Assembly: GCF_001536065.1 (NCBI RefSeq)
Contig: NZ_CZVW01000005.1
Span: 1 to 64,000 of the forward strand
DNA from: Candidatus Chryseopegocella kryptomonas
Lineage (GTDB): Bacteria; Bacteroidota; Ignavibacteria; Kryptoniales; Kryptoniaceae
Direction: 5' to 3'
DNA length: 64,000 bases
A model generated the notes under the pieces. The model was not told where the DNA came from. It saw only the letters and a list, made by a program, of their open reading frames with translations, and searched no databases. Positions 1-64,000 of this stretch are shown here, piece by piece; within the stretch, counting starts at the first letter, position 1, and the number at the start of each line of letters is the position of its first letter. The position numbers and the translations under genes were made by a program.

Positions 1-35
1 TGCTTCGCTCATTTGAAATTTTAAATTTTTTGTTT

Positions 36-698
36 TTAAAGAAGATAGAAAAATGCAAAAATGAAAACCCAAACAAGATCAACGAAATGCCAGTAAAGTC
101 CAGCAACCTCAACACCTTCATAAGAGCCACGCTTATCATAAATTCCCTTAGCAACTCTTATCGCCATAATCGTCAAAACGATCACGCCACTTAACACATG
201 CAAACCGTGAAAACCTGTTATCACAAAAAATGATGCTGTAAAAAGCGGAACGCCCCATGGATTGCTTGTCAAACGCGCTCCCTCGTGAATCAAATGACCC
301 CACTCATACGCCTGACACATTAAAAACAAAAGTCCCCCTCCAATCGTAAGCAAAAGATATTTAATAACTCCCTTCCTGTCCATTCTCTTACCTGCATCAA
401 CAGCAAGCGCCATAGTTAAACTACTGCAAATCAAAATAAATGTCATAATGCTGACAAAAAGCAACGGCAATTTTGCACTTGTAAAAGGAAACGCTGAAAA
501 AACTTCAATTCTACTTGGCCAGCTTGGCAAGCTCGCTCTCAATGAACCATAACCCGCAAGCAAACCTCCAAATGTAAACGCATCCGAAAGAATAAAAATC
601 CACATTGTAAATTTCTCACGTGATGCAAGCGGTGGCTTACCTCCACCCCATGGCGACTTCAAAACTTTTTCCTGTTCAAGGGTCACTTCCTGTGTCAT
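36..698 (-). CDS. Heme-copper oxidase subunit III (second copy)
   Basis: This 220-residue protein is a cytochrome c oxidase subunit III, a membrane subunit that stabilises subunit I of the aa3-type terminal oxidase. Five hydrophobic segments are visible at about residues 30-50, 75-98, 113-130, 150-175 and 195-218. The conserved features are FxWGHLIHEG, FFVITGFHGLHVLSG and LYWHFVDLVWVFIF. It is the last complete gene of the oxidase operon, 25 bases after another subunit III gene. Two adjacent short subunit III genes are common in Bacteroidota and Chlorobi oxidase loci, where they pair with a subunit IV; that gene would lie beyond the window edge. The start is an ATG. Confidence 0.9.
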   Translation of the reverse strand: MTQEVTLEQEKVLKSPWGGGKPPLASREKFTMWIFILSDAFTFGGLLAGYGSLRASLPSWPSRIEVFSAFPFTSAKLPLLFVSIMTFILICSSLTMALAVDAGKRMDRKGVIKYLLLTIGGGLLFLMCQAYEWGHLIHEGARLTSNPWGVPLFTASFFVITGFHGLHVLSGVIVLTIMAIRVAKGIYDKRGSYEGVEVAGLYWHFVDLVWVFIFAFFYLL

Positions 699-723
699 TT
701 TAAACGATCTCCAGATTTTGTTT

Positions 724-1374
724 TTAAGTTGTGACTTTTATAAAAACGAAAAGATAAAGCCATAAAATGTCAAGAAAATGCCAATAAGTTATGCAAAGTT
801 CAACGCCAAGTTTATTGCGAGAACTATAATACCCAAGCAACGATTTAACAAAAACATAAATCAACGATATAACTCCACCTGCAAGATGAACCGCATGAGC
901 CCCTGTTAAAAGATAAAAAAACGAACTTGATGGATTTGTGCTGACATATATTCCCATCTCTCTCAATTGATTCCATCCCATCACTTGACCTGCAAGAAAG
1001 AGCAAACCTAAAAAAGTTGAAATCGCAAATAAAACTTTAAACGAAGCCACTTTATCCCTTCTCAATTGAAAATAACTTAACTGAATTGTCAAACTGCTCA
1101 AAAGCAAAACAAAAGTGTTGAACCAAAAAATTTCTGGCATTTCAAATCTCAACCAGTTTCCTGCCGAATGTCTGACAATGTATGCACTTGTTAAAGCAGA
1201 AAAAAGCATTATAATTGCTGATATAAAAAGCCATAAACCAAACTTTGCGGGCTGAACGGGCAAAGCATATGAAGAAGAATGCCCGCCAGCACCACCGCCA
1301 CCTCCGTTGCTATAAGTCCCATTAAAATCTATATCCATCGCCCCAGATTTCGGTCGCTTTTTCTCTATCACCAT
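724..1374 (-). CDS. Heme-copper oxidase subunit III (first copy)
   Basis: This 216-residue protein is a second cytochrome oxidase subunit III-type protein. After a Gly-rich cytoplasmic N-terminus (about residues 23-32) it has five membrane segments and the family signatures FFYLLTGAHAVHLAGG and ITYWHFLDILWLYLF. It is clearly homologous to the downstream gene but diverged, so it is not a recent duplication. A GGAGGCGAG ribosome binding site precedes the ATG. It lies 23 bases after ctaB in the same operon. The two subunits probably both assemble with CtaC and CtaD. That pairing is inferred from the gene order. Confidence 0.9.
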   Translation of the reverse strand: MVIEKKRPKSGAMDIDFNGTYSNGGGGGAGGHSSSYALPVQPAKFGLWLFISAIIMLFSALTSAYIVRHSAGNWLRFEMPEIFWFNTFVLLLSSLTIQLSYFQLRRDKVASFKVLFAISTFLGLLFLAGQVMGWNQLREMGIYVSTNPSSSFFYLLTGAHAVHLAGGVISLIYVFVKSLLGYYSSRNKLGVELCITYWHFLDILWLYLFVFIKVTT

Positions 1375-1397
1375 TTTATCTCGCCTCCGAAATTTTT

Positions 1398-2261
1398 TTA
1401 AATTTTGTCAATCAAAAGTATTATCAAAATCAAAGGAAGATAAATTTCCGCCGTCAACATAATTTTTTTCGCAGAACGAACGGATGCATCTTTCAAAAGT
1501 GAAAGTGCTTGAGCAAAAAACAACACCCCACCAAAAACAGAAACAAGCAAAGCATATTTCCCTGCAAATCCTGCAATTGTTGGCATAAGTCCCATCGGCA
1601 AAAGCATAAATGTGTAAATTGCAAGATTAATTGCAACACTCCTACTGTCCGAAGATGGCAAAACTTTAAAACCCGCCCTTTCATAATCAGATTTACATAT
1701 CAAAGCAATTGACCAAAAATGTGGGAATTGCCACAAAAATTGAATCCCAAATAAAATCACCGCACCAAGTTCAATTTCACCTCTCACAGCAGTCCAACCA
1801 ATTACAGGCGGTATCGCCCCAGGAATTGCTCCAACAAAAGTGCAAAGCGGAGTTATCCTTTTCAAAGGAGTATAAGCAAAGACATAAATCAAAAAGGCAA
1901 TTAAAGCAAGCAATGCGCTGATGAAATTAACATAAGTGTAAAGGATGAATTGACCAAAAATTAACATTAAAATTGCAATCAAAATTGCCGTGTGCTTCTT
2001 CATTCTCCCACGTGGAATTGGTCTGCCAGCAGTTCTTTTCATCAAAGCATCAACCCCAGCCTCAAAAACCTGATTCATCGCATTCGCAGAACCAACAACA
2101 AGAAAAACTCCAATCACTGTCATAATAAAACCAAACCAATCAACAACACCTCTATTTGCAATTAAATATCCCATCACAGTCGTAAAAACAACAAGCGATG
2201 TCAAACGATGTTTTATCAAAATGAGAAAATCACCCAAAAAGTTTGAAACTTTTTTAATCAT
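1398..2261 (-). CDS. ctaB: Protoheme IX farnesyltransferase
   Basis: CtaB (CyoE/COX10) farnesylates protoheme to heme O, the first step in making heme A for the oxidase encoded in this operon. It is an integral membrane UbiA-superfamily prenyltransferase. The two Asp-rich or conserved regions are visible as NAMNQVFEAGVDALMKRTAGRP (around residues 61-82) and YTPLKRITPLCTFVGAIPGA, followed by QFLWQFPHFWSIALICKSDY. The length of 287 residues is normal. The ATG at 2261 is chosen over an upstream TTG because GGAGGTTGAAG directly precedes it. The ribosome binding site is made from the last codons of ctaA, so the two genes are probably translationally coupled. Confidence 0.95.
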   Translation of the reverse strand: MIKKVSNFLGDFLILIKHRLTSLVVFTTVMGYLIANRGVVDWFGFIMTVIGVFLVVGSANAMNQVFEAGVDALMKRTAGRPIPRGRMKKHTAILIAILMLIFGQFILYTYVNFISALLALIAFLIYVFAYTPLKRITPLCTFVGAIPGAIPPVIGWTAVRGEIELGAVILFGIQFLWQFPHFWSIALICKSDYERAGFKVLPSSDSRSVAINLAIYTFMLLPMGLMPTIAGFAGKYALLVSVFGGVLFFAQALSLLKDASVRSAKKIMLTAEIYLPLILIILLIDKI

Positions 2262-2263
2262 CT

Positions 2264-3310
2264 TCAACCTCCCGATTTTGTCAAAACTAATTCACTTTCA
2301 ACTCTCTCCGAAACCGCAACACCTTTCCAACTCAAAACTGCAAGAACAAGCGTTGTCCCAAACAAAGTCGCACCCGTTGCAACATGAAGAATTGTAATTG
2401 GAACAGAAAGTTTCGTCCATACAACTAAAGCACCAAGCAAAATTTGAAGAATAATCAAAACAATCCAAACCTTTGCAAATTGACTTAACAATTCAACTCT
2501 CTTTTTTATAGCCAAAACAGACGCATAAATTCCAAAACCAGCAACAACAAAAGCCCAAACTCTATGAGCAAAATGAATCGCCACCTTAAATTGAAGTTCA
2601 GCATAACTTATCGGAAAAGGCGCATTTGGCTCATAAGGAAGATTTCCAAACGGCGGAATCAATCTCCCAAATGAAAGTGGAAAATCAGGAATTATATTTC
2701 CAGATTGAGTATGCCTTACGAGAGCACCGATAAGAATTTGAATAAATGCAAAAACAAATGTTAAAGTGTATAATTTTGCAATTTTTACACCAGTGTTAAT
2801 TTCGTTCAACTTAAATTTTTCCCACGCTTTTGAAGTGAAAAGAGCGATCAAAAAAGTCATGCATAAAACAATTTCAGCAAGCGTTGCATGAGTAATAGCA
2901 ATTGCCATTCTAACAGGTTCAACATGTCCAACTGAAAAAAGACCTGTTACAGTATCTTGAAGATTTGGATTTGAAACAACGAGAACTCTTAATCCACCAA
3001 GCGTTGCTTGAAGAATGACCGCAACAAATGCGACAACTCCAAACACTTTCATATACTTTGGCTGTTTACTTCGCAAAAGCCATATCATAAGTATCGTTAT
3101 CAAAATTGCAACCGTCCCCGCAACAAGCCGATGTCCGTGTTCATACAAAACTCCACCTGCCATTCTCGGGAATAATGTTCCATAAGAAAGTGGCCAATCT
3201 GGAACCGCATCTCCTGACCCTGTGCTTGTGACCGAAGCGCCAACGCCAATTAAAAACACAGCAAATATAGCGGTTAAAATTGCAAACCTATGTAAATTTT
3301 TTGAATACAT
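2264..3310 (-). CDS. ctaA: Heme A synthase
   Basis: CtaA (COX15) oxidises heme O to heme A in the cytoplasmic membrane. The 348-residue protein shows eight membrane segments in two halves. It carries the conserved histidines in YEHGHRLVAG, ITHATLAEIVLC, VRHTQSG and IHFAHRVWAF, plus the TSTGSGDAVPDWPLSYG entry motif. The gene sits between ctaD and ctaB, separated from ctaD by a hairpin with a U-tract, so its expression may depend on read-through. Together with ctaB it supplies heme A to CtaD. Confidence 0.94.
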   Translation of the reverse strand: MYSKNLHRFAILTAIFAVFLIGVGASVTSTGSGDAVPDWPLSYGTLFPRMAGGVLYEHGHRLVAGTVAILITILMIWLLRSKQPKYMKVFGVVAFVAVILQATLGGLRVLVVSNPNLQDTVTGLFSVGHVEPVRMAIAITHATLAEIVLCMTFLIALFTSKAWEKFKLNEINTGVKIAKLYTLTFVFAFIQILIGALVRHTQSGNIIPDFPLSFGRLIPPFGNLPYEPNAPFPISYAELQFKVAIHFAHRVWAFVVAGFGIYASVLAIKKRVELLSQFAKVWIVLIILQILLGALVVWTKLSVPITILHVATGATLFGTTLVLAVLSWKGVAVSERVESELVLTKSGG

Positions 3311-3330
3311 TTCAAACTAACTTTATTTTT

Positions 3331-3360
3331 CCAAAAAGCGGGGAGAAATTTTCTCCCCGC
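3331..3360 (-). terminator. Intrinsic terminator between ctaD and ctaA
   Basis: A perfect 10-bp stem (GCGGGGAGAA pairing with TTCTCCCCGC) with a 3-base loop is followed on the minus strand by a TTTTT run. It lies 14 bases after the ctaD stop and would partly end transcription of ctaC-ctaD before the heme A and subunit III genes. No separate promoter was seen for ctaA, so partial termination to set subunit ratios is plausible. Confidence 0.85.
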
Positions 3361-3373
3361 AGTTTTAAAATTT

Positions 3374-5140
3374 TCACTTTGTTTCAACTTTAACTGGAAC
3401 CGTCTGCGGAATGTAATCCTCTTCTGCACCAGGGACACTGTATTCATAAGGACCACGATAAACAACAGGGGTTTCAGGACCCCAATTGCCATGGGGTGGT
3501 GGCGAATCCGTCTGCCATTCAAGCGTCGTCGCCTTCCAAGGATTTTTATCCGCTTTCTTGCCTTTGAATATGCTCCAGAAGAAATTGAAGAGGAATAACA
3601 ACTGCGCTGCTCCAGCTACAAACGCCGCAATCGTTATAAATTTGTTTAAGCCAAGAAATTGAGATGTAAAGTTATACTCTGTAAACGCATAATACCTCCT
3701 TGGAACACCCGCAATGCCTTGGAAAAACATCGGGAAGAAAATTAAATAAACACCGATAAATGAACCCCAAAAATGAAGTTTACCAAGTTTATCGTTCATC
3801 ATTCTCCCAAACATTTTCGGGAACCAATGATAAACACCTGCAAACATCCCAAAAGCAGCTGATGTAGCCATTGTAAAGTGGAAATGCGCAACAACAAAAT
3901 ATGTATCGTGCAATTGAATGTCAACAGGCGCCGTCGCAAGAAAAGCTCCTGTTAATGCACCCGGGATAAACAATCCAAGGAAACCAAGTGCAAATAACAT
4001 CGCTGGCGTAAATCTCAAATTACCACGCCATATCGTGACAAGATAATTAAAAACTAAAATTGCTGTTGGAAATGAAATTGCAAGCGTCGTGATAACAAAA
4101 ACCTCACCTAAAACCGGATTCATTCCGCTTACATACATATGATGCCCCCAAACGATCATACTTAAAGCTCCAATTCCAATTATCGCACCAACACTGACTT
4201 TATAAGCAAATAACGGCTTTCTCGCATTTGTTGCAAGAATTTCACCAACAAGAGAAAAAGCAGGTATTGCAACTATGTAAACTTCCGGATGCCCCAAAAA
4301 CCAAAACAAATGTTGCCATAAAATTGGATTTCCACCTTCGTGAGGAACCGGCTGACCACCGAGAACTAATCCACTTGGGACAAAAAAGCTCGTCCCAAAT
4401 TCACGATCAAAAATTAACATAACTGCACCAGCAAGCAAAACAGGAAATGAAAGAAGCCCAAGTATAGCAGTTACAAACATTCCCCACACAGTTATGGGCA
4501 ATCTTCCCATTGACATTCCCTTCGTTCTGAAATTCAAAGTTGTCGTTATATAGTTTAATGCACCAAGAAGCGAAGACACTATAAACAAAGCCATACTTAT
4601 AAGCCAAAGCGTTGCGCCTAAGTCAGCACCCGGAATTGAATTTTTAAGCGCACTCAATGGCGGATAAAATGTCCAGCCAACCGCTGCTGGTCCCGTTTGA
4701 ATAAAAAATGAAGCAAGCATCACAACAGAAGCTGCAAAAAATACCCAGTATGATAGCATGTTCAAAACAGGAAAAGCCATATCCCTTGCTCCAATCTGCA
4801 AAGGTATAAGATAATTTGAAAATGTCCCGCTCAAACCAGCAGTCAAGAGAAAGAAAACCATAATTGTTCCATGCATTGTGATCAAAGCAACATAAAACTC
4901 GGGTTTCAAAATTCCACCCTCAGCCCATTTTCCGAGAATTTTTTCAAGTATCGGCATCGGCTGATTTGGATACGCAAGTTGCAATCTCATCAACCAAGAT
5001 AAAATCATTCCAACTACTCCCCAAAATATTCCCGTGATCAAATACTGCCTTGCTATTGTTTTATGGTCTGTGCTGAAGATATATTTCGTTATAAAACTTT
5101 GTTTATGTGCAACCTCCGTATGTTCCGTGTGAATTGCCAT
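3374..5140 (-). CDS. ctaD: Cytochrome c oxidase subunit I (aa3 type)
   Basis: This is the catalytic subunit that reduces oxygen at the heme a3-CuB site. The 588-residue protein has about twelve membrane segments. The CuB ligands are in GHPEVYI and WGHHMY, and the heme ligand region is LHDTYFVVAHFHF. The D-channel entrance Asp (GARDMAFPVLN) and the HPEVY glutamate are present, giving an A1-like pattern. The position of the canonical K-channel lysine, normally PTG(I/V)K, reads PTAIL with a TTA leucine codon at 4055-4057 (residue 362). The C-terminal tail (about residues 540-588) is hydrophilic. A strong GGAGGAAAAG site precedes the ATG, 23 bases after ctaC. Confidence 0.97.
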   Translation of the reverse strand: MAIHTEHTEVAHKQSFITKYIFSTDHKTIARQYLITGIFWGVVGMILSWLMRLQLAYPNQPMPILEKILGKWAEGGILKPEFYVALITMHGTIMVFFLLTAGLSGTFSNYLIPLQIGARDMAFPVLNMLSYWVFFAASVVMLASFFIQTGPAAVGWTFYPPLSALKNSIPGADLGATLWLISMALFIVSSLLGALNYITTTLNFRTKGMSMGRLPITVWGMFVTAILGLLSFPVLLAGAVMLIFDREFGTSFFVPSGLVLGGQPVPHEGGNPILWQHLFWFLGHPEVYIVAIPAFSLVGEILATNARKPLFAYKVSVGAIIGIGALSMIVWGHHMYVSGMNPVLGEVFVITTLAISFPTAILVFNYLVTIWRGNLRFTPAMLFALGFLGLFIPGALTGAFLATAPVDIQLHDTYFVVAHFHFTMATSAAFGMFAGVYHWFPKMFGRMMNDKLGKLHFWGSFIGVYLIFFPMFFQGIAGVPRRYYAFTEYNFTSQFLGLNKFITIAAFVAGAAQLLFLFNFFWSIFKGKKADKNPWKATTLEWQTDSPPPHGNWGPETPVVYRGPYEYSVPGAEEDYIPQTVPVKVETK

Positions 5141-5163
5141 TGTCTTTTCCTCCGTAAATTTTT

Positions 5164-6012
5164 TTAGTAATAGATATCACCAGCCGGTGTCTGTTCACTC
5201 AACCACTGTTTAACTTCTTCCATCGGCTTGACAACAACTGGCAATTTCATTCTATAATGTCCAAGTCCACAAAGTTCAGCGCATGCAAGCTCAAATTCCC
5301 CTTCTTTCTTCGGAACAAACCATGTCCTCGTTGTCATCCCGGGGACAGCATCCTGCTTAACTCTGAAATTCGGCAGAAAAGGACTGTGTATCACATCTTT
5401 TGATCTGATTAAAAGAACAACAGGGTGATCAAGTGGCAAATACATAATCCCCTGCCCCGCTGGAAAGACAATATCATCTTTTGCAGCTTCATCACTTATA
5501 TCAATCCCAAGCGGGTTATCGTATGAAATCAAACTTGGATCAGTCCTACCAAATTTTCCATCTGGACCCGGATACCTTAAACTCCAAGCAAATTGCTCTC
5601 CTGTGATCTCAACAAGAAAAGCATCCTTTGGAATTTCACCATGAATTTTTCCCCAAAGCGAAGCACCACCGAGAAATTCAGCGCTTATTTCAAGAATTAT
5701 CACAACGAGAGTTCCAGGCAAAATTGACCACAAAATCTCCTTACGAGTAGTCCCCGGAAGATAAAACGCTTTTTTCCCAGGTTGACCAGAATACCTAAAA
5801 ATGAAATATGATAAAACCAATTCACTGATGACGAACAAAATCCCAGCAATTATAAAAATTGTGATAAAAATTCTGTCAATCGTTTCTCTATCCGATGCAA
5901 GTTCCGGAAGCCACCATCCATTTCTTAACACAATCCACACACTCGCAATCATACCAAAAACAAAGAAAAACAAAAATAATAATCCGTGAAATTTGCTCTG
6001 CTTTTCTTCCAT
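5164..6012 (-). CDS. ctaC: Cytochrome c oxidase subunit II
   Basis: CtaC carries the binuclear CuA centre that receives electrons from cytochrome c on the periplasmic side. Two N-terminal membrane hairpin segments (about residues 10-32 and 48-72) precede a cupredoxin domain. The CuA ligands are seen in DVIHSPFLP and CAELCGLGHYRM (His, Cys, Glu, Cys, His, Met). There is no C-terminal CxxCH motif, so this is not a caa3-type fused subunit and an external donor is needed. The insert before the domain (PGPDGKFGRTDPSLISYDNP) is typical of Bacteroidota/Chlorobi proteins. It is followed by ctaD. Confidence 0.96.
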   Translation of the reverse strand: MEEKQSKFHGLLFLFFFVFGMIASVWIVLRNGWWLPELASDRETIDRIFITIFIIAGILFVISELVLSYFIFRYSGQPGKKAFYLPGTTRKEILWSILPGTLVVIILEISAEFLGGASLWGKIHGEIPKDAFLVEITGEQFAWSLRYPGPDGKFGRTDPSLISYDNPLGIDISDEAAKDDIVFPAGQGIMYLPLDHPVVLLIRSKDVIHSPFLPNFRVKQDAVPGMTTRTWFVPKKEGEFELACAELCGLGHYRMKLPVVVKPMEEVKQWLSEQTPAGDIYY

Positions 6013-6027
6013 GGCTTTCTAACCCTT

Positions 6028-6729
6028 TTATTTCTTCCTTTCAAATGTGAATTCTATCGTCTTGACTTCTCCTGCCTTAACAGTCACGGTTTGCGTCTGC
6101 GTCCCTAATCTCTCATGCCACGCTTCAATTGTATACGTTCCAGGCGGAAGATTTTTAATTTCAAATTCACCTTTATCATTTGTCACACTGTAGAATGGAT
6201 GATCAAGAACTCCCGCATACGCACTCATCCAAGGATGAACATCGCATTTGAAAGGAACCATAATCTCGGGAGTGTCAAAGGTATGATAACTCTTCATCCC
6301 TTTAACTGGTTGCCCAATGTTAAATGGCTTGTTCTTTTTTGGTGTTGCGTGGATATTATGAAGCAACGGGTCACTATTCCTGACCTCAAGCTTTTGCCCT
6401 ACCATTATTCCAAACACATGCGGATGATACCAGCAACCCTGTTGATCAAGAACAACTGGTTCGGAAGGCGGATTATATTTGCCTTTTACTCCTTCCTTCA
6501 CATAGACAAATACCCACTTCAAAGTCCCATTCTGATTGACAACGACATCTTCAGCTTGAACTTGCTTCCCACCGTGTATAGCATCACATTGACGATCAGC
6601 TTTCATGCTTATCAATCTTGGCTTCGGGGCTTCACCGCTAAATTTTACTACCCCCTTTACCGTTGCATTTTGTGCAAATGCGAAGGAAATGAAACTAAAC
6701 AACAAAACGATGGAAATTAATTTTTTCAT
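6028..6729 (-). CDS. Exported plastocyanin-like copper protein with carboxypeptidase-regulatory domain
   Basis: This 233-residue exported protein opens the oxidase operon. After a signal peptide (about residues 1-19) it has a cupredoxin-like domain with likely copper ligands in NIHATP and FKCDVHPWM (Cys, His, Met). The last 60 residues form a carboxypeptidase-regulatory-like beta-sandwich (TNDKGEFEIKNLPPGTYTIEAW). Family members are often annotated as methylamine utilisation or plastocyanin-like proteins. Its place immediately upstream of ctaC suggests a role as electron donor or copper carrier for CuA, which is inference. The ATG at 6729 is preferred over the TTG at 6741 because GGTGAT lies just before it and the signal peptide starts there. 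Confidence 0.82.
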   Translation of the reverse strand: MKKLISIVLLFSFISFAFAQNATVKGVVKFSGEAPKPRLISMKADRQCDAIHGGKQVQAEDVVVNQNGTLKWVFVYVKEGVKGKYNPPSEPVVLDQQGCWYHPHVFGIMVGQKLEVRNSDPLLHNIHATPKKNKPFNIGQPVKGMKSYHTFDTPEIMVPFKCDVHPWMSAYAGVLDHPFYSVTNDKGEFEIKNLPPGTYTIEAWHERLGTQTQTVTVKAGEVKTIEFTFERKK

Positions 6730-6749
6730 TTCAATCACCAATTTTTATT

Positions 6750-6780
6750 TTAAATTAGGATAAATGCCATCCTAATTTAA
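6750..6780 (-). promoter_or_regulatory. Palindromic operator candidate of the oxidase operon
   Basis: Two perfect 12-bp arms, TTAAATTAGGAT and ATCCTAATTTAA, are separated by seven bases. The distal arm overlaps the candidate -10 element and the rest covers the expected transcription start, as a repressor site would. The inner core TTAGGA/TCCTAA recurs as a compact palindrome over the cytochrome P460 promoter at 32878-32892, although the spacing differs. Confidence 0.55.
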
Positions 6781-6802
6781 TACATTAAAAAATAAAAGTC
6801 AA
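6774..6802 (-). promoter_or_regulatory. Promoter of the oxidase operon
   Basis: On the minus strand TTGACT is followed after 17 bases by TAAATT. The expected start is about 35 to 40 bases upstream of the copper-protein ATG. The same layout is seen at many other transcription units in this window. Confidence 0.55.
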
Positions 6803-6888
6803 GTTTTCATAACCTCACAAAATTAGAATTTGCTCATCAAACTCCGAAAACGAAATTAAATGGATAAAATCCAAGCGCGGGATGAAAC

Positions 6889-6917
6889 TTGAAAGAGAAA
6901 AAATTTATTCGTATATT
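6889..6917 (+). promoter_or_regulatory. Promoter of tRNA-Arg
   Basis: TTGAAA and TATATT are separated by exactly 17 bases, and the -10 element extends to TATATTTA. The tRNA begins 13 bases after the -10 element, which is the expected short leader for a tRNA promoter. Confidence 0.65.
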
Positions 6918-6929
6918 TAAAGTGAATTT

Positions 6930-7003
6930 GCGCCCGTAGCTCAACTGGATAGAGCGTCTGGCTACGGACCAGAAGGTTGGGGGTTCGAGTCCCTCCGGGC
7001 GTG
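6930..7003 (+). tRNA. tRNA-Arg (anticodon ACG)
   Basis: The 74-base cloverleaf is complete. The acceptor stem GCGCCCG pairs with CGGGCGT, with one G-U pair at the end. The D-arm is GCTC/GAGC, the anticodon stem TCTGG/CCAGA encloses CTACGGA (anticodon ACG), and the T-loop is TTCGAGT. The 3' CCA is not encoded, since CTA follows the discriminator G, so CCA must be added by a nucleotidyltransferase. The ACG anticodon is normally edited to ICG by TadA. It reads CGN codons. Confidence 0.96.
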
Positions 7004-7011
7004 CTAACTTA

Positions 7012-7350
7012 TTACTTCTCTTCTTCGCTTTCTTCACCTGTGCTTAATCCGAGATCTCCAAAGAGTTGCATTCTTGCTTTCTCTGACATCATGCTTGGAT
7101 TCCATCTCGGCTCCCACACAACAACGACATCCGCATCTTTAACACCAGGGATTTTAAGCAATCTTTCTCTCACCTGCTGACTTATAAATGTATGCGCAGG
7201 GCAACCCGGAGCTGTAAGCGTCATCTTAACACCAACCCAATCATCAATAATTTTTACCTCATAAACAAGCCCAAGGTCAACGATATTTATCGGGATTTCT
7301 GGGTCATAGCACTCTCTCAAAGCTTCATATACTTGTTCTTCTGTCACCAT
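7012..7350 (-). CDS. SufT-like metal-sulfur cluster assembly factor (DUF59/MIP18 family)
   Basis: This 112-residue protein belongs to the DUF59 (MIP18) family, which includes SufT and PaaD and acts in maturing iron-sulfur proteins. The diagnostic features are the N-terminal CYDPEIPINIVDLGLVYEV and the central LTAPGCPAHTFISQQV with the reactive cysteine, followed by VVVVWEPRWNPSMMSEKAR. The length is normal for a stand-alone SufT. It is a single gene converging on the tRNA, 8 bases away. It probably serves the many Fe-S proteins encoded nearby (NuoE/F, 2-oxoacid oxidoreductase), but the link is only by function. Confidence 0.88.
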   Translation of the reverse strand: MVTEEQVYEALRECYDPEIPINIVDLGLVYEVKIIDDWVGVKMTLTAPGCPAHTFISQQVRERLLKIPGVKDADVVVVWEPRWNPSMMSEKARMQLFGDLGLSTGEESEEEK

Positions 7351-7408
7351 GGCTGTTTCAATTTTTTGTTTTTCTTTTAATATAACACCTCATTGAAACT
7401 TTTAAAAA

Positions 7409-7927
7409 TTATTTTCTTTTCTTCCGTGCCTTAACGCTTGATTCGTAAAGTTCAAGTTTTTCAAGAAGTTGAATTGTTTTGTCTATCTGCTCACGTAATT
7501 CCATAAACGATGAAATTACCCTGTTTAAATCTTCACTTGCTATATCTTTTTCAGAATAAATTTGTGCAATCAAATTTTCAAGCCCCGCCCTCATCTTTTG
7601 ATAACTTTTTAAAAACGCATCACGCATCAATTTTGGTGTCAATTTAACAGAGCGAAGTTTCACCCGTGGTCCAGTTCCATATATTTCAATCTGCATTAAA
7701 AGTTTCTCAACGCTTTCGGGCAAATCATAAAAAGTTGTTTCACTGGTTTCAACAACTTCAAATTTCCTGCTTCGCTTTAAGAAGTTTACAAACTCTGAAA
7801 AAGAAGGAAGATTTATTTCAGGATGATTATACTTTATCAAAAGATAAATTTTCCTCGCCGGGACAAGTATCTCATCATCTTTTGCAATTATCTCCTCAAT
7901 TATTTTTGAAAGTTTGCGATTTGACAT
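7409..7927 (-). CDS. Uncharacterised protein, possible winged-helix N-terminus
   Basis: I do not recognise this 172-residue protein. The first 70 residues (ending near TTFYDLPESVEKLL) are mixed alpha and beta and could be a small winged-helix fold. The rest is mostly helical and charged with likely coiled coil between about 110 and 160, ending in a basic tail (KARKKRK). It has no signal peptide and no membrane segment, so it is cytoplasmic. It starts 3 bases after the stop of the ABC ATPase and is the last gene of the run that includes aroA. A regulatory role is possible but not shown. Confidence 0.7.
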   Translation of the reverse strand: MSNRKLSKIIEEIIAKDDEILVPARKIYLLIKYNHPEINLPSFSEFVNFLKRSRKFEVVETSETTFYDLPESVEKLLMQIEIYGTGPRVKLRSVKLTPKLMRDAFLKSYQKMRAGLENLIAQIYSEKDIASEDLNRVISSFMELREQIDKTIQLLEKLELYESSVKARKKRK

Positions 7928-7930
7928 CTC

Positions 7931-9040
7931 TTATTTGTATAAAATTGATTCTTCTGTGTCTTTATCAAAGAAATGCGCCTTTCTCATATCAATGATAAGT
8001 TCTTTATAAATCCCGGTTTTCGGTTCTTCATGTGCTGGAATTCGTGCAACGCATTGAGCAGTCGGTGTTGCAAAGTAAAGATAAATCTCGTTTCCCATCG
8101 GCTCAACAACATCAATTAGAACTTTAATCCTCTCACCATTGCTTATTTGAGTGTAAAGTGGATCGTAAATATGTTCGGGTCTTATGCCAAGCGTTATCGG
8201 TTTATCAATGTAATTTTTAAGTTTATCGTAAAATTCCTCTGGAATAGAAAGTTTAACGCCATTGCTGTTTTCAACAAATTTTAATCCATTTTCTTGAATT
8301 ATTTTTCCATCAAGAAAATTCATTGACGGGCTACCGATAAATCCAGCCACAAATTTATTCTTTGGGTAATTGTAAAGATTAAGTGGTGTATCAATTTGCT
8401 GAATTATCCCATCTTTCATAACAACAATTCTATCTCCCATCGTCATGGCTTCAATTTGATCGTGCGTTACATAAATCATCGTTGCACCAAGTTTTTGATG
8501 AAGTTTTGAAATTTCCGTTCGCATCTGGACTCTAAACTTTGCGTCAAGATTGCTCAATGGTTCATCAAAGAGAAAAACTTTTGGATTTCGCACGATGGCT
8601 CTTCCAACAGCAACTCGCTGTCTTTGTCCGCCAGAGAGTTCCTTCGGTTTCCGATCAAGAAGGTGCTCAATCCCGAGAATTTTTGCTGCTTCTTTAACTC
8701 GTTTGTCAATTTCACTTTTCGGATATTTGCGCAGTTTTAATCCAAAAGCCATATTCTCATAAACTGTCATATGCGGATAGAGCGCATAATTTTGAAATAC
8801 CATGGCTATATCTCTGTCTTTGGGCGGGACATCATTTACAATTTTGTTGTCAATGTAAATATAACCGCTTGTCACATCTTCAAGCCCTGCTATCATCCGA
8901 AGCGTCGTCGTTTTACCACATCCAGATGGACCGAGCAAAACCATAAATTCTCCATCTTTCACATCAAAGGTTGCATCTTTTACGGCTACAACATTGTTTG
9001 GATAAATTTTGCTCACATTTTCAAGCTTCACCTCTGCCAT
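7931..9040 (-). CDS. Sugar-type ABC transporter ATPase (MsmK/UgpC family)
   Basis: This 369-residue ATPase would power a carbohydrate or glycerol-phosphate importer. Walker A is GPSGCGKTT, the signature is [17 protein letters not shown], and Walker B is [14 protein letters not shown], followed by the switch [13 protein letters not shown]. The C-terminal 130 residues form the OB/TOBE regulatory domain typical of MalK, UgpC and MsmK ([23 protein letters not shown]). No permease or binding protein is adjacent, so it may be shared between several importers as MsmX is. The ATG at 9040 is chosen because GGAGGTG precedes it. It follows aroA by 20 bases. Confidence 0.92.
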
Positions 9041-9060
9041 ATTCTTTACACCTCCATTTT

Positions 9061-10350
9061 TCAATTTTGAAGATTTTTTAATACATCGTAAAAACCGGGG
9101 AAAGAAATCGTAACACAATTCGGATTATCAATTATCGTCTCTCCATCAGCAATTAATCCAGCGATTGAAAAAGCCATAGCAATTCTATGATCATTAAATG
9201 TCTCAATTAAAGCTCCCTTTAATTTTTTTACTCCTTCAAAAGCAAAGCCATCTTCATATTCTTCAACATCAATTCCCATCTTTCGCAAATTTACAACAAT
9301 TGCTTTTATCCTGTCGCTTTCTTTGTTTCTTAAATCAACCGCATCTCTAACTTCAAATTTTCCATGGGCGACTGCACCAGCTACTGCAAGTATCGGAATT
9401 TCATCAATTATGTTCGGGATTATATCGCCAGAAAGTGTTAAGTTTTTAAGTTCTATATCTTTTCCAGATCTGACGATAACATCTCCAACCAACTCATTTG
9501 CAATCTCACGCAAATTTTCTACTTCAATGTTTGCTCCCATTCTTTTAAGCACATCAATAAAACCTGTTCGTGTCGGATTTAGTCCGACATTTTTTATTAC
9601 CAGAGTTGATTCAGGAATGATTGAGCCAGCAACTATGAAAAACGCAGACGATGATATATCGTTTGGGACGAAGTAATTTTTCGCTTCAATTTTTTGTCCG
9701 CCATCAACCTCAATTATTTTTTTACTGTCTTCCAAATAAGTTTTAAGCCCGAGCAATCTTTCTGTATGATCGCGGGTTGGGATTTTTTCAATTATTTTCG
9801 TTTTACCATCTGTGTAAAGCCCAGCAAATATAAGACACGATTTCACTTGCGCGCTTGGTATTTCAAGCTCATATTCAATCGGATTTAATTTTTCAACGCC
9901 AAAAATTTTTAACGGTGGAGTCCCATCCACAGATGCTTCAATTTTTGCTCCCATCATTCTCAATGGTTTTACAATTCTCATCATAGGTCTGCGCCGAAGC
10001 GAATCATCGCCTGTTATTTCAGAGTCAAAATTTTGTCCCGCAAGAATTCCAGAAAGAAGACGGATCGTCGTTCCAGAATTTCCTGCGTTAAGAACTGAAC
10101 CCGGCTTTTTTAAACCTTTTAATCCTTTACCCTTTATCCTCAACTTGTCGGAAAGTTCAATCTCAACTCCGAGATTTTTAAGGCAATTTAATGTGCTTAA
10201 AGTATCATCCGCAATTAAAAAGTTTTCAATTAAATTTTCACCCGTTGAAAGTGCAGAGATTAAAGCAACACGATGTGAAATTGATTTATCTCCGGGCGGA
10301 TAAATTACTCCTTTTAATTTTTTCACTTTGCTTAATTTCATCACTTGCAT
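9061..10350 (-). CDS. aroA: 3-phosphoshikimate 1-carboxyvinyltransferase (EPSP synthase)
   Basis: AroA makes 5-enolpyruvylshikimate 3-phosphate from shikimate 3-phosphate and PEP, the sixth step of chorismate synthesis. The 429-residue sequence shows PGDKSISHR at the N-terminus, [15 protein letters not shown] (PEP site), IPSAQVKS (shikimate-phosphate site), the catalytic DEIPILAVA and NKESDRI, and [10 protein letters not shown] near the C-terminus. The length is normal for a single-domain bacterial enzyme. A second ATG lies three codons in (MKLSKVKK), and either could be used. It follows a terminator hairpin and precedes the ABC ATPase. Confidence 0.96.
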
Positions 10351-10368
10351 TCGGGTAGATTGACTTTA

Positions 10369-10398
10369 AAAACAAAAGGGGTTGCTTAAAGCAACCCC
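10369..10398 (-). terminator. Intrinsic terminator after the small coiled-coil gene
   Basis: A 10-bp stem (GGGGTTGCTT with AAGCAACCCC) is followed on the minus strand by TTTTGTTTTT. It lies only about 20 bases upstream of aroA, so it separates gpmI and the 70-residue gene from aroA unless there is read-through. Confidence 0.9.
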
Positions 10399-10419
10399 CT
10401 TGGTTAAACCTTCCGAAGC

Positions 10420-10632
10420 TTAAGCTTCGGTTGCCCCAGCTGATTCCACAGATACTTCCTCTTTCTTCTCCACTCCAAGTTTTGACTCAAGCGCTTCAAC
10501 TCTTTTTACAAGTTCATCAAGCTGTTGTTGAAGAGATTTAAACTTCGTGTCAACATAATTTTTTGAAACACCGCCGGCTTTAGCTGGGGCTTTTTTCGCC
10601 GGTTTCTTCGCTGCTTTTTTCGCCTTTGCCAT
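10420..10632 (-). CDS. Small Lys/Ala-rich coiled-coil protein
   Basis: This 70-residue protein has a basic, histone H1-like N-terminus (AKKAAKKPAKKAPAKAGG). A predicted coiled coil follows at about residues 24-53 (heptads LQQQLDELVKRVEALESKL), then an acidic tail. The family is not known to me. The basic Lys-Pro-Ala repeats could contact DNA, RNA or acidic polymers, and the coiled coil implies oligomerisation. An AGGAGGGAG ribosome binding site precedes the ATG. It lies 38 bases after gpmI in the same orientation and ends at a strong terminator. Confidence 0.8.
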   Translation of the reverse strand: MAKAKKAAKKPAKKAPAKAGGVSKNYVDTKFKSLQQQLDELVKRVEALESKLGVEKKEEVSVESAGATEA

Positions 10633-10670
10633 AAGCTCTCCCTCCTGATTTAGTTTTGATTAAATTAATT

Positions 10671-12230
10671 TTACTTCGCCATATACGGCACTTTTTCAAG
10701 CAACAAAATTTCTCCATCCATTTCCTCAGGGATAGGTAAATTCATAATTGTAAGTATCGTTGGTGCTATATCGCCAAGTTTGCCTCCAGTTTTCAATTCG
10801 CCTTTGTAATCGTCCATAACAAGTATGAAAGGAACTTGACTTGTCGTATGTGCAGTGTGCGGTTCGCCTGTCTCTGGGTCAATCATCTTTTCTGCATTCC
10901 CGTGATCCGCAGTTATTATCATAACATAATCGTTTTGTTTCACCGCTTCGTAAATTCTTCCAATGCATGTGTCAATCGCCTCAATTGCCTTAACAGCTGC
11001 TGGAATAATTCCAGTGTGCCCGACCATATCTGGATTTGCAAAGTTCAAAACTATCAAATGATATTTTTGCTTGTTAATTTCTTCAATAACTTTATCAGTC
11101 ACCTCATAAGCGCTCATCTCCGGCTTTAAATCATATGTTGCAACTTTTGGCGATGGTATCAAAATTCTATCTTCGCCCTCAAATGGATCTTCCCTACCAC
11201 CACTGAAAAAGTAAGTCACATGCGCATATTTTTCCGTTTCGGCAATCCTTAACTGTTTCAACCCGTGTTTTGAAATAACTTCGCCAAGTGTATTTGTCAG
11301 ATAAACTGGTTTAAAAGCAATGGGAACATCAAAATCATCATTATATTCAGTCATTGTAACAAAGTGAACATCAAGTTTTTTTCTTTGAAACTTATCAAAA
11401 TTTTCATCAATAAATGCCCTTGTCAATTGTCTTGCCCTGTCCGCTCTAAAATTGAAAAATATAATTGAATCACCGTCTTTAACTTGACCAACTGGTTTAT
11501 CATTTTCATCAACAACTATGAATGGGACAACAAATTCATCAGTAATTCCTTTTTCATAAGATTTCAAAATTCCTTCTTCTGCGCTTTTAAATTTTTCTCC
11601 CTGTGCTTCGGTCATCGCCCTGTAATATCTTTCAGTTCTTTCCCATCTGTTATCTCTGTCCATTCCGTAATATCTTCCGCCGACGACAGCAATTTTTCCA
11701 ACGCCAATTTCTTTTGCTTTCGCTTCAAATTGTCTTACATATTCAATTGCGCTTGAAGGTGGTGTATCTCTCCCATCAAGAAGAGCGTGGACATAAACTT
11801 TATCAACATTGTGCATCTTCGCAAGTTCAAGTAATGCATAAAGATGTTCCATATGACTATGAACTCCACCATCAGACAAGAGTCCAACAAGATGCAATGC
11901 ACTATTATTTTTCTTAACATTTTCAATTGCCCCAAGCAAAGCCTCGTTCCTGAAAAATTCTCCGTTTTTAATCGCCTTGCTTATCCTCACAATATCTTGA
12001 TAAACAATTCTTCCAGCACCGATGTTTAAATGCCCAACCTCTGAATTTCCCATTTGACCGTCTGGAAGTCCAACATATTCACCCGATGCATGGAGTGCAA
12101 CCCACGGATAATTCGCATAAAGAAAATCAAATGTTGGTTTCTTTGCAAGTGCTATTGCATCTCCTTCAATCGGTATATTTTCATCCCTAACTCCGAAACC
12201 ATCAAGGATTATTAAAATGACTTTTCTCAT
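10671..12230 (-). CDS. gpmI: 2,3-bisphosphoglycerate-independent phosphoglycerate mutase
   Basis: GpmI interconverts 3- and 2-phosphoglycerate in glycolysis and gluconeogenesis, using two Mn ions and a phosphoserine intermediate. The 519-residue protein has the metal-binding start ILDGFG, the catalytic serine in DGQMGNSEVGHLNIG (about Ser63), SDGGVHSH, LLDGRDTPPSSA, and the C-terminal metal motif ITADHGNAEKM followed by HTAHTT. The ATG at 12230 is preferred over an upstream TTG at 12263, because a candidate promoter at 12269-12297 would start transcription close to that TTG and MRKVILIILDGFG is the usual family start. Confidence 0.96.
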   Translation of the reverse strand: MRKVILIILDGFGVRDENIPIEGDAIALAKKPTFDFLYANYPWVALHASGEYVGLPDGQMGNSEVGHLNIGAGRIVYQDIVRISKAIKNGEFFRNEALLGAIENVKKNNSALHLVGLLSDGGVHSHMEHLYALLELAKMHNVDKVYVHALLDGRDTPPSSAIEYVRQFEAKAKEIGVGKIAVVGGRYYGMDRDNRWERTERYYRAMTEAQGEKFKSAEEGILKSYEKGITDEFVVPFIVVDENDKPVGQVKDGDSIIFFNFRADRARQLTRAFIDENFDKFQRKKLDVHFVTMTEYNDDFDVPIAFKPVYLTNTLGEVISKHGLKQLRIAETEKYAHVTYFFSGGREDPFEGEDRILIPSPKVATYDLKPEMSAYEVTDKVIEEINKQKYHLIVLNFANPDMVGHTGIIPAAVKAIEAIDTCIGRIYEAVKQNDYVMIITADHGNAEKMIDPETGEPHTAHTTSQVPFILVMDDYKGELKTGGKLGDIAPTILTIMNLPIPEEMDGEILLLEKVPYMAK

Positions 12231-12268
12231 TCTACGAAAACTTTGTTTTAAAAATCTTTTCAATTTGA

Positions 12269-12297
12269 AATATAAAAAGTTTTACACTCATTTTCAA
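12269..12297 (-). promoter_or_regulatory. Promoter of gpmI
   Basis: On the minus strand TTGAAA is followed after 17 bases by TATATT, extended to TATATTTC. The predicted start near 12260 leaves a leader of about 30 bases before the gpmI ATG. Confidence 0.55.
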
Positions 12298-12404
12298 TAA
12301 TTTCAAAATTTCCCGTTTCAAATTTCGCAGAATATACCGCAGAGCATAAAAATGGCGGGGAAAATGATTAAAAATCAATCAAAATAAATACTTTTATCAC
12401 TTGC

Positions 12405-12974
12405 CTATTTAATCTTCAAAGGTCTGGGTGGAGGACTCCCAGTAACAAGAAAGGCGTAATATGTTTGAAATGAACCCGTTATTTGAATTAATTTCGTCTT
12501 TGGTTCGTATGTATTTGGATCAATCTCTTTAAGTCTCAGGTTAAAATCACCAGCGATCTTGTGAAGTTGCAAGTTGTGATATGTTAAGTTCAAAACACCT
12601 GTCCCAATCGGCTCAGATGGATTAAGCATTGAATCAATTGTTGCGGTTGAATATACCGCTTCGGCTGAATCAACATAAATTGCAAAAAGTTCAATTGGTT
12701 TCTTCGTTGCGTCGTAAGTTTTTGGAATTTGCATCCCCGTTGAAAATTTGAATCCAATCGCAATTGTGCTAAACAATCTCCCATCGGTATATTTAGCACC
12801 GATCAATGTCATAACCTGAGCCGAATCGTCATAAACCGCAAGAACTGAATCAATTTTAAATGATTTTCCATCAACTGTTAAGTTTATATACGGTAGGAAC
12901 TGGTCTTGGTTTTCCTTTTGACAGGATGAGACAAGGACAAGGAGCGATATCAAAAGCCAAAATTTAAATTTCAT
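12405..12974 (-). CDS. Putative lipoprotein, unknown function
   Basis: This 189-residue protein has a lipoprotein signal peptide ending in LVLVSSC (Cys at about residue 18). The mature part is rich in beta strands (NLTVDGKSFKIDSVLAVYDD, QITGSFQTYYAFL) and resembles the small lipoproteins of Bacteroidota that carry an N-terminal immunoglobulin-like or DUF6252-like fold, but I cannot assign a family. The start overlaps the stop of the upstream CpoB-like gene by four bases, implying translational coupling and a shared envelope role. Confidence 0.75.
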   Translation of the reverse strand: MKFKFWLLISLLVLVSSCQKENQDQFLPYINLTVDGKSFKIDSVLAVYDDSAQVMTLIGAKYTDGRLFSTIAIGFKFSTGMQIPKTYDATKKPIELFAIYVDSAEAVYSTATIDSMLNPSEPIGTGVLNLTYHNLQLHKIAGDFNLRLKEIDPNTYEPKTKLIQITGSFQTYYAFLVTGSPPPRPLKIK

Positions 12975-13918
12975 AATCTTTCCAATCTATCTTTTGCTTT
13001 TTTAGCAACGGGGCTTTTTGGGTATTCTTTAATGACACGGTTCATATATTCCTTTGCTTCTTTTATCTTTCCAAGCGCAGCATAACAACGACCAAGCATA
13101 TACAAAGCATCTGGGGTTTTGGCTGACTTCGTCTGAGCAACATAATTGAAATACTCAATCGCCTTTTCATATTGTTTCAAACCAAAATAACTTTCACCAA
13201 TCCAGTAAGCAGCGTTGATTTTAAGATTTGTTTCAACATTGCTCTTTAACAGCGTGTCAAAATATGCGATTGCGGTTTGGTATTTGCGATTTCTAAAATC
13301 ATTTAAACCACGATTATAATAAACTCTAAATTCTTTTTCCGTTATTTTAACAGTCGGTGTTTCAGGAATAATCGTTGGATATGTCGCTTTAACTTCACCA
13401 GCAACTGTTGCAGGTTGAGAAGAAGCTTTAACTTCAAGTTCAGCAAGTTTAGCTTGAAGGTCTCTTATCTGTTTTTTATACTCCGCAATTTCGCTATCTC
13501 GTTTGGCAATTTCAGCTTTAAGTTCAACTTCACCTCCAACTGGTTGTGTTTCATATTGGGAAAGTTTTGCTGAAAGTTCTCTTGTCTTTTGACGTTCCGC
13601 TTCAAGTTGCTCACCGAGTTCAGAAATTTTCGCTGTTAATTGAGTATTTGTTTCTTGCAGAGAACGCAATTTCTTTTCAAGATCTGCTTTCTCATTTTGA
13701 AGTTGAGCATTCTGCGATTGTAGCTGACTTATCTGAGATTTCAATGCTTTGTTTTCCTCTGAAAGGGTCGCAATTTGAACTGTATCAATTCCTTCCGTTG
13801 TTTCCTTAATTGCCTCCCCGTAGATATCTTCTTGTTCAGCTGTTGACGCACAGCCATAAATTGAAAATGAAAACCAAACCCCCATTAACAGAACCAATAG
13901 ATAACTTGTTACTTTCAT
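12971..13918 (-). CDS. CpoB/YbgF-like periplasmic coiled-coil and TPR lipoprotein
   Basis: This 315-residue protein has a lipobox-like signal (SIYGC, Cys at about residue 23). A long coiled coil follows at about 50-170 (repeats such as LQSQNAQLQNEKADLEKKL), then three tetratricopeptide repeats at about 200-310 (YNRGLNDFRNRKYQTAIAYF, AAYWIGESYFGLKQYEKAIEYF, ALYMLGRCYAALGKIKEAKEYM). This is the layout of CpoB/YbgF, which links envelope constriction to peptidoglycan synthesis with Tol-Pal in other bacteria. No tol or pal gene is adjacent, so the exact partner is unknown. A candidate promoter lies at 13951-13979. Confidence 0.82.
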   Translation of the reverse strand: MKVTSYLLVLLMGVWFSFSIYGCASTAEQEDIYGEAIKETTEGIDTVQIATLSEENKALKSQISQLQSQNAQLQNEKADLEKKLRSLQETNTQLTAKISELGEQLEAERQKTRELSAKLSQYETQPVGGEVELKAEIAKRDSEIAEYKKQIRDLQAKLAELEVKASSQPATVAGEVKATYPTIIPETPTVKITEKEFRVYYNRGLNDFRNRKYQTAIAYFDTLLKSNVETNLKINAAYWIGESYFGLKQYEKAIEYFNYVAQTKSAKTPDALYMLGRCYAALGKIKEAKEYMNRVIKEYPKSPVAKKAKDRLERL

Positions 13919-13950
13919 TGCTAAAATTCCTTCTTTGTTTGACTTAATTT

Positions 13951-13979
13951 AAAATAAAAAAGTATGAGACAAAAGTCAA
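13951..13979 (-). promoter_or_regulatory. Promoter of the CpoB-like gene
   Basis: On the minus strand TTGACT is followed after 17 bases by TATTTT, about 30 bases upstream of the start codon. It separates this pair of genes from the NUDIX gene upstream. Confidence 0.5.
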
Positions 13980-14004
13980 GCAAAAATCAAATGCACATCT
14001 TATA

Positions 14005-14142
14005 TCAGATAAACAATTCGCTCTCATCAAATGCAAAATTTTCGGTCTCTTCTCCAGAGATTTTCGCAAGTAATAGAACGAAAGCAATGATAAGAGCGAT
14101 CGGCAAAATTACAAAAAGGAAAAATGAGGCAAATTTTTTCAC
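14005..14142 (-). CDS. Small single-pass membrane protein (45 residues)
   Basis: A GTG-initiated frame encodes MKKFASFFLFVILPIALI followed by more hydrophobic residues up to about 26, then a short acidic tail (GEETENF and ESELFI). It therefore looks like a single membrane anchor with an N-terminal KK and an acidic C-terminus. The GTG overlaps the TGA stop of the NUDIX gene (GTGA), and GGTGATGTAAA just upstream can serve as ribosome binding site, a classical translational coupling arrangement. The function is unknown; it could instead be an uncleaved signal peptide of an acidic peptide. Confidence 0.6.
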   Translation of the reverse strand: MKKFASFFLFVILPIALIIAFVLLLAKISGEETENFAFDESELFI

Positions 14143-14570
14143 TTTACATCACCAAATTTGTTTTTTAAGAATTTATATGCTTTGCTTAAAACATTTATGC
14201 TGTTCTTGTGTTTTAGATATTTCAACGCTTCGTCAATCGTCACCCACGCATAATCTTCATGCTCATATGAAAGTTTAACTTCTTTTTCGCTCGTTTTCGC
14301 AAGATAATAGTTAACAGTTTTGTAAACCAGTTGCCCTTTCATTCTGTAATAGTATCCAACCTTTTCTTTGAACCCATCAATTATCTCAATCTCTTTTATT
14401 CCTGTTTCTTCCTCAACCTCTCGTTTGACAGTTTCAAGTTCGCTTTCTCCCTTTTCAACATTTCCCTTTGGGAAATCCCAGTGCCCGAGTCCGTATTTTA
14501 AGATCAAAAATTTATATTCCCCATTTTCAATCCTGTAAATTACAGCTCCAGCCGAATGCTCTCTTACCAA
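14139..14570 (-). CDS. NUDIX hydrolase (diadenosine tetraphosphatase-like)
   Basis: This 143-residue protein has a complete Nudix box, GNVEKGESELETVKREVEEE followed by TGI, at about residues 38-60, which binds Mg and cleaves X-linked nucleoside diphosphates. The preceding KYGLGHWDFPKG and the following EDYAWVTIDEALKYL are typical of the Ap4A hydrolase subgroup, so removal of alarmone-like dinucleotides is the likely role. No ATG is available in frame at the N-terminus. The start appears to be TTG at 14570 (MVREHSAGAVIY), with no clear ribosome binding site. It is followed by the coupled 45-residue membrane protein. Confidence 0.88.
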   Translation of the reverse strand: MVREHSAGAVIYRIENGEYKFLILKYGLGHWDFPKGNVEKGESELETVKREVEEETGIKEIEIIDGFKEKVGYYYRMKGQLVYKTVNYYLAKTSEKEVKLSYEHEDYAWVTIDEALKYLKHKNSINVLSKAYKFLKNKFGDVK

Positions 14571-14670
14571 AGTGACTTTTCATTTAGTTAGTTTTCCTGA
14601 TTTAAATTTGTCAAAAAATAAAAAAATTTCAAAACACCACACCTAAATAAAACGCCCCAGAAATTGAGAC

Positions 14671-14690
14671 AATGTGATTTATTTCACATT
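14671..14690. promoter_or_regulatory. CRP/FNR-family binding site candidate
   Basis: The 20-base palindrome AATGTGATTTATTTCACATT matches the CRP consensus TGTGA-N6-TCACA in every defined position. It sits 71 bases upstream of the T9SS beta-propeller gene start and 101 bases upstream of the divergent NUDIX gene, so it could control either. The regulator itself is not encoded in this window. Confidence 0.6.
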
Positions 14691-14760
14691 AAACATTTTT
14701 AAATTTTTCATAATTTCTATTGAAGCAAATTTAATCCATCAAACAAACGGAGGTGCTACT

Positions 14761-17551
14761 ATGCAGAAGAAAATCATCTTATCGGCGATATTCATTCTGT
14801 TAATTTCTTTTCCACTGAACTCTCAAGATGGCTCAATCTTCAAGTTATTCCAAAATCCAGAAGTTCCCAATGGTCCTGTTTTAGCAATCCTTCCCTATGG
14901 CGATACTATCTTTGTTGGCGGTTCATTCCATTTCTGGGGTCCTCCAATTGGTAGTTTCGGCGTCTTTGATTTGGCAACAGGAGATGTTGACCTTGATTTC
15001 TTCAGATTAAGCACCCCTGTATACAAAATACTGCTTGACAATAATGGAGGTTTCTACATATGCGGTTCGGGAAGCATGGGCACCAAAAACTTACTTAAGA
15101 GGGATGGGACATCAAAATCTTTTAATAGCATAATCCATGTAAATCCTGATGGAAGCGTTGATGAAAACTTTAATGCGCCCTCCTTTAAGCCATATACCAA
15201 TGCTCCTATTCACAGTATGGCTCTCTATGATACAATACTTTTCGTGCTGGGAAATTTTCAAAAAGTAAATGACTCTTCAAGAACATATCTTGCTGCTCTT
15301 GATGCGAGAACAGGAAAAGTATTGCCTTGGAAAACTGATTCAATTGCTTTTAACTCTCTTTGGAAATCGGGAATTGCTGTATATGACACAACTCTCTATG
15401 TCTATGGAGATATTCAACAGGTTGGAGATTCAATAAGAACGGGCATTGCAGCATTTGACATAAGGACAGGAAAACTTCTGCCTTGGAACCCGAAGGTAAA
15501 GGGTGAAGTCCATTCAATAGCAGTTTATAACAACATTGTTTATATCGGCGGAGATTTTGATTCGGTGGGAACATATAAACGATCTAACCTTGCTGCTATT
15601 AACAAAATAACTGGAGAAGTTACAAATTGGGCACCGAATGCATCTTCTTATGTATATGCATTAAAAGTATATGGCTCTAAACTATTCGTGGGTGGATCAT
15701 TTGAAAGAATAGACACAGTAAGAAGAGAAAATATCGCTTGCTTTGATCTTGCGACAGGACAGCTAACTAATTGGCAAGCAAATGTAATTTTCACTCTGAG
15801 GCTTAAAAGTAGCACTGGCTCCTATTCGTCTTATTATGTTCCAGATTATTTTTCTTTGGGAGTATATGACATTGAAATTGTTGACAGCACTTTGTTTATT
15901 GCTGGCGACAATCTTAACGCTTTTATTACAACAGGCACTGATACAGTTATTAAATATGGAATTCGTAGCATTAGATCTTGTCACTGGAAACTTAAAAAAT
16001 TGGGATGGCTGTGCGTTATATGGAGATGCACCTATTTTGGGATATTCTGTATACGGCGCTATGATAAATGACTTACAGGTTTGGGGAAATAAATTGCTTG
16101 TTGGAGGGGAGCTTTTCAGCGGACAAAACATAATGGGATCGCTTGGACGACAGGTGATAGAAAGGAACATAGTTGCTGCGATTGATGCAAAAACCGGAAA
16201 AGTGATAAGAGGATGGAAAGGTCCCGATTTTACTTTTGTGGAATGTTACTATGATAAAATCGGGTCCTGGTATTCAAAGACGCTCGCAAAATATGTCTCT
16301 GCACTTGCAATAGATGATTCAACACTCTATGTAGGTGGTAATATGTCTCTAAAAGGTCCACACTGGTATAGTTATTACTGCGATATTCGGGATTATCCAG
16401 AAGTACTTGTGGCACTTGATCTTAAAACAGGACAAGTTAGAAGAAAATGGACATTTGATAAATCAGAAGATCTTTTAAATCGGGCGAACGGATATGATGG
16501 CATCAAAAAGATACTCCCAACTCAAAATGCAATCTATGTTGCAGGTGGTCTGTGGTGGATAAAAGTCCCTGGAAGTAAAATAGGGTTTGTTGTGATTGAC
16601 AGATCAACTGGAAATATCCTTAACTGGAACGCTGGTCTCTGGGGTGGAGCTCGTTCAGTTGCCATTAAAAATGATACATTGTTTGTTGCTGGATGGTTTA
16701 CAAAAGTTCTTGACACTATACCGCGAACATATATAGCTGCGTTTTCAACACGCCTTGATAGTGTTAAATTGCTTAATTGGCAATCAGGACCATTTCAAAT
16801 TTTATACGATAGTGACAATAGATTGACCGCAACCATATGGAATATGGCTCTTGATGATTCTGTGCTTTACATTTGTGGCACGTTTAAAACTTCGGGTGAT
16901 TCTGCTCGTGAACGTATCGCATCAATTTACACTCGCGATGGAAAGTTTACGGGATGGAAACCATCTACTTCATCTCTAGGATCAAATTATTACACTTCCA
17001 TTGCTTTGACAGATTCAGTTGTTTATTTTGGTGGGAATTGGGGAGTTGATGCATTTAGCAAGAGAACGGCTCAAAAAGTGAGCAGGCGCTGGCACAACAA
17101 TACTCCAAGGATAGACATTAGTGCCATTGCCGTTAATCCGAAATATAGACATGTTTACATAGGTGGTAAATTCTTTGGCAATCCTGATATAACAGGGGCT
17201 TACTATCCAATGCCTTTCTTCTTTATCGCTCCTTATGCTGAGGATGTTCTAACATCCGTAGAAGAACTAAATCAACTTGTCATTTTGAACGATTACAAAC
17301 TTTATCAAAACTATCCAAACCCATTTAACCCATCAACAAAGATAGAATTTGAAATTCCAAAGAAAGAGCATGTAAAACTCATTATATACGATATTCTCGG
17401 TAGAGAGGTAAAAAGAGTTGTTGATGAAGAGCTTCAAATGGGTAGATACACTGTCAATGTTGATATGAGTGGATATTCAAGCGGTGTATATTTTTATCGT
17501 TTTGAAGCTGGCAATTTTGTAAGTGTTAAGAAAATGATACTTCTTAAATAA
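14761..17551 (+). pseudogene. Secreted beta-propeller protein with T9SS sorting domain, broken by one frameshift
   Basis: The gene starts at ATG 14761 after GGAGGTG and has a signal peptide (MQKKIILSAIFILLISFPLN). The body is a run of WD/delta-60-like repeats with the recurring pattern Y..TLYVGG...RT.IAAFD..TGK...W, indicating a secreted beta-propeller. The C-terminus (about 80 residues, beginning YQNYPNPFNPSTKIEFEIP) is a type A T9SS sorting domain. The first frame ends at 16071, while the reading continues in the +1 frame from about 15960. Removing one A from GGAATTC at 15958-15964 restores TVIKYGFVALDLVTG and one open frame of about 930 codons. A real mutation, an assembly error or a phase-variation switch would all fit. 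The adhesion or surface role is inferred from the domains. Confidence 0.85.
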
Positions 17552-17559
17552 AATTTAAA

Positions 17560-17586
17560 GCCGGGCATTTGTGCCCGGCGCTTTTT
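17560..17586 (+). terminator. Intrinsic terminator of the beta-propeller gene
   Basis: An 8-bp GC-rich stem (GCCGGGCA with TGCCCGGC) with a TTTG loop is followed by GCTTTTT, nine bases after the stop codon. Confidence 0.92.
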
Positions 17587-17698
17587 CATTAAAAATTTAA
17601 CCCCTCACTTTATCCCCCGCTTTCACATCTATTTCCAAAAGTTTTTCAAATTTTTTGTTTTCTGCTTAAATTTTTTCAAAAATTTTTCAACATTAAAG

Positions 17699-18733
17699 AT
17701 GAAAACTTTTCAAAGAATTTTGATAACACGACTTCGTTTCATTGGAGATGTCGTATTGACAACGCCCGTGATAAGAGCAGTGCGAAGAAAATTTCCAAAC
17801 TCTTATATCGCTTATCTTGCGGATAAAAACGCAATTACTCTGCTTGAAAATAATCCATATCTTGATGAGCTCATCCCATTTGATTTTGGTTGGACATTGA
17901 AGGAACAAATTTCGTTTATAAAAGAAATACGAAGAAAAAAATTTGATCTCGTTATTGATTTATTCGGAAATCCGAGAAGTGCAATTTTGAGTTTTTTAAG
18001 TGGGGGAAAGGTAAGAATTGGTGGAGCATTTGGATGGAGAAAATTTTTATATACTCATCCAATACCAAGAACGAACGAGCAGAAAAACGCAATAAAATTT
18101 CACATTGACTATTTAAAACCAATCGGAATAGAAGTAAACGATGATTTTGAGACAGAAATTTTCTTAACGGATGAGGAGAGAAACTGGGCGAAAAATTATT
18201 TGAAAAGTAAAGGAGTTGATTTAGGCAAAAAAATAATTGGCATACATCCGGGCGCAACTTGGCCAGCAAAAATGTGGTTGAAGGAAAACTTTGCAAAACT
18301 TGCAGATAAAATTGTAACTAAAATTGGTGCTGATGTCATCATAACTCACTCCGAAAAAGAAACAGACCTGGCAATTGAAGTTTTTAATTTAACTTTGAAA
18401 CGAAACATTTTCATCCTTGATAGCTTGAATTTAAGACAGCTTGCATCAGTTTTATCTTTGCTTGATCTTTATATCTCAAACGATTGCGGTCCAATGCATA
18501 TCGCAGTTGCGGTTGGAACCAAAACAATTGGACTTTTCGGTCCAGGCGAAGAAGATATATGGTTTCCATACCCGGAAAGCAAAGGACATAAAGCGTTAAG
18601 AGTTGATGTTGAATGTCATCCGTGCCATCTTGATTTTTGTAATCGCGAAGGTGAAGATTATATGAAGTGTATGAAGTTATTGACAGTTGATATGGTTTTC
18701 AATGAGGTTGCAAAAATAATAAAAAGGGGCTGA
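17699..18733 (+). CDS. Glycosyltransferase family 9 (heptosyltransferase-like)
   Basis: This 344-residue protein is a GT-B glycosyltransferase of family 9, whose members add ADP-heptose to the inner core of lipopolysaccharide on the cytoplasmic side. Diagnostic parts are RLRFIGDVVLTTPVIRAVRR at the N-terminus, IGIHPGATWPAKMW in the linker, and SNDCGPMHIAVAVGTKTIGLFGPG in the nucleotide-binding domain. A CxxC-rich end (VECHPCHLDFCNREG) is also common in the family. The gene stands alone between two terminators. The sugar donor cannot be told from sequence. Confidence 0.9.
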   Translation: MKTFQRILITRLRFIGDVVLTTPVIRAVRRKFPNSYIAYLADKNAITLLENNPYLDELIPFDFGWTLKEQISFIKEIRRKKFDLVIDLFGNPRSAILSFLSGGKVRIGGAFGWRKFLYTHPIPRTNEQKNAIKFHIDYLKPIGIEVNDDFETEIFLTDEERNWAKNYLKSKGVDLGKKIIGIHPGATWPAKMWLKENFAKLADKIVTKIGADVIITHSEKETDLAIEVFNLTLKRNIFILDSLNLRQLASVLSLLDLYISNDCGPMHIAVAVGTKTIGLFGPGEEDIWFPYPESKGHKALRVDVECHPCHLDFCNREGEDYMKCMKLLTVDMVFNEVAKIIKRG

Positions 18734-18745
18734 AAAAACAGCCCC
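18713..18745 (-). terminator. Intrinsic terminator of the 2-oxoacid oxidoreductase operon
   Basis: A 7-bp stem (GGGGCTG with CAGCCCC) around an A6 loop is followed on the minus strand by TTTTTATTATTTTT. It lies nine bases after the stop of the beta/gamma gene and overlaps the last codons of the convergent glycosyltransferase gene, which it could also help to end. Confidence 0.88.
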
Positions 18746-18753
18746 AATTTAAT

Positions 18754-20181
18754 TTACATCACATATTCAATCCCAGCTTCAATAGCCCTTCTATTTAATT
18801 CGTTAAGTTCTTTCCTCTTCACAACTATATCAAGTGCATCAAAAACACTTTCTTTCGTGAGTATCCCCGTGTATCCAATATACGCACCAAGCATAACCAT
18901 ATTTGCAACTTTCGTTGAACCGATGTCATCGGCAATCTTCGTAGCAGGAACTGGAATAACTTCAACATCCTTTCTTGATGGCTCAATGTCAATCAACGAG
19001 TTATCATAAATAATCAAACCACCAGATTTAACTGTTGGCTCAAATTTTTCAAGTGAAGGTCTGTTCATAACGATTAAAGCTGTCGGAATTGAAACAAGGG
19101 GCGATGCAATTTCAAATTCAGAGATATTGACATGACAATTTGCTGTTCCACCTCTCATCTCAGGTCCATAAGATGGAAGCCACGACACATTATACTCTTC
19201 AAGCATTCCCGCTTGTGCGAGGACAAGTCCAAGCAACAAAATTCCTTGCCCACCAAAGCCAGCAACTTTTATCTTCGGATTTTTATATTTTTCAGCAACT
19301 ATGTTTCTTTGATACTTTTTCATCGTTAATGTTTCACCATCAACGCCAATTGCTTTTTTAATTTCCTCTGGGCTTAAAACTTTCTTTTCAAATTTTACAG
19401 GTTCAACTTTGTCTGAGATGTCTTTAAAAACTCCAAGCGGGAAATACTTTGTCATAACTTCATTTATCCATTTTTCTGCGTCTGGTGGATTCATTCCCCA
19501 ACCGGTTGGGCAAGCGGAAAGCGCCTCAACAAATGCGAAACCTTTATTTTCCATCTGAATTTGAATTGCCTTTCTGACTGCTTTCCTTGCACGAGCCATG
19601 TTTTTAGCATCTGTAAGAGCCACTCTTTCAACATAAACGGGTGCATCAAGCGTTGCAATTAATTCAGCCATTTTAAGAGGGTAACCTTCATTACGAATAT
19701 CTCTACCGCGCGGTGTTGTTGTTGTCTTCATACCAGGCAATGTTGTCGGGGCCATCTGCCCGCCTGTCATTCCGTAAATTGCATTGTTAACAAAAAAGAC
19801 AGTGATGTGCTCACCACGATTTGCAGCGTGCAAAATTTCATTCCCACCAATCGCAGCAAGGTCTCCATCTCCCTGATAACTTATGACTATGCTGTGCGGA
19901 TGAACTCTTTTTATCCCCGTTGCAACTGCCGGAGCTCTGCCGTGGGCAACTTGAATATGACCTGTGTCAAAATAATAATACAGAAAAACAGAACAACCAA
20001 CTGGATTTATGATTATAACTCTATCTTGAATTCCAAAATCTTCTATTGCTTCTGCAATTAACTTGTGAAGTTTTCCATGACCACATCCGGGACAATAGTG
20101 CGTGTTAATTTTGTCTGCATCTGGTTTTCTTGTGAAAACCTCATAAAAAGTTCCGGGTTTTTTAAGTATTGTTGTCGCCAT
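18754..20181 (-). CDS. 2-oxoacid:ferredoxin oxidoreductase, fused beta (TPP) and gamma subunits
   Basis: This 475-residue protein joins two subunits that are usually separate. Residues about 1-280 are the thiamine diphosphate-binding beta subunit (HYCPGCGHGKLHKLIAEA, SYQGDGDLAAIGGNE). Residues about 300-475 are the gamma subunit (KIKVAGFGGQGILLLGLVLAQAG, LPSYGPEMRGGTANCHV). With the alpha subunit and ferredoxin upstream it oxidatively decarboxylates a 2-oxoacid to acyl-CoA and reduces ferredoxin. The alpha sequence points to the 2-oxoisovalerate (VorABC) group, but 2-oxoglutarate is not excluded. It starts 9 bases after the alpha stop. The fusion fixes 1:1 stoichiometry. Confidence 0.92.
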   Translation of the reverse strand: MATTILKKPGTFYEVFTRKPDADKINTHYCPGCGHGKLHKLIAEAIEDFGIQDRVIIINPVGCSVFLYYYFDTGHIQVAHGRAPAVATGIKRVHPHSIVISYQGDGDLAAIGGNEILHAANRGEHITVFFVNNAIYGMTGGQMAPTTLPGMKTTTTPRGRDIRNEGYPLKMAELIATLDAPVYVERVALTDAKNMARARKAVRKAIQIQMENKGFAFVEALSACPTGWGMNPPDAEKWINEVMTKYFPLGVFKDISDKVEPVKFEKKVLSPEEIKKAIGVDGETLTMKKYQRNIVAEKYKNPKIKVAGFGGQGILLLGLVLAQAGMLEEYNVSWLPSYGPEMRGGTANCHVNISEFEIASPLVSIPTALIVMNRPSLEKFEPTVKSGGLIIYDNSLIDIEPSRKDVEVIPVPATKIADDIGSTKVANMVMLGAYIGYTGILTKESVFDALDIVVKRKELNELNRRAIEAGIEYVM

Positions 20182-20190
20182 TTTCTCACC

Positions 20191-21267
20191 TCACTTTTGA
20201 TGTTCAATTTCTTTTTCAACTTCCTTAAACACATTTTTAACTTGCTCAATTATTTCCTCAGCCGATGGAACCATCCCACCACATCTTCCATAAAATCTAA
20301 CTTCACACATTCCATTCAAAGCAAGTTTCACATCATCAACCATTTGACCCGTGCTTAATTCAACAACGAAAAATAAACTTGCAGTTTTTGCAAGTTCCCT
20401 TATTTTTTCCTCTGGAAACGGGAAAAGAGTAATCGGTCTTAACAAACCAACTTTATATCCATCTTCACGCATTATATCAACAACACTCTTTAAAATTCTT
20501 GACACAATTCCGTATCCAACGAGTATAACTTCGGCATCTTCGGTTTTATAAGCTTCATATCTTACTTCATTTCTCTTAATTCTTTCATATTTCTCTTTCA
20601 ATCGCAAATTATGCTGTTCCAGTTCCTCTGGGGCAAGATAAATTGATGTGATCAAATTATGTCTTGTTTCAGCCGTTCCATCAACGCACCACGATTTATC
20701 AATTTCTGGAAACTTCGGCTCTGGAAATTCAACAGGTTCAACCATCTGACCTATAAAACCATCTGCCAAGACATAAACAGGTGTTCGGTATTTTTCAGCA
20801 AGATCAAAAGCAAGATATGTTAAGTCGCACATTTCCTGAACAGAATTTGGAGCAAGGACAATGACTTTATAATTACCGTGTCCGCCACCTTTTACAACTT
20901 GATAATAATCTCCCTGCTCCGGTGCGATATTACCAAGACCTGGACCACCTCTCATAATATCAACTATAACCATCGGAAGTTCTGCTCCAGCTGCGTATGA
21001 AACTCCCTCCTGCATAAGGCTTATACCTGGGCTTGATGATGCAGTCATAGCTCTTACACCACCACTTGCTGCACCAAAAAGCATATTAATTGCAGCTACC
21101 TCACTTTCAGCTTGAATAAACACACCGCCTACTTCTGGCATTAAAAGAGAAGCTGCTTCTGCAATCTCACTTGCTGGCGTGATCGGATAACCGAAAAATG
21201 CTCTACAACCCGCAAGAATTGCTCCCCTTACAACCGCTTCATTACCTTTCATCAATTGTTTAGCCAT
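20191..21267 (-). CDS. 2-oxoacid:ferredoxin oxidoreductase alpha subunit (VorB-like)
   Basis: This 358-residue alpha subunit carries the pyrimidine-side domain of the thiamine-dependent oxidoreductase. The features are [70 protein letters not shown] and [20 protein letters not shown]. The short length, about 360 residues, matches the 2-oxoisovalerate ferredoxin oxidoreductase group, better than the roughly 600-residue KorA with a fused gamma domain. Substrate is therefore probably branched-chain 2-oxoacids, but this is a family-level inference. The ATG at 21267 is preferred over TTG 21273 because AGGAAC lies at a good distance. Confidence 0.92.
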
Positions 21268-21294
21268 TTTCAAAGTTCCTTTTTGTTTTTTACA

Positions 21295-21313
21295 CTGCTA
21301 ATGTTTTTAGCAG
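21295..21313. promoter_or_regulatory. Inverted repeat upstream of the alpha subunit gene
   Basis: CTGCTAA and TTAGCAG form a perfect 7-bp inverted repeat with a 5-base spacer. It lies in the 5' region of the alpha subunit mRNA, just after the terminator hairpin, without a U-tract of its own. It may be an mRNA hairpin that protects the processed 5' end or an operator. Confidence 0.4.
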
Positions 21314-21314
21314 T

Positions 21315-21348
21315 TAAAATTAAAAAGCGAGGCATTTTTGCCTCGCTT
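21315..21348 (-). terminator. Intra-operon terminator after the ferredoxin gene
   Basis: A 9-bp stem (AAGCGAGGC with GCCTCGCTT) is followed on the minus strand by TTTTTAATTTT. It overlaps the ferredoxin stop codon and precedes the alpha subunit by about 50 bases. No promoter was recognised between it and the alpha gene, so partial termination would make ferredoxin in excess over the oxidoreductase. Confidence 0.85.
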
Positions 21349-21607
21349 AATTTAAAGTTAAAATCTCTTCATCAACAACTGCACCACGTTTGTAAACAGT
21401 TATAGCACCAGGCTCTGGGCACGCATAAAAACAAACACCACAACCAGTGCAACCATCCCCAACATATTCAGCATAATGATAACCTCTTGAATTGAACTTG
21501 TCAGAAATTTTCAATACATCCACAGGACATGTCTCAATGCAAAGCGTGCAACCTTTGCATTGTTCCTTGTTAATTTTGATGAAGGCTTTTTGAAGTGTAA
21601 TTTGCAT
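21347..21607 (-). CDS. 2x[4Fe-4S] ferredoxin (delta subunit-like)
   Basis: This 86-residue ferredoxin has two four-cysteine sites, [12 protein letters not shown] and [12 protein letters not shown], each binding a [4Fe-4S] cluster. The insert between them ([15 protein letters not shown]) matches the delta subunit of 2-oxoacid:ferredoxin oxidoreductases. It probably accepts electrons from the alpha/beta-gamma enzyme encoded downstream and passes them to other ferredoxin-dependent steps. The gene lies 21 bases after a 105-residue helical protein and is followed by a terminator. Confidence 0.93.
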
Positions 21608-21628
21608 CTTCCCTCCAAAAATTTCGTT

Positions 21629-21946
21629 TTAAATCCAGAGATCAATATCGTATTCTTTCCTCTGCGAAAGACGGATATTTTCCTTCGCTTTGTTTAAAAT
21701 CTCCTTAACAGATTCAACGCTATCGGATATCTTGTCAAGTTCTTCACCTATAAGATCAAGATAAATTTTTTTATTTCTTTTCCCTTTCATCTCCAAAATG
21801 TTAGCCCATATTTCATCGGTTCTCCGTTCAATTTCCCCGAGTTCCTTTATCGCCTGATTTATCAAAATCATCACCTCTTCTTTTGAAGTTCTTCGGAAGT
21901 ACCGGCTCACTCGCTTTATTCTTTCAGCAAAGTTTATATTTCGCAT
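21629..21946 (-). CDS. Small helical protein of unknown function
   Basis: This 105-residue protein is charged and almost entirely helical, with coiled-coil potential at about residues 25-95 (IKELGEIERRTDEIWANILE, EELDKISDSVESVKEILNKA). I recognise no family. It has no signal peptide or membrane segment. It is the first gene of the unit that continues into ferredoxin and the 2-oxoacid oxidoreductase, downstream of a sigma54-like promoter. A structural or regulatory partner of the oxidoreductase is possible. Confidence 0.7.
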   Translation of the reverse strand: MRNINFAERIKRVSRYFRRTSKEEVMILINQAIKELGEIERRTDEIWANILEMKGKRNKKIYLDLIGEELDKISDSVESVKEILNKAKENIRLSQRKEYDIDLWI

Positions 21947-22003
21947 CTTTTAAATTTGGCTTTTGTTTTTTCACTTTTAAATTTATTTCCATTCGCATTA
22001 AAA

Positions 22004-22019
22004 AGCAAACTATGTGCCA
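22004..22019 (-). promoter_or_regulatory. Sigma54 (-24/-12) promoter candidate
   Basis: The minus strand reads CTGGCAC-ATAGT-TTGCT, matching the RpoN consensus TGGCAC-N5-TTGC at all fixed positions with correct spacing. The start site would be about 45 to 50 bases upstream of the 105-residue gene. Upstream, TTGAAACTTTCAA (22050-22062) is a perfect palindrome and TGTC-N7-GACA (22071-22085) a second inverted repeat, possible activator sites. No sigma54 activator gene is in the window. Confidence 0.55.
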
Positions 22020-22145
22020 GATGATTCCCTGCGATAACACGAAAAATCTTGAAACTTTCAAAAAAATTTGTCCCAAACTGACACATTCTAAAACTATGCG
22101 TAGAATTTTTTAACATTAGAGTTCATTAATTTTGACCTACATCAC

Positions 22146-22174
22146 TTGACATAAAAATTTGCAGATTTTAAATT
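22146..22174 (+). promoter_or_regulatory. Promoter of the multiheme cytochrome operon
   Basis: TTGACA and TAAATT are separated by 17 bases. The predicted start near 22181 lies downstream of the TTG at 22159 that gives the longest frame, and only a few bases before GTG 22186. If correct, the first gene is translated from an almost leaderless mRNA. Confidence 0.5.
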
Positions 22175-22185
22175 TACTTCAAAAA

Positions 22186-23067
22186 GTGAGAAGGTGGCTT
22201 CATAGTCATTATTTGCTTTTTCTTTTATTGATTAGTTTCGTAAGTGGTGCAATTATTTTCATAAATGGTTTTTCCTATTATACCTCATCTTTTGAGAAAA
22301 GACCTTTACAAAGGGAACACGAAGCACTTAAACCCAGTGGTAAAGTAGGGCATGGACTTGGGATCATTGGAACATCAATGATAATAATTGGAGTTGCATC
22401 TTATTCATCAAGAAAAAGATTAAAAATGCTTTCAACTGCTGGAAATATAAAGGACTGGCTAAACATACACATATTTCTTTGCCTTACAGGTCCGATTTTA
22501 ATTCTTTTTCATACGACATTTAAATTTTCCGGAATAGCAGGCGCATCGCTGTGGTCAATGTTATCAGTTGTGTTAAGCGGTATAACAGGAAGATACATCT
22601 ATATTCAAATTCCAAAGGGTCTCAAAGGAAACGAACTTACAGCAATTGAGCTTGAAGAAATGAGAAGGGAAATACAAGGCAAAATAATTAAAGAATTTAA
22701 AGAGCTAAATTCAGATATTTTAAACGCAATTGACAAGATAATTACTTTCAAAAAGCCAACAAAGGAATCAACTTTAAGCGTAATTTTATCACTTCTTGTT
22801 GACGATTTGATCGGACGGAGGAAAAAATTTTCACGGTTGAAAAAACTTTTAAAAAGTTACGGATTAAAACACAAAGATTTAAAAAATCTCGTGAAACTTG
22901 AAGAACAACGGTATCTCATCATGCGTAGAATAATTTTGCTTGACACATTGAGACAGATTTTCAAATACTGGCATGTAATACATCTGCCGTTTACGATAAT
23001 TATGTTTATTCTTCTTACGGTGCATGTGCTTGTCGCTTTTATTCTTGGGTATCTCTGGATTTTCTAA
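22186..23067 (+). CDS. Membrane b-type cytochrome-like protein
   Basis: This 293-residue integral membrane protein has about five hydrophobic segments: near the N-terminus, at about 56-75, 93-115, 118-138 and 268-290. Histidines at helix positions suggest haem b ligation: GHGLG, NIHIFLCLTGPILILFH, and WHVIHLPFTIIMFILLTVH at the C-terminus. A charged cytoplasmic loop of about 110 residues lies in the middle. I read it as a quinol- or NAD(P)H-side membrane cytochrome handing electrons to the three multiheme cytochromes that follow 16 bases later. The family is not certain. GTG 22186 is preferred to TTG 22159 because of the promoter position. Confidence 0.68.
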   Translation: MRRWLHSHYLLFLLLISFVSGAIIFINGFSYYTSSFEKRPLQREHEALKPSGKVGHGLGIIGTSMIIIGVASYSSRKRLKMLSTAGNIKDWLNIHIFLCLTGPILILFHTTFKFSGIAGASLWSMLSVVLSGITGRYIYIQIPKGLKGNELTAIELEEMRREIQGKIIKEFKELNSDILNAIDKIITFKKPTKESTLSVILSLLVDDLIGRRKKFSRLKKLLKSYGLKHKDLKNLVKLEEQRYLIMRRIILLDTLRQIFKYWHVIHLPFTIIMFILLTVHVLVAFILGYLWIF

Positions 23068-23083
23068 AAAAGAATGAAAACAT

Positions 23084-24673
23084 ATGTTTAATTTCACATA
23101 CATAATTTTGCTTATCTTACTCCAAATATCGCCGGGGAAATTATCCGAATCACATAAAAATCTTGAAGGCGTAGATAATTGTCTAAAATGTCACGCCGTT
23201 GCTCAAAAAATTACAAATGATAAATGTTTGAACTGCCATACTGAGATAAAAAATTTAATCTCAAACGAAAAGGGATACCACTATTTCGTTAAAGATGAAA
23301 ATTGCGCAAATTGTCATAAAGAACATTTTGGAAGAAATTTCAAGTTGGTAAACTTTGATGAAAAATCTTTTGATCACAACCTCACCAAATTTAAACTTGA
23401 AGGAGCTCATGCAAAATTAAAATGTTCAAGTTGCCATAATCAAAAATTTTTTAAAGGTGAGAAATACAAAAACGGAACTTTCCTCGGACTTGGAACAAAA
23501 TGTCTGGATTGCCATCAAGATGCTCATATGGGACAGCTAAGTCAAAACTGCCTTGAATGTCATACATTTGAAAAATGGGATCTGGCTCTAAAAACATTTA
23601 ACCACGATAAGGCAAGATTTAAACTCACCGGGCTTCATAAAAATGTAAATTGTTATTCCTGTCATCCGAAATCTAAATCAGGAAATGTGCTCTTTACCGT
23701 TTTTAAAAATCTAATCTTTTCAAGTTGTTCAAATTGCCATAATGATTTCCATAAAGGTAAATTCGGCGAATGCGAAAAATGTCATTCAACAACCGGATGG
23801 CAAAATTTAAAAATAAAATTTGACCACAACTTAACAGATTACAAGCTTGATGGTATGCATAATTTACTCAAATGTGAAAAATGCCATAACAAAGTCAAAA
23901 AGATCAAAAATGAAAGTGATTATATCAGCAATTTCAAAATTAGACACAAGTTATGCCTTGACTGTCACACGGACTATCACGGCGGGGTCTTTATGAAAAG
24001 AAAATCAAAAGGGGATTGCTCGGATTGTCATAATACCAGCGGGTTTGCCCTGATAACTTTCACAACGACAAGACATAATCTTGAGACAAGATTTAAATTA
24101 ACAGATTCACACTTAACAATTCCATGTTTCAAGTGCCATAGAATAAATAACACCCAAAACTTTTATTGGATTAATTTGCTTTGTCAATCATGTCACATTG
24201 ACAACCACGGAAACCAGTTTGCAAACGATAAAGGCGAAACATACTGCGAAAGATGTCATAAAACGACAAAATGGGATGATTTAAAATTTAATCACAACGA
24301 AACGAAATTTAAACTTGATGGAAAACATAATCAAGTTCCTTGCAATAAATGTCATTACGAAAAATTAACAGTGAATAATTTTCAATTTGTAAAGTATGTC
24401 AACACACCACTTGAATGTGAATCATGCCATAAAGATATACATCTTGGACAATTTGCAAGCAATAATTCTTATACGGATTGTTCACGATGCCACACCCCAG
24501 AAGGTTGGAAAGAACTTAAATTTAACCACAACACTGATTCAAAATTTAAACTTACAGGGGCTCATGAAAAATTAGAATGTCAAAAATGTCATAAAATTGA
24601 GAATTCACCAGTAGGTAATTTTACGAGATATAAACCATTGCCAATAAATTGTGAGGGTTGCCATGCTGGTTAG
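23084..24673 (+). CDS. Exported multiheme cytochrome c with 20 CxxCH motifs
   Basis: This 529-residue exported protein has a hydrophobic N-terminus and 20 CxxCH haem-attachment sites, about one per 26 residues. They are arranged in a repeated three-haem module: a segment F-(N/D)-H-x(4)-F-K-L-x-G-x-H-x(5)-C-x2-C-H, then CxxCH followed by (D/N)xH, then CxxCH followed by xxxW. The extra histidines (FNH, GxH, DxH) occur in similar number to the haems and can supply sixth ligands. Its end overlaps the next cytochrome start by 11 bases. It probably carries electrons through the periplasm or outer membrane. Confidence 0.9.
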   Translation: MFNFTYIILLILLQISPGKLSESHKNLEGVDNCLKCHAVAQKITNDKCLNCHTEIKNLISNEKGYHYFVKDENCANCHKEHFGRNFKLVNFDEKSFDHNLTKFKLEGAHAKLKCSSCHNQKFFKGEKYKNGTFLGLGTKCLDCHQDAHMGQLSQNCLECHTFEKWDLALKTFNHDKARFKLTGLHKNVNCYSCHPKSKSGNVLFTVFKNLIFSSCSNCHNDFHKGKFGECEKCHSTTGWQNLKIKFDHNLTDYKLDGMHNLLKCEKCHNKVKKIKNESDYISNFKIRHKLCLDCHTDYHGGVFMKRKSKGDCSDCHNTSGFALITFTTTRHNLETRFKLTDSHLTIPCFKCHRINNTQNFYWINLLCQSCHIDNHGNQFANDKGETYCERCHKTTKWDDLKFNHNETKFKLDGKHNQVPCNKCHYEKLTVNNFQFVKYVNTPLECESCHKDIHLGQFASNNSYTDCSRCHTPEGWKELKFNHNTDSKFKLTGAHEKLECQKCHKIENSPVGNFTRYKPLPINCEGCHAG

Positions 24674-26321
24674 ATTAATTTTGCTTTTTATTCTCTTTCA
24701 AAGTTTTGCTTACTCGCAGAATTCACCACACGGAAAGATAAATTTTCCCTGCTCCGATTGTCATACAACTGAAACATGGAAGGTTGATTTAAACAAAATA
24801 AAGTTTAACCACGATAAAACTGGCTTTAAATTACTCGGGCAACACAGTCGCATAAAATGTAATGATTGCCATCAGAAACTTATATTTTCAAAAACGCCGA
24901 CGCAATGCGTCGCCTGCCATTACGATTTTCATAAATCAACCCTTGGTCTTCAATGTCAGAGATGTCATAACTTTGATACATGGAAAATTCCAGATTTTCG
25001 TGAAAAGCATAATCAAACCAGATTTGCACTTGCGTTCGCTCATAAAAATCTTGATTGTTCATCTTGCCATAAATCACTTGCCGAATTCTCATCCTTACCC
25101 GTTGAATGTTATGGATGTCATAAGAAAAATTATGAAAATGTATCTTTTCCAAATCATGCACTTGCCAAATTTAGCTTAAATTGTGTTGAATGTCATCCTG
25201 TAAATGCGCTGACTTGGAAAAACATAAATTTCGTTCATCCTGACCAACCTCTTAAACTTGATGGTAAACACGCTATGACGGATTGTTATAAATGTCATAA
25301 TGGGATATTTGCTGGCACCCCAGCAGATTGTTTTAGTTGCCATCAACATAATTTCGTAAATGCAAAAAATCCCAATCATGTAAATTCAGGAATTAATCAT
25401 GAGTGTAGTTCATGTCATACAACAAATAGCTGGAAACCATCAACATTTGACCATAATAAAACAAGTTTTAAACTCACAGGTGCACACTTAACAGTTGAAT
25501 GTTCATCCTGCCATAAAGGAACGCTAACAGGCACTCCAACAGATTGTTATTCCTGTCATCAAAACAATTTTGCTTCAACGACAAATCCAGATCATAAATT
25601 GCTTGGTTTTCCAACAAATTGTGAACAATGTCATACGACAAATGGATGGAGACCTGCTACATTTGACCATAACAAAACAAATTTTGCATTAACTGGAAAA
25701 CATACAGCAGTTCAATGTCAAGATTGCCATAAATCAACTTACAAAGGCACTCCAACAGATTGTTATTCCTGTCATCAAAACAATTTTGCTTCAACGACAA
25801 ATCCAGATCATAAATTGCTTGGTTTTCCAACAAATTGTGAACAATGTCATACGACAAATGGATGGAGACCTGCTACATTTGACCATAACAAAACAAATTT
25901 TGCATTAACTGGAAAACATACAGCAGTTCAATGTCAAGATTGCCATAAATCAACTTACAAAGGCACTCCAACAGATTGTTATTCCTGTCATCAAAACAAC
26001 TATGCTAATGCGCTTATACCTGTGCATACAGTTGGTTATCCGTATAATTGTGAAATGTGCCACACAACAAGCGGGTGGAGACCATCAAGCTTTAATCACG
26101 ATGCTCAGTACTTTAAAATCTACTCTGGAAAACATAGTTTTTCTAAGGGGCGATGGAAACTTTGTGCTGATTGTCATCTTTCAGCTCCGAATTCGTTTAA
26201 CGAGTTCTCATGCACTACGAAATGTCATAACAACAGAACAAAAATAGATAATGAACACAAAAATGTTTCGGGCTACATCTATGATAACAACGCTTGCTAT
26301 TCTTGCCATAGAAATGTTTAA
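24663..26321 (+). CDS. Exported multiheme cytochrome c with 22 haem motifs
   Basis: This 552-residue protein has a signal peptide (MLVRLILLFILFQSFAYSQ). It has 21 CxxCH sites plus one CxxxCH (CTTKCH) near the C-terminus, so up to 22 haems. It uses the same module as the upstream gene. Residues 290-361 and 362-433 are identical 72-residue triheme units encoded by an exact 216-bp tandem duplication. The end (FSCTTKCH...NVSGYIYDNNACYSCHRNV) is shared with the next gene. ATG 24663 is chosen over an upstream GTG because it starts the signal peptide. It lies within the predicted electron-conduit operon. Confidence 0.92.
   Translation: MLVRLILLFILFQSFAYSQNSPHGKINFPCSDCHTTETWKVDLNKIKFNHDKTGFKLLGQHSRIKCNDCHQKLIFSKTPTQCVACHYDFHKSTLGLQCQRCHNFDTWKIPDFREKHNQTRFALAFAHKNLDCSSCHKSLAEFSSLPVECYGCHKKNYENVSFPNHALAKFSLNCVECHPVNALTWKNINFVHPDQPLKLDGKHAMTDCYKCHNGIFAGTPADCFSCHQHNFVNAKNPNHVNSGINHECSSCHTTNSWKPSTFDHNKTSFKLTGAHLTVECSSCHKGTLTGTPTDCYSCHQNNFASTTNPDHKLLGFPTNCEQCHTTNGWRPATFDHNKTNFALTGKHTAVQCQDCHKSTYKGTPTDCYSCHQNNFASTTNPDHKLLGFPTNCEQCHTTNGWRPATFDHNKTNFALTGKHTAVQCQDCHKSTYKGTPTDCYSCHQNNYANALIPVHTVGYPYNCEMCHTTSGWRPSSFNHDAQYFKIYSGKHSFSKGRWKLCADCHLSAPNSFNEFSCTTKCHNNRTKIDNEHKNVSGYIYDNNACYSCHRNV
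25530..25961 (+). repeat. Exact 216-bp tandem duplication within the 22-haem cytochrome gene
   Basis: Bases 25530-25745 and 25746-25961 are identical as far as I can read them, and the first 38 bases of the unit recur a third time at 25962-25999. Each unit is in frame and encodes 72 residues with three CxxCH motifs and three further histidines. Silent-site identity shows that the duplication is recent or kept uniform by recombination. Confidence 0.93.
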
Positions 26322-26325
26322 AAAC
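26292..26325 (+). repeat. 34-bp direct repeat, copy 1 (3' end of the 22-haem gene)
   Basis: This 34-base segment, running from GCTTGCTATTC to GTTTAAAAAC, is identical to 27337-27370 at the 3' end of the next cytochrome gene. It encodes ACYSCHRNV, the stop codon and a few bases beyond. Because identity includes non-coding bases it reflects duplication or gene conversion rather than protein constraint alone. Confidence 0.9.
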
Positions 26326-26343
26326 AAAAATTTTTACCGAAAG

Positions 26344-27366
26344 ATGTTTAGATATTTTCCCTTGCTTTTATTAATTACAAGTTTTGTGTTTTCACAATCA
26401 CCGCATGGCGAAATTAAAATTGATTGCTCAAACTGTCATACAACATCTGAATGGATACCGATAAAGGAAAAAATTGACTTTGATCACTCAACGACTGGCT
26501 TTCCACTGCTTGACTCACACGCTGGACTTAATTGTATTGATTGTCATAAGAAAGAAAAAGATGGAAGTTTAATTTTTTCTAAAGTTGAATCAAGATGTTC
26601 TGCCTGCCATTTTGATTTTCACAATGGCAACCTTGGAGACAAATGTCAGAGTTGTCATTCTTTCAAGACATGGAAATTATATGATGTTGTAAGAAAACAC
26701 AACAAATCAAGATTTCCTCTCCTTGGCGCTCATGCATCTGTAAAGTGCGAAAGTTGTCATTTAAAAAATGGGATCTTTCAAACTTATTTAATTCCACTTG
26801 AATGCATATCCTGCCACGAGAAAAATTACATTGAAGCGAAAAAACCAAACCATATCTCTTTAAATTTCAGCAAAAACTGCAATGATTGCCATACGATTAA
26901 AACAGTTTCGTGGCATGGGGAAAGAGCGTTTCACAACAAAACTGGATTTCCTCTAACAGGGGCTCATGCTATTATATCCTGTGATAAATGCCATCAAAAC
27001 TGGGAATTTAACTTAACTTTGCCCGCAGATTGTTACAGCTGTCATAAAACGCAATATGAACAAACAACAAATCCAAATCATCAACTTGCTGGTTTCCCAA
27101 CCAATTGCTCAGTTTGTCACAATACCTCAAGCTGGAGACCTGCAACTAATTTTGATCACGATAAAAACTTTTTCAGAATTTACTCGGGAGAGCATAGAAA
27201 CAAATGGAGAAGTTGCAACGATTGTCATATTAATCCAGCGGATTACAAAAACTTTTCATGCATCACATATTGCCATTCGCAAGCTTCAACTGATAGAAAG
27301 CATAGAAATGTATCTGGTTATAGATATGAAAGTTCTGCTTGCTATTCTTGCCATAGAAATGTTTAA
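26344..27366 (+). CDS. Exported multiheme cytochrome c with 13 haem motifs
   Basis: This 340-residue protein has a signal peptide (MFRYFPLLLLITSFVFSQ). It has 12 CxxCH sites and one CxxxCH (CITYCH) near the end, so up to 13 haems. The N-terminus (SPHGEIKIDCSNCHTTSEW) and C-terminus (NVSGYRYESSACYSCHRNV) match those of the upstream 22-haem protein, so this looks like a shorter paralogue lacking the central triheme units. An alternative ATG at 26313 overlaps the upstream stop and would add ten residues (MFKNKNFYRK). The outer-membrane barrel gene follows after 19 bases. Confidence 0.9.
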   Translation: MFRYFPLLLLITSFVFSQSPHGEIKIDCSNCHTTSEWIPIKEKIDFDHSTTGFPLLDSHAGLNCIDCHKKEKDGSLIFSKVESRCSACHFDFHNGNLGDKCQSCHSFKTWKLYDVVRKHNKSRFPLLGAHASVKCESCHLKNGIFQTYLIPLECISCHEKNYIEAKKPNHISLNFSKNCNDCHTIKTVSWHGERAFHNKTGFPLTGAHAIISCDKCHQNWEFNLTLPADCYSCHKTQYEQTTNPNHQLAGFPTNCSVCHNTSSWRPATNFDHDKNFFRIYSGEHRNKWRSCNDCHINPADYKNFSCITYCHSQASTDRKHRNVSGYRYESSACYSCHRNV

Positions 27367-27370
27367 AAAC
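27337..27370 (+). repeat. 34-bp direct repeat, copy 2 (3' end of the 13-haem gene)
   Basis: This copy is identical to 26292-26325. Recombination between the two would delete the 1045-bp interval, removing the 13-haem gene while leaving an intact stop and end on the 22-haem gene. Confidence 0.9.
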
Positions 27371-27385
27371 TAAATTTGGTGCTCT

Positions 27386-29014
27386 ATGATAACTTCAAAG
27401 TTTAAAATCTTGTTTTTTGCGACGGTATCTCTGTTATTATTTAAACTCCACTTATTCGCTCAGATAAAAAAGGATACAATTGAAATAAAAGGTAAAGTAA
27501 TTTTTTTAACAATTGACGAAGTTTATTTTGACATCGGCGCAAAAGATGGGCTCTCGGTAAATGACACAGTATTAATTTTCAGAAATGACTCAAAAATTGA
27601 CTCATTGTTTATCACAGATATTTCAGAACAGTATTCTAAAGCAAAATCAGAATTTGAGAAAGTCAAAAATATAAAAATTGGGGATATCGCCGTAGTGCGA
27701 AAAATTAAAGAACAAGTCCAAGAACAACACGAGGTAAAAATTTTATCCGAACAAAACAAAGAAAACAATGTAAAGCTACAAACTGAAAAGGTTGAATTTA
27801 AAGCCTTAACTAAAAAAGGACAGACATTAAAGTCGCATGGCAGGATTGCACTACAAAATTATTCCCTGTTTTCACAATCTTACAGCTATCAAAGACCCGC
27901 TCTTTTATTCGTTGCAAATTTTGACAAGTTCTTTTTTGACAATCTAAAAATTAACACCTATGCAAAAATTGAGAATAATTTCTCAAAAAGTCCAATTTCG
28001 TCAAATAAACAAACCCGGCTTTTGATTTACCAACTCTCAATTGAATACCAACTCACAAATCTTGTCCTTTCGGCAGGAAGGATTTTCCCATACCAAAGCC
28101 CGGGCATCGGCGGAAGCGATGGAATTCAACTAATGATGAGAAATCAAACTCTTTCATTTGGCTTTGTAGCGGGAACTCAACCACAAATGGACAACAACAC
28201 ATTCAACTTTTCAAATCCAAAATTTTCGTTTTTTATCGCAAAAGATTTTAGAAATTCATCAATCTCCGGAAGAATGTCGCTCTCATACTCAAAAATTCTC
28301 AAAAACAGAAAACTAGAAGAAGAATTCCTTTATGTTCAAAACTTCATCAGAGTTAGCAAATTAACAGATATATATCTATCTGCGCAGGTTGATTTAAACA
28401 AATCAACAAATGGACAAACTGTTAAAAAATTAAATTTCCGAAATGTTTTCACATCTTTGTCATTTACACCATTGAACTGGTTCAGATTCTCACTTGATTT
28501 TAACACTTATAGAAGCGCATATCTTTTTGAAACAATGAAAAATTTGCCGGACTCAATCATTGATAAAAGATTTAGAAGCGATCTCCGCGGTAGATTTTAT
28601 ATAAACCTGCCTTTTGACATAACTTTAAATTTAACTTCATCACTTCGCTCAATTCAAGGCGAAAAAAGAAAAGATTCTTTTTCATCTGGGTATGTCAGCA
28701 TTGACGATATTTTTTCATCAGGGTTTGACATAACAGCTGGTTTATCATACGCAAATACACGTTTCAGCAAAATTTTGAGCGAAGAAATTTCATTTGAAAA
28801 ATTTTTCAGTAATAGAAACATCGGATTGAATTGCAATTTTACCTCATACGCTTATACAGCGTCCGTTGGTGAGAAATTTACAAATTTAATTTTGCGCGCT
28901 GGCTTTATTTTTAACATTGGCAAAAGTTATAGCGTTTTAATTGACTATGAAAGAAACTGGCAAAAATCAGCAGGCACAAATTTAATTTTCGGTGAGATCT
29001 CGTATAGATTCTAA
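27386..29014 (+). CDS. Outer-membrane beta-barrel protein with small N-terminal domain
   Basis: This 542-residue protein has a signal peptide ending near LHLFAQ. A small beta domain follows at about residues 30-105 (VYFDIGAKDGLSVNDTVLIF), then a charged linker. From about 150 to the end there are regularly alternating beta strands ending in aromatic residues, and the last residue is Phe (EISYRF), the outer-membrane barrel signature. About 18 to 20 strands fit the length. I found no haem motif. Lying directly after three multiheme cytochromes, it is a candidate porin sheath of a porin-cytochrome conduit, although it has no recognised similarity to MtrB. Confidence 0.78.
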   Translation: MITSKFKILFFATVSLLLFKLHLFAQIKKDTIEIKGKVIFLTIDEVYFDIGAKDGLSVNDTVLIFRNDSKIDSLFITDISEQYSKAKSEFEKVKNIKIGDIAVVRKIKEQVQEQHEVKILSEQNKENNVKLQTEKVEFKALTKKGQTLKSHGRIALQNYSLFSQSYSYQRPALLFVANFDKFFFDNLKINTYAKIENNFSKSPISSNKQTRLLIYQLSIEYQLTNLVLSAGRIFPYQSPGIGGSDGIQLMMRNQTLSFGFVAGTQPQMDNNTFNFSNPKFSFFIAKDFRNSSISGRMSLSYSKILKNRKLEEEFLYVQNFIRVSKLTDIYLSAQVDLNKSTNGQTVKKLNFRNVFTSLSFTPLNWFRFSLDFNTYRSAYLFETMKNLPDSIIDKRFRSDLRGRFYINLPFDITLNLTSSLRSIQGEKRKDSFSSGYVSIDDIFSSGFDITAGLSYANTRFSKILSEEISFEKFFSNRNIGLNCNFTSYAYTASVGEKFTNLILRAGFIFNIGKSYSVLIDYERNWQKSAGTNLIFGEISYRF

Positions 29015-29033
29015 AAATCAACAGAGATTATTT

Positions 29034-30344
29034 ATGGAAACATTAGCGACGCTTGGCATCACTATTTTTTTGATCTTCGTTATTTTTGTTCCGTATTACA
29101 TTAGATTCAGGAGAAAAGAGGAATTAGCAAAGAAAAAACTTGAAGAAGCTAAAATTGATGGATTGGTTGAAGCATACGGGCTTCATCCAAAAATAGATCA
29201 AAATGTTTGCATAGGTTGCGGTAGCTGTGTTAAGGCTTGTCCAGAAGGAGATGTCCTTGAAGTTGTTGAAGGTAAGGCGACGATCATAAATGGTTATAAA
29301 TGTGTTGGACATGGCTTATGTGCCCAAGTATGTCCTGTTGGAGCAATTGAACTTGTTCTTGGTAGCCCGACAAAAGTTATTGAAGTCCCAGAAGTTGATG
29401 AAAATTATCAAACGAATGTTGAGGGCATCTTTATCATAGGCGAACTTGGTGGTATCGGATTAATTAGAAACGCGGTTGAACAAGCAAAAAAATGTATTGA
29501 ATATATCGCAAAAAATAGACCCAAAAGCGAAACCCAAGAACAATATGACCTTATAATTGTAGGTGCTGGTCCGGCTGGATTGACCGCCTCTCTTTCTGCG
29601 CTAAAATACAAACTAAAATACATAACGCTTGAACAAGAAGAGAACATCGGAGGAACAATTTTGCACTATCCAAGACAAAAAATTGTAATGACTTTTCCCG
29701 TTGAACTTCCACTCTATGGCAAGTTGAAATTTTATGAAGTTCCAAAGGAGACGCTATATCAAGCTTGGATTGAAATTGTTAATAAATTTTCTCTAAACAT
29801 AAAGACGGAGCAAAAAGTTGTTGACATTGTAGTTGAAGATGGGCTTTTCAAAGTTTTAACTGAAAAAGGAGAAAGTTATTATGCCAAAAATGTCGTCCTT
29901 GCCCTTGGAAGGCGCGGGTCTCCGAGAAAACTTGGCGTTCCAGGTGAAGAACTTGGCAAAGTTTCATACAAATTAATTGAAGCAGAAAATTACAACAACT
30001 GCAACATCCTTGTAGTTGGTGGAGGAGACAGCGCTGTGGAATCCGCAATGGCTTTAGCAAATCAAATAAACAACAACATCACGATTTCATACCGTGGGGA
30101 TGCTTTCAAATCAATAAAGCAAAGAAATCGCGAAAGAATTCAAAAATATATACAAGAGGGCAAAATCAAAGTGATTTTTAATTCAAATGTCAAAGAGATA
30201 AAACCTAATTCGGTAATTTTAAAAACTCTAAACGGAGAGATTGAACTCCCGAACGATTATGTTTTTATCTTTATAGGTGGAACCCTTCCATACGATCTGC
30301 TTAAAAAGATTGGGGTGAAAATAATTCAAAAAAGCGGTAATTAA
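29034..30344 (+). CDS. Membrane-anchored ferredoxin/FAD-dependent NAD(P) oxidoreductase
   Basis: This 436-residue protein has one N-terminal membrane segment (about residues 4-24). Two Fe-S sites follow at about 60-105, and then a thioredoxin-reductase-like FAD/NAD(P) domain (IIVGAGPAGLTASLSA at about 170, ILVVGGGDSAVESAMALA at about 325). No CxxC redox disulfide is present in the NAD domain, so it is not a thioredoxin reductase. The first cluster motif is regular (CIGCGSCVKACP). The second reads CVGHGLCAQVCP, with His where the second Cys is expected. It could connect NAD(P)H or ferredoxin to the membrane cytochrome of the same operon. ATG 29034 is preferred over GTG 28992, which overlaps the barrel gene. 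Confidence 0.8.
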   Translation: METLATLGITIFLIFVIFVPYYIRFRRKEELAKKKLEEAKIDGLVEAYGLHPKIDQNVCIGCGSCVKACPEGDVLEVVEGKATIINGYKCVGHGLCAQVCPVGAIELVLGSPTKVIEVPEVDENYQTNVEGIFIIGELGGIGLIRNAVEQAKKCIEYIAKNRPKSETQEQYDLIIVGAGPAGLTASLSALKYKLKYITLEQEENIGGTILHYPRQKIVMTFPVELPLYGKLKFYEVPKETLYQAWIEIVNKFSLNIKTEQKVVDIVVEDGLFKVLTEKGESYYAKNVVLALGRRGSPRKLGVPGEELGKVSYKLIEAENYNNCNILVVGGGDSAVESAMALANQINNNITISYRGDAFKSIKQRNRERIQKYIQEGKIKVIFNSNVKEIKPNSVILKTLNGEIELPNDYVFIFIGGTLPYDLLKKIGVKIIQKSGN

Positions 30345-30352
30345 CCCAACCT

Positions 30353-30381
30353 TTGCAAATTAACACGCATAGTTGTAAATT
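30353..30381 (+). promoter_or_regulatory. Promoter of the BpsA-like gene
   Basis: TTGCAA and TAAATT are separated by 17 bases, about 29 bases upstream of the start codon. It suggests that the polyamine gene is not simply the tail of the cytochrome operon. Confidence 0.5.
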
Positions 30382-30409
30382 TATTTAAAAAAATTCAAAG
30401 GCGGTGGTT

Positions 30410-31435
30410 ATGGCGAACGAAAGGATAAAGAATCAAATTTTACGCTCGCTTTCATCTGGACCGAAAACTTTCTGGGAAATTATGAACCGACAGGATGGAA
30501 CCCTGAAAGAACTATACCAAACCTTGAACAAACTCTTAAAAGAAAATGTGATAAAAAGAGAAAACGATATTTTTTATCTCAATGGTCAACCTAAACTAAA
30601 AACATATCCTGATCCAAGATGTGAGAATTGTAGAGGCGGGATACAAATAAAAGGTGATTACATCAAAATTTTTGAAACTTATAAAGAGATCGTAAAAAAC
30701 AGACCTCTGCCATCAATTGAATATGACCAAGGTTTTATAAGCGCTGAAGATGCGATAAGAAGAGCAATTTTCATGTATGAAAGAGGAGACATTGAAGGAA
30801 AATCAATCTTTATCCTTGGAGACGATGACCTTGTAAGCATTGTAATTGGATTGCTTGGCGTTGCAAAAAATATAACTGTTCTTGAAATAGATAAGAGATT
30901 AAACGATTTCATAAACGATGTCGCAAAAGAATACAATCTGAACATCAAAACCATAACACACGATGTCCTTGATTCCTTTCCGAGAAAAGAAATGAACAAA
31001 TATGATACCTTCCTCACTGATCCTGTTGAGACATTGCAGGGCTTCATACTTTTCATTTACAGATGTATGCAGGCATTGAAAAAGAGAAATTCGGTTGGGT
31101 ATTTTGGGCTTACGCACATTGAAGCAAATCTTGAAAAGTGGTATCAAATTCAAAGGTTTATACTTTCAACAGGGATGGTTATAACGGATATAATTCGTGA
31201 TTTCTCATATTATCCCGAAGATGAAAATCAATGGATTGAAAATTATAATTATTACCTCATAAACAGAAAACTCAAAATCGGCATTCCTAATGTCAATTGG
31301 TTCAGGTCCTCATTTTTTAGAGTTGAGGCGTATGACAAAATTAAACTTAGAAAACTTCCGAAAATAAAATCAGTCCACGATTTATATGTTGATAATGAAG
31401 CTTGGTGCACGGTTGAACTTGACAGTTGGAAATGA
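30410..31435 (+). CDS. bpsA: N4-bis(aminopropyl)spermidine synthase family protein
   Basis: This 341-residue protein matches the BpsA family (DUF43), which adds two aminopropyl groups from decarboxylated SAM to spermidine and so makes branched polyamines. An N-terminal winged-helix-like domain (about 1-65) with a CENCRG motif precedes a Rossmann methyltransferase-like domain. The domain has SIFILGDDDLVSIVIGLLG and DTFLTDPVETLQGF as the substrate and catalytic loops. Known members come from Thermus, Aquifex and hyperthermophilic archaea, where branched polyamines stabilise nucleic acids at high temperature. The ATG at 30410 has AAAGGCGG upstream, so the GTG at 30404 was not used. Confidence 0.85.
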   Translation: MANERIKNQILRSLSSGPKTFWEIMNRQDGTLKELYQTLNKLLKENVIKRENDIFYLNGQPKLKTYPDPRCENCRGGIQIKGDYIKIFETYKEIVKNRPLPSIEYDQGFISAEDAIRRAIFMYERGDIEGKSIFILGDDDLVSIVIGLLGVAKNITVLEIDKRLNDFINDVAKEYNLNIKTITHDVLDSFPRKEMNKYDTFLTDPVETLQGFILFIYRCMQALKKRNSVGYFGLTHIEANLEKWYQIQRFILSTGMVITDIIRDFSYYPEDENQWIENYNYYLINRKLKIGIPNVNWFRSSFFRVEAYDKIKLRKLPKIKSVHDLYVDNEAWCTVELDSWK

Positions 31436-31437
31436 AC

Positions 31438-32700
31438 TCAACTTAAAAGATACGATGAAATTTTTGGAAGGTGTCTTTTTTCTATCTTAATTTTTAGGGT
31501 CAAATGTTCATCATCCGTATATTTCACATCAAGAACTTCACCAAGTTTGTAAATTAGAGACATCGCTTCAGAATTTGAAACGCTTACTTTTCCTGTAATT
31601 TCAACATAATAATCATCAATGATGCTTAAAATTTTATCTTTCAATGCTTGGATATTAACACCACGCGATGCGGAGATAAAGACCGCATCTTTAAATTCAT
31701 TTGCAAGATTGTAAATCAAACTTCTATCTTCAAGTTTATCAATTTTGTTAAATGCGGTAATTATTGGCTTATCAAGAGCACCAAGTTCATCAAGCGTTTG
31801 CTCAACAACTTTAATTTGTTCTCTAAAATTCACAGCTGAAATATCAACAACATGAATTAAGATGTCTGCTTCAACAATTTCATCAAGGGTTGATTTGAAA
31901 GATGCGATGAGATGATGTGGTAATTTTCTTATGAAACCAACCGTGTCCGTGAGTAAAATTTTTCTCGTTGGTGATAATCTGACGACTCTTGTCGTTGCAT
32001 CAAGAGTTGCAAATAATTTATCTTCAACATAAACGTTTGCATCAGCCATAACATTTAGAAGGGTTGATTTTCCTGCGTTCGTGTAGCCAACGAGAGCAAC
32101 TCTGAAAATATCTCGTCTTCCCTTTCTTTGAACTTTTCTTTGATTATCAATTTCGTTAAGCTTTCTTTTCAAAATAGCGATTTTTCTCTTAACAAGCCGT
32201 CTATCAGTTTCAAGTTGAGTTTCACCTGGACCCTTCGTCCCAATCCCACCATATTGTTTTGAAAGATGTCTCCATTTTCCGGTTAATCTCGGGAGAAGAT
32301 ACTCAAGCTGGGCAAGTTCAACCTGAATTTTCGCAGACGCTGTTCTTGCGTGCGAAGCGAAAATATCAAGGATAAGGGTTGTTCTGTCTATAACTTTACA
32401 GTTAATAACTTCCTCAAGATTTCTGACTTGTGCTCCGGAAAGATCATCATCAAAAATTACAATATCTATTTTATCTTCATCAACCATCTTTGCTATTTGC
32501 TCTGCTTTTCCCCTTCCAATGAAGAAAGCCGGATCAGGTCTTTCTCTTTCTTGATAAACTCTGTAAATCACATCAGCTCCTGCAGTATCAGCAAGAAGTT
32601 CAAGTTCATCAAGATATTCCTCAACCTGCGCCCTTGTTTGATTTGGAAAGATAACTCCAACGATTATAGCTCTTTCCCGCTCTCTGTTGTTATACGCCAA
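31438..32700 (-). CDS. hflX: GTPase HflX
   Basis: HflX is a ribosome-associated GTPase that splits stalled 70S ribosomes, especially under heat stress. The 420-residue protein has the HflX N-terminal domain with FFIGRGKAEQIAKMVDED and the linker GGIGTKGPGETQLETDRR. The G domain follows: G1 GYTNAGKST, G3 DTVGF, and G4 NKID. No ATG exists at the N-terminus. TTG at 32700 (MAYNNRERERAIIVGV) gives the usual length and is the probable start. It converges on bpsA with two bases between stop codons and has its own promoter candidate at 32754-32781. Confidence 0.94.
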   Translation of the reverse strand: MAYNNRERERAIIVGVIFPNQTRAQVEEYLDELELLADTAGADVIYRVYQERERPDPAFFIGRGKAEQIAKMVDEDKIDIVIFDDDLSGAQVRNLEEVINCKVIDRTTLILDIFASHARTASAKIQVELAQLEYLLPRLTGKWRHLSKQYGGIGTKGPGETQLETDRRLVKRKIAILKRKLNEIDNQRKVQRKGRRDIFRVALVGYTNAGKSTLLNVMADANVYVEDKLFATLDATTRVVRLSPTRKILLTDTVGFIRKLPHHLIASFKSTLDEIVEADILIHVVDISAVNFREQIKVVEQTLDELGALDKPIITAFNKIDKLEDRSLIYNLANEFKDAVFISASRGVNIQALKDKILSIIDDYYVEITGKVSVSNSEAMSLIYKLGEVLDVKYTDDEHLTLKIKIEKRHLPKISSYLLS

Positions 32701-32753
32701 ATCTCGCTTTTTAACTCTGCTTTGTTTTTATTTCTTTTTCATTTTCCGTTTAT

Positions 32754-32781
32754 AATTTAAACAAGAATTCCAAAAAATCAA
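32754..32781 (-). promoter_or_regulatory. Promoter of hflX
   Basis: On the minus strand TTGATT is followed after 16 bases by TAAATT and then ATA. The hexamers and spacing are identical to those of the candidate nuo promoter at 58992-59019. Confidence 0.45.
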
Positions 32782-32847
32782 GTTTCATAAAACTAACCTC
32801 CGATTTTGTCTTCTTAAATACCCCAGATCCAATCCAGCCACTTAAAC

Positions 32848-32876
32848 TTGACTTTTAGATTTTGATTTATTATATT
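32848..32876 (+). promoter_or_regulatory. Promoter of the cytochrome P460 gene
   Basis: TTGACT and TATATT are separated by 17 bases. The -10 element reads TATATTTG, an exact match to the Bacteroidota TAnnTTTG motif. The start is expected inside the palindrome that follows. Confidence 0.65.
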
Positions 32877-32877
32877 T

Positions 32878-32892
32878 GTTAGGAATCCTAAC
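32878..32892. promoter_or_regulatory. Operator candidate over the cytochrome P460 promoter
   Basis: GTTAGGAATCCTAAC is a perfect 7-bp inverted repeat around one central base. It begins in the last base of the TATATTTG element and covers the expected start, which is the classical position of a repressor site. The MarR-type gene 580 bases downstream is the nearest regulator. Confidence 0.6.
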
Positions 32893-32922
32893 TAATTTAA
32901 AAACTAAACTTATGGTGTAGCT

Positions 32923-33414
32923 ATGATTAAAAAAGCAATTCTTCTCGTCGGGCTTGTTTCTCTTGCCGTTTCAATATCAATTCTCAATCTCGCCGGTGAA
33001 TCAAAATCAACTGTTCCATACCCAGAGGGATACCGCAACTGGGTTCATGTAAAATCAATGCTTATCTTACAAGGTCATCCGCTTTACGATGCTTTTGGTG
33101 GAATTCATCATATTTACGCAAACAGCAAAGCCCTCACCGGCTATAAAACAGGCAAATTCCCTGATGGTTCTGTAATTGTTTTTGATCTTCTTGAAGCGAA
33201 ATTTGAAAATAACACATATGTTGAGGGTGAGAGAAAAGTTGTTGGAGTGATGTATAAGGATTCAAGGAAGTTCAAAGAAACTGGTGGATGGGGGTTTGAA
33301 GCGTTCAAGGGAAATACGAAAGAAAGGGTCGTCAAAAATGCTGAACAAGATTGTTTTTCCTGCCATGCGTCGCAGGAATCAACAGATTTTGTTTTTAGTC
33401 AATACAGGAAGTAA
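32923..33414 (+). CDS. Cytochrome P460 family protein
   Basis: This 163-residue exported protein has a signal peptide (about residues 1-24), the P460 fold with PYPEGYRNWVHVKSM, KFPDGSVIVFDLLEA and GGWGFEAFKGNT, and one haem site CFSCH at about 144-148. Cytochromes P460 and the related cytochromes c'-beta bind or oxidise hydroxylamine and nitric oxide in the periplasm. The Lys that cross-links to haem in true P460 cannot be settled without a structure-based alignment, so an NO-binding c'-beta-like role is equally possible. It forms a single-gene unit with a promoter, a palindromic operator and a terminator. Confidence 0.87.
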   Translation: MIKKAILLVGLVSLAVSISILNLAGESKSTVPYPEGYRNWVHVKSMLILQGHPLYDAFGGIHHIYANSKALTGYKTGKFPDGSVIVFDLLEAKFENNTYVEGERKVVGVMYKDSRKFKETGGWGFEAFKGNTKERVVKNAEQDCFSCHASQESTDFVFSQYRK

Positions 33415-33427
33415 ATTTTAAGCAAAT

Positions 33428-33454
33428 AGCGGGGCTTTCGTGCCCCGCTTTTTT
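33428..33454 (+). terminator. Intrinsic terminator of the cytochrome P460 gene
   Basis: An 8-bp stem (AGCGGGGC with GCCCCGCT) with a 6-base loop is followed by TTTTTT, 13 bases after the stop codon. Confidence 0.93.
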
Positions 33455-33474
33455 GAAATAAAACCAAGTTTGAA

Positions 33475-34101
33475 ATGACTTCTATCTTTGATCCAAAAGA
33501 ACAAAGTGAAAACATTGATTTTAAAATTCTCGCTGGGCTTGAGAGAATCTCAAGAGTATTTAGAACTCTGCTCTGGGATGTTTCAAAAGATGTAAATTTA
33601 AGCCCAATTCAAATTCAGTTCTTAACATATCTTCTTTTCAATCCACCTCAAAGATGTCGCATTACCGACATAGCAAATGAGTTTAATCTTACAAAAGCAA
33701 CTGTAAGCGATGCGATTTCATCACTTGAAATAAAAAATTTAATTTCAAAAATTGAAAGCAAAGATGATAAAAGAAGTTACATCATCAAACTAACTCCAAA
33801 AGGTAGAAAAGTTGCCGGACAGATTTCATCTTGGGCTGATGCTTTGAAGGATAGTTTGAAAAAATTTAACAAAGAAGAAAAAGAAACGATACTTACTTTT
33901 ATATTCAAATTGATAGAGTCGCTTTACAACGCTGGAATTATAACACTTCAAAGAATGTGTTTTTCCTGCGCATATTTTCAGAAAAACGCTCACCCGGATT
34001 CAGATTCACCTCACCATTGCAATTTTCTTAACAAACCCCTTTCAATTGTTGAACTCCGACTTGATTGTGAAGATTATGTCAGCATTTCCAACGAAGAGTA
34101 A
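33475..34101 (+). CDS. MarR-family regulator with Cys-rich C-terminal extension
   Basis: This 208-residue protein has a MarR winged-helix core. The recognition helix region is RITDIANEFNLTKATVSDAI and the wing is SKDDKRSYIIKLTPKG. The tail beyond about residue 155 carries four cysteines (C162, C165, C182, C198; pattern CxxC-x16-C-x15-C) and the motif HPDSDSPHHC, which could bind a metal or an Fe-S cluster. Such a site would let it sense iron, oxygen or nitric oxide. It lies directly after the cytochrome P460 unit, whose promoter carries a palindrome, so it is a reasonable candidate for its repressor. Confidence 0.85.
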   Translation: MTSIFDPKEQSENIDFKILAGLERISRVFRTLLWDVSKDVNLSPIQIQFLTYLLFNPPQRCRITDIANEFNLTKATVSDAISSLEIKNLISKIESKDDKRSYIIKLTPKGRKVAGQISSWADALKDSLKKFNKEEKETILTFIFKLIESLYNAGIITLQRMCFSCAYFQKNAHPDSDSPHHCNFLNKPLSIVELRLDCEDYVSISNEE

Positions 34102-34108
34102 TCAATGC

Positions 34109-34137
34109 TTGAAATTTTCAAAATTTTGAATTAACAT
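34109..34137 (+). promoter_or_regulatory. Promoter of the DPP-IV-like gene
   Basis: TTGAAA and TAACAT are separated by 17 bases. The expected start near 34144 falls next to the TTG at 34147, which favours the downstream ATG 34171 as the translation start. Confidence 0.4.
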
Positions 34138-34170
34138 TACATAAGATTGAAAACAAAATTTAAATTTCTT

Positions 34171-36345
34171 ATGAGGAAAGCGAAATTAAATTTTATCTTG
34201 CTCATCTTAATATTCATCCTTCCCTTACAAGCCCAAAAGAAATTAACACTTGAAGACATCTTCAAAACTAACAAATTCAGGACAAACTTTCTTTTCAAGC
34301 AATGGTTAGCAGGTGAAGACGCTTACACAACTTTAAAGTATGATTCCCTGACAAAATCAATGGCTATTTTCAAATATGATTTAAAAACTGCAAAAGATGA
34401 AAAAATTGTCTCTTATGCGCAACTTGACTCACAAATTGAAAATTTTTCAAAAAATGTCAGTGCTTACTTTTTCTCACCGGATAAAAGATACATACTTTTC
34501 ACGGGAAGTTTGCCAGCCAGAAGATTAAAAACCGGCGGTAATTTTTACCTATATGACACTCAATCAAAAATTTTGAAACAGATAACAAACACCGAAGAAC
34601 AACAGGCAATTATAAAATTTTCTCCAAACGGAAGATATATTAGTTTTGTCCGAAGCAACAATTTATTCATTTACAATATCTCAACAGGTGAATTTAAACA
34701 ATTAACATTTGATGGCTCGGAGACAATTTTAAATGGGCTTTTTGATTGGGTTTATGAAGAGGAATTCAGCATAATTGACGGATATGAGTGGTCTCCGGAT
34801 GAAAAATACATCGCTTTCTGGCGACTTGATCAATCAAATGTTCCTGTTTTCAAATTGATTGATTATGAGCCGACTTATTTGAAAGTGATAGACCAACGCT
34901 ACCCTTATGCAGGTTTTCCGAATTCAACAGTTAAAATTGGCATTGCAAATGTTCAAACTGGCGAGGTTAAATACATTGACTTTGGCAATGAAGATATTTA
35001 CATCCCGAGAATTCAATGGACAAAAGAGCCAGAAATTTTATCTTATCAAAAACTTAACAGGTTGCAAAACAAACTTGAACTTATATTTTACAACATCAAA
35101 ACAGGCGAGCAAAAAATAATTTTAACAGAGGAATCAAACACTTGGATTGATGTTCACGATTACTTAACATTTCTCAACGATAAGAGACACTTTATATGGG
35201 CAAGTGAAAGAGATGGGTGGCTTCATCTTTATCTTTACAGGATTGATGGAAAGCTTGTAAATCAAATTACAAAAGGCGAATTTGAAATTGACCAGCTTTG
35301 TTTCATTGATGAACGAAATGGAAAAATTTATTATACATCAACAGAGGTTTCACCGCTTGAGAGGCACCTATATGTCATAAATTTCAAAGGAACGCAAAAA
35401 AAGAGATTAACGCTTGAATCGGGCTGGCACAATGTTGAATTTTCTCCAAGTGGAAAATTTTTCATTGACAATTACTCAACAATAACGAAACCACCGAAGT
35501 GGAAACTTTATGATTACACTGGGAAATTTATCCGAACACTTGTTGATAATCCCGACGATATTCTTGCTGGCTACGATAAAGGAGAAGTTACATTTGAAGT
35601 CGTTGAAACAAGCGACGGTGTTAAGTTAAATGCCTGGATGATAAAACCAGCAAATTTTGATTCAACGAAAAAATATCCAGTGTTATTCTATGTCTATGGT
35701 GGACCAGGAAGTCAAACAGTGAGAAACGCATATCTTGGAAACTACCTCTGGTATCAATATCTTGCTCAAAATGGCTATATCATTTTCAGCGTTGATGGGC
35801 GTGGAACTGGGGCAAGAGGAAAAGCATTTAGAGGTGTGATTTATAAAAACCTCGGTTATTATGAATCAAAAGATCAAGCGGAAGCAGCGATTTACCTTGT
35901 AAAAAAATACAGATTTGTTGATGAGAAGAGAATCGGAATATGGGGATGGAGTTACGGCGGATATATGTCAAGCTTAACACTTTTCAAATTCGGCGATATA
36001 TTTAAACTTGCGGTCGCTGTTGCGCCAGTTACGACATGGAAACTTTATGATACAATCTACACGGAAAGATATATGCAAACACCTGAATTAAATCCCGAAG
36101 GTTATGAAGAAAGCTCTGTGTTAAAATATGTAGATGCATTAAAAGGTAAATATCTTGTGATCCACGGAACGACAGATGACAATGTTCACTGGCAAAATAC
36201 AATTCAACTTGTTGATAGACTTCAAAAAGCTGGAAAACAATTTTACACGATGTTTTATCCAAACAAAGACCACAGCATAGCCGGCAGAGACACACGCTAT
36301 CATCTTTTCACACTTATAACAAATTTCATCATTGAGAATTTGTAA
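34171..36345 (+). CDS. Dipeptidyl peptidase IV-like exported serine peptidase (S9)
   Basis: This 724-residue exported enzyme would release N-terminal dipeptides, often with proline at position two, from peptides in the periplasm. A signal peptide (about residues 1-21) is followed by an eight-bladed beta-propeller domain containing the double-Glu anchor FDWVYEEEFS. The alpha/beta-hydrolase domain has GGPGSQTV, DGRGTGARG, nucleophile GWSYGG (about Ser598), catalytic Asp in GTTDDNVH and His in NKDHSIAG. All three catalytic residues and the Glu motif are intact. The length is normal. ATG 34171 is preferred over TTG 34147 on the basis of promoter position and signal peptide. Confidence 0.93.
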   Translation: MRKAKLNFILLILIFILPLQAQKKLTLEDIFKTNKFRTNFLFKQWLAGEDAYTTLKYDSLTKSMAIFKYDLKTAKDEKIVSYAQLDSQIENFSKNVSAYFFSPDKRYILFTGSLPARRLKTGGNFYLYDTQSKILKQITNTEEQQAIIKFSPNGRYISFVRSNNLFIYNISTGEFKQLTFDGSETILNGLFDWVYEEEFSIIDGYEWSPDEKYIAFWRLDQSNVPVFKLIDYEPTYLKVIDQRYPYAGFPNSTVKIGIANVQTGEVKYIDFGNEDIYIPRIQWTKEPEILSYQKLNRLQNKLELIFYNIKTGEQKIILTEESNTWIDVHDYLTFLNDKRHFIWASERDGWLHLYLYRIDGKLVNQITKGEFEIDQLCFIDERNGKIYYTSTEVSPLERHLYVINFKGTQKKRLTLESGWHNVEFSPSGKFFIDNYSTITKPPKWKLYDYTGKFIRTLVDNPDDILAGYDKGEVTFEVVETSDGVKLNAWMIKPANFDSTKKYPVLFYVYGGPGSQTVRNAYLGNYLWYQYLAQNGYIIFSVDGRGTGARGKAFRGVIYKNLGYYESKDQAEAAIYLVKKYRFVDEKRIGIWGWSYGGYMSSLTLFKFGDIFKLAVAVAPVTTWKLYDTIYTERYMQTPELNPEGYEESSVLKYVDALKGKYLVIHGTTDDNVHWQNTIQLVDRLQKAGKQFYTMFYPNKDHSIAGRDTRYHLFTLITNFIIENL

Positions 36346-36348
36346 AAT

Positions 36349-37854
36349 TTATCGCTCTGATTTCATCGCAACCTGACGAGTTGAGACGGCGTAAATTAAA
36401 ATGTTGGAGAAAAGTTGAAGTTGAGATGTGTTGTCAATTTGTGGATTGTCAAACTTACTTAAAATTCTCATATAACCTTTGTTTGAAAAAACGACAATTA
36501 ATCTTTTTTGCCAGAAAAGACCTTCAAGATAATTATATTTCTCTTCTCTCTCAAATTCTTTTGTCTCAACGATGTCGTCAGCTCCAAGAGGAAGCTCTTT
36601 TATCTTCGCCCAGATAGAATAAACCGAATGGGTTAAGAAAATTTTATCAACATAACTTCCGTCAAATCTTGATTTTATGCGTTCAAGCAAATCTCTTGCA
36701 CCGAGATTAAACTGGCTTGATCTTGAATGATTTAGATCATCAATCAAAATTATTCCACCGTTTTTTATGCATGCGACGAAATTATCAACTGCAAGAGGTG
36801 AGAATTGAGGTTTGACAACACCACCGCTTATGATGACAAGGTCTGATTTTGCAATGCTTGGTGATTCCGCTCTTCCGCTTTCAAATGTAATTTTCAAATT
36901 TTCTTTTTTATTCAAAAAATCAATTAAATTTTTTATTCCCGCTTCAACGATTTCTTCGCCATCCCCACCGTATTTAACTTGAAAAATTTTTATTTCCTTT
37001 TCCTTCAAACTTTTCATATCAATGTTTTCACTCGCAGAAGCAATGATCTTTTCAACCTCGCCAACTTTACGAATCACAGGAACTCTTTTGAAATAAAAGT
37101 TTATGTCAATAAAATCACTTGGCATATTATTTTCATCATATCCAACTATAAAATTTTTCAGCACAACTTTAACCCTTTCAACTCCCTCCGACAATGGATC
37201 AAAAACAATAAGCCCCTCACGGCTATCGCCTTTATATAGCGGACGTCCATAAGTTAACATAGTTCTTCTTGCTATCCCCATCCTTGCTTCAAAGACATCT
37301 TCATCAATTCCGCTTGAACCTTTCCTTGCCCTGTAATACTCCTCAATGCTGTGGAACTTGCTTGTTTTCGCTTCAAGTCCATATGCGATGAATTTATCAC
37401 CTCTGTCGCTTAATAAAATTGCGTTTTCTGGGTCAAAATTTATTTTTGGTGCAGTGTAATTGTAAATTGAAACTTTAAAGACGGTAAAACGATTTGGAGT
37501 ATAGCCAAGTTCAGGATCAACCCAGTCGCCATAGGTATATGGGTTTGTTGAATAAATTCCGCCTTTTGATTCTTCTGGAAATTCAAAATTGTTAAGTTGA
37601 TAATCGCTCATATATTTTATCTCAACTTTGAAAGTTCCCTTGTCAAAGACAATGGTCATTGAGTCCTTCCCGATGTAATAACTTGTATCTCCAACCATTT
37701 TAAGCATCTCAAGATCGGGGACGATTTCATATTCAACTTTTTGAGGTGGAAAAAATAGAAAACGATAAACATTATCGCATCCAGTCAATGCAAAAATTAA
37801 AATCAGAATCAAAGCAATTTTTCTCAACATTTTTAAAAGTGCTTTAATTTTCAT
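36349..37854 (-). CDS. DUF4159-containing lipoprotein
   Basis: This 501-residue lipoprotein has a lipobox (FALTGC, Cys about residue 26). A beta-rich middle follows (about 40-270), then a C-terminal DUF4159 domain (about 285-490), a GldG/ThuA-like alpha/beta fold without an obvious nucleophile. The motifs NGGIILIDDLNHS, HSVYSIWAKI, YNYLEGLFWQKRLIVVFSNK and DNTSQLQLFSNILIYAV match, segment by segment, those of the TonB-like protein encoded two genes upstream. It is the last gene of the nine-gene envelope operon and overlaps the preceding lipoprotein by 11 bases. The function is unknown. Confidence 0.82.
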   Translation of the reverse strand: MKIKALLKMLRKIALILILIFALTGCDNVYRFLFFPPQKVEYEIVPDLEMLKMVGDTSYYIGKDSMTIVFDKGTFKVEIKYMSDYQLNNFEFPEESKGGIYSTNPYTYGDWVDPELGYTPNRFTVFKVSIYNYTAPKINFDPENAILLSDRGDKFIAYGLEAKTSKFHSIEEYYRARKGSSGIDEDVFEARMGIARRTMLTYGRPLYKGDSREGLIVFDPLSEGVERVKVVLKNFIVGYDENNMPSDFIDINFYFKRVPVIRKVGEVEKIIASASENIDMKSLKEKEIKIFQVKYGGDGEEIVEAGIKNLIDFLNKKENLKITFESGRAESPSIAKSDLVIISGGVVKPQFSPLAVDNFVACIKNGGIILIDDLNHSRSSQFNLGARDLLERIKSRFDGSYVDKIFLTHSVYSIWAKIKELPLGADDIVETKEFEREEKYNYLEGLFWQKRLIVVFSNKGYMRILSKFDNPQIDNTSQLQLFSNILIYAVSTRQVAMKSER

Positions 37855-38683
37855 TTACAAACTCAAATTTGAAATCAATCTCTTTTGTTTTGACATTTTC
37901 ATCATAAATTGCAATTTCGGGTATAACAAGCAAAAGCCATTTCACTTTCTCTTTTGGTTTTCTAAAAACGACGATACCTCTTCTGACAACGCCTGGATAT
38001 ATTTTCTCGTCTCTTAACAAAATCTCACGAAGAAATTTTTTGTTAAGTTCTGTCCTTCTTTGACTTGTCAAAAGATAGCCAGCCCAGAATGGATCGTAAA
38101 TTGTATATGGAGTTATATACCGCATTGGGTAAGGCACTGTCTCGGTTTGAATTATGTCGTCAATTTCAAGGGTTCTAAACTGATTTCTTCTATCATCAAG
38201 TAAAACGAACAGAGAAGGTTTAATTTCTATTTTATCATTTCGCATGTTTTCTATTCTGACATCAAAAATCAAATACGGTATTTTCCCGAAATCATCTTCA
38301 AACGGGCTCGGGATATTTCGTGGTGAAATTGGATTTCCAAAAACATCATAATAATTTCCGTATTCCTGTATGTGCATATACTCGTTGTAAGCGGATAAAA
38401 TCTCGGCATTATCCTCTTCGGCATAGTTTATGTATTCGTCTTTCAAAATTTTTTCAAAATCCTTTTTATCATAAACTTTTCCAGCGGATAATTTTCTAAT
38501 TTCTTCGGGTGTAAGCAATTTTACACTTATTTTAATGCTATCTTTCACAACTGTTGCAAGCGTCTCTTTAACCGCAAGAACAACTTTTGTCGGCTCGGGC
38601 ATCTTATCATAATTTTCTTCAAGCAGATAAGCACAACCAGACAAAAATATGAGAACAAGGATTATTGAAAACTTAATTTTCAT
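37844..38683 (-). CDS. Lipoprotein of the ExbBD-DUF4159 operon
   Basis: This 279-residue protein has a lipobox (IFLSGC, Cys about residue 17). A helical region with charged residues (about 40-105) precedes a beta-sandwich-like half (PYLIFDVRIENMRNDKIEIK, RRGIVVFRKPKEKVKWLLL). The second half resembles the middle region of the next lipoprotein, which also has a statement of the type RGGIVVF/REGLIVF before a hydrophobic strand. The two lipoproteins may therefore be partly paralogous. I know no family. A strong AGGAGGGCG site precedes the ATG. It probably acts at the inner face of the outer membrane with its neighbours. Confidence 0.75.
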   Translation of the reverse strand: MKIKFSIILVLIFLSGCAYLLEENYDKMPEPTKVVLAVKETLATVVKDSIKISVKLLTPEEIRKLSAGKVYDKKDFEKILKDEYINYAEEDNAEILSAYNEYMHIQEYGNYYDVFGNPISPRNIPSPFEDDFGKIPYLIFDVRIENMRNDKIEIKPSLFVLLDDRRNQFRTLEIDDIIQTETVPYPMRYITPYTIYDPFWAGYLLTSQRRTELNKKFLREILLRDEKIYPGVVRRGIVVFRKPKEKVKWLLLVIPEIAIYDENVKTKEIDFKFEFVNEN

Positions 38684-38708
38684 CTTAATTCGCCCTCCTG
38701 AAAAAAAT

Positions 38709-39965
38709 TTATTGTTGCATTACGACTTTTTCTTTATTTTTGGCGACAATTCCGCCGGGTTGATTCATTGCGAAGATAAGTATATTCAAACCCATTTGCA
38801 ATTGTCTTGAATTGTCAAGCGGGGGTGTCGCATAAGGCCAGTCGCCCCAAGCTTGCGTATAACCTCTATTTGAAAGCACAACAGCAAGTCGCCCACCGAG
38901 CCAAATTCCTTCAAGATAATTATAAATTTCCCTTGCTGGTCTTCTTGAATCAACCCTTGCAAGATCATCACCAGCTGGCGGACCGTCAAAATCTTTCCAG
39001 ATGTGATAAATCGGGTGATTATTTGGAATTCTCTCCCAAACCGCATCATAGCCCAAGGCATCTTTAATCAATTGTTTAACGGAGCGCGTAAATGGTCCAT
39101 AAGCTGAGGCAAGCCCATCATCTATGAATAAAAATCCACCGGAACGTAGATACTTCGCAAGATTTTCAACTTCATTCTTCGTGTATATAACTTCACCATC
39201 ATATCCCATCATTATCAAAATTGGGACATCCATAATGTTTTTAGAATCAAGTCGTATTGAACCCATCAAATTTAATTGAAGATTTGGTAAAACCTCCATT
39301 GCATATCTTTGTAGATTTTGTAAAGCAGCGGGTCTGTAATTCCACATTGGCTCACCATTTGGCGCAGATTTACTGCTTCTGTATTCAACTTGATAAACAT
39401 TCAAAAAGCCTCTCCAATCCTCTTTGCTTCTCCCTCTTTCAAGCCATCCTTCAAATCTATCCATAAAATTTGTATAACTTATCAATTCCTCTTGCAAACT
39501 TTTCACAGTTCTACCAGCCTGACGCGTATCTGTTATGTCATAGTTCAAACTTGGTCCTGAAAGGATTGCAGGCGGAGAATATGTTCGTTCTATATATTCG
39601 CCTGGTCTTGCAAGTGAAGCAAGCGAAGTCCCACCGTGAACAGCTGCGGTTGTCATTGAACGAGCTGACATTCGTGGTTTTTGAGGCGCTGTAAATTTTT
39701 GAAGAACGCGCTCAACAATAGTTGGCATCTTTCTAAATTCTATGCTCTTTGTCAATCTTGGCGGACGCTGAATGAATTTAACTGTCGTGGGCGGACGTTT
39801 TGCTTCTTTTTTCTCCGGAAGTTTTATGTTCAAAATCACCGGCAAACTATGAATAAAAAACGCTATCAACAGAAACTTCAACAATGCCTTTCTGTTGTCA
39901 TAAATAAACTTCGCAATTTTATCACTTAACTCAACTCCCGGTATTTTGTAATTTCCGTTGTTCAT
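38709..39965 (-). CDS. TonB-like transmembrane protein with periplasmic DUF4159 domain
   Basis: This 418-residue protein has a short cytoplasmic N-terminus, one membrane anchor at about 28-48 (LLKFLLIAFFIHSLPVILNI) and a Pro/Lys/Arg-rich stretch (EKKEAKRPPTTVKFIQRPP). This is the layout of TonB and TolA. Instead of a TonB C-terminal domain, residues about 180-400 form a DUF4159 domain (SGGFLFIDDG, HPIYHIWKDFDG, NYLEGIWLGGRLAVVLSNR, DNSRQLQMGLNILIFAM). It lies 13 bases after exbD and follows exbB, so it is probably the mechanical arm of that motor. No TonB-dependent receptor is adjacent. Confidence 0.82.
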   Translation of the reverse strand: MNNGNYKIPGVELSDKIAKFIYDNRKALLKFLLIAFFIHSLPVILNIKLPEKKEAKRPPTTVKFIQRPPRLTKSIEFRKMPTIVERVLQKFTAPQKPRMSARSMTTAAVHGGTSLASLARPGEYIERTYSPPAILSGPSLNYDITDTRQAGRTVKSLQEELISYTNFMDRFEGWLERGRSKEDWRGFLNVYQVEYRSSKSAPNGEPMWNYRPAALQNLQRYAMEVLPNLQLNLMGSIRLDSKNIMDVPILIMMGYDGEVIYTKNEVENLAKYLRSGGFLFIDDGLASAYGPFTRSVKQLIKDALGYDAVWERIPNNHPIYHIWKDFDGPPAGDDLARVDSRRPAREIYNYLEGIWLGGRLAVVLSNRGYTQAWGDWPYATPPLDNSRQLQMGLNILIFAMNQPGGIVAKNKEKVVMQQ

Positions 39966-39978
39966 TTCATAAAATCCG

Positions 39979-40398
39979 CTATTTTACTTGAACTTCCTCT
40001 TCTTCCTTTTCCGTAGCAATCGCAAGTTGATCAATACCGCACAACTTTGCAATATCCATAACTTTCACAACAATCCCGTGCAAAGTTTTTTTGTCAGCTT
40101 TTATTATCAAAACTTTGCTACCAAATATCTCCTTATCTTTGAGCATTTCCTCTTGAAGGTTATCAAATGTCACTCTTCTTCCGTTTAGATCCATTTCCCC
40201 ATTTGAAGATATAACAATTGTCAAATCTTTCTCGGGTGGTGCATCTGAAGAAGCAGCCGTAGGCAAATCAACTTTAAGACCGCTTTGAACTGCAAAAACA
40301 GTCGTCACCATGAAAAATATCAAAAGTTGAAAAACACAATCAATCATCGGTGTTAAGTTAATGTCAACTGCATAATCGTTGTTTTTCTTTTTTTTCAT
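39979..40398 (-). CDS. exbD: ExbD/TolR-family biopolymer transport protein
   Basis: This 139-residue protein has a cytoplasmic KKKKNN start, one membrane helix with the essential proton-carrying Asp (LTPMIDCVFQLLIFFMV, about Asp19), and a periplasmic domain (EKDLTIVISSNGEMDLNGRR). With ExbB it forms a motor driven by the proton motive force. It is 10 bases downstream of exbB and 13 bases upstream of the TonB-like DUF4159 gene. ExbD and TolR cannot be told apart from sequence alone, and the partner proteins suggest neither classical role. Confidence 0.92.
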   Translation of the reverse strand: MKKKKNNDYAVDINLTPMIDCVFQLLIFFMVTTVFAVQSGLKVDLPTAASSDAPPEKDLTIVISSNGEMDLNGRRVTFDNLQEEMLKDKEIFGSKVLIIKADKKTLHGIVVKVMDIAKLCGIDQLAIATEKEEEEVQVK

Positions 40399-40408
40399 GG
40401 CAAAAATT

Positions 40409-41272
40409 TTAATCTTTTTTCTCTTTCAATTTTTCAATTATTTCTTTCTCAATTGCGTTTGCTTCATCGTCGGAAATGTCAAGTTCAATTCTTTTTCTTC
40501 TCAAATACTCACTTTCTTCCTCCGTTAAATTTCCATTCCTATAGATGCTTGCAACTATTGCTTTATATGCTTCAATTCTGCCATGTTCACGAAGCAGTGT
40601 GTTAATGAAATGATTTTCAAACGGTTCAAGTCGCCTTGTAATTTTTTCGGCTCTTCTTCTTAAAAAACTATATCCAAGAACCGACGGAATTGCAACCGTC
40701 AAACCAGCTGCTGTCGTTAAGAGCGCAACTGAAATGCCATGTGCGACAACCGCTGGATCACCACGACCTCCTTTCGCAAGCTCATCAAAAGACATTATCA
40801 TTCCAACAATCGTCCCAAAAAGTCCAAGTAGCGTCGCAACATTCGCAATTGTTGCTACAACAGGCAAGAATTCCTCAAGATATTCAGATGTTGAATCAAC
40901 CGCTGTATCCATAAGCTCCTGACGCATATCGTTAATTGAGCGATTTTCTTGAAGCAAAAATTCATATCTTTTTAAAACCGACAAAAATACGAAAGATAAA
41001 GCATCTTTTTTATTCTCAAAATAACTAACAACTGGCTCAATTTTTCTGTTTTCCTTCAAAATTTTCTCAACCTCCTCAAGAATTAAAGCTATTCTCTTAT
41101 CCTTTGGAATTCGCAAATACCTGTAAATTCTTTCTATAATTATCCCAAGCGAAATCACTGAAAAGATGAAAAGCGGAACCATTATGGCAGGTCCGCCTTT
41201 GATTATGATGTCAACAAGCCAGTTATCCCAAAGCCACGACCACCACGATTTTTGCTCAATAAAAAGCAACAT
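40409..41272 (-). CDS. exbB: ExbB/TolQ/MotA-family motor protein
   Basis: This 287-residue protein has three membrane helices (about 25-48, 133-158 and 178-200). It has the family signatures ATLLGLFGTIVGMIMSF and LTTAAGLTVAIPSVLGY that line the proton path around ExbD. The cytoplasmic loop (about 50-125) and the long charged C-terminal tail (about 230-287, EESEYLRRKRIELDISDDEA) are longer than in E. coli ExbB. It follows the TPR gene by 22 bases in the envelope operon. Confidence 0.93.
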   Translation of the reverse strand: MLLFIEQKSWWSWLWDNWLVDIIIKGGPAIMVPLFIFSVISLGIIIERIYRYLRIPKDKRIALILEEVEKILKENRKIEPVVSYFENKKDALSFVFLSVLKRYEFLLQENRSINDMRQELMDTAVDSTSEYLEEFLPVVATIANVATLLGLFGTIVGMIMSFDELAKGGRGDPAVVAHGISVALLTTAAGLTVAIPSVLGYSFLRRRAEKITRRLEPFENHFINTLLREHGRIEAYKAIVASIYRNGNLTEEESEYLRRKRIELDISDDEANAIEKEIIEKLKEKKD

Positions 41273-41294
41273 AAATTATCACCGAAATTTATTT

Positions 41295-44200
41295 TCAAAA
41301 GTTGAAATTGCTCCTTAACCATTCAAGATGTTCCCTTGCGAACAGAACCGCTGCTCGTGCGTTGTCATCATTTGAATTCTCATAATCACGAATTATCTCC
41401 TCATACATTTTCGCTGCCCTACGCCAATCACCAAGTTGTTCATAAGCTGCTGCTATATTCACACGACACCCAACAACTATATCTGAATCTGGGTACTTCT
41501 GCCAGATCTTCGTCAGTTCTTCTATTGCTTTTCTATAATCTTTGTTGTCAAAGTATTTCATCGCTTCTTGATATTCTGCGTAAACATTTATCAATTTTAA
41601 ATCACGTATCAACTGCTTTGCCTCACTTGCTTTTTCATGTTCTGGATAAGATGCAACGAATTCTTCATACGCCTTTTGAGCTTTTGTATAATCTTTTGAG
41701 TTGTAATAATAATCTCCAATCGTGAACAAAGCTATTGGAGCATATTCACTTTTGGGATAACGCTTGACAAGTTGTTTAAAAATTTCAATCATTTGCTCGG
41801 GCTTTTGCAGTTCATAATAGCACCAACCCTCGCTATACATCGCTATCGGGGCGAATTCACTGTTCGGGAAAATTCTGTAAACATTTCTGTATTCACGAAT
41901 CGCATCTTCATACTTCCCCATATTGTAAAATGATTCTGCAATGTTAAAATAAGCTTCGGCTGTAAATTCATCCTTTGAAAATTCACGAACAAATTTTCTG
42001 AACCAGTTTATCGCTTTATCCCAGTATCCAAGGCGAAATTGAGAATAGGCAAGGAAAAAGAGAGCATTTTTGTAATTTTCCGAGTTCGGATAAAGTTTCA
42101 AATATCTGTCAAAAATTTCAATTGCATTTTCATATTCTCCTTTATCATAATAAACTGCGCCAACCGTGAAAAACACATCTTGTATAAATTTTGAATTCGG
42201 ATATTTTTCTCCTGCTTTTGAAAGAACGCTCAACGCCTTATCAAATTCTCCAATTTCTCTGTGAGAATTTGCAAGTATATAAACTGCCTTTGAAACGATG
42301 CTTTCATCTGAAACATCGCTCTGAAAGACATCATTTGCCAGTTTTATTGCGTTTTTATAATCCTTCGCTTCAAAATACGCTTCAGCCAAAACCGAAGTAT
42401 ATTTTATCCTCTCGCTCGGTTCGGGCGAAACATCAATCAACTTTGAAACAAAGTTTATTCCTTTTTCAATCTGACCTGACTTAACATACGATAGAGCGAG
42501 TTTCTCATTAACCTGCGGGACAAGTTGCGATAAAACTTCGTTAAACTTTTGATTTGACAGACAAACTTCAAAATCTTTTATCGCATCGCTATACTGTTCT
42601 TGCTGGTAATAAAGAGAACCACGGGCATAATGTGATTGCAATTTTAAAATCGCATTCGCTCTCTCATCGTTTATGACAAATGTTAATTCATTTACTGCTT
42701 CTTTATATTTCCCTTGCCCAATGTAAATGTCCGCAAGTGAGAAATGCACTTCTGGAATGAAATAAATGCTATCTTTCATTGCTTCGGCTGTTTTTAAAAC
42801 ATCTTTTATAAAGCGTTCGCCCTCCGCAAACTTGTTCTGTATGCTGAAAGATTTTGAAACCTTGATGAAAGCAGGCAAGAAGAAACTTGAAGATGGAGAT
42901 ATTTTTGAGAAAACATTTAACAAACTATCGTATTTCTGCGTGTCAAAATAAATCAAAAGCATATAATAATAAACCTCATCTTTATTCAAATCTTTCGGAT
43001 TTTCAGAGAGAACTTCGTTTAACTCATTTATTGCTTCTTCATATCTTTTTGACTCGTAAAAAGTTCTCCCAAGTTGAACACGGGCATGAACATATTGAGG
43101 TGTGTTTTTATATTTTGTCTTTATATCCACAAAACATTTTTCTGCGTCTTGATATTGAGCAAGCGCAAGATGTGAAATCCCCTTAAAGAAAAGCATATCT
43201 GAAATATATGAAGAAGTTGGAAACTTGATAAGAAAGGAGTCACATTCAGCAATGGTTTCCTTGTATTTTTTCGCATTATAGAGGCAAATAACCTTTGAAT
43301 AAATTGCGTCTTCAACAGGGAAATCAATTAAAAATGCAACTTCGCCATACGCTTTGATGTAAAAATCATACTCATTTGCTGCTTTATCATATTGAAGTGA
43401 ATCCTGATATGCCTTCGCAATTAAATACTGCATTTTTGCCCGCAACTGCTTGTTATCAAAATTTCTGTCAATTGCTTCTTTATACACAAGAATGCCTTCG
43501 TTAAGTCCTTTTTTCTCAAATGTATATTGTGCCATTTTTATGTATGCGGTTTCAATCAAACTCGGCAAAAGAGAATAAGTTGCTATGACATTTCTATATG
43601 ATTTAATTGCTTCCTCAAAGTTATCCATTGCCCTGTAACAATCCGCAATTCTTAAACTTGCTTTGGCAACTATCTCAAGAGGTGTTTCTTCTGCTTCCCT
43701 TCGGGTGACGGCTTCAAAAACTTTCCTTTCTCTTACCGCTTTAAGCTCAATTTTTTCAAATTCCTCTTTCTTAAATGTTTCTGGTCTGAATTTCTCCGTT
43801 ATGTTTTTAAACCAGTTTAAAGCGAGATCATAACTTCCTTTTTCAAAATAATTTTGCCCGATTTGATACATTGAATGTGGGATAAGGTTGTCTTTCGGGT
43901 ATTTTTCAATCAAGGTTTTAAAATAGAAAATTGAACTATCAAGCATTTTCAATTCTTTAAAAGCCCAACCAATTGTATAATACGCTTTAGGAACTCGCTC
44001 GTCGGTGGGAAATTTATTTATTAAATTTTTTGCTTCTTTAATCGCCTCTTCAAATTTTCCCTCTTCATAGTAAATGTCTGCGATCTGATATTGAGCAAGA
44101 GCGGAAAGCCATGGTGAGTCAAACCTTTCATTCGCAACAATTTTGAAATTTTTAATTGCTTCATCTGTAATTTTAAGTTTCCGTAAAGCATTTCCCTTTT

Positions 44201-44450
44201 GATAGTAAGCTGCGGTTTTAACACTAACAATGAGATCACCGCTGAAAAGTTGAACTTTAACACTGTCTTCGTTTAAAAATTTGCTCTTCGTGTTTATGAT
44301 CAAATCATATTGCTTTATCGCTTTTTTAAAATCTCCAGATGCATAAAAATTCTGACCTGAAATAAAAGCTTTTTGAAGTTCAAGCGGTGTCGGAACAAAG
44401 TTTGCAACTATTGATGCGGTAAGCGTAATTATTATGATAATTTTCCACAT
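41295..44450 (-). CDS. Giant exported tetratricopeptide-repeat protein
   Basis: This 1051-residue protein has an N-terminal signal segment (MWKIIIIITLTASIVANF) followed by some 25 TPR-like units along its whole length. Examples are AFISGQNFYASGDFKKAIKQ, ALAQYQIADIYYEEGKFEEA, YFNIAESFYNMGKYEDAIRE and KAQKAYEEFVASYPEHEKAS, many of the BamD/YbgF (Pfam TPR_6) kind. It would be a long periplasmic superhelical scaffold. A GGAGGTGATTTAAG site gives strong initiation. Placed between the outer-membrane barrel gene and exbB, it could bridge the outer membrane and the motor. The bridging role is inference. Confidence 0.88.
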   Translation of the reverse strand: MWKIIIIITLTASIVANFVPTPLELQKAFISGQNFYASGDFKKAIKQYDLIINTKSKFLNEDSVKVQLFSGDLIVSVKTAAYYQKGNALRKLKITDEAIKNFKIVANERFDSPWLSALAQYQIADIYYEEGKFEEAIKEAKNLINKFPTDERVPKAYYTIGWAFKELKMLDSSIFYFKTLIEKYPKDNLIPHSMYQIGQNYFEKGSYDLALNWFKNITEKFRPETFKKEEFEKIELKAVRERKVFEAVTRREAEETPLEIVAKASLRIADCYRAMDNFEEAIKSYRNVIATYSLLPSLIETAYIKMAQYTFEKKGLNEGILVYKEAIDRNFDNKQLRAKMQYLIAKAYQDSLQYDKAANEYDFYIKAYGEVAFLIDFPVEDAIYSKVICLYNAKKYKETIAECDSFLIKFPTSSYISDMLFFKGISHLALAQYQDAEKCFVDIKTKYKNTPQYVHARVQLGRTFYESKRYEEAINELNEVLSENPKDLNKDEVYYYMLLIYFDTQKYDSLLNVFSKISPSSSFFLPAFIKVSKSFSIQNKFAEGERFIKDVLKTAEAMKDSIYFIPEVHFSLADIYIGQGKYKEAVNELTFVINDERANAILKLQSHYARGSLYYQQEQYSDAIKDFEVCLSNQKFNEVLSQLVPQVNEKLALSYVKSGQIEKGINFVSKLIDVSPEPSERIKYTSVLAEAYFEAKDYKNAIKLANDVFQSDVSDESIVSKAVYILANSHREIGEFDKALSVLSKAGEKYPNSKFIQDVFFTVGAVYYDKGEYENAIEIFDRYLKLYPNSENYKNALFFLAYSQFRLGYWDKAINWFRKFVREFSKDEFTAEAYFNIAESFYNMGKYEDAIREYRNVYRIFPNSEFAPIAMYSEGWCYYELQKPEQMIEIFKQLVKRYPKSEYAPIALFTIGDYYYNSKDYTKAQKAYEEFVASYPEHEKASEAKQLIRDLKLINVYAEYQEAMKYFDNKDYRKAIEELTKIWQKYPDSDIVVGCRVNIAAAYEQLGDWRRAAKMYEEIIRDYENSNDDNARAAVLFAREHLEWLRSNFNF

Positions 44451-44468
44451 CTTAAATCACCTCCATAA

Positions 44469-47435
44469 TTAAAATCCAGCTATTACCGTGAAAAATATCG
44501 CTGATTCATCACGGCTGTATCTTTCTTCACCTGGTTTTATGAATTTTCTCTTTGTGAATTTATATCCAAAATCAACAACTATTGAATAACCTTTATACGA
44601 GCTTTGATTTGTGAGTGAGAAAGCAATCGTTGACCTGTTTTCACTTCCTGTGCCATCTTTAAGATTTCTTATTCTGTAAGCAAATGCATCTGGCAATCCA
44701 ATCATCGTCAGTCCTTGCAATCCAAAATTAAAAACAGATCTATCGGTTAATTTGTATCCAACTCTAAAAATTGGAATTGTCTCTTGTGTATGTTGATTTA
44801 TAACAGTTATCCTACGCAATTGACCGCCGACATCAAAATAACCAAGTTTCGTTTCTTTAACAGTTCTGACTTTAAATTGTGGTTTTATTTCAAGCCGTCC
44901 GTTGAGAAACTTTATCGTGTAGTCAATCTTATGAACAAGTCCCCAAAGAGTGATTCTTCCTTCAAGTTGATCGCCTGTATATTTTGCCTCCGGAAGCAAC
45001 GCTTTTGTTGGGTCTCCAAGCGGACGCTGAAAATTGAGCTCAAAACGAACTCGGTTTTCAATGTTAAGATTTGGTATTTGCGTATATCTTGTTTCAAGAT
45101 AAAGATTATGGACGAAGCTATTGCGATAATTTAATGGATCTTCTGTGAAAACTGGGAATGGACTTGTTATCGTGATCACGCCTTTGTATTGATAAACCGG
45201 ATTTGGAATCCCGTCTTGAACTCTTTTTGCTACATAGTAAAGTAAGAGCGAACCAAGTCGTGGATTTGAAGTTGTGTAAAATGTTTTTATATAGCTAACT
45301 TTGTTGATTCCACCTCTTGCGATAGCATTTTCATTTATGAAACCAATTTGAGCAGTCCAATTGCGTGTAAAATTAATTTTTGTAAATGCATGATATCCGT
45401 TTATATCCGGTTCATACGGATAATCGGGATAAATGTCGTTTTCTTGCTCATCAATTACTCCGTTGTTATTCCAATCATCTCCATAATCAAACAGTGGCGG
45501 ATCGCTATAGTAAGTTAAAAAGTCCTCTTGATAATCAGGAATTCCATTTGCATTCTGATCATCGTCTGGAATCCCATCATTATTTCTATCTTTCCCCGGA
45601 AATATGCCAGCATCTGGTCTTCTTATGATGCTCGTTAAACCGATTAACTCATTTGCGTTTTGTCTATAACCGAGCAAAAATGGATCAGGTGTTGGATTTA
45701 AAACATCGCTGTTTTCAAAAGTTGGATTTGGAGTTGCATTGTAAAAATAAAAGCCATCTTCCCATCTATCTCTATCATCGTTGTCATCAACGAGAGAAAA
45801 ATAAGCACCACCGGGAATAAAAGAAATGTTACTTGAAACATCGTAAGCGGTGACTCCATAAACATCCGGAGCAAGATAAGCATAACCTGAACCTGTAAAC
45901 TGCATATAATAGCTGTTCTCAAGCGAATAAATATTTAAAGCAGTTGTGTACACCGGCTCAATTTTGTATCTTTCAAATCCAAAGGTTAAACGCCCGACCT
46001 TTTTTGATGCCTTGATATAAAATGCATTTCCAACCTGCGTAAACCATGGTCCCTTGCCGACCGGATATTTTGACCATTCCAAACTTTGAGCAAATTCACC
46101 CTCAATGTTAAATCCTTTCCAGTTAAATTTGAAATTCAAACTATAAACACTCATTCCCGTCGTCAATGCGTAATTAAATCTCACAACTTGCCTATTTGAA
46201 GCATCTTTGACATTTCCTTCAGCTCGTTTTATCAATCTGAAAAATGTTGGTGTTCCAACAGCGATTGAATCATAATGTGGAATAAATCTTGCTCCCGTTG
46301 GCTGTTCCCAATCATCAAGACGATTTACAAAATCATGAGCTGCTTCAATTTTAAAATCATTCGCAACTATAATTTCAAATTCAACTGATTCAACACCCGG
46401 CGGAATAATGTATCCGAATGTAATGTTCCCATCACTCGGTATCTGTTCTGGATAAACTGGAAGTGCAGATAACATTGAACGGAACTTATAACCCGGTCCG
46501 CCCTGAATTGGTGTGTATGCGGTATAACTTAATGTGTCTGCTCCCGCAACCCAAAGAGTTCTATCAATGCTGAAATTTCTAAAAACATAATACTGAAGTG
46601 GCGCCCCCAAAACTGTCTCCTGTGGTATCGGAGTTCTACCGTTTATATTCTTTGTTGGAACTCTTTTACCGTTTATTTTTACAACTGGCTCAGCGTAGAT
46701 AATTGGACCTGAGCCATCTTTGGGCGAATCATCACTTATTCTGACAAAAATTATCCTTGGAACTCCATTCGGCGGGACCCCTTTAAATGGAACGTCACGA
46801 GCATTGACATCCATCCTTCGCGTGTGTTGATTTACATAAGTTGCGCCTATTGTCAAAACATCACCTATATCAGTTTCAAAATGCCCACCGAAAAGATACT
46901 GCGCCCAATTCCTCACCCTTTGAACGCCATCTATCAAAAGCGGACTATCAAATCTAAATCTTACAGGATCACTTACCCTTGAAGCAATAAATGTCCCTCT
47001 ATATTTTGTCGTCGCCCCATCCCATCTTATTCCATTAAACCTTGCCTTGTCAAAAGTCAAAGATGTAAACTTTGTTCTTATCGCATCTCCAATCATCAAT
47101 CTTGTCTGAAAATCGCTGTAATTATCACTTGCTATTACAAGATTTTGAAAATACTGATAATAAAATCTTGATTTCGTCAAACTGCTAAAACCGCCAAGTT
47201 CTTGTCCCGTATATTGTCGCTGATTCTCAAGCAATTCAAATATCAAACTTCCATCAATCAAAAAATTTCCAAAATTATCATAAAATCTTTTACGCAAAAA
47301 CGAGATGCTGTAATTTTCATAATTTCGCCCCGAATAATTCAGATAACTTTCTTTATCTCGTGCTATGAATTGAGCCTTGGACTCCTCAAAAACCAAAACC
47401 AGAAGGAGCAAAATTAAAAATTTTTTCCCAAGCAT
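44469..47435 (-). CDS. Large outer-membrane beta-barrel protein with Ca-binding loops
   Basis: This 988-residue protein has a signal peptide (MLGKKFLILLLLVLVFEESKAQ). Long stretches of alternating beta strands end in Phe (FFTVIAGF), as in outer-membrane barrels. At about residues 630-685 there are two dockerin/EF-hand-like Asp-Asn loops (DRNNDGIPDDDQNANGIPDY and DWNNNGVIDEQEND) that would bind calcium. I recognise no named family, and a distant SprA/TamB-type or DUF-type barrel is possible. ATG 47435 is preferred over TTG 47441. It lies between the PorV-like gene and the TPR gene, suggesting it is the outer-membrane part of the machine. Confidence 0.82.
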   Translation of the reverse strand: MLGKKFLILLLLVLVFEESKAQFIARDKESYLNYSGRNYENYSISFLRKRFYDNFGNFLIDGSLIFELLENQRQYTGQELGGFSSLTKSRFYYQYFQNLVIASDNYSDFQTRLMIGDAIRTKFTSLTFDKARFNGIRWDGATTKYRGTFIASRVSDPVRFRFDSPLLIDGVQRVRNWAQYLFGGHFETDIGDVLTIGATYVNQHTRRMDVNARDVPFKGVPPNGVPRIIFVRISDDSPKDGSGPIIYAEPVVKINGKRVPTKNINGRTPIPQETVLGAPLQYYVFRNFSIDRTLWVAGADTLSYTAYTPIQGGPGYKFRSMLSALPVYPEQIPSDGNITFGYIIPPGVESVEFEIIVANDFKIEAAHDFVNRLDDWEQPTGARFIPHYDSIAVGTPTFFRLIKRAEGNVKDASNRQVVRFNYALTTGMSVYSLNFKFNWKGFNIEGEFAQSLEWSKYPVGKGPWFTQVGNAFYIKASKKVGRLTFGFERYKIEPVYTTALNIYSLENSYYMQFTGSGYAYLAPDVYGVTAYDVSSNISFIPGGAYFSLVDDNDDRDRWEDGFYFYNATPNPTFENSDVLNPTPDPFLLGYRQNANELIGLTSIIRRPDAGIFPGKDRNNDGIPDDDQNANGIPDYQEDFLTYYSDPPLFDYGDDWNNNGVIDEQENDIYPDYPYEPDINGYHAFTKINFTRNWTAQIGFINENAIARGGINKVSYIKTFYTTSNPRLGSLLLYYVAKRVQDGIPNPVYQYKGVITITSPFPVFTEDPLNYRNSFVHNLYLETRYTQIPNLNIENRVRFELNFQRPLGDPTKALLPEAKYTGDQLEGRITLWGLVHKIDYTIKFLNGRLEIKPQFKVRTVKETKLGYFDVGGQLRRITVINQHTQETIPIFRVGYKLTDRSVFNFGLQGLTMIGLPDAFAYRIRNLKDGTGSENRSTIAFSLTNQSSYKGYSIVVDFGYKFTKRKFIKPGEERYSRDESAIFFTVIAGF

Positions 47436-47452
47436 ACCCAATTTCTAATTTT

Positions 47453-48370
47453 TTATAGATTGAATTCAACGCTGAACTTATGGCTTCCACCAGCATCGGG
47501 AATTTCAAATTGATAAACATAAACATAATCAATTTTAAACTTCCAATATCTTAACCCGAAGCCAGGATTTACACTACTTTGTTTAACTCCGTTTAAACTT
47601 GTTCCCGCTGAACCTCTCAAAACAAACTCAAATTCACTATTCAAAAATTTTTCCGAAAATGCAGAAATTTCAAAACCAAGATCAACTTTAAAATCCTCAT
47701 CAGATTTAAAAACGCCAATCCCAAAAAGATAATTGAAAGAGTTTGAGACATAGACAATTCCACCCACTATTTCCAAAGGCAATTTCGCATCTTTTGATTT
47801 ATTAACCGCAATGCTCGGTTGAGTTATATTTCTTGCTGAAACCCCAAATCTTAAATCTGAACCGTTGATAAAATTTTGCCACACAAAAATAGCCCCCGCA
47901 TCAAATGTGAAGTTAAAATATGAATATGCAGATTCACCAACAGGTGCAACAGAAGACCAGCGAAGGAACTTAACACTTCCACCAAGCGATAAACCCTTGA
48001 TATACTTAAATTCTCTCGCAACTGAAAAAATCAATTGATTTTCGTTCCACATTCCAGTTTTGAAAAATGTAACTCCTGCACCGAGATCAAAAATTGAAAA
48101 CACTGGCAAAACCGCACCAAGCGTAAGGTAATATAAATTTTCGTCTTCAACGAAAGGATACAATCTTGAATATGTTGAAGCGAAGGATAAATTTTTTAAT
48201 TGTCCAATTCCAGCGGGATTATAAAAAATTCCGTATGCGTTATTTGAAATCGCAACATAAGATAAGCCAAGTGAAAAAGCCCTTGCACCATTTCCAAGGT
48301 CTTTGAACGCACCTGCAAAACCAAAATCAAACACAACCAAAAAACATATTACGAAAAAAATTTTTCGCAT
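47453..48370 (-). CDS. PorV/PorQ-family outer-membrane protein
   Basis: This 305-residue protein has a signal peptide (about 1-20). The start of the mature chain, GARAFSLGLSYVAISNNAYGIFYNPAGIGQL, is the hallmark of the PorV/PorQ (FadL-like) barrel family. The strands alternate to a final VEFNL. PorV acts in type IX secretion by shuttling cargo to the attachment complex; PorQ-like paralogues have unclear roles. Its place behind a gene for a secreted FlgD-tailed protein and ahead of a large barrel suggests a cargo or assembly role here. Confidence 0.88.
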   Translation of the reverse strand: MRKIFFVICFLVVFDFGFAGAFKDLGNGARAFSLGLSYVAISNNAYGIFYNPAGIGQLKNLSFASTYSRLYPFVEDENLYYLTLGAVLPVFSIFDLGAGVTFFKTGMWNENQLIFSVAREFKYIKGLSLGGSVKFLRWSSVAPVGESAYSYFNFTFDAGAIFVWQNFINGSDLRFGVSARNITQPSIAVNKSKDAKLPLEIVGGIVYVSNSFNYLFGIGVFKSDEDFKVDLGFEISAFSEKFLNSEFEFVLRGSAGTSLNGVKQSSVNPGFGLRYWKFKIDYVYVYQFEIPDAGGSHKFSVEFNL

Positions 48371-48389
48371 ATTTCAATTGTGTTAATTT

Positions 48390-50042
48390 TCAATAAACAA
48401 CGGTTATCGTTTTAAAGATCGTTTCAACTCCTTTATCAGCTTCAATAGCAACTCTCAACAGATAAACACCGGGTCTAACTGTCCTTCCAGAGTCATCTCT
48501 ACCGTCCCAAAGGAATGAGTTTGAAGATATATAAGCAAACGCTTTGCTTTGCCCATCGTAAATGGTTTTAACAAGCTTTCCAGTTAAATCAAAAATTTGA
48601 ATTTTCAAATTTCTCTCAACATTTAAATTAGCAAGGAAAAAACTTATTTGCGTCCTATCGTTTAATCCATCTCCATTTGGAGAAAATGGATTTGGATTTA
48701 TCTGTAAGTCAACGATTAACTTTTCCGGAACATCTGTGGTAAATACAGTTTGAGTGTTTGTGCTTCCCCTTATCTTTGAATCAATAAATTGCGGATTATC
48801 TGGAGTTAATTTGCTTATCGCAACCGCTGGAAACTCGTTAACATCAAGATAAAGCGTCAAACTTAATTTAACTGCCAATCTTGAACTTGCTTTAATTGAC
48901 TGCGGAAAAGAAATTTTAACATAATCAGGCGAAACTATCGCATTAAAAGTCACTGGATTCCCGTTCAAAGTAACTGCGTCAATAGTTGCGGGTGAAGGTG
49001 TGAATATAACAAGAGTGTCAATTCCAAGCGAATTTTCATCAACATCAATATCAAAATTGCAAGTTATTTGAGTTCTCTTTAAAATTGGAACAACTTGCGG
49101 TTCAACTTCAATGAAGATATTTTTAGCGACAAGATTTTTGTTGTAGTAAATTGCAAGTTTCCTTAAAACAGGGGTTTCCGTGCTTGCAGTTCTAAGATTT
49201 GCTTTAAATTGAATGTATCTTCTTGGTTCAGCAACCTTTAAAATATCTTTAACTTTTATTTCAGGCGACCATTGACTGAAAAAGTTTGTGTTATTTAATT
49301 CTCCAGTTCTAAATTGTAAACCAATATCTGTTCCCTCAGGCAATTCAAAATCAAATTCTGCCCATCCCCAATTAACCGGTCGCCCAGCATCTATAACTTT
49401 TGATACATAACTTCCGGATGAAAGGTATCCAACTCCATAAATTTCAATTTCAGATATCACAGTTGAACTAAATCTATCAATGACATCAAAACTCACCTTA
49501 ACAAACCTGGCAAGCATCGGATCAAAAATGTCAAGTGTTTTAACATCAAGATTATCTGTCTTTTGAACGATTCTTGTCAGTTGCAGAGAATCCAAGCCGG
49601 CAAAAATTGTGTATGCTCTCGGTCTTAAAGATGCATTCCCGCCAAATGTCACAATTACAACTTTGTTAATTCTTCTAACAGCCAGAAGGTCAATCAAAAT
49701 ATAACTTCCCTCACCACCCGGTCTTATTTGGCAAAAAGTTCTTGTATCTCCGTCAATTACCTTCATCGGATTTCCAGTCACAGTGTCAATATCGCCCGTT
49801 GAAGTTCTGGGTGCACCTGTTCCGTAATAAGTTATCGTTGCCCGTCTGCCTTTTGCAAGGTTTTCTTGTTCCCCAGTTTTTAAAATCACATGCCCTGATG
49901 AATTTAAAAGAGCCACCCCTTGACTTGATGTGCTATCAAAATATTGTGTGAAATTTGAAATGACAATAGAATCTGTGACAACCTGTGATTTTGCGGTTAA
50001 TGCTGTTATTATGACAAAAGCAAGCAGAATTTTTATTCGCAT
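48390..50042 (-). CDS. Secreted discoidin-like protein with FlgD/T9SS-like C-terminal domain
   Basis: This 550-residue protein has a signal peptide (about 1-19). Near residues 60-200 it has an F5/8 type C (discoidin) like domain (NLAKGRRATITYYGTG, VIDGDTRTFCQIRPGGEGSYILIDL, ISEIEIYGVGY) that binds carbohydrates or surfaces in other proteins. A beta-rich middle follows. The C-terminal 95 residues start INPNPFSPNGDGLNDRTQIS and end in GVYLLRVAIEADKG, a FlgD-Ig-like domain used as a secretion or attachment tag in Bacteroidota. It is the first gene of the nine-gene envelope operon, with a promoter 38 bases upstream. Confidence 0.83.
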   Translation of the reverse strand: MRIKILLAFVIITALTAKSQVVTDSIVISNFTQYFDSTSSQGVALLNSSGHVILKTGEQENLAKGRRATITYYGTGAPRTSTGDIDTVTGNPMKVIDGDTRTFCQIRPGGEGSYILIDLLAVRRINKVVIVTFGGNASLRPRAYTIFAGLDSLQLTRIVQKTDNLDVKTLDIFDPMLARFVKVSFDVIDRFSSTVISEIEIYGVGYLSSGSYVSKVIDAGRPVNWGWAEFDFELPEGTDIGLQFRTGELNNTNFFSQWSPEIKVKDILKVAEPRRYIQFKANLRTASTETPVLRKLAIYYNKNLVAKNIFIEVEPQVVPILKRTQITCNFDIDVDENSLGIDTLVIFTPSPATIDAVTLNGNPVTFNAIVSPDYVKISFPQSIKASSRLAVKLSLTLYLDVNEFPAVAISKLTPDNPQFIDSKIRGSTNTQTVFTTDVPEKLIVDLQINPNPFSPNGDGLNDRTQISFFLANLNVERNLKIQIFDLTGKLVKTIYDGQSKAFAYISSNSFLWDGRDDSGRTVRPGVYLLRVAIEADKGVETIFKTITVVY

Positions 50043-50079
50043 AAAATTTCATTGCGATATTTTTCTGTTTCAGTTATTG

Positions 50080-50109
50080 AATTTATCAAATTTTGATCTA
50101 TCAAGTCAA
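50080..50109 (-). promoter_or_regulatory. Promoter of the ExbBD-DUF4159 envelope operon
   Basis: On the minus strand TTGACT is followed after 18 bases by TAAATT. It is the only promoter candidate I found for the nine genes from 50042 down to 36349, whose gaps are at most 25 bases. Confidence 0.5.
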
Positions 50110-50154
50110 GGAAATTTGGCTTAAAAATCGGGTTTTCTAAAAATGTCCTAAAAA

Positions 50155-50859
50155 TCAGAGCGATTGAAACTTTTTTATAACTCTATCAAGACCTTTTGAA
50201 TAAACAACATACCAAAGGTTTTCTTCTGTCAGATATTCATTGATGTCAAAAACAAGAGGATGGTAGATTTTTCTAAACTTCATATAATAAATCTCCTTTC
50301 CCTGACTTCTCCACTTTTGCTCGTATTTGGTTGGGTAATAACCAGGATTTTGAGTTGTAAATCCATCTGGATAAACACTTTCAAAAACACCAGAATCAAT
50401 CATTGACTCAACAACAAAATCTCTAAACTCTGGATGGTCGGTTGTGACAGAAACAAATCCTCCATCTTTAAGTCGTTTTGCGAGCAAGCGATTGAAGTTT
50501 AACTTCAACAATCTTCTTTTTTTATGCCTTTTCTTAAACCAAGGGTCTGGAAAATTAAAATAAATATGGTCAAAACTCTTATCATCAAACAGAATCAAAA
50601 GCAACAGCTTAGCATCGCCGACAAATAATCTCACATTGTCAAGTCCTGCTTTTTTTAATTTTTTATCCGCTTTCTTAGCAAAAAAATTAACAATTTCAAT
50701 TCCAACAAAATTTTTATCAAGATTATCACTTGCAATCTGAACGAGAAAAATTCCGTTGCCAAATCCAATTTCAAGCTCAACCTGCGAATTCCTACCAAAC
50801 AACAAATCAAGATTAAGTGGGAAAGTTGAATTTTTCCAGCTAACTATGAATGTGTCCAT
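50155..50859 (-). CDS. trmB: tRNA (guanine-N7)-methyltransferase
   Basis: TrmB methylates G46 in the variable loop of tRNAs using SAM. The 234-residue protein has the SAM-binding start VELEIGFGNGIFLVQIA, the mid motif KSFDHIYFNFPDPWFKKRHKKRRLL typical of the family, and the C-terminal TKYEQKWRSQGKEIYYMKF. The length is normal. It lies 11 bases after the DUF2231-like gene and appears to be the end of the long unit that starts with nuoA. Confidence 0.95.
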   Translation of the reverse strand: MDTFIVSWKNSTFPLNLDLLFGRNSQVELEIGFGNGIFLVQIASDNLDKNFVGIEIVNFFAKKADKKLKKAGLDNVRLFVGDAKLLLLILFDDKSFDHIYFNFPDPWFKKRHKKRRLLKLNFNRLLAKRLKDGGFVSVTTDHPEFRDFVVESMIDSGVFESVYPDGFTTQNPGYYPTKYEQKWRSQGKEIYYMKFRKIYHPLVFDINEYLTEENLWYVVYSKGLDRVIKKFQSL

Positions 50860-50870
50860 ACCGCAAAACT

Positions 50871-51299
50871 CTAATTTAATTTTACTCTAACTCCAAGGTC
50901 ATATACAAGTTTAACTCCAAAGTAAGCTGTCCTGAAAATGAAAAACAATGCGACAAGATAAAAAGACAGCAAGATGATAAACACTTTCAAGTTAATCTCT
51001 TTTTTGCGTAAAATGTTATGAAGTTTGAAAAGAAAAATTATTGACAGAGCAAGCAATGAAAAATTTGCATTTGATTGGTGATTGTTTAAAATAATTTTAA
51101 CTTCTTCGTTTAAATTCAAAGGTTGCGAATCAATGTTTCCTGTTTGAACGGAAATGATAGCGAAAAAAAGAGCAAGACCTGAAAAAAGAAAAGTTGAGTT
51201 TTTAAATTTACTTTTGCCAAAAAATTCAAGAAATTCAAAAATAAACGAAAGCAAAACGAGTGAAATTGGGAAATGGACAACGATTGGATGAAGAAGCAT
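50871..51299 (-). CDS. DUF2231-like membrane protein
   Basis: This 142-residue protein has four membrane segments (about 8-24, 35-52, 77-93 and 105-125). The N-terminus MLLHPIVVHFPISLVLLSFI is characteristic of DUF2231 proteins, in which the two histidines may bind haem or metal. A further conserved NHQSNAN lies before the third segment. The function is unknown. It sits between the HIT gene and trmB, with 24 and 11 base gaps. Confidence 0.8.
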   Translation of the reverse strand: MLLHPIVVHFPISLVLLSFIFEFLEFFGKSKFKNSTFLFSGLALFFAIISVQTGNIDSQPLNLNEEVKIILNNHQSNANFSLLALSIIFLFKLHNILRKKEINLKVFIILLSFYLVALFFIFRTAYFGVKLVYDLGVRVKLN

Positions 51300-51323
51300 A
51301 TTTTCAGGATTTAACTTTGTTGC

Positions 51324-51668
51324 TTATCCCGGTGGCCACATCATAATTCTTCCGCCAAGAAGATGAAGATGCAGGTGATAGATACTTTGCCCAGCTTCAC
51401 GATTGCAATTAAACACAAGACGATATCCACGGTTGTGAATGTTAAACTTCTTTGCAACTTCATTCGCAACAAGTATCATCTTTCCCGCAAGCTCGGTATC
51501 TTCGCTTTTTAGATCAAGAAGCGTTGAATAATGTTTTCTCGGGACAACGAGAATATGCACCGGAGCTTGAGGATTAATATCACGGAAAGCGACGATTTCA
51601 TCATCTTCATAAACAAAATCCGCAGGCATCTTTCCAGCTATGATTTCACAAAAAACGCATTCTTTCAT
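51324..51668 (-). CDS. HIT-family nucleotide hydrolase (HINT-like)
   Basis: This 114-residue protein has the histidine triad in QSIYHLHLHLLGGRIMMWPP at its end, the N-terminal CVFCEIIAGKMPADFVYEDD and the HILVVPRKHYSTLLDL strand. HINT proteins cleave AMP from adenosine phosphoramidates and related adducts. The short form ending in MMWPPG is the usual bacterial version. ATG 51668 is preferred over an in-frame TTG at 51674, since MKECVFCEII is the common family start. It is 20 bases after ftsX. Confidence 0.94.
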   Translation of the reverse strand: MKECVFCEIIAGKMPADFVYEDDEIVAFRDINPQAPVHILVVPRKHYSTLLDLKSEDTELAGKMILVANEVAKKFNIHNRGYRLVFNCNREAGQSIYHLHLHLLGGRIMMWPPG

Positions 51669-51688
51669 TTTCAATGTCTTCGTTTGTT

Positions 51689-52567
51689 TTATGTGATAAT
51701 TTTATAAGTTATGTATTTTCGTGCTGAGATCCAGCTACCGACAAAACCAAGAAGACAACCCGCAAAAACAACGAGCAAATAAAAAAACAAAGGTATATTG
51801 ACATTCGTTATCACATCATCCGGCAACTGTGGAATTATAACCTCAACGAGCAAATAAATCAAACCTGATGAAAACAAACCAGCGATCAATCCCTGCAAAA
51901 ATCCTTGAATTAAAAACGGCGACATTATAAAGCCACGCGTTGCGCCCACAAGTTGCATCGTGTTTATAAGTTTTCTCTTCGCCTGAATAGTTAAACGTAT
52001 TGTATTTATCACAAGAAGAATTGAAATTAAAGCAAGCAGAACCCCGCTTAAAAGAAACGATTGGGTCAAGATTTTAAATCTCCTCTCAAGGATGCTTAAC
52101 AAAGCTTTTCTATATCTTACCTCCTCAAACTCCGGAAATCTTCTCAATTTTCTCACAAGATTTTCAACGCCCTGCGTTGTCCTGTAATTTTCTTTCAATT
52201 TTATTTTAAATGACGCTGGCAAAGGATTAAAATCAAGGATGTTGAAGATATTTTCTCCAAATTCTTCCTCAAATATCTTCGCTGCTTCATCTTTGGAAAT
52301 GAAAACAACTCTTTCAACTTCATCCATTGAGATAATTTTCCTACGAAGCGAATCTATCTGAGAATTTGAAAGTCCGTCTTTCAAGAAAACTTCAATTTCA
52401 ATTTTCTCTTTTATCGCCTTGATTAATCTGTTAAGATTATAACCTGCGACAACAAACGAGCCGATCGCAAATAGAGAAATGAAAAGGACAAAAATTGAGG
52501 CAAAAGATGAAAATTTTGACTTCCTGAAACCAGAAATCGCTTCTTTAATTACATAACCAAATCTCAT
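51689..52567 (-). CDS. ftsX: Cell division protein FtsX
   Basis: FtsX is the membrane part of the FtsEX complex, which activates peptidoglycan hydrolases at the septum. The 292-residue protein has an N-terminal membrane helix (about 21-44), a periplasmic domain (about 45-165, EIEVFLKDGLSNSQIDSLRR) and three C-terminal helices, with MQLVGATRGFIMSPFLIQG between the second and third. A strong GGAGGTCGG site precedes the ATG. Its start overlaps the pheA stop by four bases. No ftsE is adjacent, so the ATPase must be elsewhere. Confidence 0.93.
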   Translation of the reverse strand: MRFGYVIKEAISGFRKSKFSSFASIFVLFISLFAIGSFVVAGYNLNRLIKAIKEKIEIEVFLKDGLSNSQIDSLRRKIISMDEVERVVFISKDEAAKIFEEEFGENIFNILDFNPLPASFKIKLKENYRTTQGVENLVRKLRRFPEFEEVRYRKALLSILERRFKILTQSFLLSGVLLALISILLVINTIRLTIQAKRKLINTMQLVGATRGFIMSPFLIQGFLQGLIAGLFSSGLIYLLVEVIIPQLPDDVITNVNIPLFFYLLVVFAGCLLGFVGSWISARKYITYKIIT

Positions 52568-53394
52568 CCGACCTCCCTCCCCTTCTCATAAGTTCCAAGA
52601 AATTTGTAATAATTCGCCAATTCGTTCAATTCTCTCAACGCATCAGAGCAAACTTTATCTGCAACGCTTCCCTCAAAATCAAGATAAAACATATAATTCC
52701 ACGGTTGCCCTATTATCGGTCTTGATTCAATTTTTAAAAGATTTATCCTTCTTCGGGCAAATACACCAAGCGCAGTATATAAAGCGCCGGGGATGTTCTT
52801 CGTGACAAAAATTATTGATGTTTTGGGATTTTCCTTTGCGATTATTTTTTTTCTTGATAGGATCAAAAACCTTGTGAAATTTTTTCTGTGATTTTCAATA
52901 CCTGCTTTTAAAATTTTCAATCCATAGTAAATCCCGGCTTGTTTTCCTGCTATAGCTGCACCGTCAAGAATTTTCTTCTCTTTTATCATCTTGGCTGAGC
53001 CAGCAGTGTCATAGACAGGGATTATTTCAACATTGCGAAGCTTTTTTAAAAAATCTTCACACTGAGCAAGTGCTTGAGGATGAGAATAAATTTTTCTCAC
53101 ATCGCTTAATTTCACTCCATAATTTGCGAGCAAATAATGTTTTATCCTCAACTTAACTTCACCAACAATGAAAACATTATACTTTCTGAGTAAATCATAA
53201 TTTTGATGTATGCTACCGTAAAGCGAATTTTCAATTGGAATAATGCCGAAATCAACTCTCCCATTTTTAACATATTTGAAAACATCTTCAAAAGTCGGAA
53301 GCGGGACTGCGCTCATCTTGTCTCCGAAAAAGGCATAACCAGCCTGTTCGCTGAAAGCTCCTCTTTCCCCTTGAAAAGCAACTTTTAAACTCAC
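52564..53394 (-). CDS. pheA: Prephenate dehydratase
   Basis: PheA converts prephenate to phenylpyruvate in phenylalanine synthesis. The 276-residue protein has the catalytic domain VAFQGERGAFSEQAGYAFFG, GIIPIENSLYGSIHQNYDLL and KNFTRFLILSRK. A C-terminal ACT domain follows (TSIIFVTKNIPGALYTALGV, INLLKIESRPIIGQPWNYMFYLDFEG) that binds phenylalanine as feedback inhibitor. The start is uncertain. GTG at 53394 gives the usual MSLKVAFQG start, while TTG at 53421 overlaps the upstream stop and would add nine residues. No chorismate mutase domain is present. Confidence 0.94.
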   Translation of the reverse strand: MSLKVAFQGERGAFSEQAGYAFFGDKMSAVPLPTFEDVFKYVKNGRVDFGIIPIENSLYGSIHQNYDLLRKYNVFIVGEVKLRIKHYLLANYGVKLSDVRKIYSHPQALAQCEDFLKKLRNVEIIPVYDTAGSAKMIKEKKILDGAAIAGKQAGIYYGLKILKAGIENHRKNFTRFLILSRKKIIAKENPKTSIIFVTKNIPGALYTALGVFARRRINLLKIESRPIIGQPWNYMFYLDFEGSVADKVCSDALRELNELANYYKFLGTYEKGREVG

Positions 53395-53417
53395 TTCAAA
53401 TAAAATTTTGTTTTTCG

Positions 53418-53915
53418 TCAATAATTTGACTCATCACGCCAGAAAACGATAAGCCACGGTTCAGATGGACTGCGTCGTTGCAAAATGAAATTTGCCCTGC
53501 CATCAACTTTAACTATATCAGCAGGATTAAATGTCACGGTTAAATTAAAACTTCGGACGACATTTCTGTAAAGAGAATCTCCAGTGTCAACGATTATGTT
53601 GTTCCAAATCAGGTCAAGATTTTGCGTATTTCTGAACAATCCATAAGTTGCTCTCATTTCATCAACCTTTCCCCAGGATATATCTTGACCTTTGTCATAA
53701 TCACGATAAACGAAGACGAAATTTTCATCAAGCAACCTGCTGTAAACTGCGGTATCCTTAAATGTATAGGCATATCTAAAATTTTGAAAAACTCCTTCAA
53801 TTGTTCTTTGATCTCCGAGCAATTCAGATTCCTCAGTGCTTCTGTCAAGTCCCGGTGCAAAGGGATTAACACACGAGATAAACAAAATTGAAAACACAAG
53901 ATAAAAAATTCTCAT
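53418..53915 (-). CDS. Putative lipoprotein (nuo-linked, second)
   Basis: This 165-residue protein has a lipobox-like signal (LFISC, Cys about residue 15). It then has a fold rich in aromatic strands that resembles NTF2-like proteins (VFQNFRYAYTFKDTAVYSRLL, FVFVYRDYDKG, FILQRRSPSEPWLIVFWRDE). It looks like a diverged copy of the preceding gene, which has the same signal ending and a similar strand ending in WAIYKWIDL. ATG 53915 follows the upstream stop by two bases. The function is unknown, and the association with nuo genes may be only transcriptional. Confidence 0.72.
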   Translation of the reverse strand: MRIFYLVFSILFISCVNPFAPGLDRSTEESELLGDQRTIEGVFQNFRYAYTFKDTAVYSRLLDENFVFVYRDYDKGQDISWGKVDEMRATYGLFRNTQNLDLIWNNIIVDTGDSLYRNVVRSFNLTVTFNPADIVKVDGRANFILQRRSPSEPWLIVFWRDESNY

Positions 53916-53917
53916 TC

Positions 53918-54505
53918 TCAATAGCTAAATTTTGCTTTTAACTCGCTCCAGCTGAATTCATTTTGAATTTTTAAATCAATCCACTTGTAAATTGCCCAGT
54001 TCCCATTTCTATCAGATGCAAGATAAAATTGCAAATTCCCTTTCGCACTTTGCGGAACATCTTTCAAAGTATGTTGAAAACTCACAAGGTAAGTTGCATA
54101 ATAAACCGCTGAATCCGTTCCCAAACTTTGAAAACTTCCAGAAAGTATAAGTTCAGAAACATTTCCGGATGGAACATTTGCCTTTATGTTGTTGAAATAA
54201 TTTCTTTCGCTGTTTAAATTCCAGTTTCTAAAAATTTCTGGATACTGAACCTGCGCTTCCTGCGTAGGAATAAATGTAAATTTTTTATCTGAAAAGTTTG
54301 AGTCAATGAAACAGCGTATGTAATTTTCAGTGTTTCTATCGTAAATTGCGTTGCGTAAATTTTCAAGAGTTATATCTGGCGTGATGGGCTGTTTCCAATT
54401 TGATTGACCTGAGACCTCCGCTGGCAATTCAGGCGAACGAGTTTTAAAAAGTTGACACGAGATAAAAAGTAAACACACTAAAATTACCTGTAAAATTTTA
54501 GCCAT
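53918..54505 (-). CDS. Putative lipoprotein (nuo-linked, first)
   Basis: This 195-residue protein has a lipobox-like signal (LLFISC, Cys about residue 17). An NTF2-like region follows (ITLENLRNAIYDRNTENYIRC, YYATYLVSFQHTLKDV, QFYLASDRNGNWAIYKWIDL). It starts 3 bases after nuoF and is followed by a similar lipoprotein gene. I cannot name a family. The pair may be a tandem duplication that has diverged. Confidence 0.72.
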   Translation of the reverse strand: MAKILQVILVCLLFISCQLFKTRSPELPAEVSGQSNWKQPITPDITLENLRNAIYDRNTENYIRCFIDSNFSDKKFTFIPTQEAQVQYPEIFRNWNLNSERNYFNNIKANVPSGNVSELILSGSFQSLGTDSAVYYATYLVSFQHTLKDVPQSAKGNLQFYLASDRNGNWAIYKWIDLKIQNEFSWSELKAKFSY

Positions 54506-54508
54506 AAA

Positions 54509-55774
54509 TTATTTTTCTACAAGCACAGTTGATTTAAACTTTATGTATTTTTCAAAGTCCTCTCTAAATCTTTGAACCCCAAACTTTATAGGCCATGCTG
54601 CTGCATCACCAAGTGCGCAAATTGTATTACCCTCAATGTTTCCAGCAACATCTATTAAAAGATCAAGGTCTTCAGGTCTTCCGTTTCCTTTTAAAATTCT
54701 GTCAAGAATTTTAAACATCCACCCTGTCCCTTCTCTACAAGGCGTACATTGACCGCAGGATTCATGCCAGTAAAATTTAGCAATTCGCCATAAAACTTTA
54801 ACCATATCCGTATCCTCATCCATAACAATTACTCCACCCGTTCCTATCATTGAACCAGCGTTTCTCAATCCGTCAAAATCCATCGTTACACCTTCAATTT
54901 GATCGCCACGCAAAGCTGGAGTTGATGAACCGCCGGGGATTACTGCTTTGATTTTTTTATTGTTTCTTACTCCACCAGCATATTTGTAAATCAAATCAGT
55001 TAAAAGAATTCCCGTTGGCAACTCGTAAATTCCTGGTTTATTCACATGACCGCTGACACCAAAGAGAATTGTTCCCGGATGTTTTGGGGCGCCAATCTTT
55101 GCATACCATTCACCACCTTTTTCAATTATCACTGGGACATTTGCAAGAGTTTCAACATTATTTATCGTCGTTGGATAGCCCCATAGCCCGTATTGAGCTG
55201 GAAATGGTGGTTTAACTCTTGGATAACCACGCTTGCCTTCAATTGATTCCATCAGCGCCGATTCCTCACCACAGATATAAGCACCTGCACCACGATGGAT
55301 ATACATATCAACGCTAAAACTTGAACCGAGAACATTTTTCCCTATGTAACCTCTTGAATAAGCTTCGTCAATTGCGATTTGAAGTATTTTCATCCACTTA
55401 ACATATTCACCACGGATATAAACATAAATTGTCTGAGCTCCTATTGCGTAAGCTGCGATCAAAGCGCCCTCAATCAATTGATGTGGATTTTTCTCAATTA
55501 TTGCTCTGTCTTTGAAAGTTCCGGGTTCTCCTTCATCAGCATTGACAATTAAATACTTTGGGCGTGAATCTTTCGGCATAAAACTCCATTTTAAACCAGT
55601 TGGAAACGCTGCACCACCCCTGCCTCTTAAACCGGATTTTTTCACTTCTTCAATCACATCATCCGGCTTCATTCCAAGTGCTTTTTTTAGCGCTGAATAT
55701 CCACCATTTGCTTCGTAAACTTCTATTCTGTGAAGTTCAGGTATGTCCCTGAGTATGAGCTTTATCTCTTCCAT
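54509..55774 (-). CDS. nuoF: NADH-quinone oxidoreductase subunit F
   Basis: NuoF binds NADH and FMN and carries the N3 [4Fe-4S] cluster of complex I. The 421-residue protein has the FMN site [58 protein letters not shown], and the cluster motif [15 protein letters not shown] with the distant Cys in [14 protein letters not shown]. The length is normal. The ATG overlaps the nuoE stop (TAATG). Two lipoproteins follow instead of nuoG. Confidence 0.96.
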
Positions 55775-56250
55775 TATCTCTTATCCCGACTTAGTTGTTC
55801 AATTAATTTGTCAAGTTTTTCCTTGTTCATATTTTCGTAGTAGTCATCATTAACTTGAATGACAGGAGCAGTTCCACAGGAGCCAAGACATTCAACCTCA
55901 GTGAGTGTAAACTTCATATCAGGTGTTGTTTGACCAACCTTAATGTTAAGTTTTTTCTGCAAATATTCAAGATTTTCATATGCTCCATTCAACATACAAC
56001 TTACATTAGTGCAAACCTGAATGTGATACTTACCAACAGGTTTTTTGTTATACATCGTGTAAAAAGTGACGACGCCATAAACATGGCTATAAGGCAAGCC
56101 AAGAAGTTCTGCAACATAACGCATGACATCTTCCGAAATCCAACCAAATTGTTCCTGTGCAATCCAGAGAACGGGTAAAAGTGCTGCTTGCGCTGTTGGA
56201 TACCTTTTTTTGATTTCTTCAACCTTTTTCAAATTTTCTTCTGTGAACAT
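55774..56250 (-). CDS. nuoE: NADH-quinone oxidoreductase subunit E
   Basis: NuoE carries the N1a [2Fe-2S] cluster near the FMN of complex I. The 158-residue thioredoxin-like protein shows the four cysteine ligands in [12 protein letters not shown] and [22 protein letters not shown]. The preceding [16 protein letters not shown] is also typical. It is separated from nuoD by 84 bases that contain an 8-bp tandem repeat. It overlaps nuoF by one base. Confidence 0.95.
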
Positions 56251-56281
56251 TTTCCAGAGTCAAAATTTATTTTTCAATCAT

Positions 56282-56320
56282 TTGAACTCTTGAACTTTTG
56301 AACTCTTGAACTCTTGAGCT
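56282..56320. repeat. 8-bp tandem repeat between nuoD and nuoE
   Basis: Four full copies of TTGAACTC (one as TTGAACTT) plus a partial fifth lie head to tail between nuoD and nuoE. The stretch is transcribed in the nuo mRNA. It has no coding frame, and its copy number could vary by replication slippage. Confidence 0.9.
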
Positions 56321-56334
56321 ATAAAATTTTAACC

Positions 56335-57576
56335 TCACTTATCCGCTTCTCCCATAACTGTATCAATACTTCCCCTTCTTCCTACCATATCATCTCTCCT
56401 ATTCCCCTTTCCCCTCACTTTCAACTCTTGAATGTTCGTAAATGAAGGTGATCTGACCTTCAACCTCCACGGATAACCCGTGCCATCACTTACAATATAA
56501 AATCCAAGTTCGCCTTTTGGATTTTCAACTGCATGATAAACTTCTCCAACTGGTGGAGTTCCACCAAAATTCGTGAGAATAAAATCGTGGATCAACTCCT
56601 CCATCTTTGTGTAAACCTTTTCCTTCTTCGGTAAAGTCGCTTTTGGTTCATCAGCTTTAACCGGACCTGATGGCAATTTCTCAATGCACTGTCTTACTAT
56701 CTTAACACTTTCCTTCATCTCATCAAGTCGCACATAATATCTGGCAAGGCAATCTCCCTCTTCATAAACTGGAATATCAAAATCAAGCTCATTATAAACA
56801 AGATAAGGTTCATCTTTTCTCAAATCTCTCGGCACCCCAGAAGCCCTAAGATTTGGTCCACTCAAACCAATGTCAATCGCTTGTTCTTTCGTTATCATAC
56901 CTATGCCATCGGTTCTTTCAATGAAAATTCTATTTTTGTTAAGTAATTTTTCGCACTGTTCAAGTTCTTTCGGGAAATTGTCAATAAATTCTTTTATCGC
57001 ATGTATTCCTTCATCGGTTATATCCTGAGCCACACCACCAATTCTTGCATAACTTGTTGTAAATCTAACTCCAGTGACGATGTCAAATATGCTCAAAATT
57101 TTTTCTCTTTCCCTGAAACACCACATAAAAACGGTCAAAGCCCCAACATCCATAGCAAATGTCCCAAGCCAAACAAGATGCGAAGAAATCCTTGAAAGTT
57201 CATTTAAAATGACACGAATATACTGAGCTCTTTTTGGTGCCTCAATTCCGAAAAGTTTTTCAACCGCAAGCATATATGCGGTATTATTTGAAAGAGGTGC
57301 AAGGTAATCCATTCTGTCTGTATGCGGTAGAAATTCAAGAAATGTCATATTTTCAGCAATTTTCTCCTTACCACGATGCAAATAGCCAAGTTCCGGAACT
57401 GCGTCAACGATATATTCACCATCAAGCTTTAAAACCAATCTCAAAACCCCATGCGTTGCAGGATGTTGTGGTCCTACATTTAAAATCATCTCCGTCCCAA
57501 GTGGATCTTGTCTGATTTCAGCTTCTATGTTCCTTCGTCCAAGTGATTCAACTATTTTATCTATTTTCTCTTCCAT
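56335..57576 (-). CDS. nuoD: NADH-quinone oxidoreductase subunit D
   Basis: NuoD is the 49-kDa subunit that forms the quinone site with NuoB. The 413-residue protein has NVGPQHPATHGVLRLVLKLDGE, ELGYLHRGKEKIAENM, FLPHTDRMDYLAPLSNNTAY and RRGSIDTVMGEADK at the end. The GFYIVSDGTGYPWRLKVRSPSF segment is also typical. It is a separate gene, not fused to NuoC. It starts 2 bases after the nuoC stop. Confidence 0.96.
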   Translation of the reverse strand: MEEKIDKIVESLGRRNIEAEIRQDPLGTEMILNVGPQHPATHGVLRLVLKLDGEYIVDAVPELGYLHRGKEKIAENMTFLEFLPHTDRMDYLAPLSNNTAYMLAVEKLFGIEAPKRAQYIRVILNELSRISSHLVWLGTFAMDVGALTVFMWCFREREKILSIFDIVTGVRFTTSYARIGGVAQDITDEGIHAIKEFIDNFPKELEQCEKLLNKNRIFIERTDGIGMITKEQAIDIGLSGPNLRASGVPRDLRKDEPYLVYNELDFDIPVYEEGDCLARYYVRLDEMKESVKIVRQCIEKLPSGPVKADEPKATLPKKEKVYTKMEELIHDFILTNFGGTPPVGEVYHAVENPKGELGFYIVSDGTGYPWRLKVRSPSFTNIQELKVRGKGNRRDDMVGRRGSIDTVMGEADK

Positions 57577-57578
57577 CT

Positions 57579-58085
57579 TTAACCTCGCTGAGTTTTTATT
57601 TTCTCCTGACCCGGTAAAGGGATTGAACCTGGAATTCCCTGCAATGGAAAATCTTTACGCAACGGATAATACTCAAAATCCTCCGGCATATAAATTCTTC
57701 TCAAATCAGGATGTCCTGAAAATTTAATTCCAAACATATCAAATGTTTCTCTCTCGTGCCAGTTCGCAGCTGACCACACAGATGTAACAGATGGAACAAC
57801 AAGATCTGATTCATCAACGAAAACTTTTAATCTCAATCTGAACTTATTTTTCAACGACCAGAGATTATAAACAACCGCAAACCTATCTTTTTCCCTAAAA
57901 TAATCAACTCCACAAATATCAACGAGATAATCAAAAGCAAGCTCTTGATCTTCTTTTAGAAATTTGCAAACATCAACGATTTTTTCTTTTTTTACAACGA
58001 TTGTTAATTCACCGCGAAATTCTGAAACTTCAACTATGTCCTCTTTGAAAAGATTGTTAAGTTTTTCAATGATTTTATCTTTCAT
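57579..58085 (-). CDS. nuoC: NADH-quinone oxidoreductase subunit C
   Basis: NuoC is the 30-kDa subunit of the peripheral arm of complex I. The 168-residue protein ends with the family motif ANWHERETFDMFGIKFSGHPDLRRI followed by LPEDFEYYPLRKDFPLQG-like residues. The N-terminal half is a ferredoxin-like fold with FDYLVDICGVDYF. It lies between nuoB and nuoD with gaps of 24 and 2 bases. Confidence 0.95.
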   Translation of the reverse strand: MKDKIIEKLNNLFKEDIVEVSEFRGELTIVVKKEKIVDVCKFLKEDQELAFDYLVDICGVDYFREKDRFAVVYNLWSLKNKFRLRLKVFVDESDLVVPSVTSVWSAANWHERETFDMFGIKFSGHPDLRRIYMPEDFEYYPLRKDFPLQGIPGSIPLPGQEKIKTQRG

Positions 58086-58109
58086 TTGTGCGATTTTGAT
58101 TTGTTAAGG

Positions 58110-58607
58110 TTAAATAAATATCGGGTCTCTTTTTGGTGGAACACCTTTTTTGATCAATTCTTGAATTTTAAGCAATCCATTGATTAAATTTTCGGGTCTT
58201 GGTGGGCAACCGGAGACATATACATCAACTGGCAAAAATTGGTCAATCCCTTGAACAACAGCGTATGACCTATACATTCCGCCTGTTGAAGTGCAAACAC
58301 CCATTGCAATTACCCACTTCGGATCTGGCATTTGATCATAAATTTTTCTCACAACACGAGCCATTTTATAAGTCACAGTTCCAGCTACAATTAACAAATC
58401 AGATTGACGGGGTGAAAATCTCAAAAATTCAGATCCAAAACGAGCAACATCATACTTGGGTGCAGCGAAAGCCATCATCTCAATCGCACAACAAGATATT
58501 CCAAGTGGCATTGGCCAGAGAGAATTTCTCTGAGCCCAGCGAATGAACTCGCTTAACTTTGTTGTTAAGAATCCCTGCTCCTCTATGTTAAATGTATTTA
58601 TTCCCAT
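58110..58607 (-). CDS. nuoB: NADH-quinone oxidoreductase subunit B
   Basis: NuoB holds cluster N2, the last Fe-S centre before quinone. The 165-residue protein has the adjacent ligands in [15 protein letters not shown], further cysteines in [19 protein letters not shown] and [19 protein letters not shown], and [20 protein letters not shown]. The ATG overlaps the nuoA stop by 10 bases, indicating coupling. Confidence 0.96.
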
Positions 58608-58954
58608 CGCAGTGCTCCTTTTTTTATTATGTAAATGTAACCAACCAAAAGAACTAAAATGAACAAAAACATTTCTACATATCCTAACACACCAAGCTTG
58701 TCAAAAGTTACAGCCCACGGATACAAAAAAACAATTTCAATATCAAAAATTATGAAAAGCATCGCAACAAGATAAAACTTAACAGAAAATCTGTCTCTTG
58801 CAGTTCTTATCGGCTCCATTCCGCTTTCGTAGGTTGAAAGTTTTTCAGGATTGGGTTTCTTTGGTCCGAAGATTCTATTGGATAGGACCATAAATGAAGC
58901 GAAAATAAGAGCGAATGTCATTAATATGAAAATCGGAAGATATTCACTTAACAT
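58598..58954 (-). CDS. nuoA: NADH-quinone oxidoreductase subunit A
   Basis: NuoA is a small membrane subunit at the junction of the two arms of complex I. The 118-residue protein has three membrane helices and the conserved [20 protein letters not shown] and [13 protein letters not shown] motifs. ATG 58954 (MLSEYLPIF) gives the standard length; the longer frame from 59041 would add 29 atypical residues and would start upstream of the candidate promoter. It is the first gene of the nuo unit. Confidence 0.95.
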
Positions 58955-58991
58955 TTTTAACAATGTGCTTTTGTTTAAGAAAATCACATAT

Positions 58992-59019
58992 AATTTAAAA
59001 CAAGTGCTTGAAAAATCAA
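58992..59019 (-). promoter_or_regulatory. Promoter of the nuo operon
   Basis: On the minus strand TTGATT is followed after 16 bases by TAAATT and ATATG. It lies between the OPT terminator and nuoA, about 38 bases upstream of the nuoA ATG. Confidence 0.45.
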
Positions 59020-59040
59020 AAACCGATTTCACATGCTTCA

Positions 59041-59077
59041 CAAAAATATAAAATCCTCCCCCTTGTCCGGGGGAGGA
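59041..59077 (-). terminator. Intrinsic terminator of the OPT transporter gene
   Basis: A 9-bp GC-rich stem (TCCTCCCCC with GGGGGAGGA) with a 6-base loop is followed on the minus strand by TTTTATATTTTT. It separates the OPT unit from the nuo operon. Confidence 0.93.
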
Positions 59078-59102
59078 TGAAAATTGAATGAAAAATTAAA
59101 AA

Positions 59103-61124
59103 TTATTTTTTCTCACCCTGAGAAGCATAACGAACTGGAGTTATTATCAAAATCAACGCAATTATAAGAATTACAAACAAGCTGATAAGATATGATGGGG
59201 TTGGGGTTATCGGTTTTATTTTGACTTCGTAGAAAGCAAGACCAGCAAAAATTAATCCCATCAACGCTTCACCAGCAATTAAACCAGAAGCAAGAAGAGT
59301 CCCATTATTTTCAAGTTTTGACATTTGCTCCTGTGTGAAACCTCTTCTTTTTGCAATTAAATCCGCAATCCCTCTAATCAAACCACCAACGAAGATGGCG
59401 GACGTTGTTTCAAATGGCAGATACATCCCAACGCAGACAAGCATTGGGCTTCTCACCTGAAGCAGTATCAATCCAAAAGCCATAAGCATACCGACAACGA
59501 TAAGTGGCCAAGCCATTTCACCGCCGACGATACCTTTTGAGAGCATAGCCATCAAACTTGCCTGAGGCGCAGGGAGTGCTTTTCCACCAAAACCAGTTCC
59601 ACCTGCTTTTATATCGCCTTGATGTAAAACAAGCAACGGGAAGTAAAGAACAAATGAAGCAACGAAAACACCAATTATATCACCAACCTGCATCTTCCAC
59701 GGCGTTCCTCCAAGAATATGACCAACTTTCAAATCTTGGAACATTTCACCAGCAACAGCAGCTGCTACACATATAACAGCAGCAACACCAAGGACAGCAG
59801 CAACACCAGGAATTCCCTTAACACCAAGAACAACCATCAAAAGTGCAGCAACTATCAAAGTTGAAAGCGTAAGACCACTTACAGGATTATTGCTTGAGCC
59901 AATAATTCCAACAAGATAACCAGAAACCGCAGCGAAGAAAAATCCAGCAATTAACATAACTATCGTTGCAGTGATTGATGCGTTGAACATACCGCTGAAA
60001 TAGTAATAAAGCACAAAAGTAAACACAGCAAAAATTAAAAGAAGTGGAAGAACCCATTTTAAACTTAAATCTTGATCAATCCTGCTTATTGTCGTCGCTT
60101 CGCCAGAGGTTGCTTTCTTTAAATCGGTGATTGAACGTTTAAGCCCGATTGCAAGGCTATTTCTCATTCTATAAAGGGTGTAAATCGCACTTAAAAGCAT
60201 TCCACCAATTGCAATCGGGCGAACGATAAATTTCCAAATAGCATAAGATAATTCAACCCATGATGTAGGTTGACCCTCTTTAACAACAAGCGGTTCAAGT
60301 TGTGGACCAAGGAAATACATAAGGAGTGGGACAAACAATCCCCACGCAAGCAATCCACCGCTGAAGTTAAGAGCAGCAAGCCGTGGACCAATTATGAATC
60401 CAACACCAATATATGCTGGGCTTACCGCAGGTGCAGTTAAAAGTGTTCCTCCACCAGCAGAAACACTCGTTATCTCCTGTCCCCTTCCACTTAACAACTT
60501 TACACCCGTCTTCGCAAATGTTGTGAACTTTTCCCAGCTTGTCGCAAAGAAATTAAACTTTCCAAGTGTTTGAATTAACGCACCAATTCCCATCGCACCG
60601 AAAAGATATTTTGCCCCACTTCCGCCTGCCTGACCAGCTTTGTGAATTTCAGACGCAGCAACTGATTCAGGGAAAGGCAATTCTGGATCTTCTACAAGAA
60701 CTCTTCTCAAAAGTGTGACAAAAAGAATACCAATAACTCCGCCAACAAGCATTATTAAAGAAGATTCCCAGTATCTTTGTGGAGCATCAAAATTATCCCA
60801 AACACCCGCTATCAAAAAAGCCGGAATTGTAAAAATTGCACCAGCTGCAACAGATTCACCAATTGAGCCAACTGTTCTTGCAAAATTTTCTTCAAGTATT
60901 GTCCCTCTAAATAACCTCAAAAATGCCATACTTATAACCGCTGCTGGATATGTAGCTGCAATAGTCATTCCCGCTTTCAAACCAAGATAAGCATTCGCTG
61001 CTCCTAAAACGACAGACATCACTAATCCAAGAATCAAAGCACGAACCGTAAATTCTTTCATCGTTTGTTCAGGTGGAACAAGTGGCTTATACTTTAATCC
61101 CGGACCACTTTTAACTTCTGCCAT
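59103..61124 (-). CDS. OPT-family oligopeptide transporter
   Basis: This 673-residue membrane protein belongs to the oligopeptide transporter (OPT) family, which imports peptides or metal chelates with protons. It has about sixteen membrane segments. Family marks are VLGAANAYLGLKAGMTIAATYPAAVISM near the N-terminus, PFPESVAASEIHKAG, IIGSSNNPVSGLTLSTLI in the middle and ENNGTLLASGLIAGEALMGL near the end. The length matches bacterial OPT proteins. It lies 38 bases after the DUF4139 gene and ends at a strong terminator. The substrate cannot be told. Confidence 0.94.
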   Translation of the reverse strand: MAEVKSGPGLKYKPLVPPEQTMKEFTVRALILGLVMSVVLGAANAYLGLKAGMTIAATYPAAVISMAFLRLFRGTILEENFARTVGSIGESVAAGAIFTIPAFLIAGVWDNFDAPQRYWESSLIMLVGGVIGILFVTLLRRVLVEDPELPFPESVAASEIHKAGQAGGSGAKYLFGAMGIGALIQTLGKFNFFATSWEKFTTFAKTGVKLLSGRGQEITSVSAGGGTLLTAPAVSPAYIGVGFIIGPRLAALNFSGGLLAWGLFVPLLMYFLGPQLEPLVVKEGQPTSWVELSYAIWKFIVRPIAIGGMLLSAIYTLYRMRNSLAIGLKRSITDLKKATSGEATTISRIDQDLSLKWVLPLLLIFAVFTFVLYYYFSGMFNASITATIVMLIAGFFFAAVSGYLVGIIGSSNNPVSGLTLSTLIVAALLMVVLGVKGIPGVAAVLGVAAVICVAAAVAGEMFQDLKVGHILGGTPWKMQVGDIIGVFVASFVLYFPLLVLHQGDIKAGGTGFGGKALPAPQASLMAMLSKGIVGGEMAWPLIVVGMLMAFGLILLQVRSPMLVCVGMYLPFETTSAIFVGGLIRGIADLIAKRRGFTQEQMSKLENNGTLLASGLIAGEALMGLIFAGLAFYEVKIKPITPTPSYLISLFVILIIALILIITPVRYASQGEKK

Positions 61125-61162
61125 TTTAACCTCGCTTTTGTTTGAGATTTTGTTATATTACA

Positions 61163-62743
61163 TTAATCCAGACCATAAACTCTGACATCTTTCGGATGCT
61201 CAACATAAAATTTCAATTTTAAAATTTTTTTCTCCCCCGCTTTCAAATTGAACTTCCAAGTTATAATTCCATTCTCTCCAATCTCCGCTTCTTTTTCGTC
61301 TGGGGACTCAAGCACAACTTTTATTTTCTCATTTCTTGAAATTGGATAATTTTCTTTCACCTCAACAAAAACATCAACGCCTTTGCCATTTTCAATTTCT
61401 GTTTCATACTCATACGAAACTTTCACCGTCCCACCGAATACGCCTATATATTCTGTGAATTTATTTTTCAAGTTGCGATTAATTTTTATTGCTTCATCAA
61501 CTCCAAGTGATAAATCAAACATCTGCCCCGGCAAAATTCTCTGAATTAAAGAAGATGAAATATATTTACCATCAACATAAATCTTCGCCTCACCTGGCAA
61601 AATCGGAAATCCAAAATCGTTTTTCAATTTAACTCTCAAATAAGCATATCTTGACAATTTCGGGACAGCGTAATAAACCAGCTGACTTTCCTGAGAAAAC
61701 GATGCAAGGAAAATTTTGTGCGATTGATTGTCCGATGGAATGTTAAGTTTTTGAAACTTGAAACTAACAGATGTGATTGATGTTTCAAATTCCGGTGAAA
61801 CATAAAACGGCTCAATAATTTCAGGTATTTCTACTTTTTCCTTTCTTGGCATTTCCATAAAAATACGCTTTTCAGACCTCACAGGTGGTTGATAAATATC
61901 AATAGTCCATTGTGATAACTCAGGTGGGGTTCCAGAAACAGCAACTGGCGCAGTAGATATTTCTGCAGGGACATCAATCCAATCTTCACCCGTCATCTGT
62001 CTGACAAAAGAAAAATAATCAAAATCAACTTTCCCAACATTTGAATTTGCCCGCACCTCATAACCAGAATTCCAACTAACCCCGTAAACAAAATATGAAA
62101 CCTTCAACTCAACATTCTTGTCCGAATTTGAATAAATTGCAATTTCAACATTTTTCCCCTTCTTCTTTACAGATGAAATTTGCTCAAGTTCATCTTCAAC
62201 TTTTTTCTTCTCCGCTTTTAAATCCTCAATCTCTTTTTCAATGCGATTTTTCTCTTTTATGTTCTCTCCAAGCGTCTTGCTGAAAAATTTTAAATAAGAT
62301 TCAATCTCCGAAACCGTAAATTTTTGTTTCTCACTTGCTGGTGTTAACTTCTTTAAAAGTTCAATTTTCCCAAGAACGACATCAAGTTCCCCCTGTTTTG
62401 AAGTTATCAAATCATTCAAACTATCTAACTTCGCCTTCAATTTTTTGATCTTTTCAACTTCTGGACTTTCAAGATATGTCTCTTCAACTTTCACATCGGA
62501 AATTTTTACACCATCCCCTTTTAAAATTTCAACTTGAACAGATTGATTATTCAAACTTTCTGGAAACCCCGAAATTTTTATCAAGTTTTCCCCTTTTTTG
62601 AGCGATGTTTCAACAAGTTTCGTTATGAAAGCTCCATTTGGATAAATTGTGATGAAAGAAATTTTTGATTTCGGCATGTGCTCAACTCCATTTGAAATTT
62701 GAAGAACGAAAAAAGTCAAAATTAAAAATAGAAACTTTCGCAT
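61163..62743 (-). CDS. Exported DUF4139/DUF4140 protein with coiled coil
   Basis: This 526-residue exported protein has a signal peptide (about 1-19), an N-terminal DUF4140 domain (ISFITIYPNGAFITKLVETS), a coiled coil (about 90-205) and a C-terminal DUF4139 domain. The DUF4139 domain begins VSYFVYGVSWNSGYEVRANS and continues with MTGEDWIDVPAEISTAPVAV, then LPGEAKIYVDGKYISSS and ENGIITWKFNLKAGEKK. Related proteins are annotated as mucoidy inhibitor MuiA-like in bacteria, without a known biochemical function. It is probably periplasmic. A promoter candidate lies at 62777-62805. Confidence 0.9.
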   Translation of the reverse strand: MRKFLFLILTFFVLQISNGVEHMPKSKISFITIYPNGAFITKLVETSLKKGENLIKISGFPESLNNQSVQVEILKGDGVKISDVKVEETYLESPEVEKIKKLKAKLDSLNDLITSKQGELDVVLGKIELLKKLTPASEKQKFTVSEIESYLKFFSKTLGENIKEKNRIEKEIEDLKAEKKKVEDELEQISSVKKKGKNVEIAIYSNSDKNVELKVSYFVYGVSWNSGYEVRANSNVGKVDFDYFSFVRQMTGEDWIDVPAEISTAPVAVSGTPPELSQWTIDIYQPPVRSEKRIFMEMPRKEKVEIPEIIEPFYVSPEFETSITSVSFKFQKLNIPSDNQSHKIFLASFSQESQLVYYAVPKLSRYAYLRVKLKNDFGFPILPGEAKIYVDGKYISSSLIQRILPGQMFDLSLGVDEAIKINRNLKNKFTEYIGVFGGTVKVSYEYETEIENGKGVDVFVEVKENYPISRNEKIKVVLESPDEKEAEIGENGIITWKFNLKAGEKKILKLKFYVEHPKDVRVYGLD

Positions 62744-62776
62744 ACCTTTTGAAGTTTTGGTTGCTCAACTAAAACA

Positions 62777-62805
62777 AATATAAAAACGACCCGTTAAATT
62801 TTCAA
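62777..62805 (-). promoter_or_regulatory. Promoter of the DUF4139-OPT unit
   Basis: On the minus strand TTGAAA is followed after 17 bases by TATATT, extended to TATATTTG as in the cytochrome P460 promoter. It overlaps the last bases before the pyrB stop region and is about 33 bases upstream of the gene. Confidence 0.6.
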
Positions 62806-62811
62806 ACGAAT

Positions 62812-63735
62812 TTAACTCCCCATAGTCCCAAGCAAATAAAGAACTGCCATTCTAACCGCAACCCCATTTGTGACCTGTTCAAGTATAACAGAATGCTCGC
62901 TATCAGCAACATCTGAAGATAACTCAACACCACGATTTATAGGTCCTGGATGCATTATCAAAATTGGTTTGCTTGCTTTCTCAAGCCGTTTCCTTGTGAT
63001 CCCAAAAAATTTATGATACTCCTGAAGCGATGGGATAAAAGCCGAGTTCTGTCTTTCAAGCTGCAATCTTAAAACATTTAAAACATCAACTTTTGGTATA
63101 ACTTCATCAATGTTATGATAAACCTGGACGCCAAGTTTTTCAATATCTCTTGGAATGAGCGTTTCAGGACCGCAGACGAAAACATTTGCACCAAGCGTTT
63201 TTAATCCAAATATATTTGACCTTGCGACACGACTATGCAAAATATCACCAACTATGCAAACATTTAATCCTTCAATTTTTCCGAATTTTTCACGCATTGT
63301 GAAAATGTCAAGCAAAGCTTGTGTTGGATGTTCATGCGTTCCATCTCCTGCATTTATTACACTTGCGTCAATTATCTTTGCAAGAAAATGAGGCGCACCA
63401 GAAGACGAATGTCTTATGACAACCATATCAATTTTCATCGCTTCTATATTTTTTACCGTATCTTTAAATGTCTCACCCTTTGCTATACTGCTTCCAGCTG
63501 TTGCAAAATTAACAACATCTGCAGACAATCTTCTCTCCGCAAGCTCAAACGATATTCTCGTCCTAGTTGAACTTTCAAAGAAAAGATTTACAACCGTCTT
63601 CCCCTGTAAAGTTGGAACTTTCTTTATCGGTCTTTCAAGAACTTCTTTAAATGAAACCGCTGTGTCTAAAATTAATTCAATATCCTCTTTCGGCATACAT
63701 TCAAGCCCAAGCAAATGTTTACTTTTCAACGGCAT
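62812..63735 (-). CDS. pyrB: Aspartate carbamoyltransferase catalytic subunit
   Basis: PyrB joins carbamoyl phosphate and aspartate, the first committed step of pyrimidine synthesis. The 307-residue protein has the carbamoyl phosphate loop ESSTRTRISFE, GDGTHEHPTQALLDIFTM, the aspartate-binding region LNVLRLQLERQ and the end IMHPGPINRGVELSSDVAD. The length is normal for the class without a regulatory subunit. It is preceded by pyrR and a terminator hairpin, which suggests attenuation control. Confidence 0.97.
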   Translation of the reverse strand: MPLKSKHLLGLECMPKEDIELILDTAVSFKEVLERPIKKVPTLQGKTVVNLFFESSTRTRISFELAERRLSADVVNFATAGSSIAKGETFKDTVKNIEAMKIDMVVIRHSSSGAPHFLAKIIDASVINAGDGTHEHPTQALLDIFTMREKFGKIEGLNVCIVGDILHSRVARSNIFGLKTLGANVFVCGPETLIPRDIEKLGVQVYHNIDEVIPKVDVLNVLRLQLERQNSAFIPSLQEYHKFFGITRKRLEKASKPILIMHPGPINRGVELSSDVADSEHSVILEQVTNGVAVRMAVLYLLGTMGS

Positions 63736-63755
63736 AAAATTTTAAATTTTTGTTT

Positions 63756-63790
63756 TAAAATAAAAAAGCCGAAACCATTTGGTTTCGGCT

Positions 63791-63791
<1 letters not shown>
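63756..63791 (-). terminator. Terminator or attenuator between pyrR and pyrB
   Basis: An 11-bp perfect stem (AAGCCGAAACC with GGTTTCGGCTT) with a 4-base loop is followed on the minus strand by TTTTTTATTTT. It begins right at the pyrR stop codon and lies 31 bases upstream of pyrB. In Bacillus-type pyr operons PyrR controls terminators in such positions. I could not see a PyrR-binding anti-antiterminator here. Confidence 0.85.

Positions 63792-64000
<209 letters not shown>

What the first reader, a model, noticed from the sequence alone, without database searches (positions are those of the whole stretch)
22186..30344. Six-gene operon with 55 haem-c sites: candidate transmembrane electron conduit
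A b-type membrane cytochrome, three exported cytochromes with 20, 22 and 13 haem motifs, a porin-like barrel and a membrane-bound Fe-S/FAD oxidoreductase are packed with gaps of 0 to 22 bases behind one promoter. This supplies every step from NAD(P)H or quinol to the cell surface. None of the cytochromes resembles MtrA/MtrC or OmcS in motif layout as I read them, and the barrel has no MtrB-type N-terminal CxxC. It may be a distinct route for extracellular electron transfer in this lineage.
Basis: partly seen in the sequence, partly recalled or inferred. Interest (0 to 1): 0.78.

Follow-up and report, generated by a model that had tools for sequence, protein, structure and literature searches.

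The report
Bacteroidota six-gene envelope-spanning electron conduit
These six genes most likely build a haem-packed wire that carries electrons from the cell's NAD(P)H through both membranes to the outside; it is a Bacteroidota relative of the little-studied "PCC3" conduits, with an added NAD(P)H-fed input enzyme, and it also sits on a plasmid of a cultured type strain where it could be tested.

Summary
22186-30344 holds six co-directional genes: a di-haem b cytochrome, a 20-haem cytochrome, 22- and 13-haem cytochromes (each count includes one CX3CH), an outer-membrane barrel, and a membrane-anchored Fe-S/FAD oxidoreductase. AlphaFold gives the barrel 22 strands. The set is an evolutionary unit in Bacteroidota. 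In 395 genomes sampled across the phylum the b cytochrome occurs in 41 and the barrel in 39, all among those 41. 40 of 44 evaluable loci carry all parts.

The bridging cytochrome has 20 or 23 haems. The other cytochromes have 3n+1 haems (10 to 88; 63 of 65), through duplication of a three-haem, about 72-residue repeat.

It is not wholly new. The b cytochrome carries the published motif signature of the putative PCC3 conduits of Proteobacteria, whose layout is the same. I found no published description of the Bacteroidota branch, of the operon-encoded NAD(P)H flavo-iron-sulfur partner (with an invariant His in one cluster motif, 91 of 91), or of the 3n+1 rule.

Most likely NAD(P)H electrons flow outward through FAD/Fe-S, b haems, the 20-haem bridge and the barrel-held cytochrome. 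Conduit function is well supported by comparison; donor and direction are inferred; nothing was measured.

The parts
22186..23067 (+). g1: 293-aa inner-membrane di-haem b cytochrome of the PCC3/PCC4 'IMP' type; WX3HX13H at residues 91 and 262, SGxxG at 131
   Evidence: motif definition from PMC5566968; weak Pfam matches to cytochrome b561 and DUF4405 below cut-off
23084..24673 (+). g2: 529-aa exported 20-haem cytochrome; proposed periplasm-bridging wire; all 20 CxxCH invariant in 15 homologues
   Evidence: PDB profile hits GSU1996 (3ov0_A, 9.9e-10) and MtrA (6r2q_A, 2.8e-6)
24663..26321 (+). g3: 552-aa 22-haem 'SPHG' repeat cytochrome (21 CxxCH plus 1 CX3CH), signal peptide, no lipobox; proposed surface or barrel-held wire
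   Evidence: Cytochrome_C7 repeats
25412..26006 (+). 216-bp (72-aa, three-haem) tandem repeat, 2.8 copies, 90% matches, inside g3
26344..27366 (+). g4: 340-aa 13-haem 'SPHG' cytochrome (12 plus 1 CX3CH), paralogue of g3 and directly before the barrel; 10-haem orthologues stand there in other genomes
27386..29014 (+). g5: 542-aa outer-membrane protein; small N-terminal beta domain (residues 31-107), then a 22-strand barrel (residues 149-541)
   Evidence: no PDB or Pfam sequence family
29034..30344 (+). g6: 436-aa oxidoreductase: N-terminal membrane anchor, ferredoxin-like domain (CxxCxxCxxxCP then CxxHxxCxxxCP), TrxR/FNR-like FAD and NAD(P) domains
29301..29336 (+). CVGHGLCAQVCP: second Fe-S motif with His (residue 93) in place of the second Cys; His in 91 of 91 homologues

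Best explanation
The operon encodes a complete cytoplasm-to-surface electron conduit of the putative PCC3 type with its own NAD(P)H input. The anchored g6 takes electrons from cytoplasmic NAD(P)H through FAD and two Fe-S centres and passes them to the two b haems of g1 in the inner membrane, as a NADPH oxidase or ferric reductase does. g1 hands them to the 20-haem g2, which bridges the periplasm. g2 feeds a repeat cytochrome (g4 and/or g3) held in the 22-strand barrel g5, and the haem chain of the larger repeat cytochrome reaches outside the cell, where an electron sink such as a mineral, humic substance or partner cell is reduced. Shown by sequence comparison: the parts, their conservation as a unit, the motifs, the barrel fold and the repeat growth. 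Inferred: cofactor order, NAD(P)H as donor, which cytochrome sits in the barrel, outward direction, external acceptor.
For: Unit: 40 of 44 evaluable loci hold all five parts; g1 and barrel co-occur in 39 of 395 phylum genomes, with no barrel without g1. g1 has two HX13H motifs and SGxxG in 91 of 91 members. Adjacency of the repeat cytochrome and barrel is 43 of 44 by script, 44 of 44 with the L050 variant. The barrel model has pLDDT 84, 22 strands, and aligns to 22-strand receptor barrels with Z about 20. NAD(P)H donor: in subtype II g6 lies directly beside g1; g1-like proteins on plasmids of Methylophaga, Variovorax, Alteromonas, Acetobacter and Spirosoma sit beside an unrelated FAD/NAD/2Fe-2S reductase and a seven-haem cytochrome, and in Sphingobium beside a Pyr_redox/4Fe-4S protein, so the b cytochrome is repeatedly paired with NAD(P)H flavo-Fe-S enzymes. 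g6 lacks invariant Cys outside the Fe-S motifs, so it is not a disulfide reductase. Fixed bridge length (20 or 23 haems) against free outer length (10 to 88) fits a periplasm-spanning part and an external part. A ccsA haem-assembly gene flanks the module in Emticicia and relatives. The host genome has cytochrome c assembly genes.
Against: No biochemistry. Localisation of g2, g3 and g4 is inferred from signal peptides alone. The structure model of g4 failed (pLDDT 45), so its fit in the barrel is untested. A quinol site in g1 is not excluded. Published PCC3 descriptions mention no g6, so g6 may not be essential to such conduits. The host also has two COX1-type oxidases, so it need not depend on external acceptors. 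Some carriers are isolates not known as metal reducers.
Confidence: 0.57

Rival explanations
1. Quinone-linked conduit: g1 is a quinol oxidase like the cytochrome b subunits of Ni-Fe hydrogenase or formate dehydrogenase, and g6 serves another reaction or only tops up the chain.
For: He et al. 2017 proposed exactly this for the PCC3 inner-membrane protein. g1 has weak similarity to b561/Ni_hydr_CYTB.
Against: g6 is anchored, in the operon throughout, and beside g1 in subtype II; g1-like proteins elsewhere pair with unrelated NAD(P)H reductases. The operon holds no separate quinol dehydrogenase.
Confidence: 0.22
2. Electron uptake: the conduit runs inward, taking electrons from Fe(II), Mn(II) or a partner cell to an oxidase or to NAD(P)+.
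For: PCC3 was described from Fe(II) oxidisers and modelled inward. The host has oxidases, COX1 at C5:3617-5056 and on C8. Haem wires are reversible in principle.
Against: Inward flow from Fe(II) to NAD(P)+ through g1 is uphill and against the membrane potential (general bioenergetics). Most carriers are Bacteroidota, mainly heterotrophs by general knowledge; a carbon-fixation link was not tested.
Confidence: 0.15
3. Electron store or extracellular reductase (capacitor, metal detoxification) rather than a respiratory conduit.
For: A capacitor role was suggested for large Saprospiraceae and Burkholderiales cytochromes (PMC11495043, PMC7399161). g1-like cassettes occur in copper islands.
Against: A store needs no obligatory barrel or fixed 20/23-haem bridge.
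Confidence: 0.1
4. Soluble periplasmic N- or S-cycle respiratory enzymes that happen to lie next to a porin.
For: Generic cytochrome c7/c3 Pfam matches.
Against: Barrel co-occurrence in 395 genomes and fixed adjacency. No match to nitrite, hydroxylamine or tetrathionate reductase families above cut-off.
Confidence: 0.02

Closest known systems
PCC3 putative porin-cytochrome complex (He et al. 2017, PMC5566968; Gallionellaceae survey PMC10734462)
   Same: Same set: about 300-aa inner-membrane protein with two WX3HX13H and SGXXG, a periplasmic cytochrome of about 21 haems, a larger repeat-rich second cytochrome of variable haem number (up to 85), and a porin. Periplasm-spanning length was already proposed there.
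   Different: Reported in Alpha-, Beta- and Gammaproteobacteria. The description I read names no NAD(P)H/FAD/Fe-S partner. Bridge has 21/24/27 haems in Gallionellaceae, 20/23 here. Direct sequence homology of the porin and cytochromes could not be tested.
MtrCAB / MtoAB / PioAB
   Same: Works alike: barrel plus multihaem cytochrome through the outer membrane. g2 profile matches MtrA weakly.
   Different: Barrel is not MtrB_PioB, has 22 not 26 strands (26 from general knowledge) and no N-terminal CxxC; bridge has 20 haems; NAD(P)H module instead of CymA.
Pcc of Geobacter type (OmbB-OmaB-OmcB), previously reported in Ignavibacterium album and Melioribacter
   Same: Barrel plus two multihaem cytochromes in a Bacteroidota lineage.
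   Different: Haem numbers 8 and 12 in Geobacter (PMC4245776); whether the porins are related was not testable here.
NADPH oxidase / ferric reductase (NOX/FRE)
   Same: NAD(P)H to FAD to two b haems bound by HX13H pairs across the membrane.
   Different: Separate TrxR/FNR-like flavoprotein with Fe-S clusters; no Ferric_reduct Pfam match in g1.
GSU1996-type c7 polymer cytochromes of Geobacter
   Same: Three-haem c7-like repeats in a chain; best PDB profile hit of g2 (3ov0_A).
   Different: Here part of a barrel operon with up to 88 haems.

Membership tests
PCC3 | About 300-aa inner-membrane protein with two WX3HX13H and an SGXXG motif | tested here: met
   293 aa; WX3HX13H at 91 and 262, SGxxG at 131; all 91 relatives have at least two HX13H and SGxxG, 74 have two strict WX3HX13H
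PCC3 | Five transmembrane helices in that protein | tested here: inconclusive
   Five hydropathy peaks, some weak; no topology program available
PCC3 | Periplasmic cytochrome of about 21 haems | tested here: met
   20 haems, 20 or 23 in relatives; location itself not testable
PCC3 | Extracellular cytochrome with many, variable haems | tested here: inconclusive
   10 to 88 haems in relatives; surface location not testable with these tools
PCC3 | Outer-membrane porin in the cluster | tested here: met
   22-strand barrel; adjacent to the repeat cytochrome
PCC3 | Sequence homology with PCC3 porin and cytochromes | not testable with these tools
   No PCC3 type sequences (Sideroxydans, Leptothrix) were in reach
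MtrCAB/MtoAB/PioAB | MtrB_PioB barrel (PF11854) | tested here: not met
   No match in the window barrel or 17 relatives, none in the genome; profile of 18 barrels finds no PDB chain at E<=1
MtrCAB/MtoAB/PioAB | DmsE/MtrA decahaem family (TIGR03508) above cut-off | tested here: not met
   g2 52.2 bits against a 192.2 cut-off
Geobacter Pcc (OmbB/OmaB/OmcB), Oet, Ext | Homologous porin | not testable with these tools
   No alignment of these porins available
NOX/FRE ferric reductases | Ferric_reduct domain PF01794 in the b cytochrome | tested here: not met
   Not among Pfam matches of 12 members
NOX/FRE ferric reductases | Two HX13H haem-binding pairs | tested here: met
   91 of 91 members
YpdA/thioredoxin reductase | Family score cut-off and catalytic Cys | tested here: not met
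   168 bits against a 340 cut-off; only invariant Cys are in the Fe-S motifs

The most novel reading that the evidence does not exclude
A distinct, quinone-independent class of envelope-spanning conduit: one operon that carries electrons from NAD(P)H to beyond the outer membrane, with a His-liganded Fe-S entry enzyme, a periplasm-length bridge fixed at 20 or 23 haems, and an outer wire whose length evolves in steps of three haems; found in about a tenth of sampled Bacteroidota, including cultured strains not known for metal respiration.
Probability: 0.4. Interest if true: 0.75.

Novelty: new variant of a known kind. Interest (0 to 1): 0.58.

Why it matters
If right, a large share of Bacteroidota (Ignavibacteria, Kryptonia-like, Saprospiraceae, Prolixibacteraceae, Cytophagales) carry a ready-made conduit tied straight to NAD(P)H. 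That would bypass the quinone pool and give a genetic handle on the 'undescribed' >100-haem Bacteroidota cytochromes of wastewater plants (PMC11495043). The whole module lies on plasmid pEMTOL02 of a type strain, which makes a direct test possible and suggests it can move between hosts. The 3n+1 rule offers a natural length series for studying conduction along haem wires.

Tried and rejected
AlphaFold of g4 with 14 homologues gave pLDDT 45 and pTM 0.21; discarded, no fold search run. Foldseek and VIA lists for the barrel show generic outer-membrane barrels and no MtrB; absence is not evidence. A CRP/FNR-like box (TTGACCTACATCAC, 22132) upstream of g1 occurs no more often in the window than by chance. 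Promoter and terminator scans were at background. Paper searches for Kryptonia, Emticicia and Prolixibacter with multihaem cytochromes found no description of the module; OetABI has a different make-up (one periplasmic, one lipoprotein cytochrome, porin). I first thought the bridge-length idea new; it is already in PMC5566968 and PMC10734462. Occurrence outside Bacteroidota could only be probed through the plasmid collection.
Full report
WHAT IS THERE. Six co-directional genes lie at 22186-30344 with gaps of 16, -11, 22, 19 and 19 bases. g1 is a 293-aa b-type membrane cytochrome. g2, g3 and g4 are exported cytochromes with 20, 22 and 13 haem sites; g3 and g4 each include one CX3CH. g5 is a 542-aa protein with no Pfam or NCBIfam match. 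g6 is a membrane-anchored protein with a ferredoxin-like domain and FAD and NAD(P) domains of the TrxR/FNR fold. Shuffled proteins would give fewer than one CxxCH on average. The window lies in an unnamed 2.07-Mb, 79%-complete genome. A near-neighbour BpsA gene and a Kryptoniota-titled record among the relatives hint at a Kryptonia-like host, but this is not shown.

THE BARREL. AlphaFold on 18 homologues gives mean pLDDT 84, a small beta domain (residues 31-107) and 22 long strands from 149 to 541. It aligns over about 340-365 residues to 22-strand receptor barrels with Z about 17-21 and rmsd about 4-5, but without their plug. No sequence relation to MtrB was found: no PF11854 match in 18 members, no PDB chain at E<=1, none in the genome.

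AN EVOLUTIONARY UNIT. Barrel homologues in 20 of 61 relatives (two of them weak, broken hits); the intact ones sit in the same kind of cluster. A genome-wide scan with g1 found 374 relatives; the best 80 carry Bacteroidota, Ignavibacteria, Chlorobiota or Kryptoniota titles (one is titled only 'bacterium') and include Melioribacter, Saprospiraceae, Lewinella, Prolixibacteraceae, Maribellus sp. YY47 and a Cytophagaceae MAG. Of 44 loci with at least 9 kb downstream, 40 hold all parts. In loci where the end can be judged, the repeat cytochrome is followed by the barrel in 43 of 44 by script; the exception, L050, has the barrel after a cytochrome with SVHG instead of SPHG. In 395 genomes across the phylum, g1 occurs in 41 and the barrel in 39, all 39 within the 41. 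The two without are a degenerate fragment (G143) and a cluster cut by a contig end (G400). In the window's genus only two of seven genomes show the module, the other copy cut by its contig end, so it seems to be gained or lost readily.

TWO SUBTYPES. Subtype I (window) has the order g1, bridge, repeat cytochrome(s), barrel, g6; subtype II has g1, g6, bridge, repeat cytochrome(s), barrel (13 and 33 loci). The g6 tree splits into two deep groups with 100/100 support. Subtype I g6 keeps Cys at residue 62 of the first cluster motif; subtype II mostly has Ser or Thr (three rows there carry Cys). All 91 have His at residue 93 of the second motif.

HAEM NUMBERS. Deduplicated bridging cytochromes have 20 (56), 23 (19) or 21 (1) haems. 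The 'SPHG' cytochromes start right after the signal peptide with a conserved SPHG and end in a conserved cap. In a first count 67 of 75 cytochromes were 3n+1, three of the rest being unrelated neighbours. In the stricter count 63 of 74 were 3n+1, but nine of the eleven exceptions are 20-haem bridging proteins that slipped through my filter, so 63 of 65 true members obey the rule. The sequences are related by descent, so I quote no p-value. The cause is visible: spacing repeats such as 32-16-25 residues, and in the window a 216-bp tandem repeat (72 aa, three haems) of 2.8 copies at 90% identity.

RELATION TO KNOWN SYSTEMS. He et al. 2017 (PMC5566968) described putative PCC3 clusters in Proteobacteria: porin, periplasmic cytochrome (median 21 haems), extracellular cytochrome (median 34, up to 85), and a roughly 300-aa inner-membrane protein with five helices, two WX3HX13H motifs and SGXXG. 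The window's g1 has exactly these motifs at 91, 262 and 131. PMC10734462 already proposed that the PCC3 bridge spans the periplasm. I therefore call the module PCC3-like; homology of porin and cytochromes with PCC3 could not be tested. What I did not find described is the Bacteroidota branch, g6, and the 3n+1 rule; the paper library is open-access only and supplements were closed, so an earlier report is possible. PMC11495043 noted 'undescribed' >100-haem Bacteroidota cytochromes, most common among Saprospiraceae; this module is a likely home for proteins of that kind (an 88-haem member was seen here).

WHY NAD(P)H. He et al. suggested quinone for the inner-membrane protein while noting its likeness to NADPH oxidase. 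Three things here favour NAD(P)H. g6 is anchored and part of the operon in almost all loci. In subtype II it lies next to g1. And distant g1-like proteins on plasmids pair with unrelated reductases: FAD_binding_6/NAD_binding_1/2Fe-2S plus a seven-haem cytochrome in Methylophaga, Acetobacter, Variovorax, Alteromonas and Spirosoma, and a Pyr_redox/4Fe-4S protein plus a ten-haem cytochrome in Sphingobium. This is association, not proof.

A TESTABLE STRAIN. Emticicia oligotrophica DSM 17448 carries the whole module on plasmid pEMTOL02 (NC_018749.1, 81299-89995): g1, g6, a 23-haem and a 40-haem cytochrome, and the barrel, with a ccsA haem-assembly gene just upstream; the record names them only hypothetical, NAD(P)-binding and cytochrome c3 family.

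LIMITS. No localisation, redox or physiological data exist. The g4 structure model failed, so the cytochrome-in-barrel step is inferred by analogy with MtrAB. Direction of flow and the external partner are open; the host has two COX1-type oxidases.

Noticed in passing
window 30404-31435: BpsA-type branched-chain polyamine synthase (PF01861, 2.5e-76) 60 bases after g6 and syntenic in the sister genome G005; a thermophile trait by general knowledge.
   Followed up: partly
window 32923-33414: Cytochrome P460 family protein (PF16694, 3.8e-35) with one CxxCH.
   Followed up: no
window 18754-21607, - strand: 2-oxoacid:ferredoxin oxidoreductase-like subunits and a small ferredoxin run divergently from the conduit operon.
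   Followed up: no
window 3374-5140, - strand: COX1-type haem-copper oxidase; a second copy on contig C8 of the same genome, so the host can probably use oxygen.
   Followed up: partly
L130 6337-8415 (G000 contig C10): Nine-haem cytochrome of 692 aa whose C-terminus looks like a type IX secretion sorting tail, so possibly a T9SS-secreted surface cytochrome.
   Followed up: no
L129 6995-8722 (G000 contig C2): Eight-haem hydroxylamine-oxidoreductase-like cytochrome behind a run of large membrane-complex genes.
   Followed up: no
L146, L148, L149, L150, L151: Plasmid cassette of FAD/NAD/2Fe-2S reductase, g1-like b cytochrome and seven-haem cytochrome, near copper-resistance genes in most and beside a hydrogenase in Alteromonas: looks like a separate, unnamed NAD(P)H-to-periplasm electron line.
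   Followed up: partly
L143 19857-20627 and six other loci (L070, L137, L079, L086, L107, L096): A GW-domain protein gene follows the barrel in several Cytophagales, Saprospiraceae and Prolixibacteraceae clusters; possible accessory part.
   Followed up: partly

Follow-up and report, generated by a model that had tools for sequence, protein, structure and literature searches.

The products of a nine-gene operon of Candidatus Chryseopegocella kryptomonas appear to form a machine extending across both membranes, in which a proton motor pulls a TonB-like DUF4159 rod that acts on a barrel. Computation revealed the cassette, its conservation, the hallmarks of a transducer in g7, and the swapping of the motor-facing half of g7 together with the motor. 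The operon occupies positions 36349-50042 of the stretch of DNA that we analyzed (64,000 nucleotides, the window). It consists of nine co-directional minus-strand ORFs (Table 1), with intergenic distances, 5' to 3', of 19, 11, 18, 22, 10, 13, 25, and -11 nt. These measurements bear out the initial annotation, which described nine genes on one strand with gaps of at most 25 bases, and Pfam returned the domains it had named (ExbB, ExbD, two DUF4159 domains, discoidin, and TPRs). Promoter and terminator scans of the operon gave scores near chance level.

TABLE 1 Features of the operon, with positions in the window
Feature	Position	Strand	Basis
g1: 550-aa secreted protein	48390..50042	-	Pfam domains
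g1 F5/8 type C (discoidin/galactose-binding-like) domain	49488-49781	-	PF00754, 35 bits, above cut-off
g1 CHU_C/T9SS-type C-terminal domain	48438-48695	-	PF13585, 33 bits, above cut-off
g2: PorV/PorQ-PorP/SprF-like outer-membrane protein, 305 aa	47453..48370	-	Profile matches
g3: putative outer-membrane beta-barrel	44469..47441	-	Strand pattern, fold matches, C terminus
g3 acidic block, residues 551-686, calcium-type Asp/Asn repeats VDDNDDRDRWEDG...GKDRNNDGIPDDDQNANGIPDYQEDF...GDDWNNNGVIDEQEND	45384..45791	-	Composition, conservation
g4: 1051-aa TPR protein, N-terminal hydrophobic segment then FVPTP	41295..44450	-	Pfam TPR families
g5: ExbB/TolQ-family motor protein	40409..41272	-	Pfam PF01618, 104 bits
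g6: ExbD/TolR-family motor protein, transmembrane Asp20 in PMIDCVFQLLIFF	39979..40398	-	Pfam PF02472, 109 bits
g7: TonB-shaped transducer (transmembrane helix, linker, DUF4159 head)	38709..39965	-	PF13709, 77.5 bits
g7 transmembrane helix, ~residues 28-46, TonB/TolA-type His39	39828..39884	-	Homologue comparison
g7 putative motor box TVKFIQ	39765..39785	-	Motif comparison of homologues
g7 DUF4159 domain, residues 205-400	38766..39353	-	Pfam PF13709
g8: 279-aa lipoprotein, lipobox LSGC	37844..38683	-	Sequence
g9: 501-aa lipoprotein, lipobox LTGC, N-terminal domain and second DUF4159 (36388-36987)	36349..37854	-	PF13709, 32.6 bits

The barrel gene g3 and the gene for the full-length transmembrane DUF4159 protein g7 were found in the identical 14 of 119 class-level relatives, and both were absent from the other 105. 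Counted by genus, they occurred in the same 6 of 60. Comparison of gene order among related genomes had been proposed at the outset, and the order g1-g2-g3-g4-ExbB-ExbD-g7-g9 is kept across Kryptonia and Ignavibacteria and in three further phyla (KSB1, Zixibacteria, and Marinimicrobia). In phyla other than Bacteroidota, g3 is 36-40% identical to the protein of the window. Because the cassette is conserved across phyla, it is not a chance arrangement. Its presence is patchy: besides the 14 of 119 class relatives, it occurs in 1/82 of the KSB1 phylum and 3/149 of the Marinimicrobia phylum. Latescibacterota retain g1, g3 (three copies), and g9, with neither a linked g7 nor a linked type-I motor.

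Motor status varies among these loci. In the widespread arrangement, the motor is an orthologous ExbB-ExbD pair. The g5 ExbB groups in the clade of type-I operon ExbB proteins (support 100/99) and has the ExbB GLFGT motif, and the ExbD Asp motif was found in nearly all ExbD proteins examined. In part of Ignavibacteria, a different motor, ExbB-ExbD-ExbD, replaces the operon motor (10 loci, two positions), and in some Ignavibacteria no motor gene is linked to the cassette. Therefore, ExbBD is ruled out as a fixed component. The linked type-II motors form one cluster (support 96/95), which excludes the unlinked Ton motors of that class. The initial annotation had reasoned that the operon would be incidental if ExbBD neighbors varied freely and the DUF4159 and barrel genes were not co-inherited with them. 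The genes for the barrel, the TPR protein, the DUF4159 proteins, and the PorV-like protein are inherited together. ExbBD itself varies. This variation does not make the operon incidental, since the end of g7 that faces the motor differs according to motor type. A classical ExbB-ExbD-TonB set is encoded elsewhere in the same genome, so the earlier statement that neither ExbBD-TonB nor TolQRA is present holds for the operon but not for the genome.

By its sequence, g7 is TonB-like, with DUF4159 replacing the TonB domain, and is predicted to bind the motor. TonB and TolA bind theirs via an SHLS motif and a motor box, as set out in the transducer section of PMC12204202. A His in the transmembrane segment was present in 42/42 g7 homologues. 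The putative motor box was [STN]VKF.Q in 18/18 type-I proteins and PP[VI][KR][FY]E in 10/10 type-II and 4/5 type-III proteins, with a near variant, PPIRYD, in the remaining type-III protein. DUF4159 was the sole Pfam match at E up to 1, and the TonB C-terminal domain (PF03544) was absent. Thus, the description of a TonB-shaped protein with DUF4159 in place of the TonB domain stood. In an AF2 model, the head was confident over most of residues 170-400, and the linker (residues 47-162) was disordered. The head matched PDB 4i66 (E 1.5e-11, TMt 0.80), with weaker IFT52-like matches. At the gene level, an ExbB/TolQ-ExbD/TolR motor is co-inherited with a His-bearing transmembrane transducer, as expected of the broad group of PMF-driven force transducers with a 5:2 motor.

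DUF4159 is not specific to the cassette, because most genomes of the class encode a DUF4159 protein of 220-250 aa. The gene for this protein adjoins a DUF4175 gene in one case that was checked. No mention of DUF4159 was found in the full-text literature searched.

Separate trees of the two halves of g7 revealed a mosaic protein. All motor-replaced and unlinked lineages joined in the N-terminal-half tree (support 100/99). In the DUF4159-half tree, the L067/L075/L090/L092 lineage sat with type-I Ignavibacteria (support 83/81). With groups defined as the motor classes from synteny and the exact clades chosen after the first tree, a genome-like grouping of the N-terminal half was rejected (p-AU 6e-7; this half is short, and long branches could overstate the swap), as was the joining of all type II/III heads in the DUF4159 half (p-AU 0.022, a moderate test). 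The motor-facing half switches with the motor, and the history of the DUF4159 half tends to match that of the genome. This natural domain swap is evidence for g7 as the link between the motor and the outer-membrane module. Over eight genomes, g3 distances track those of SprA (r 0.95), and recent horizontal spread of g3 within the class is therefore unsupported. The g7 distances track SprA less well (r 0.70), in keeping with a mosaic N-terminal half.

The absence of linked ExbBD genes from several Ignavibacteria would fit a reading in which the motor genes are incidental neighbors and g7 works without energy. However, the transmembrane His is present throughout the g7 homologues, motor-box type tracks motor type, the motor-facing half has been swapped with the motor, and the cluster of linked type-II motors does not include the unlinked Ton motors of its class. 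We consider this reading very improbable.

We regard g3 as the putative founding member of an unnamed family and predict that it is an outer-membrane barrel. It had no Pfam match at E up to 1, no NCBIfam match at E up to 0.1, and no convincing match to the PDB by sequence. Its ORF encodes 990 aa from a TTG and 988 aa from an ATG two codons downstream, and the latter agrees with the length first annotated. Because the AF2 model had a pLDDT of only 42, the barrel assignment rests on the strand pattern (many antiparallel strands of 10-24 residues), the C-terminal residue (G-[FYWL] in most family members), and weak fold matches. Among the matches listed in the PDB search with this low-confidence model, most were outer-membrane barrels, and the first two were SlpA/SDBC. 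Of the 136 residues of the acidic block, 24 are Asp and 16 are Asn. This block is the most conserved stretch of the family, and many of its Asp residues are invariant (15 members, five phyla). SprA was ruled out as the identity of g3 by hhalign (g3 family versus SprA family, probability 0.3). SlpA was also rejected, the match being weak and partial: SlpA_C matched two g3 homologues (KSB1 and Zixibacteria) over ~90 residues, below the gathering score. A TonB-dependent receptor (barrel plus plug) was rejected too, with no Pfam receptor or plug match at E up to 1.

The last of these results bears on energized uptake. A TonB-like transducer beside a large barrel follows the logic of Ton uptake. 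In such a system, g3 would be a non-TonB-receptor importer gated by g7, the discoidin protein g1 (glycan-binding-like) would capture a ligand such as a polysaccharide, and a downstream GHL10 would trim it. The F5/8C domains in g1 are consistent with this, as is a GHL10 glycosidase-like gene located downstream of g9 in Zixibacteria, Marinimicrobia, and the f12 Ignavibacteria. However, GHL10 is not always linked (in Kryptonium, its orthologue is located elsewhere), and g3 lacks the expected receptor and plug families. A 1000-residue TPR scaffold and a second DUF4159 lipoprotein are also foreign to known Ton uptake. We see uptake as a possibility, although we lean against it.

The SlpA resemblance bears on a different output. 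In Deinococcus, SlpA is described as a tether between outer membrane and wall (PMC9388160), and it is both the best fold match of g3 and the weak profile match of two homologues. Together with the lipoprotein partners in the operon, this might suggest a Tol-Pal-like tether or maintenance system, in which the motor would draw in the outer membrane by way of g7-g9-g3. We think this unlikely. The SlpA match is short and below cut-off, no operon protein has an OmpA/Pal peptidoglycan-binding domain by Pfam, and the patchy presence of the cassette is unlike that of a maintenance system.

The remaining products point to the cell surface and the periplasm. Homologues of g1 from five phyla had CHU_C in 11/11 cases and F5/8C in 8/11. 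The g2 match to NCBIfam PorV_fam (E 1.8e-14) was below the curated cut-off, but 10/10 homologues match PorV_fam, and the g2 profile matched the solved PorV 6h3i_F (E 3.5e-4). SprA was present in 16/16 genomes tested, with or without the cassette. The TPR protein g4 scored 150 bits against NCBIfam PorW/SprE, for which the cut-off is 250. In nearly all of its homologues, F-x-P-[TS]-P follows the hydrophobic segment, usually with no obvious signal-peptidase site. Therefore, g4 may be anchored in the inner membrane by its hydrophobic N terminus. Among the loci studied, g8 was found in this genus only. Aligned with the g9 N-terminal domain by hhalign, it gave a probability of 88 (E 3e-6), and the two are probably paralogous. 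Where the sequence around g3 extended far enough to include g9, that gene was almost always present. The g9 proteins of KSB1 and Zixibacteria are ~260 aa, too short for DUF4159, so this domain is not essential in g9.

The adjacency of g1 and g2 is conserved across loci, and CTD cargo with PorP/SprF-like anchors is a gliding theme in the portion of PMC9143113 that covers them. The operon's parts list also matches that of Agl-Glt, in which TolQR drives a machine that includes TPR proteins and proteins of the outer membrane (PMC3169522). A motor that moves or loads a T9SS-delivered adhesin (g1) on g2, with g3 as anchor and g4 as scaffold, would thus make a surface motility or adhesin machine of that kind. 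However, g3, g7, and g9 had no NCBIfam match, gliding models included, there is no evidence of gliding in these organisms, and the tested genomes have SprA regardless of the cassette. Therefore, we find this rather doubtful. Uptake, tethering, and motility are all readings of output and are compatible with a force-transducer core.

For that core, we infer the following physical contacts and output. ExbB and ExbD (g5 and g6) would be the motor, and g7 would be its TonB/TolA-like output arm, engaging it through His39 of the transmembrane helix and the motor box. The disordered linker would cross the periplasm, and the DUF4159 head, which takes the place that the C-terminal domain has in TonB, would engage an outer-membrane module made of the g3 barrel, lipoproteins g9 and g8, and PorV-like g2. 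After T9SS export, g1 would be held at the surface by g2. The TPR solenoid of g4 (~1000 residues), probably anchored in the inner membrane, would serve as a scaffold in the periplasm. Most likely, the machine would act mechanically on the g3-g2-g1 surface complex, by gating the barrel or pulling the surface protein. We judge this model as a whole, from ExbBD-driven arm and scaffold to actuated surface complex, to be probable. An energized envelope-spanning assembly had been proposed in the initial annotation, and co-inheritance, conserved order, and the TonB-shaped DUF4159 transducer support it. The function suggested there, in export, assembly, or motility of surface proteins, is a hypothesis. 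The machine had also been called undescribed, but it has partial precedents, the closest being the vWA-tipped transducers in the transducer section of PMC12204202 and Agl-Glt (PMC3169522).

On balance, we slightly favor an undescribed class of energized trans-envelope machine, patchy in Bacteroidota (Kryptonia and Ignavibacteria), KSB1, Zixibacteria, and Marinimicrobia. Its TonB-like DUF4159 arm would drive a new barrel family, and the motor-binding half of this arm would have been exchanged on refitting to a different proton motor. To our knowledge, few kinds of machine relay proton energy from the inner membrane to the outer one. If the proposal is true, this small set gains a member whose transducer head and outer-membrane target are both new, and DUF4159 gains a testable role as a force-delivering head. 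The natural motor swap, in which type-I and type-II motors have matching g7 N termini, makes motor-transducer specificity directly testable. Similar systems could be found by searching for His-bearing transmembrane arms with unfamiliar heads.

Comparison with known systems places the operon among several partial relatives. With T9SS and SprF-SprB type pairs, it shares the CHU_C/T9SS-type tail of g1, a PorV/PorP-like g2, and SprA in all genomes tested, but g3 is not detectably SprA and the motor is ExbBD rather than GldLM. Deinococcus SlpA/SDBC provided the first fold matches of g3 and the weak SlpA_C match in its KSB1 and Zixibacteria homologues, but g3 has no S-layer domain by Pfam and the SlpA_C match is below the gathering score. 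Tol-Pal likewise combines a motor, a transducer, and a lipoprotein. However, there is no TolB propeller, Pal/OmpA domain, or TolA domain III among the nine operon proteins. Myxococcus Agl-Glt has a TolQR-like motor, a TonB-like arm (GltG there), TPR periplasmic proteins, and outer-membrane proteins, whereas here there is a single compact cassette with other barrels and another head domain. NCBIfam gliding models were unmatched; Glt-named models found no operon protein at E up to 0.1, a result that concerns the models only. Similarity in TPRs and motors is generic. The vWA-tipped transducers share an SHLS-type transmembrane helix, a linker, and a Rossmann-like non-TonB head, with neighboring TolQ/TolR-like and TPR genes and no assigned function; the transducer section of PMC12204202 that describes them mentions neither DUF4159 nor such a barrel cassette. 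In contrast, Pfam and the fold search both identify the g7 head as DUF4159, and this head comes with a fixed outer-membrane module (g1, g2, g3, and g9). Finally, ExbBD-TonB shares the ExbB/ExbD motor, a single His-bearing transmembrane helix, a putative motor box, a disordered linker, a globular head, and a presumed barrel target. It differs in that the operon has a DUF4159 head (GATase/IFT52-like fold) rather than TonB_C, has a barrel without a TonB-receptor Pfam match, and adds a large TPR scaffold and a DUF4159 lipoprotein.

Nine genes fill nucleotides 36349 to 50042 of the reverse strand (Table). By ORF positions, no gap exceeds 25 nt, and one neighbouring pair overlaps by 11 nt. Above the Pfam cut-off, the operon encodes ExbB, ExbD, two DUF4159 domains, TPRs, F5/8 type C, and CHU_C. 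The 988 residues given for g3 in the initial annotation are correct if translation starts at an ATG two codons past a TTG. In the NCBIfam comparison, g4 was like the TPR proteins PorW/SprE and CpoB in repeat content only; it may be membrane anchored. Among the loci compared, g8 was seen only in the window's genus, and it probably shares ancestry with the N-terminal domain of g9. Elsewhere in the window (32923-33414), a gene for a small secreted protein that has the haem motif CxxCH lies upstream of genes for a MarR-like regulator and a DPP4-like peptidase.

Table. Genes of the operon
Gene	Product	Position	Strand	Transcription order
g1	Secreted F5/8C and CHU_C protein	48390-50042	-	first
g2	PorV/PorQ-like	47453-48370	-	second
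g3	Putative outer-membrane barrel	44469-47441	-	third
g4	TPR protein	41295-44450	-	fourth
g5	ExbB	40409-41272	-	fifth
g6	ExbD	39979-40398	-	sixth
g7	TonB-shaped transducer, DUF4159 head	38709-39965	-	seventh
g8	Lipoprotein	37844-38683	-	eighth
g9	Lipoprotein, second DUF4159	36349-37854	-	ninth

A g3 alignment, run once against 84,980 species genomes, returned 47 loci, mostly from Ignavibacteria and also from KSB1, Zixibacteria, Marinimicrobia, and Latescibacterota. The rest were a fragment from Rhodothermales and a contig with a Chloroflexi label (L109), which carries g3, g4, ExbB, and ExbD and may be mis-binned. Conservation of gene order had been put forward as a check of the operon, and we compared it using a profile for each of the nine genes. 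The order g1-g2-g3-g4-ExbB-ExbD-g7-g9 (the cassette) is kept in Kryptonia, in family f12 of Ignavibacteria, at loci L068, L089, and L101, and, outside Bacteroidota, in KSB1 (L097), Zixibacteria (L100), and Marinimicrobia (L102 and L103). Marinimicrobia L106 keeps it from g3 on, and the L097 cassette carries g7 twice in tandem (17396-19972). Identity of g3 to the window's copy is 36 to 40% in non-Bacteroidota cassettes and 32 to 33% in Latescibacterota. Tree distances between cassette genes correlate at 0.74 to 0.96 over 31 loci, a range given without a null and due in part to common ancestry.

The barrel and transducer genes are also co-inherited. Of 119 relatives, ranging from members of the window's genus to members of its class, the identical 14 carry g3 and full-length g7 (seven in the window's own genus, five in f12, and one each in families f17 and f4), and the remaining 105 carry neither; per genus, the two share the identical 6 of 60. 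Neighbourhoods fetched from the 14 carriers contain the same cassette, some split over contigs. Most noncarriers hold just a short DUF4159 protein from a different context. This protein (220 to 250 aa; L017 to L032) is in most genomes of the class, and at L024 its gene adjoins a DUF4175 gene. The distribution of g3 is rare and patchy: 5/396 sampled genomes of the window's phylum, 1/82 of KSB1, 3/149 of Marinimicrobia, and 2/4 of the phylum of the Zixibacteria genome.

Synteny distinguished four arrangements. Type I has an orthologous ExbB-ExbD pair between g4 and g7. Type II has a different motor, ExbB-ExbD-ExbD, either 5' of g1 (L060, L071, L077, L084, L093, and L094) or between g7 and g9 (L067, L090, L092, and L075, where the sequence ends after exbB). 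In type III the motor is unlinked and the order is g1-g2-g3-g9-...-g4-g7 (L059, L080, L081, and L082; L079 is without the left part). Latescibacterota loci (L104, L105, and L110) have g1, three tandem g3 copies, and g9 but no g7, apparently an outer-membrane module without a dedicated motor. Near L104, on the opposite strand, is an unrelated ExbB/ExbD set (L127).

In an ExbB tree, type-I proteins form a single clade (support, 100/99), and linked type-II proteins form one group (96/95) nested in the class-wide Ton motors. Six of seven unlinked Ton clusters in this tree have two ExbD genes and a TonB-like gene adjoining ExbB; the seventh (genome G098) has one ExbD in its ORF list. The class-wide ExbB-ExbD-ExbD-TonB-like cluster (L135 to L138, L142, and L143) is in several cases followed by a putative lipoprotein gene, whose counterpart after the linked motor of L067 encodes a PBP_like_2 lipoprotein. 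Because classical ExbB-ExbD-TonB is present elsewhere in the window's genome, the cassette does not hold its sole Ton-type motor.

The two halves of g7 give conflicting trees. The N-terminal half joins all type II and III proteins (100/99) and rejects a grouping of the L067 group with type-I Ignavibacteria (p-AU, 6e-7). The DUF4159 half places the L067 group with type-I Ignavibacteria (83/81) and rejects a union of all type II/III heads (p-AU, 0.022); motor classes were fixed by synteny before the g7 trees, and the precise clades to test were specified once a first tree was available. SprA and g3 trees likewise set L067 next to L068, from a type-I genome. Therefore, the motor-facing half switched with the motor, and the outer-membrane-facing half did not. 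When N termini of Ton-cluster TonBs were included, a branch (98/100) had type-I g7 on one side, and the TonBs joined the other, with types II and III. These sequences only suggest that the type-II g7 end came from TonB, because all g7 are also separated from TonB (100/99.9).

A His in the transmembrane helix is present in 42/42 g7 homologues; TonB and TolA bind their motors through such a residue (PMC12204202). About 20 residues beyond it lies a short strand-like motif, at the place of the motor box in that paper. It reads [STN]VKF.Q in all 18 type-I g7 scanned and PP[VI][KR][FY]E in 10/10 type-II and 4/5 type-III proteins (PPIRYD in L080). The AF2 model of the DUF4159 head is confident over most of residues 170 to 400. 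Its best fold match, also matched in sequence, is 4i66, a solved Haliangium protein; IFT52 and ThuA-like folds match more weakly.

On the outer-membrane side, g3 had no match in Pfam (E up to 1) or NCBIfam (E up to 0.1). Most members end in G-[FYWL], and conservation in the family is highest in a stretch of 136 residues that includes 24 Asp and 16 Asn. AF2 gave a low-quality model (pLDDT, 42), with many long antiparallel strands; the fold matches listed are mostly outer-membrane barrels, led by SlpA and the SDBC complex. SlpA_C matched two g3 homologues below the cut-off over about 90 residues. We also considered SprA, to which g3 has no detectable relation. SprA itself is in 16/16 genomes tested. 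The copy in the window's genome (L120, C10:17110-23460) reads as two ORFs, 1628 aa and 519 aa long, with several stop codons, either an assembly error or a real lesion; SprA is intact in congeners. A CHU_C/T9SS-type tail is present in 11/11 g1 homologues and an F5/8C domain in 8/11. The g2 homologues are PorV/PorQ-like in 10/10 cases, with the window's g2 below the cut-off. The g1-g2 pair resembles T9SS cargo with an adjoining anchor.

We propose that a PMF-driven force transducer would work on a g3-g2-g1 complex by way of g7 and g9. Coupling of the motor to this complex is supported; for the output of the force, import and motility-like readings carry about equal weight. In other lineages a GHL10 protein gene follows g9, and its Kryptonium orthologue lies outside the operon (L132:4855-6810, contig G000:C13).

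The broad kind of system is already known. A 2025 paper (PMC12204202) described arms that are driven by a 5:2 motor, carry a vWA head rather than a TonB one, and have TPR and TolQR genes nearby. The parts of it consulted here mention no DUF4159 head, barrel family, or fixed cassette, and the term DUF4159 is in no paper of the full-text literature searched. On that basis we regard the cassette as a new version of a known broad kind of machine.
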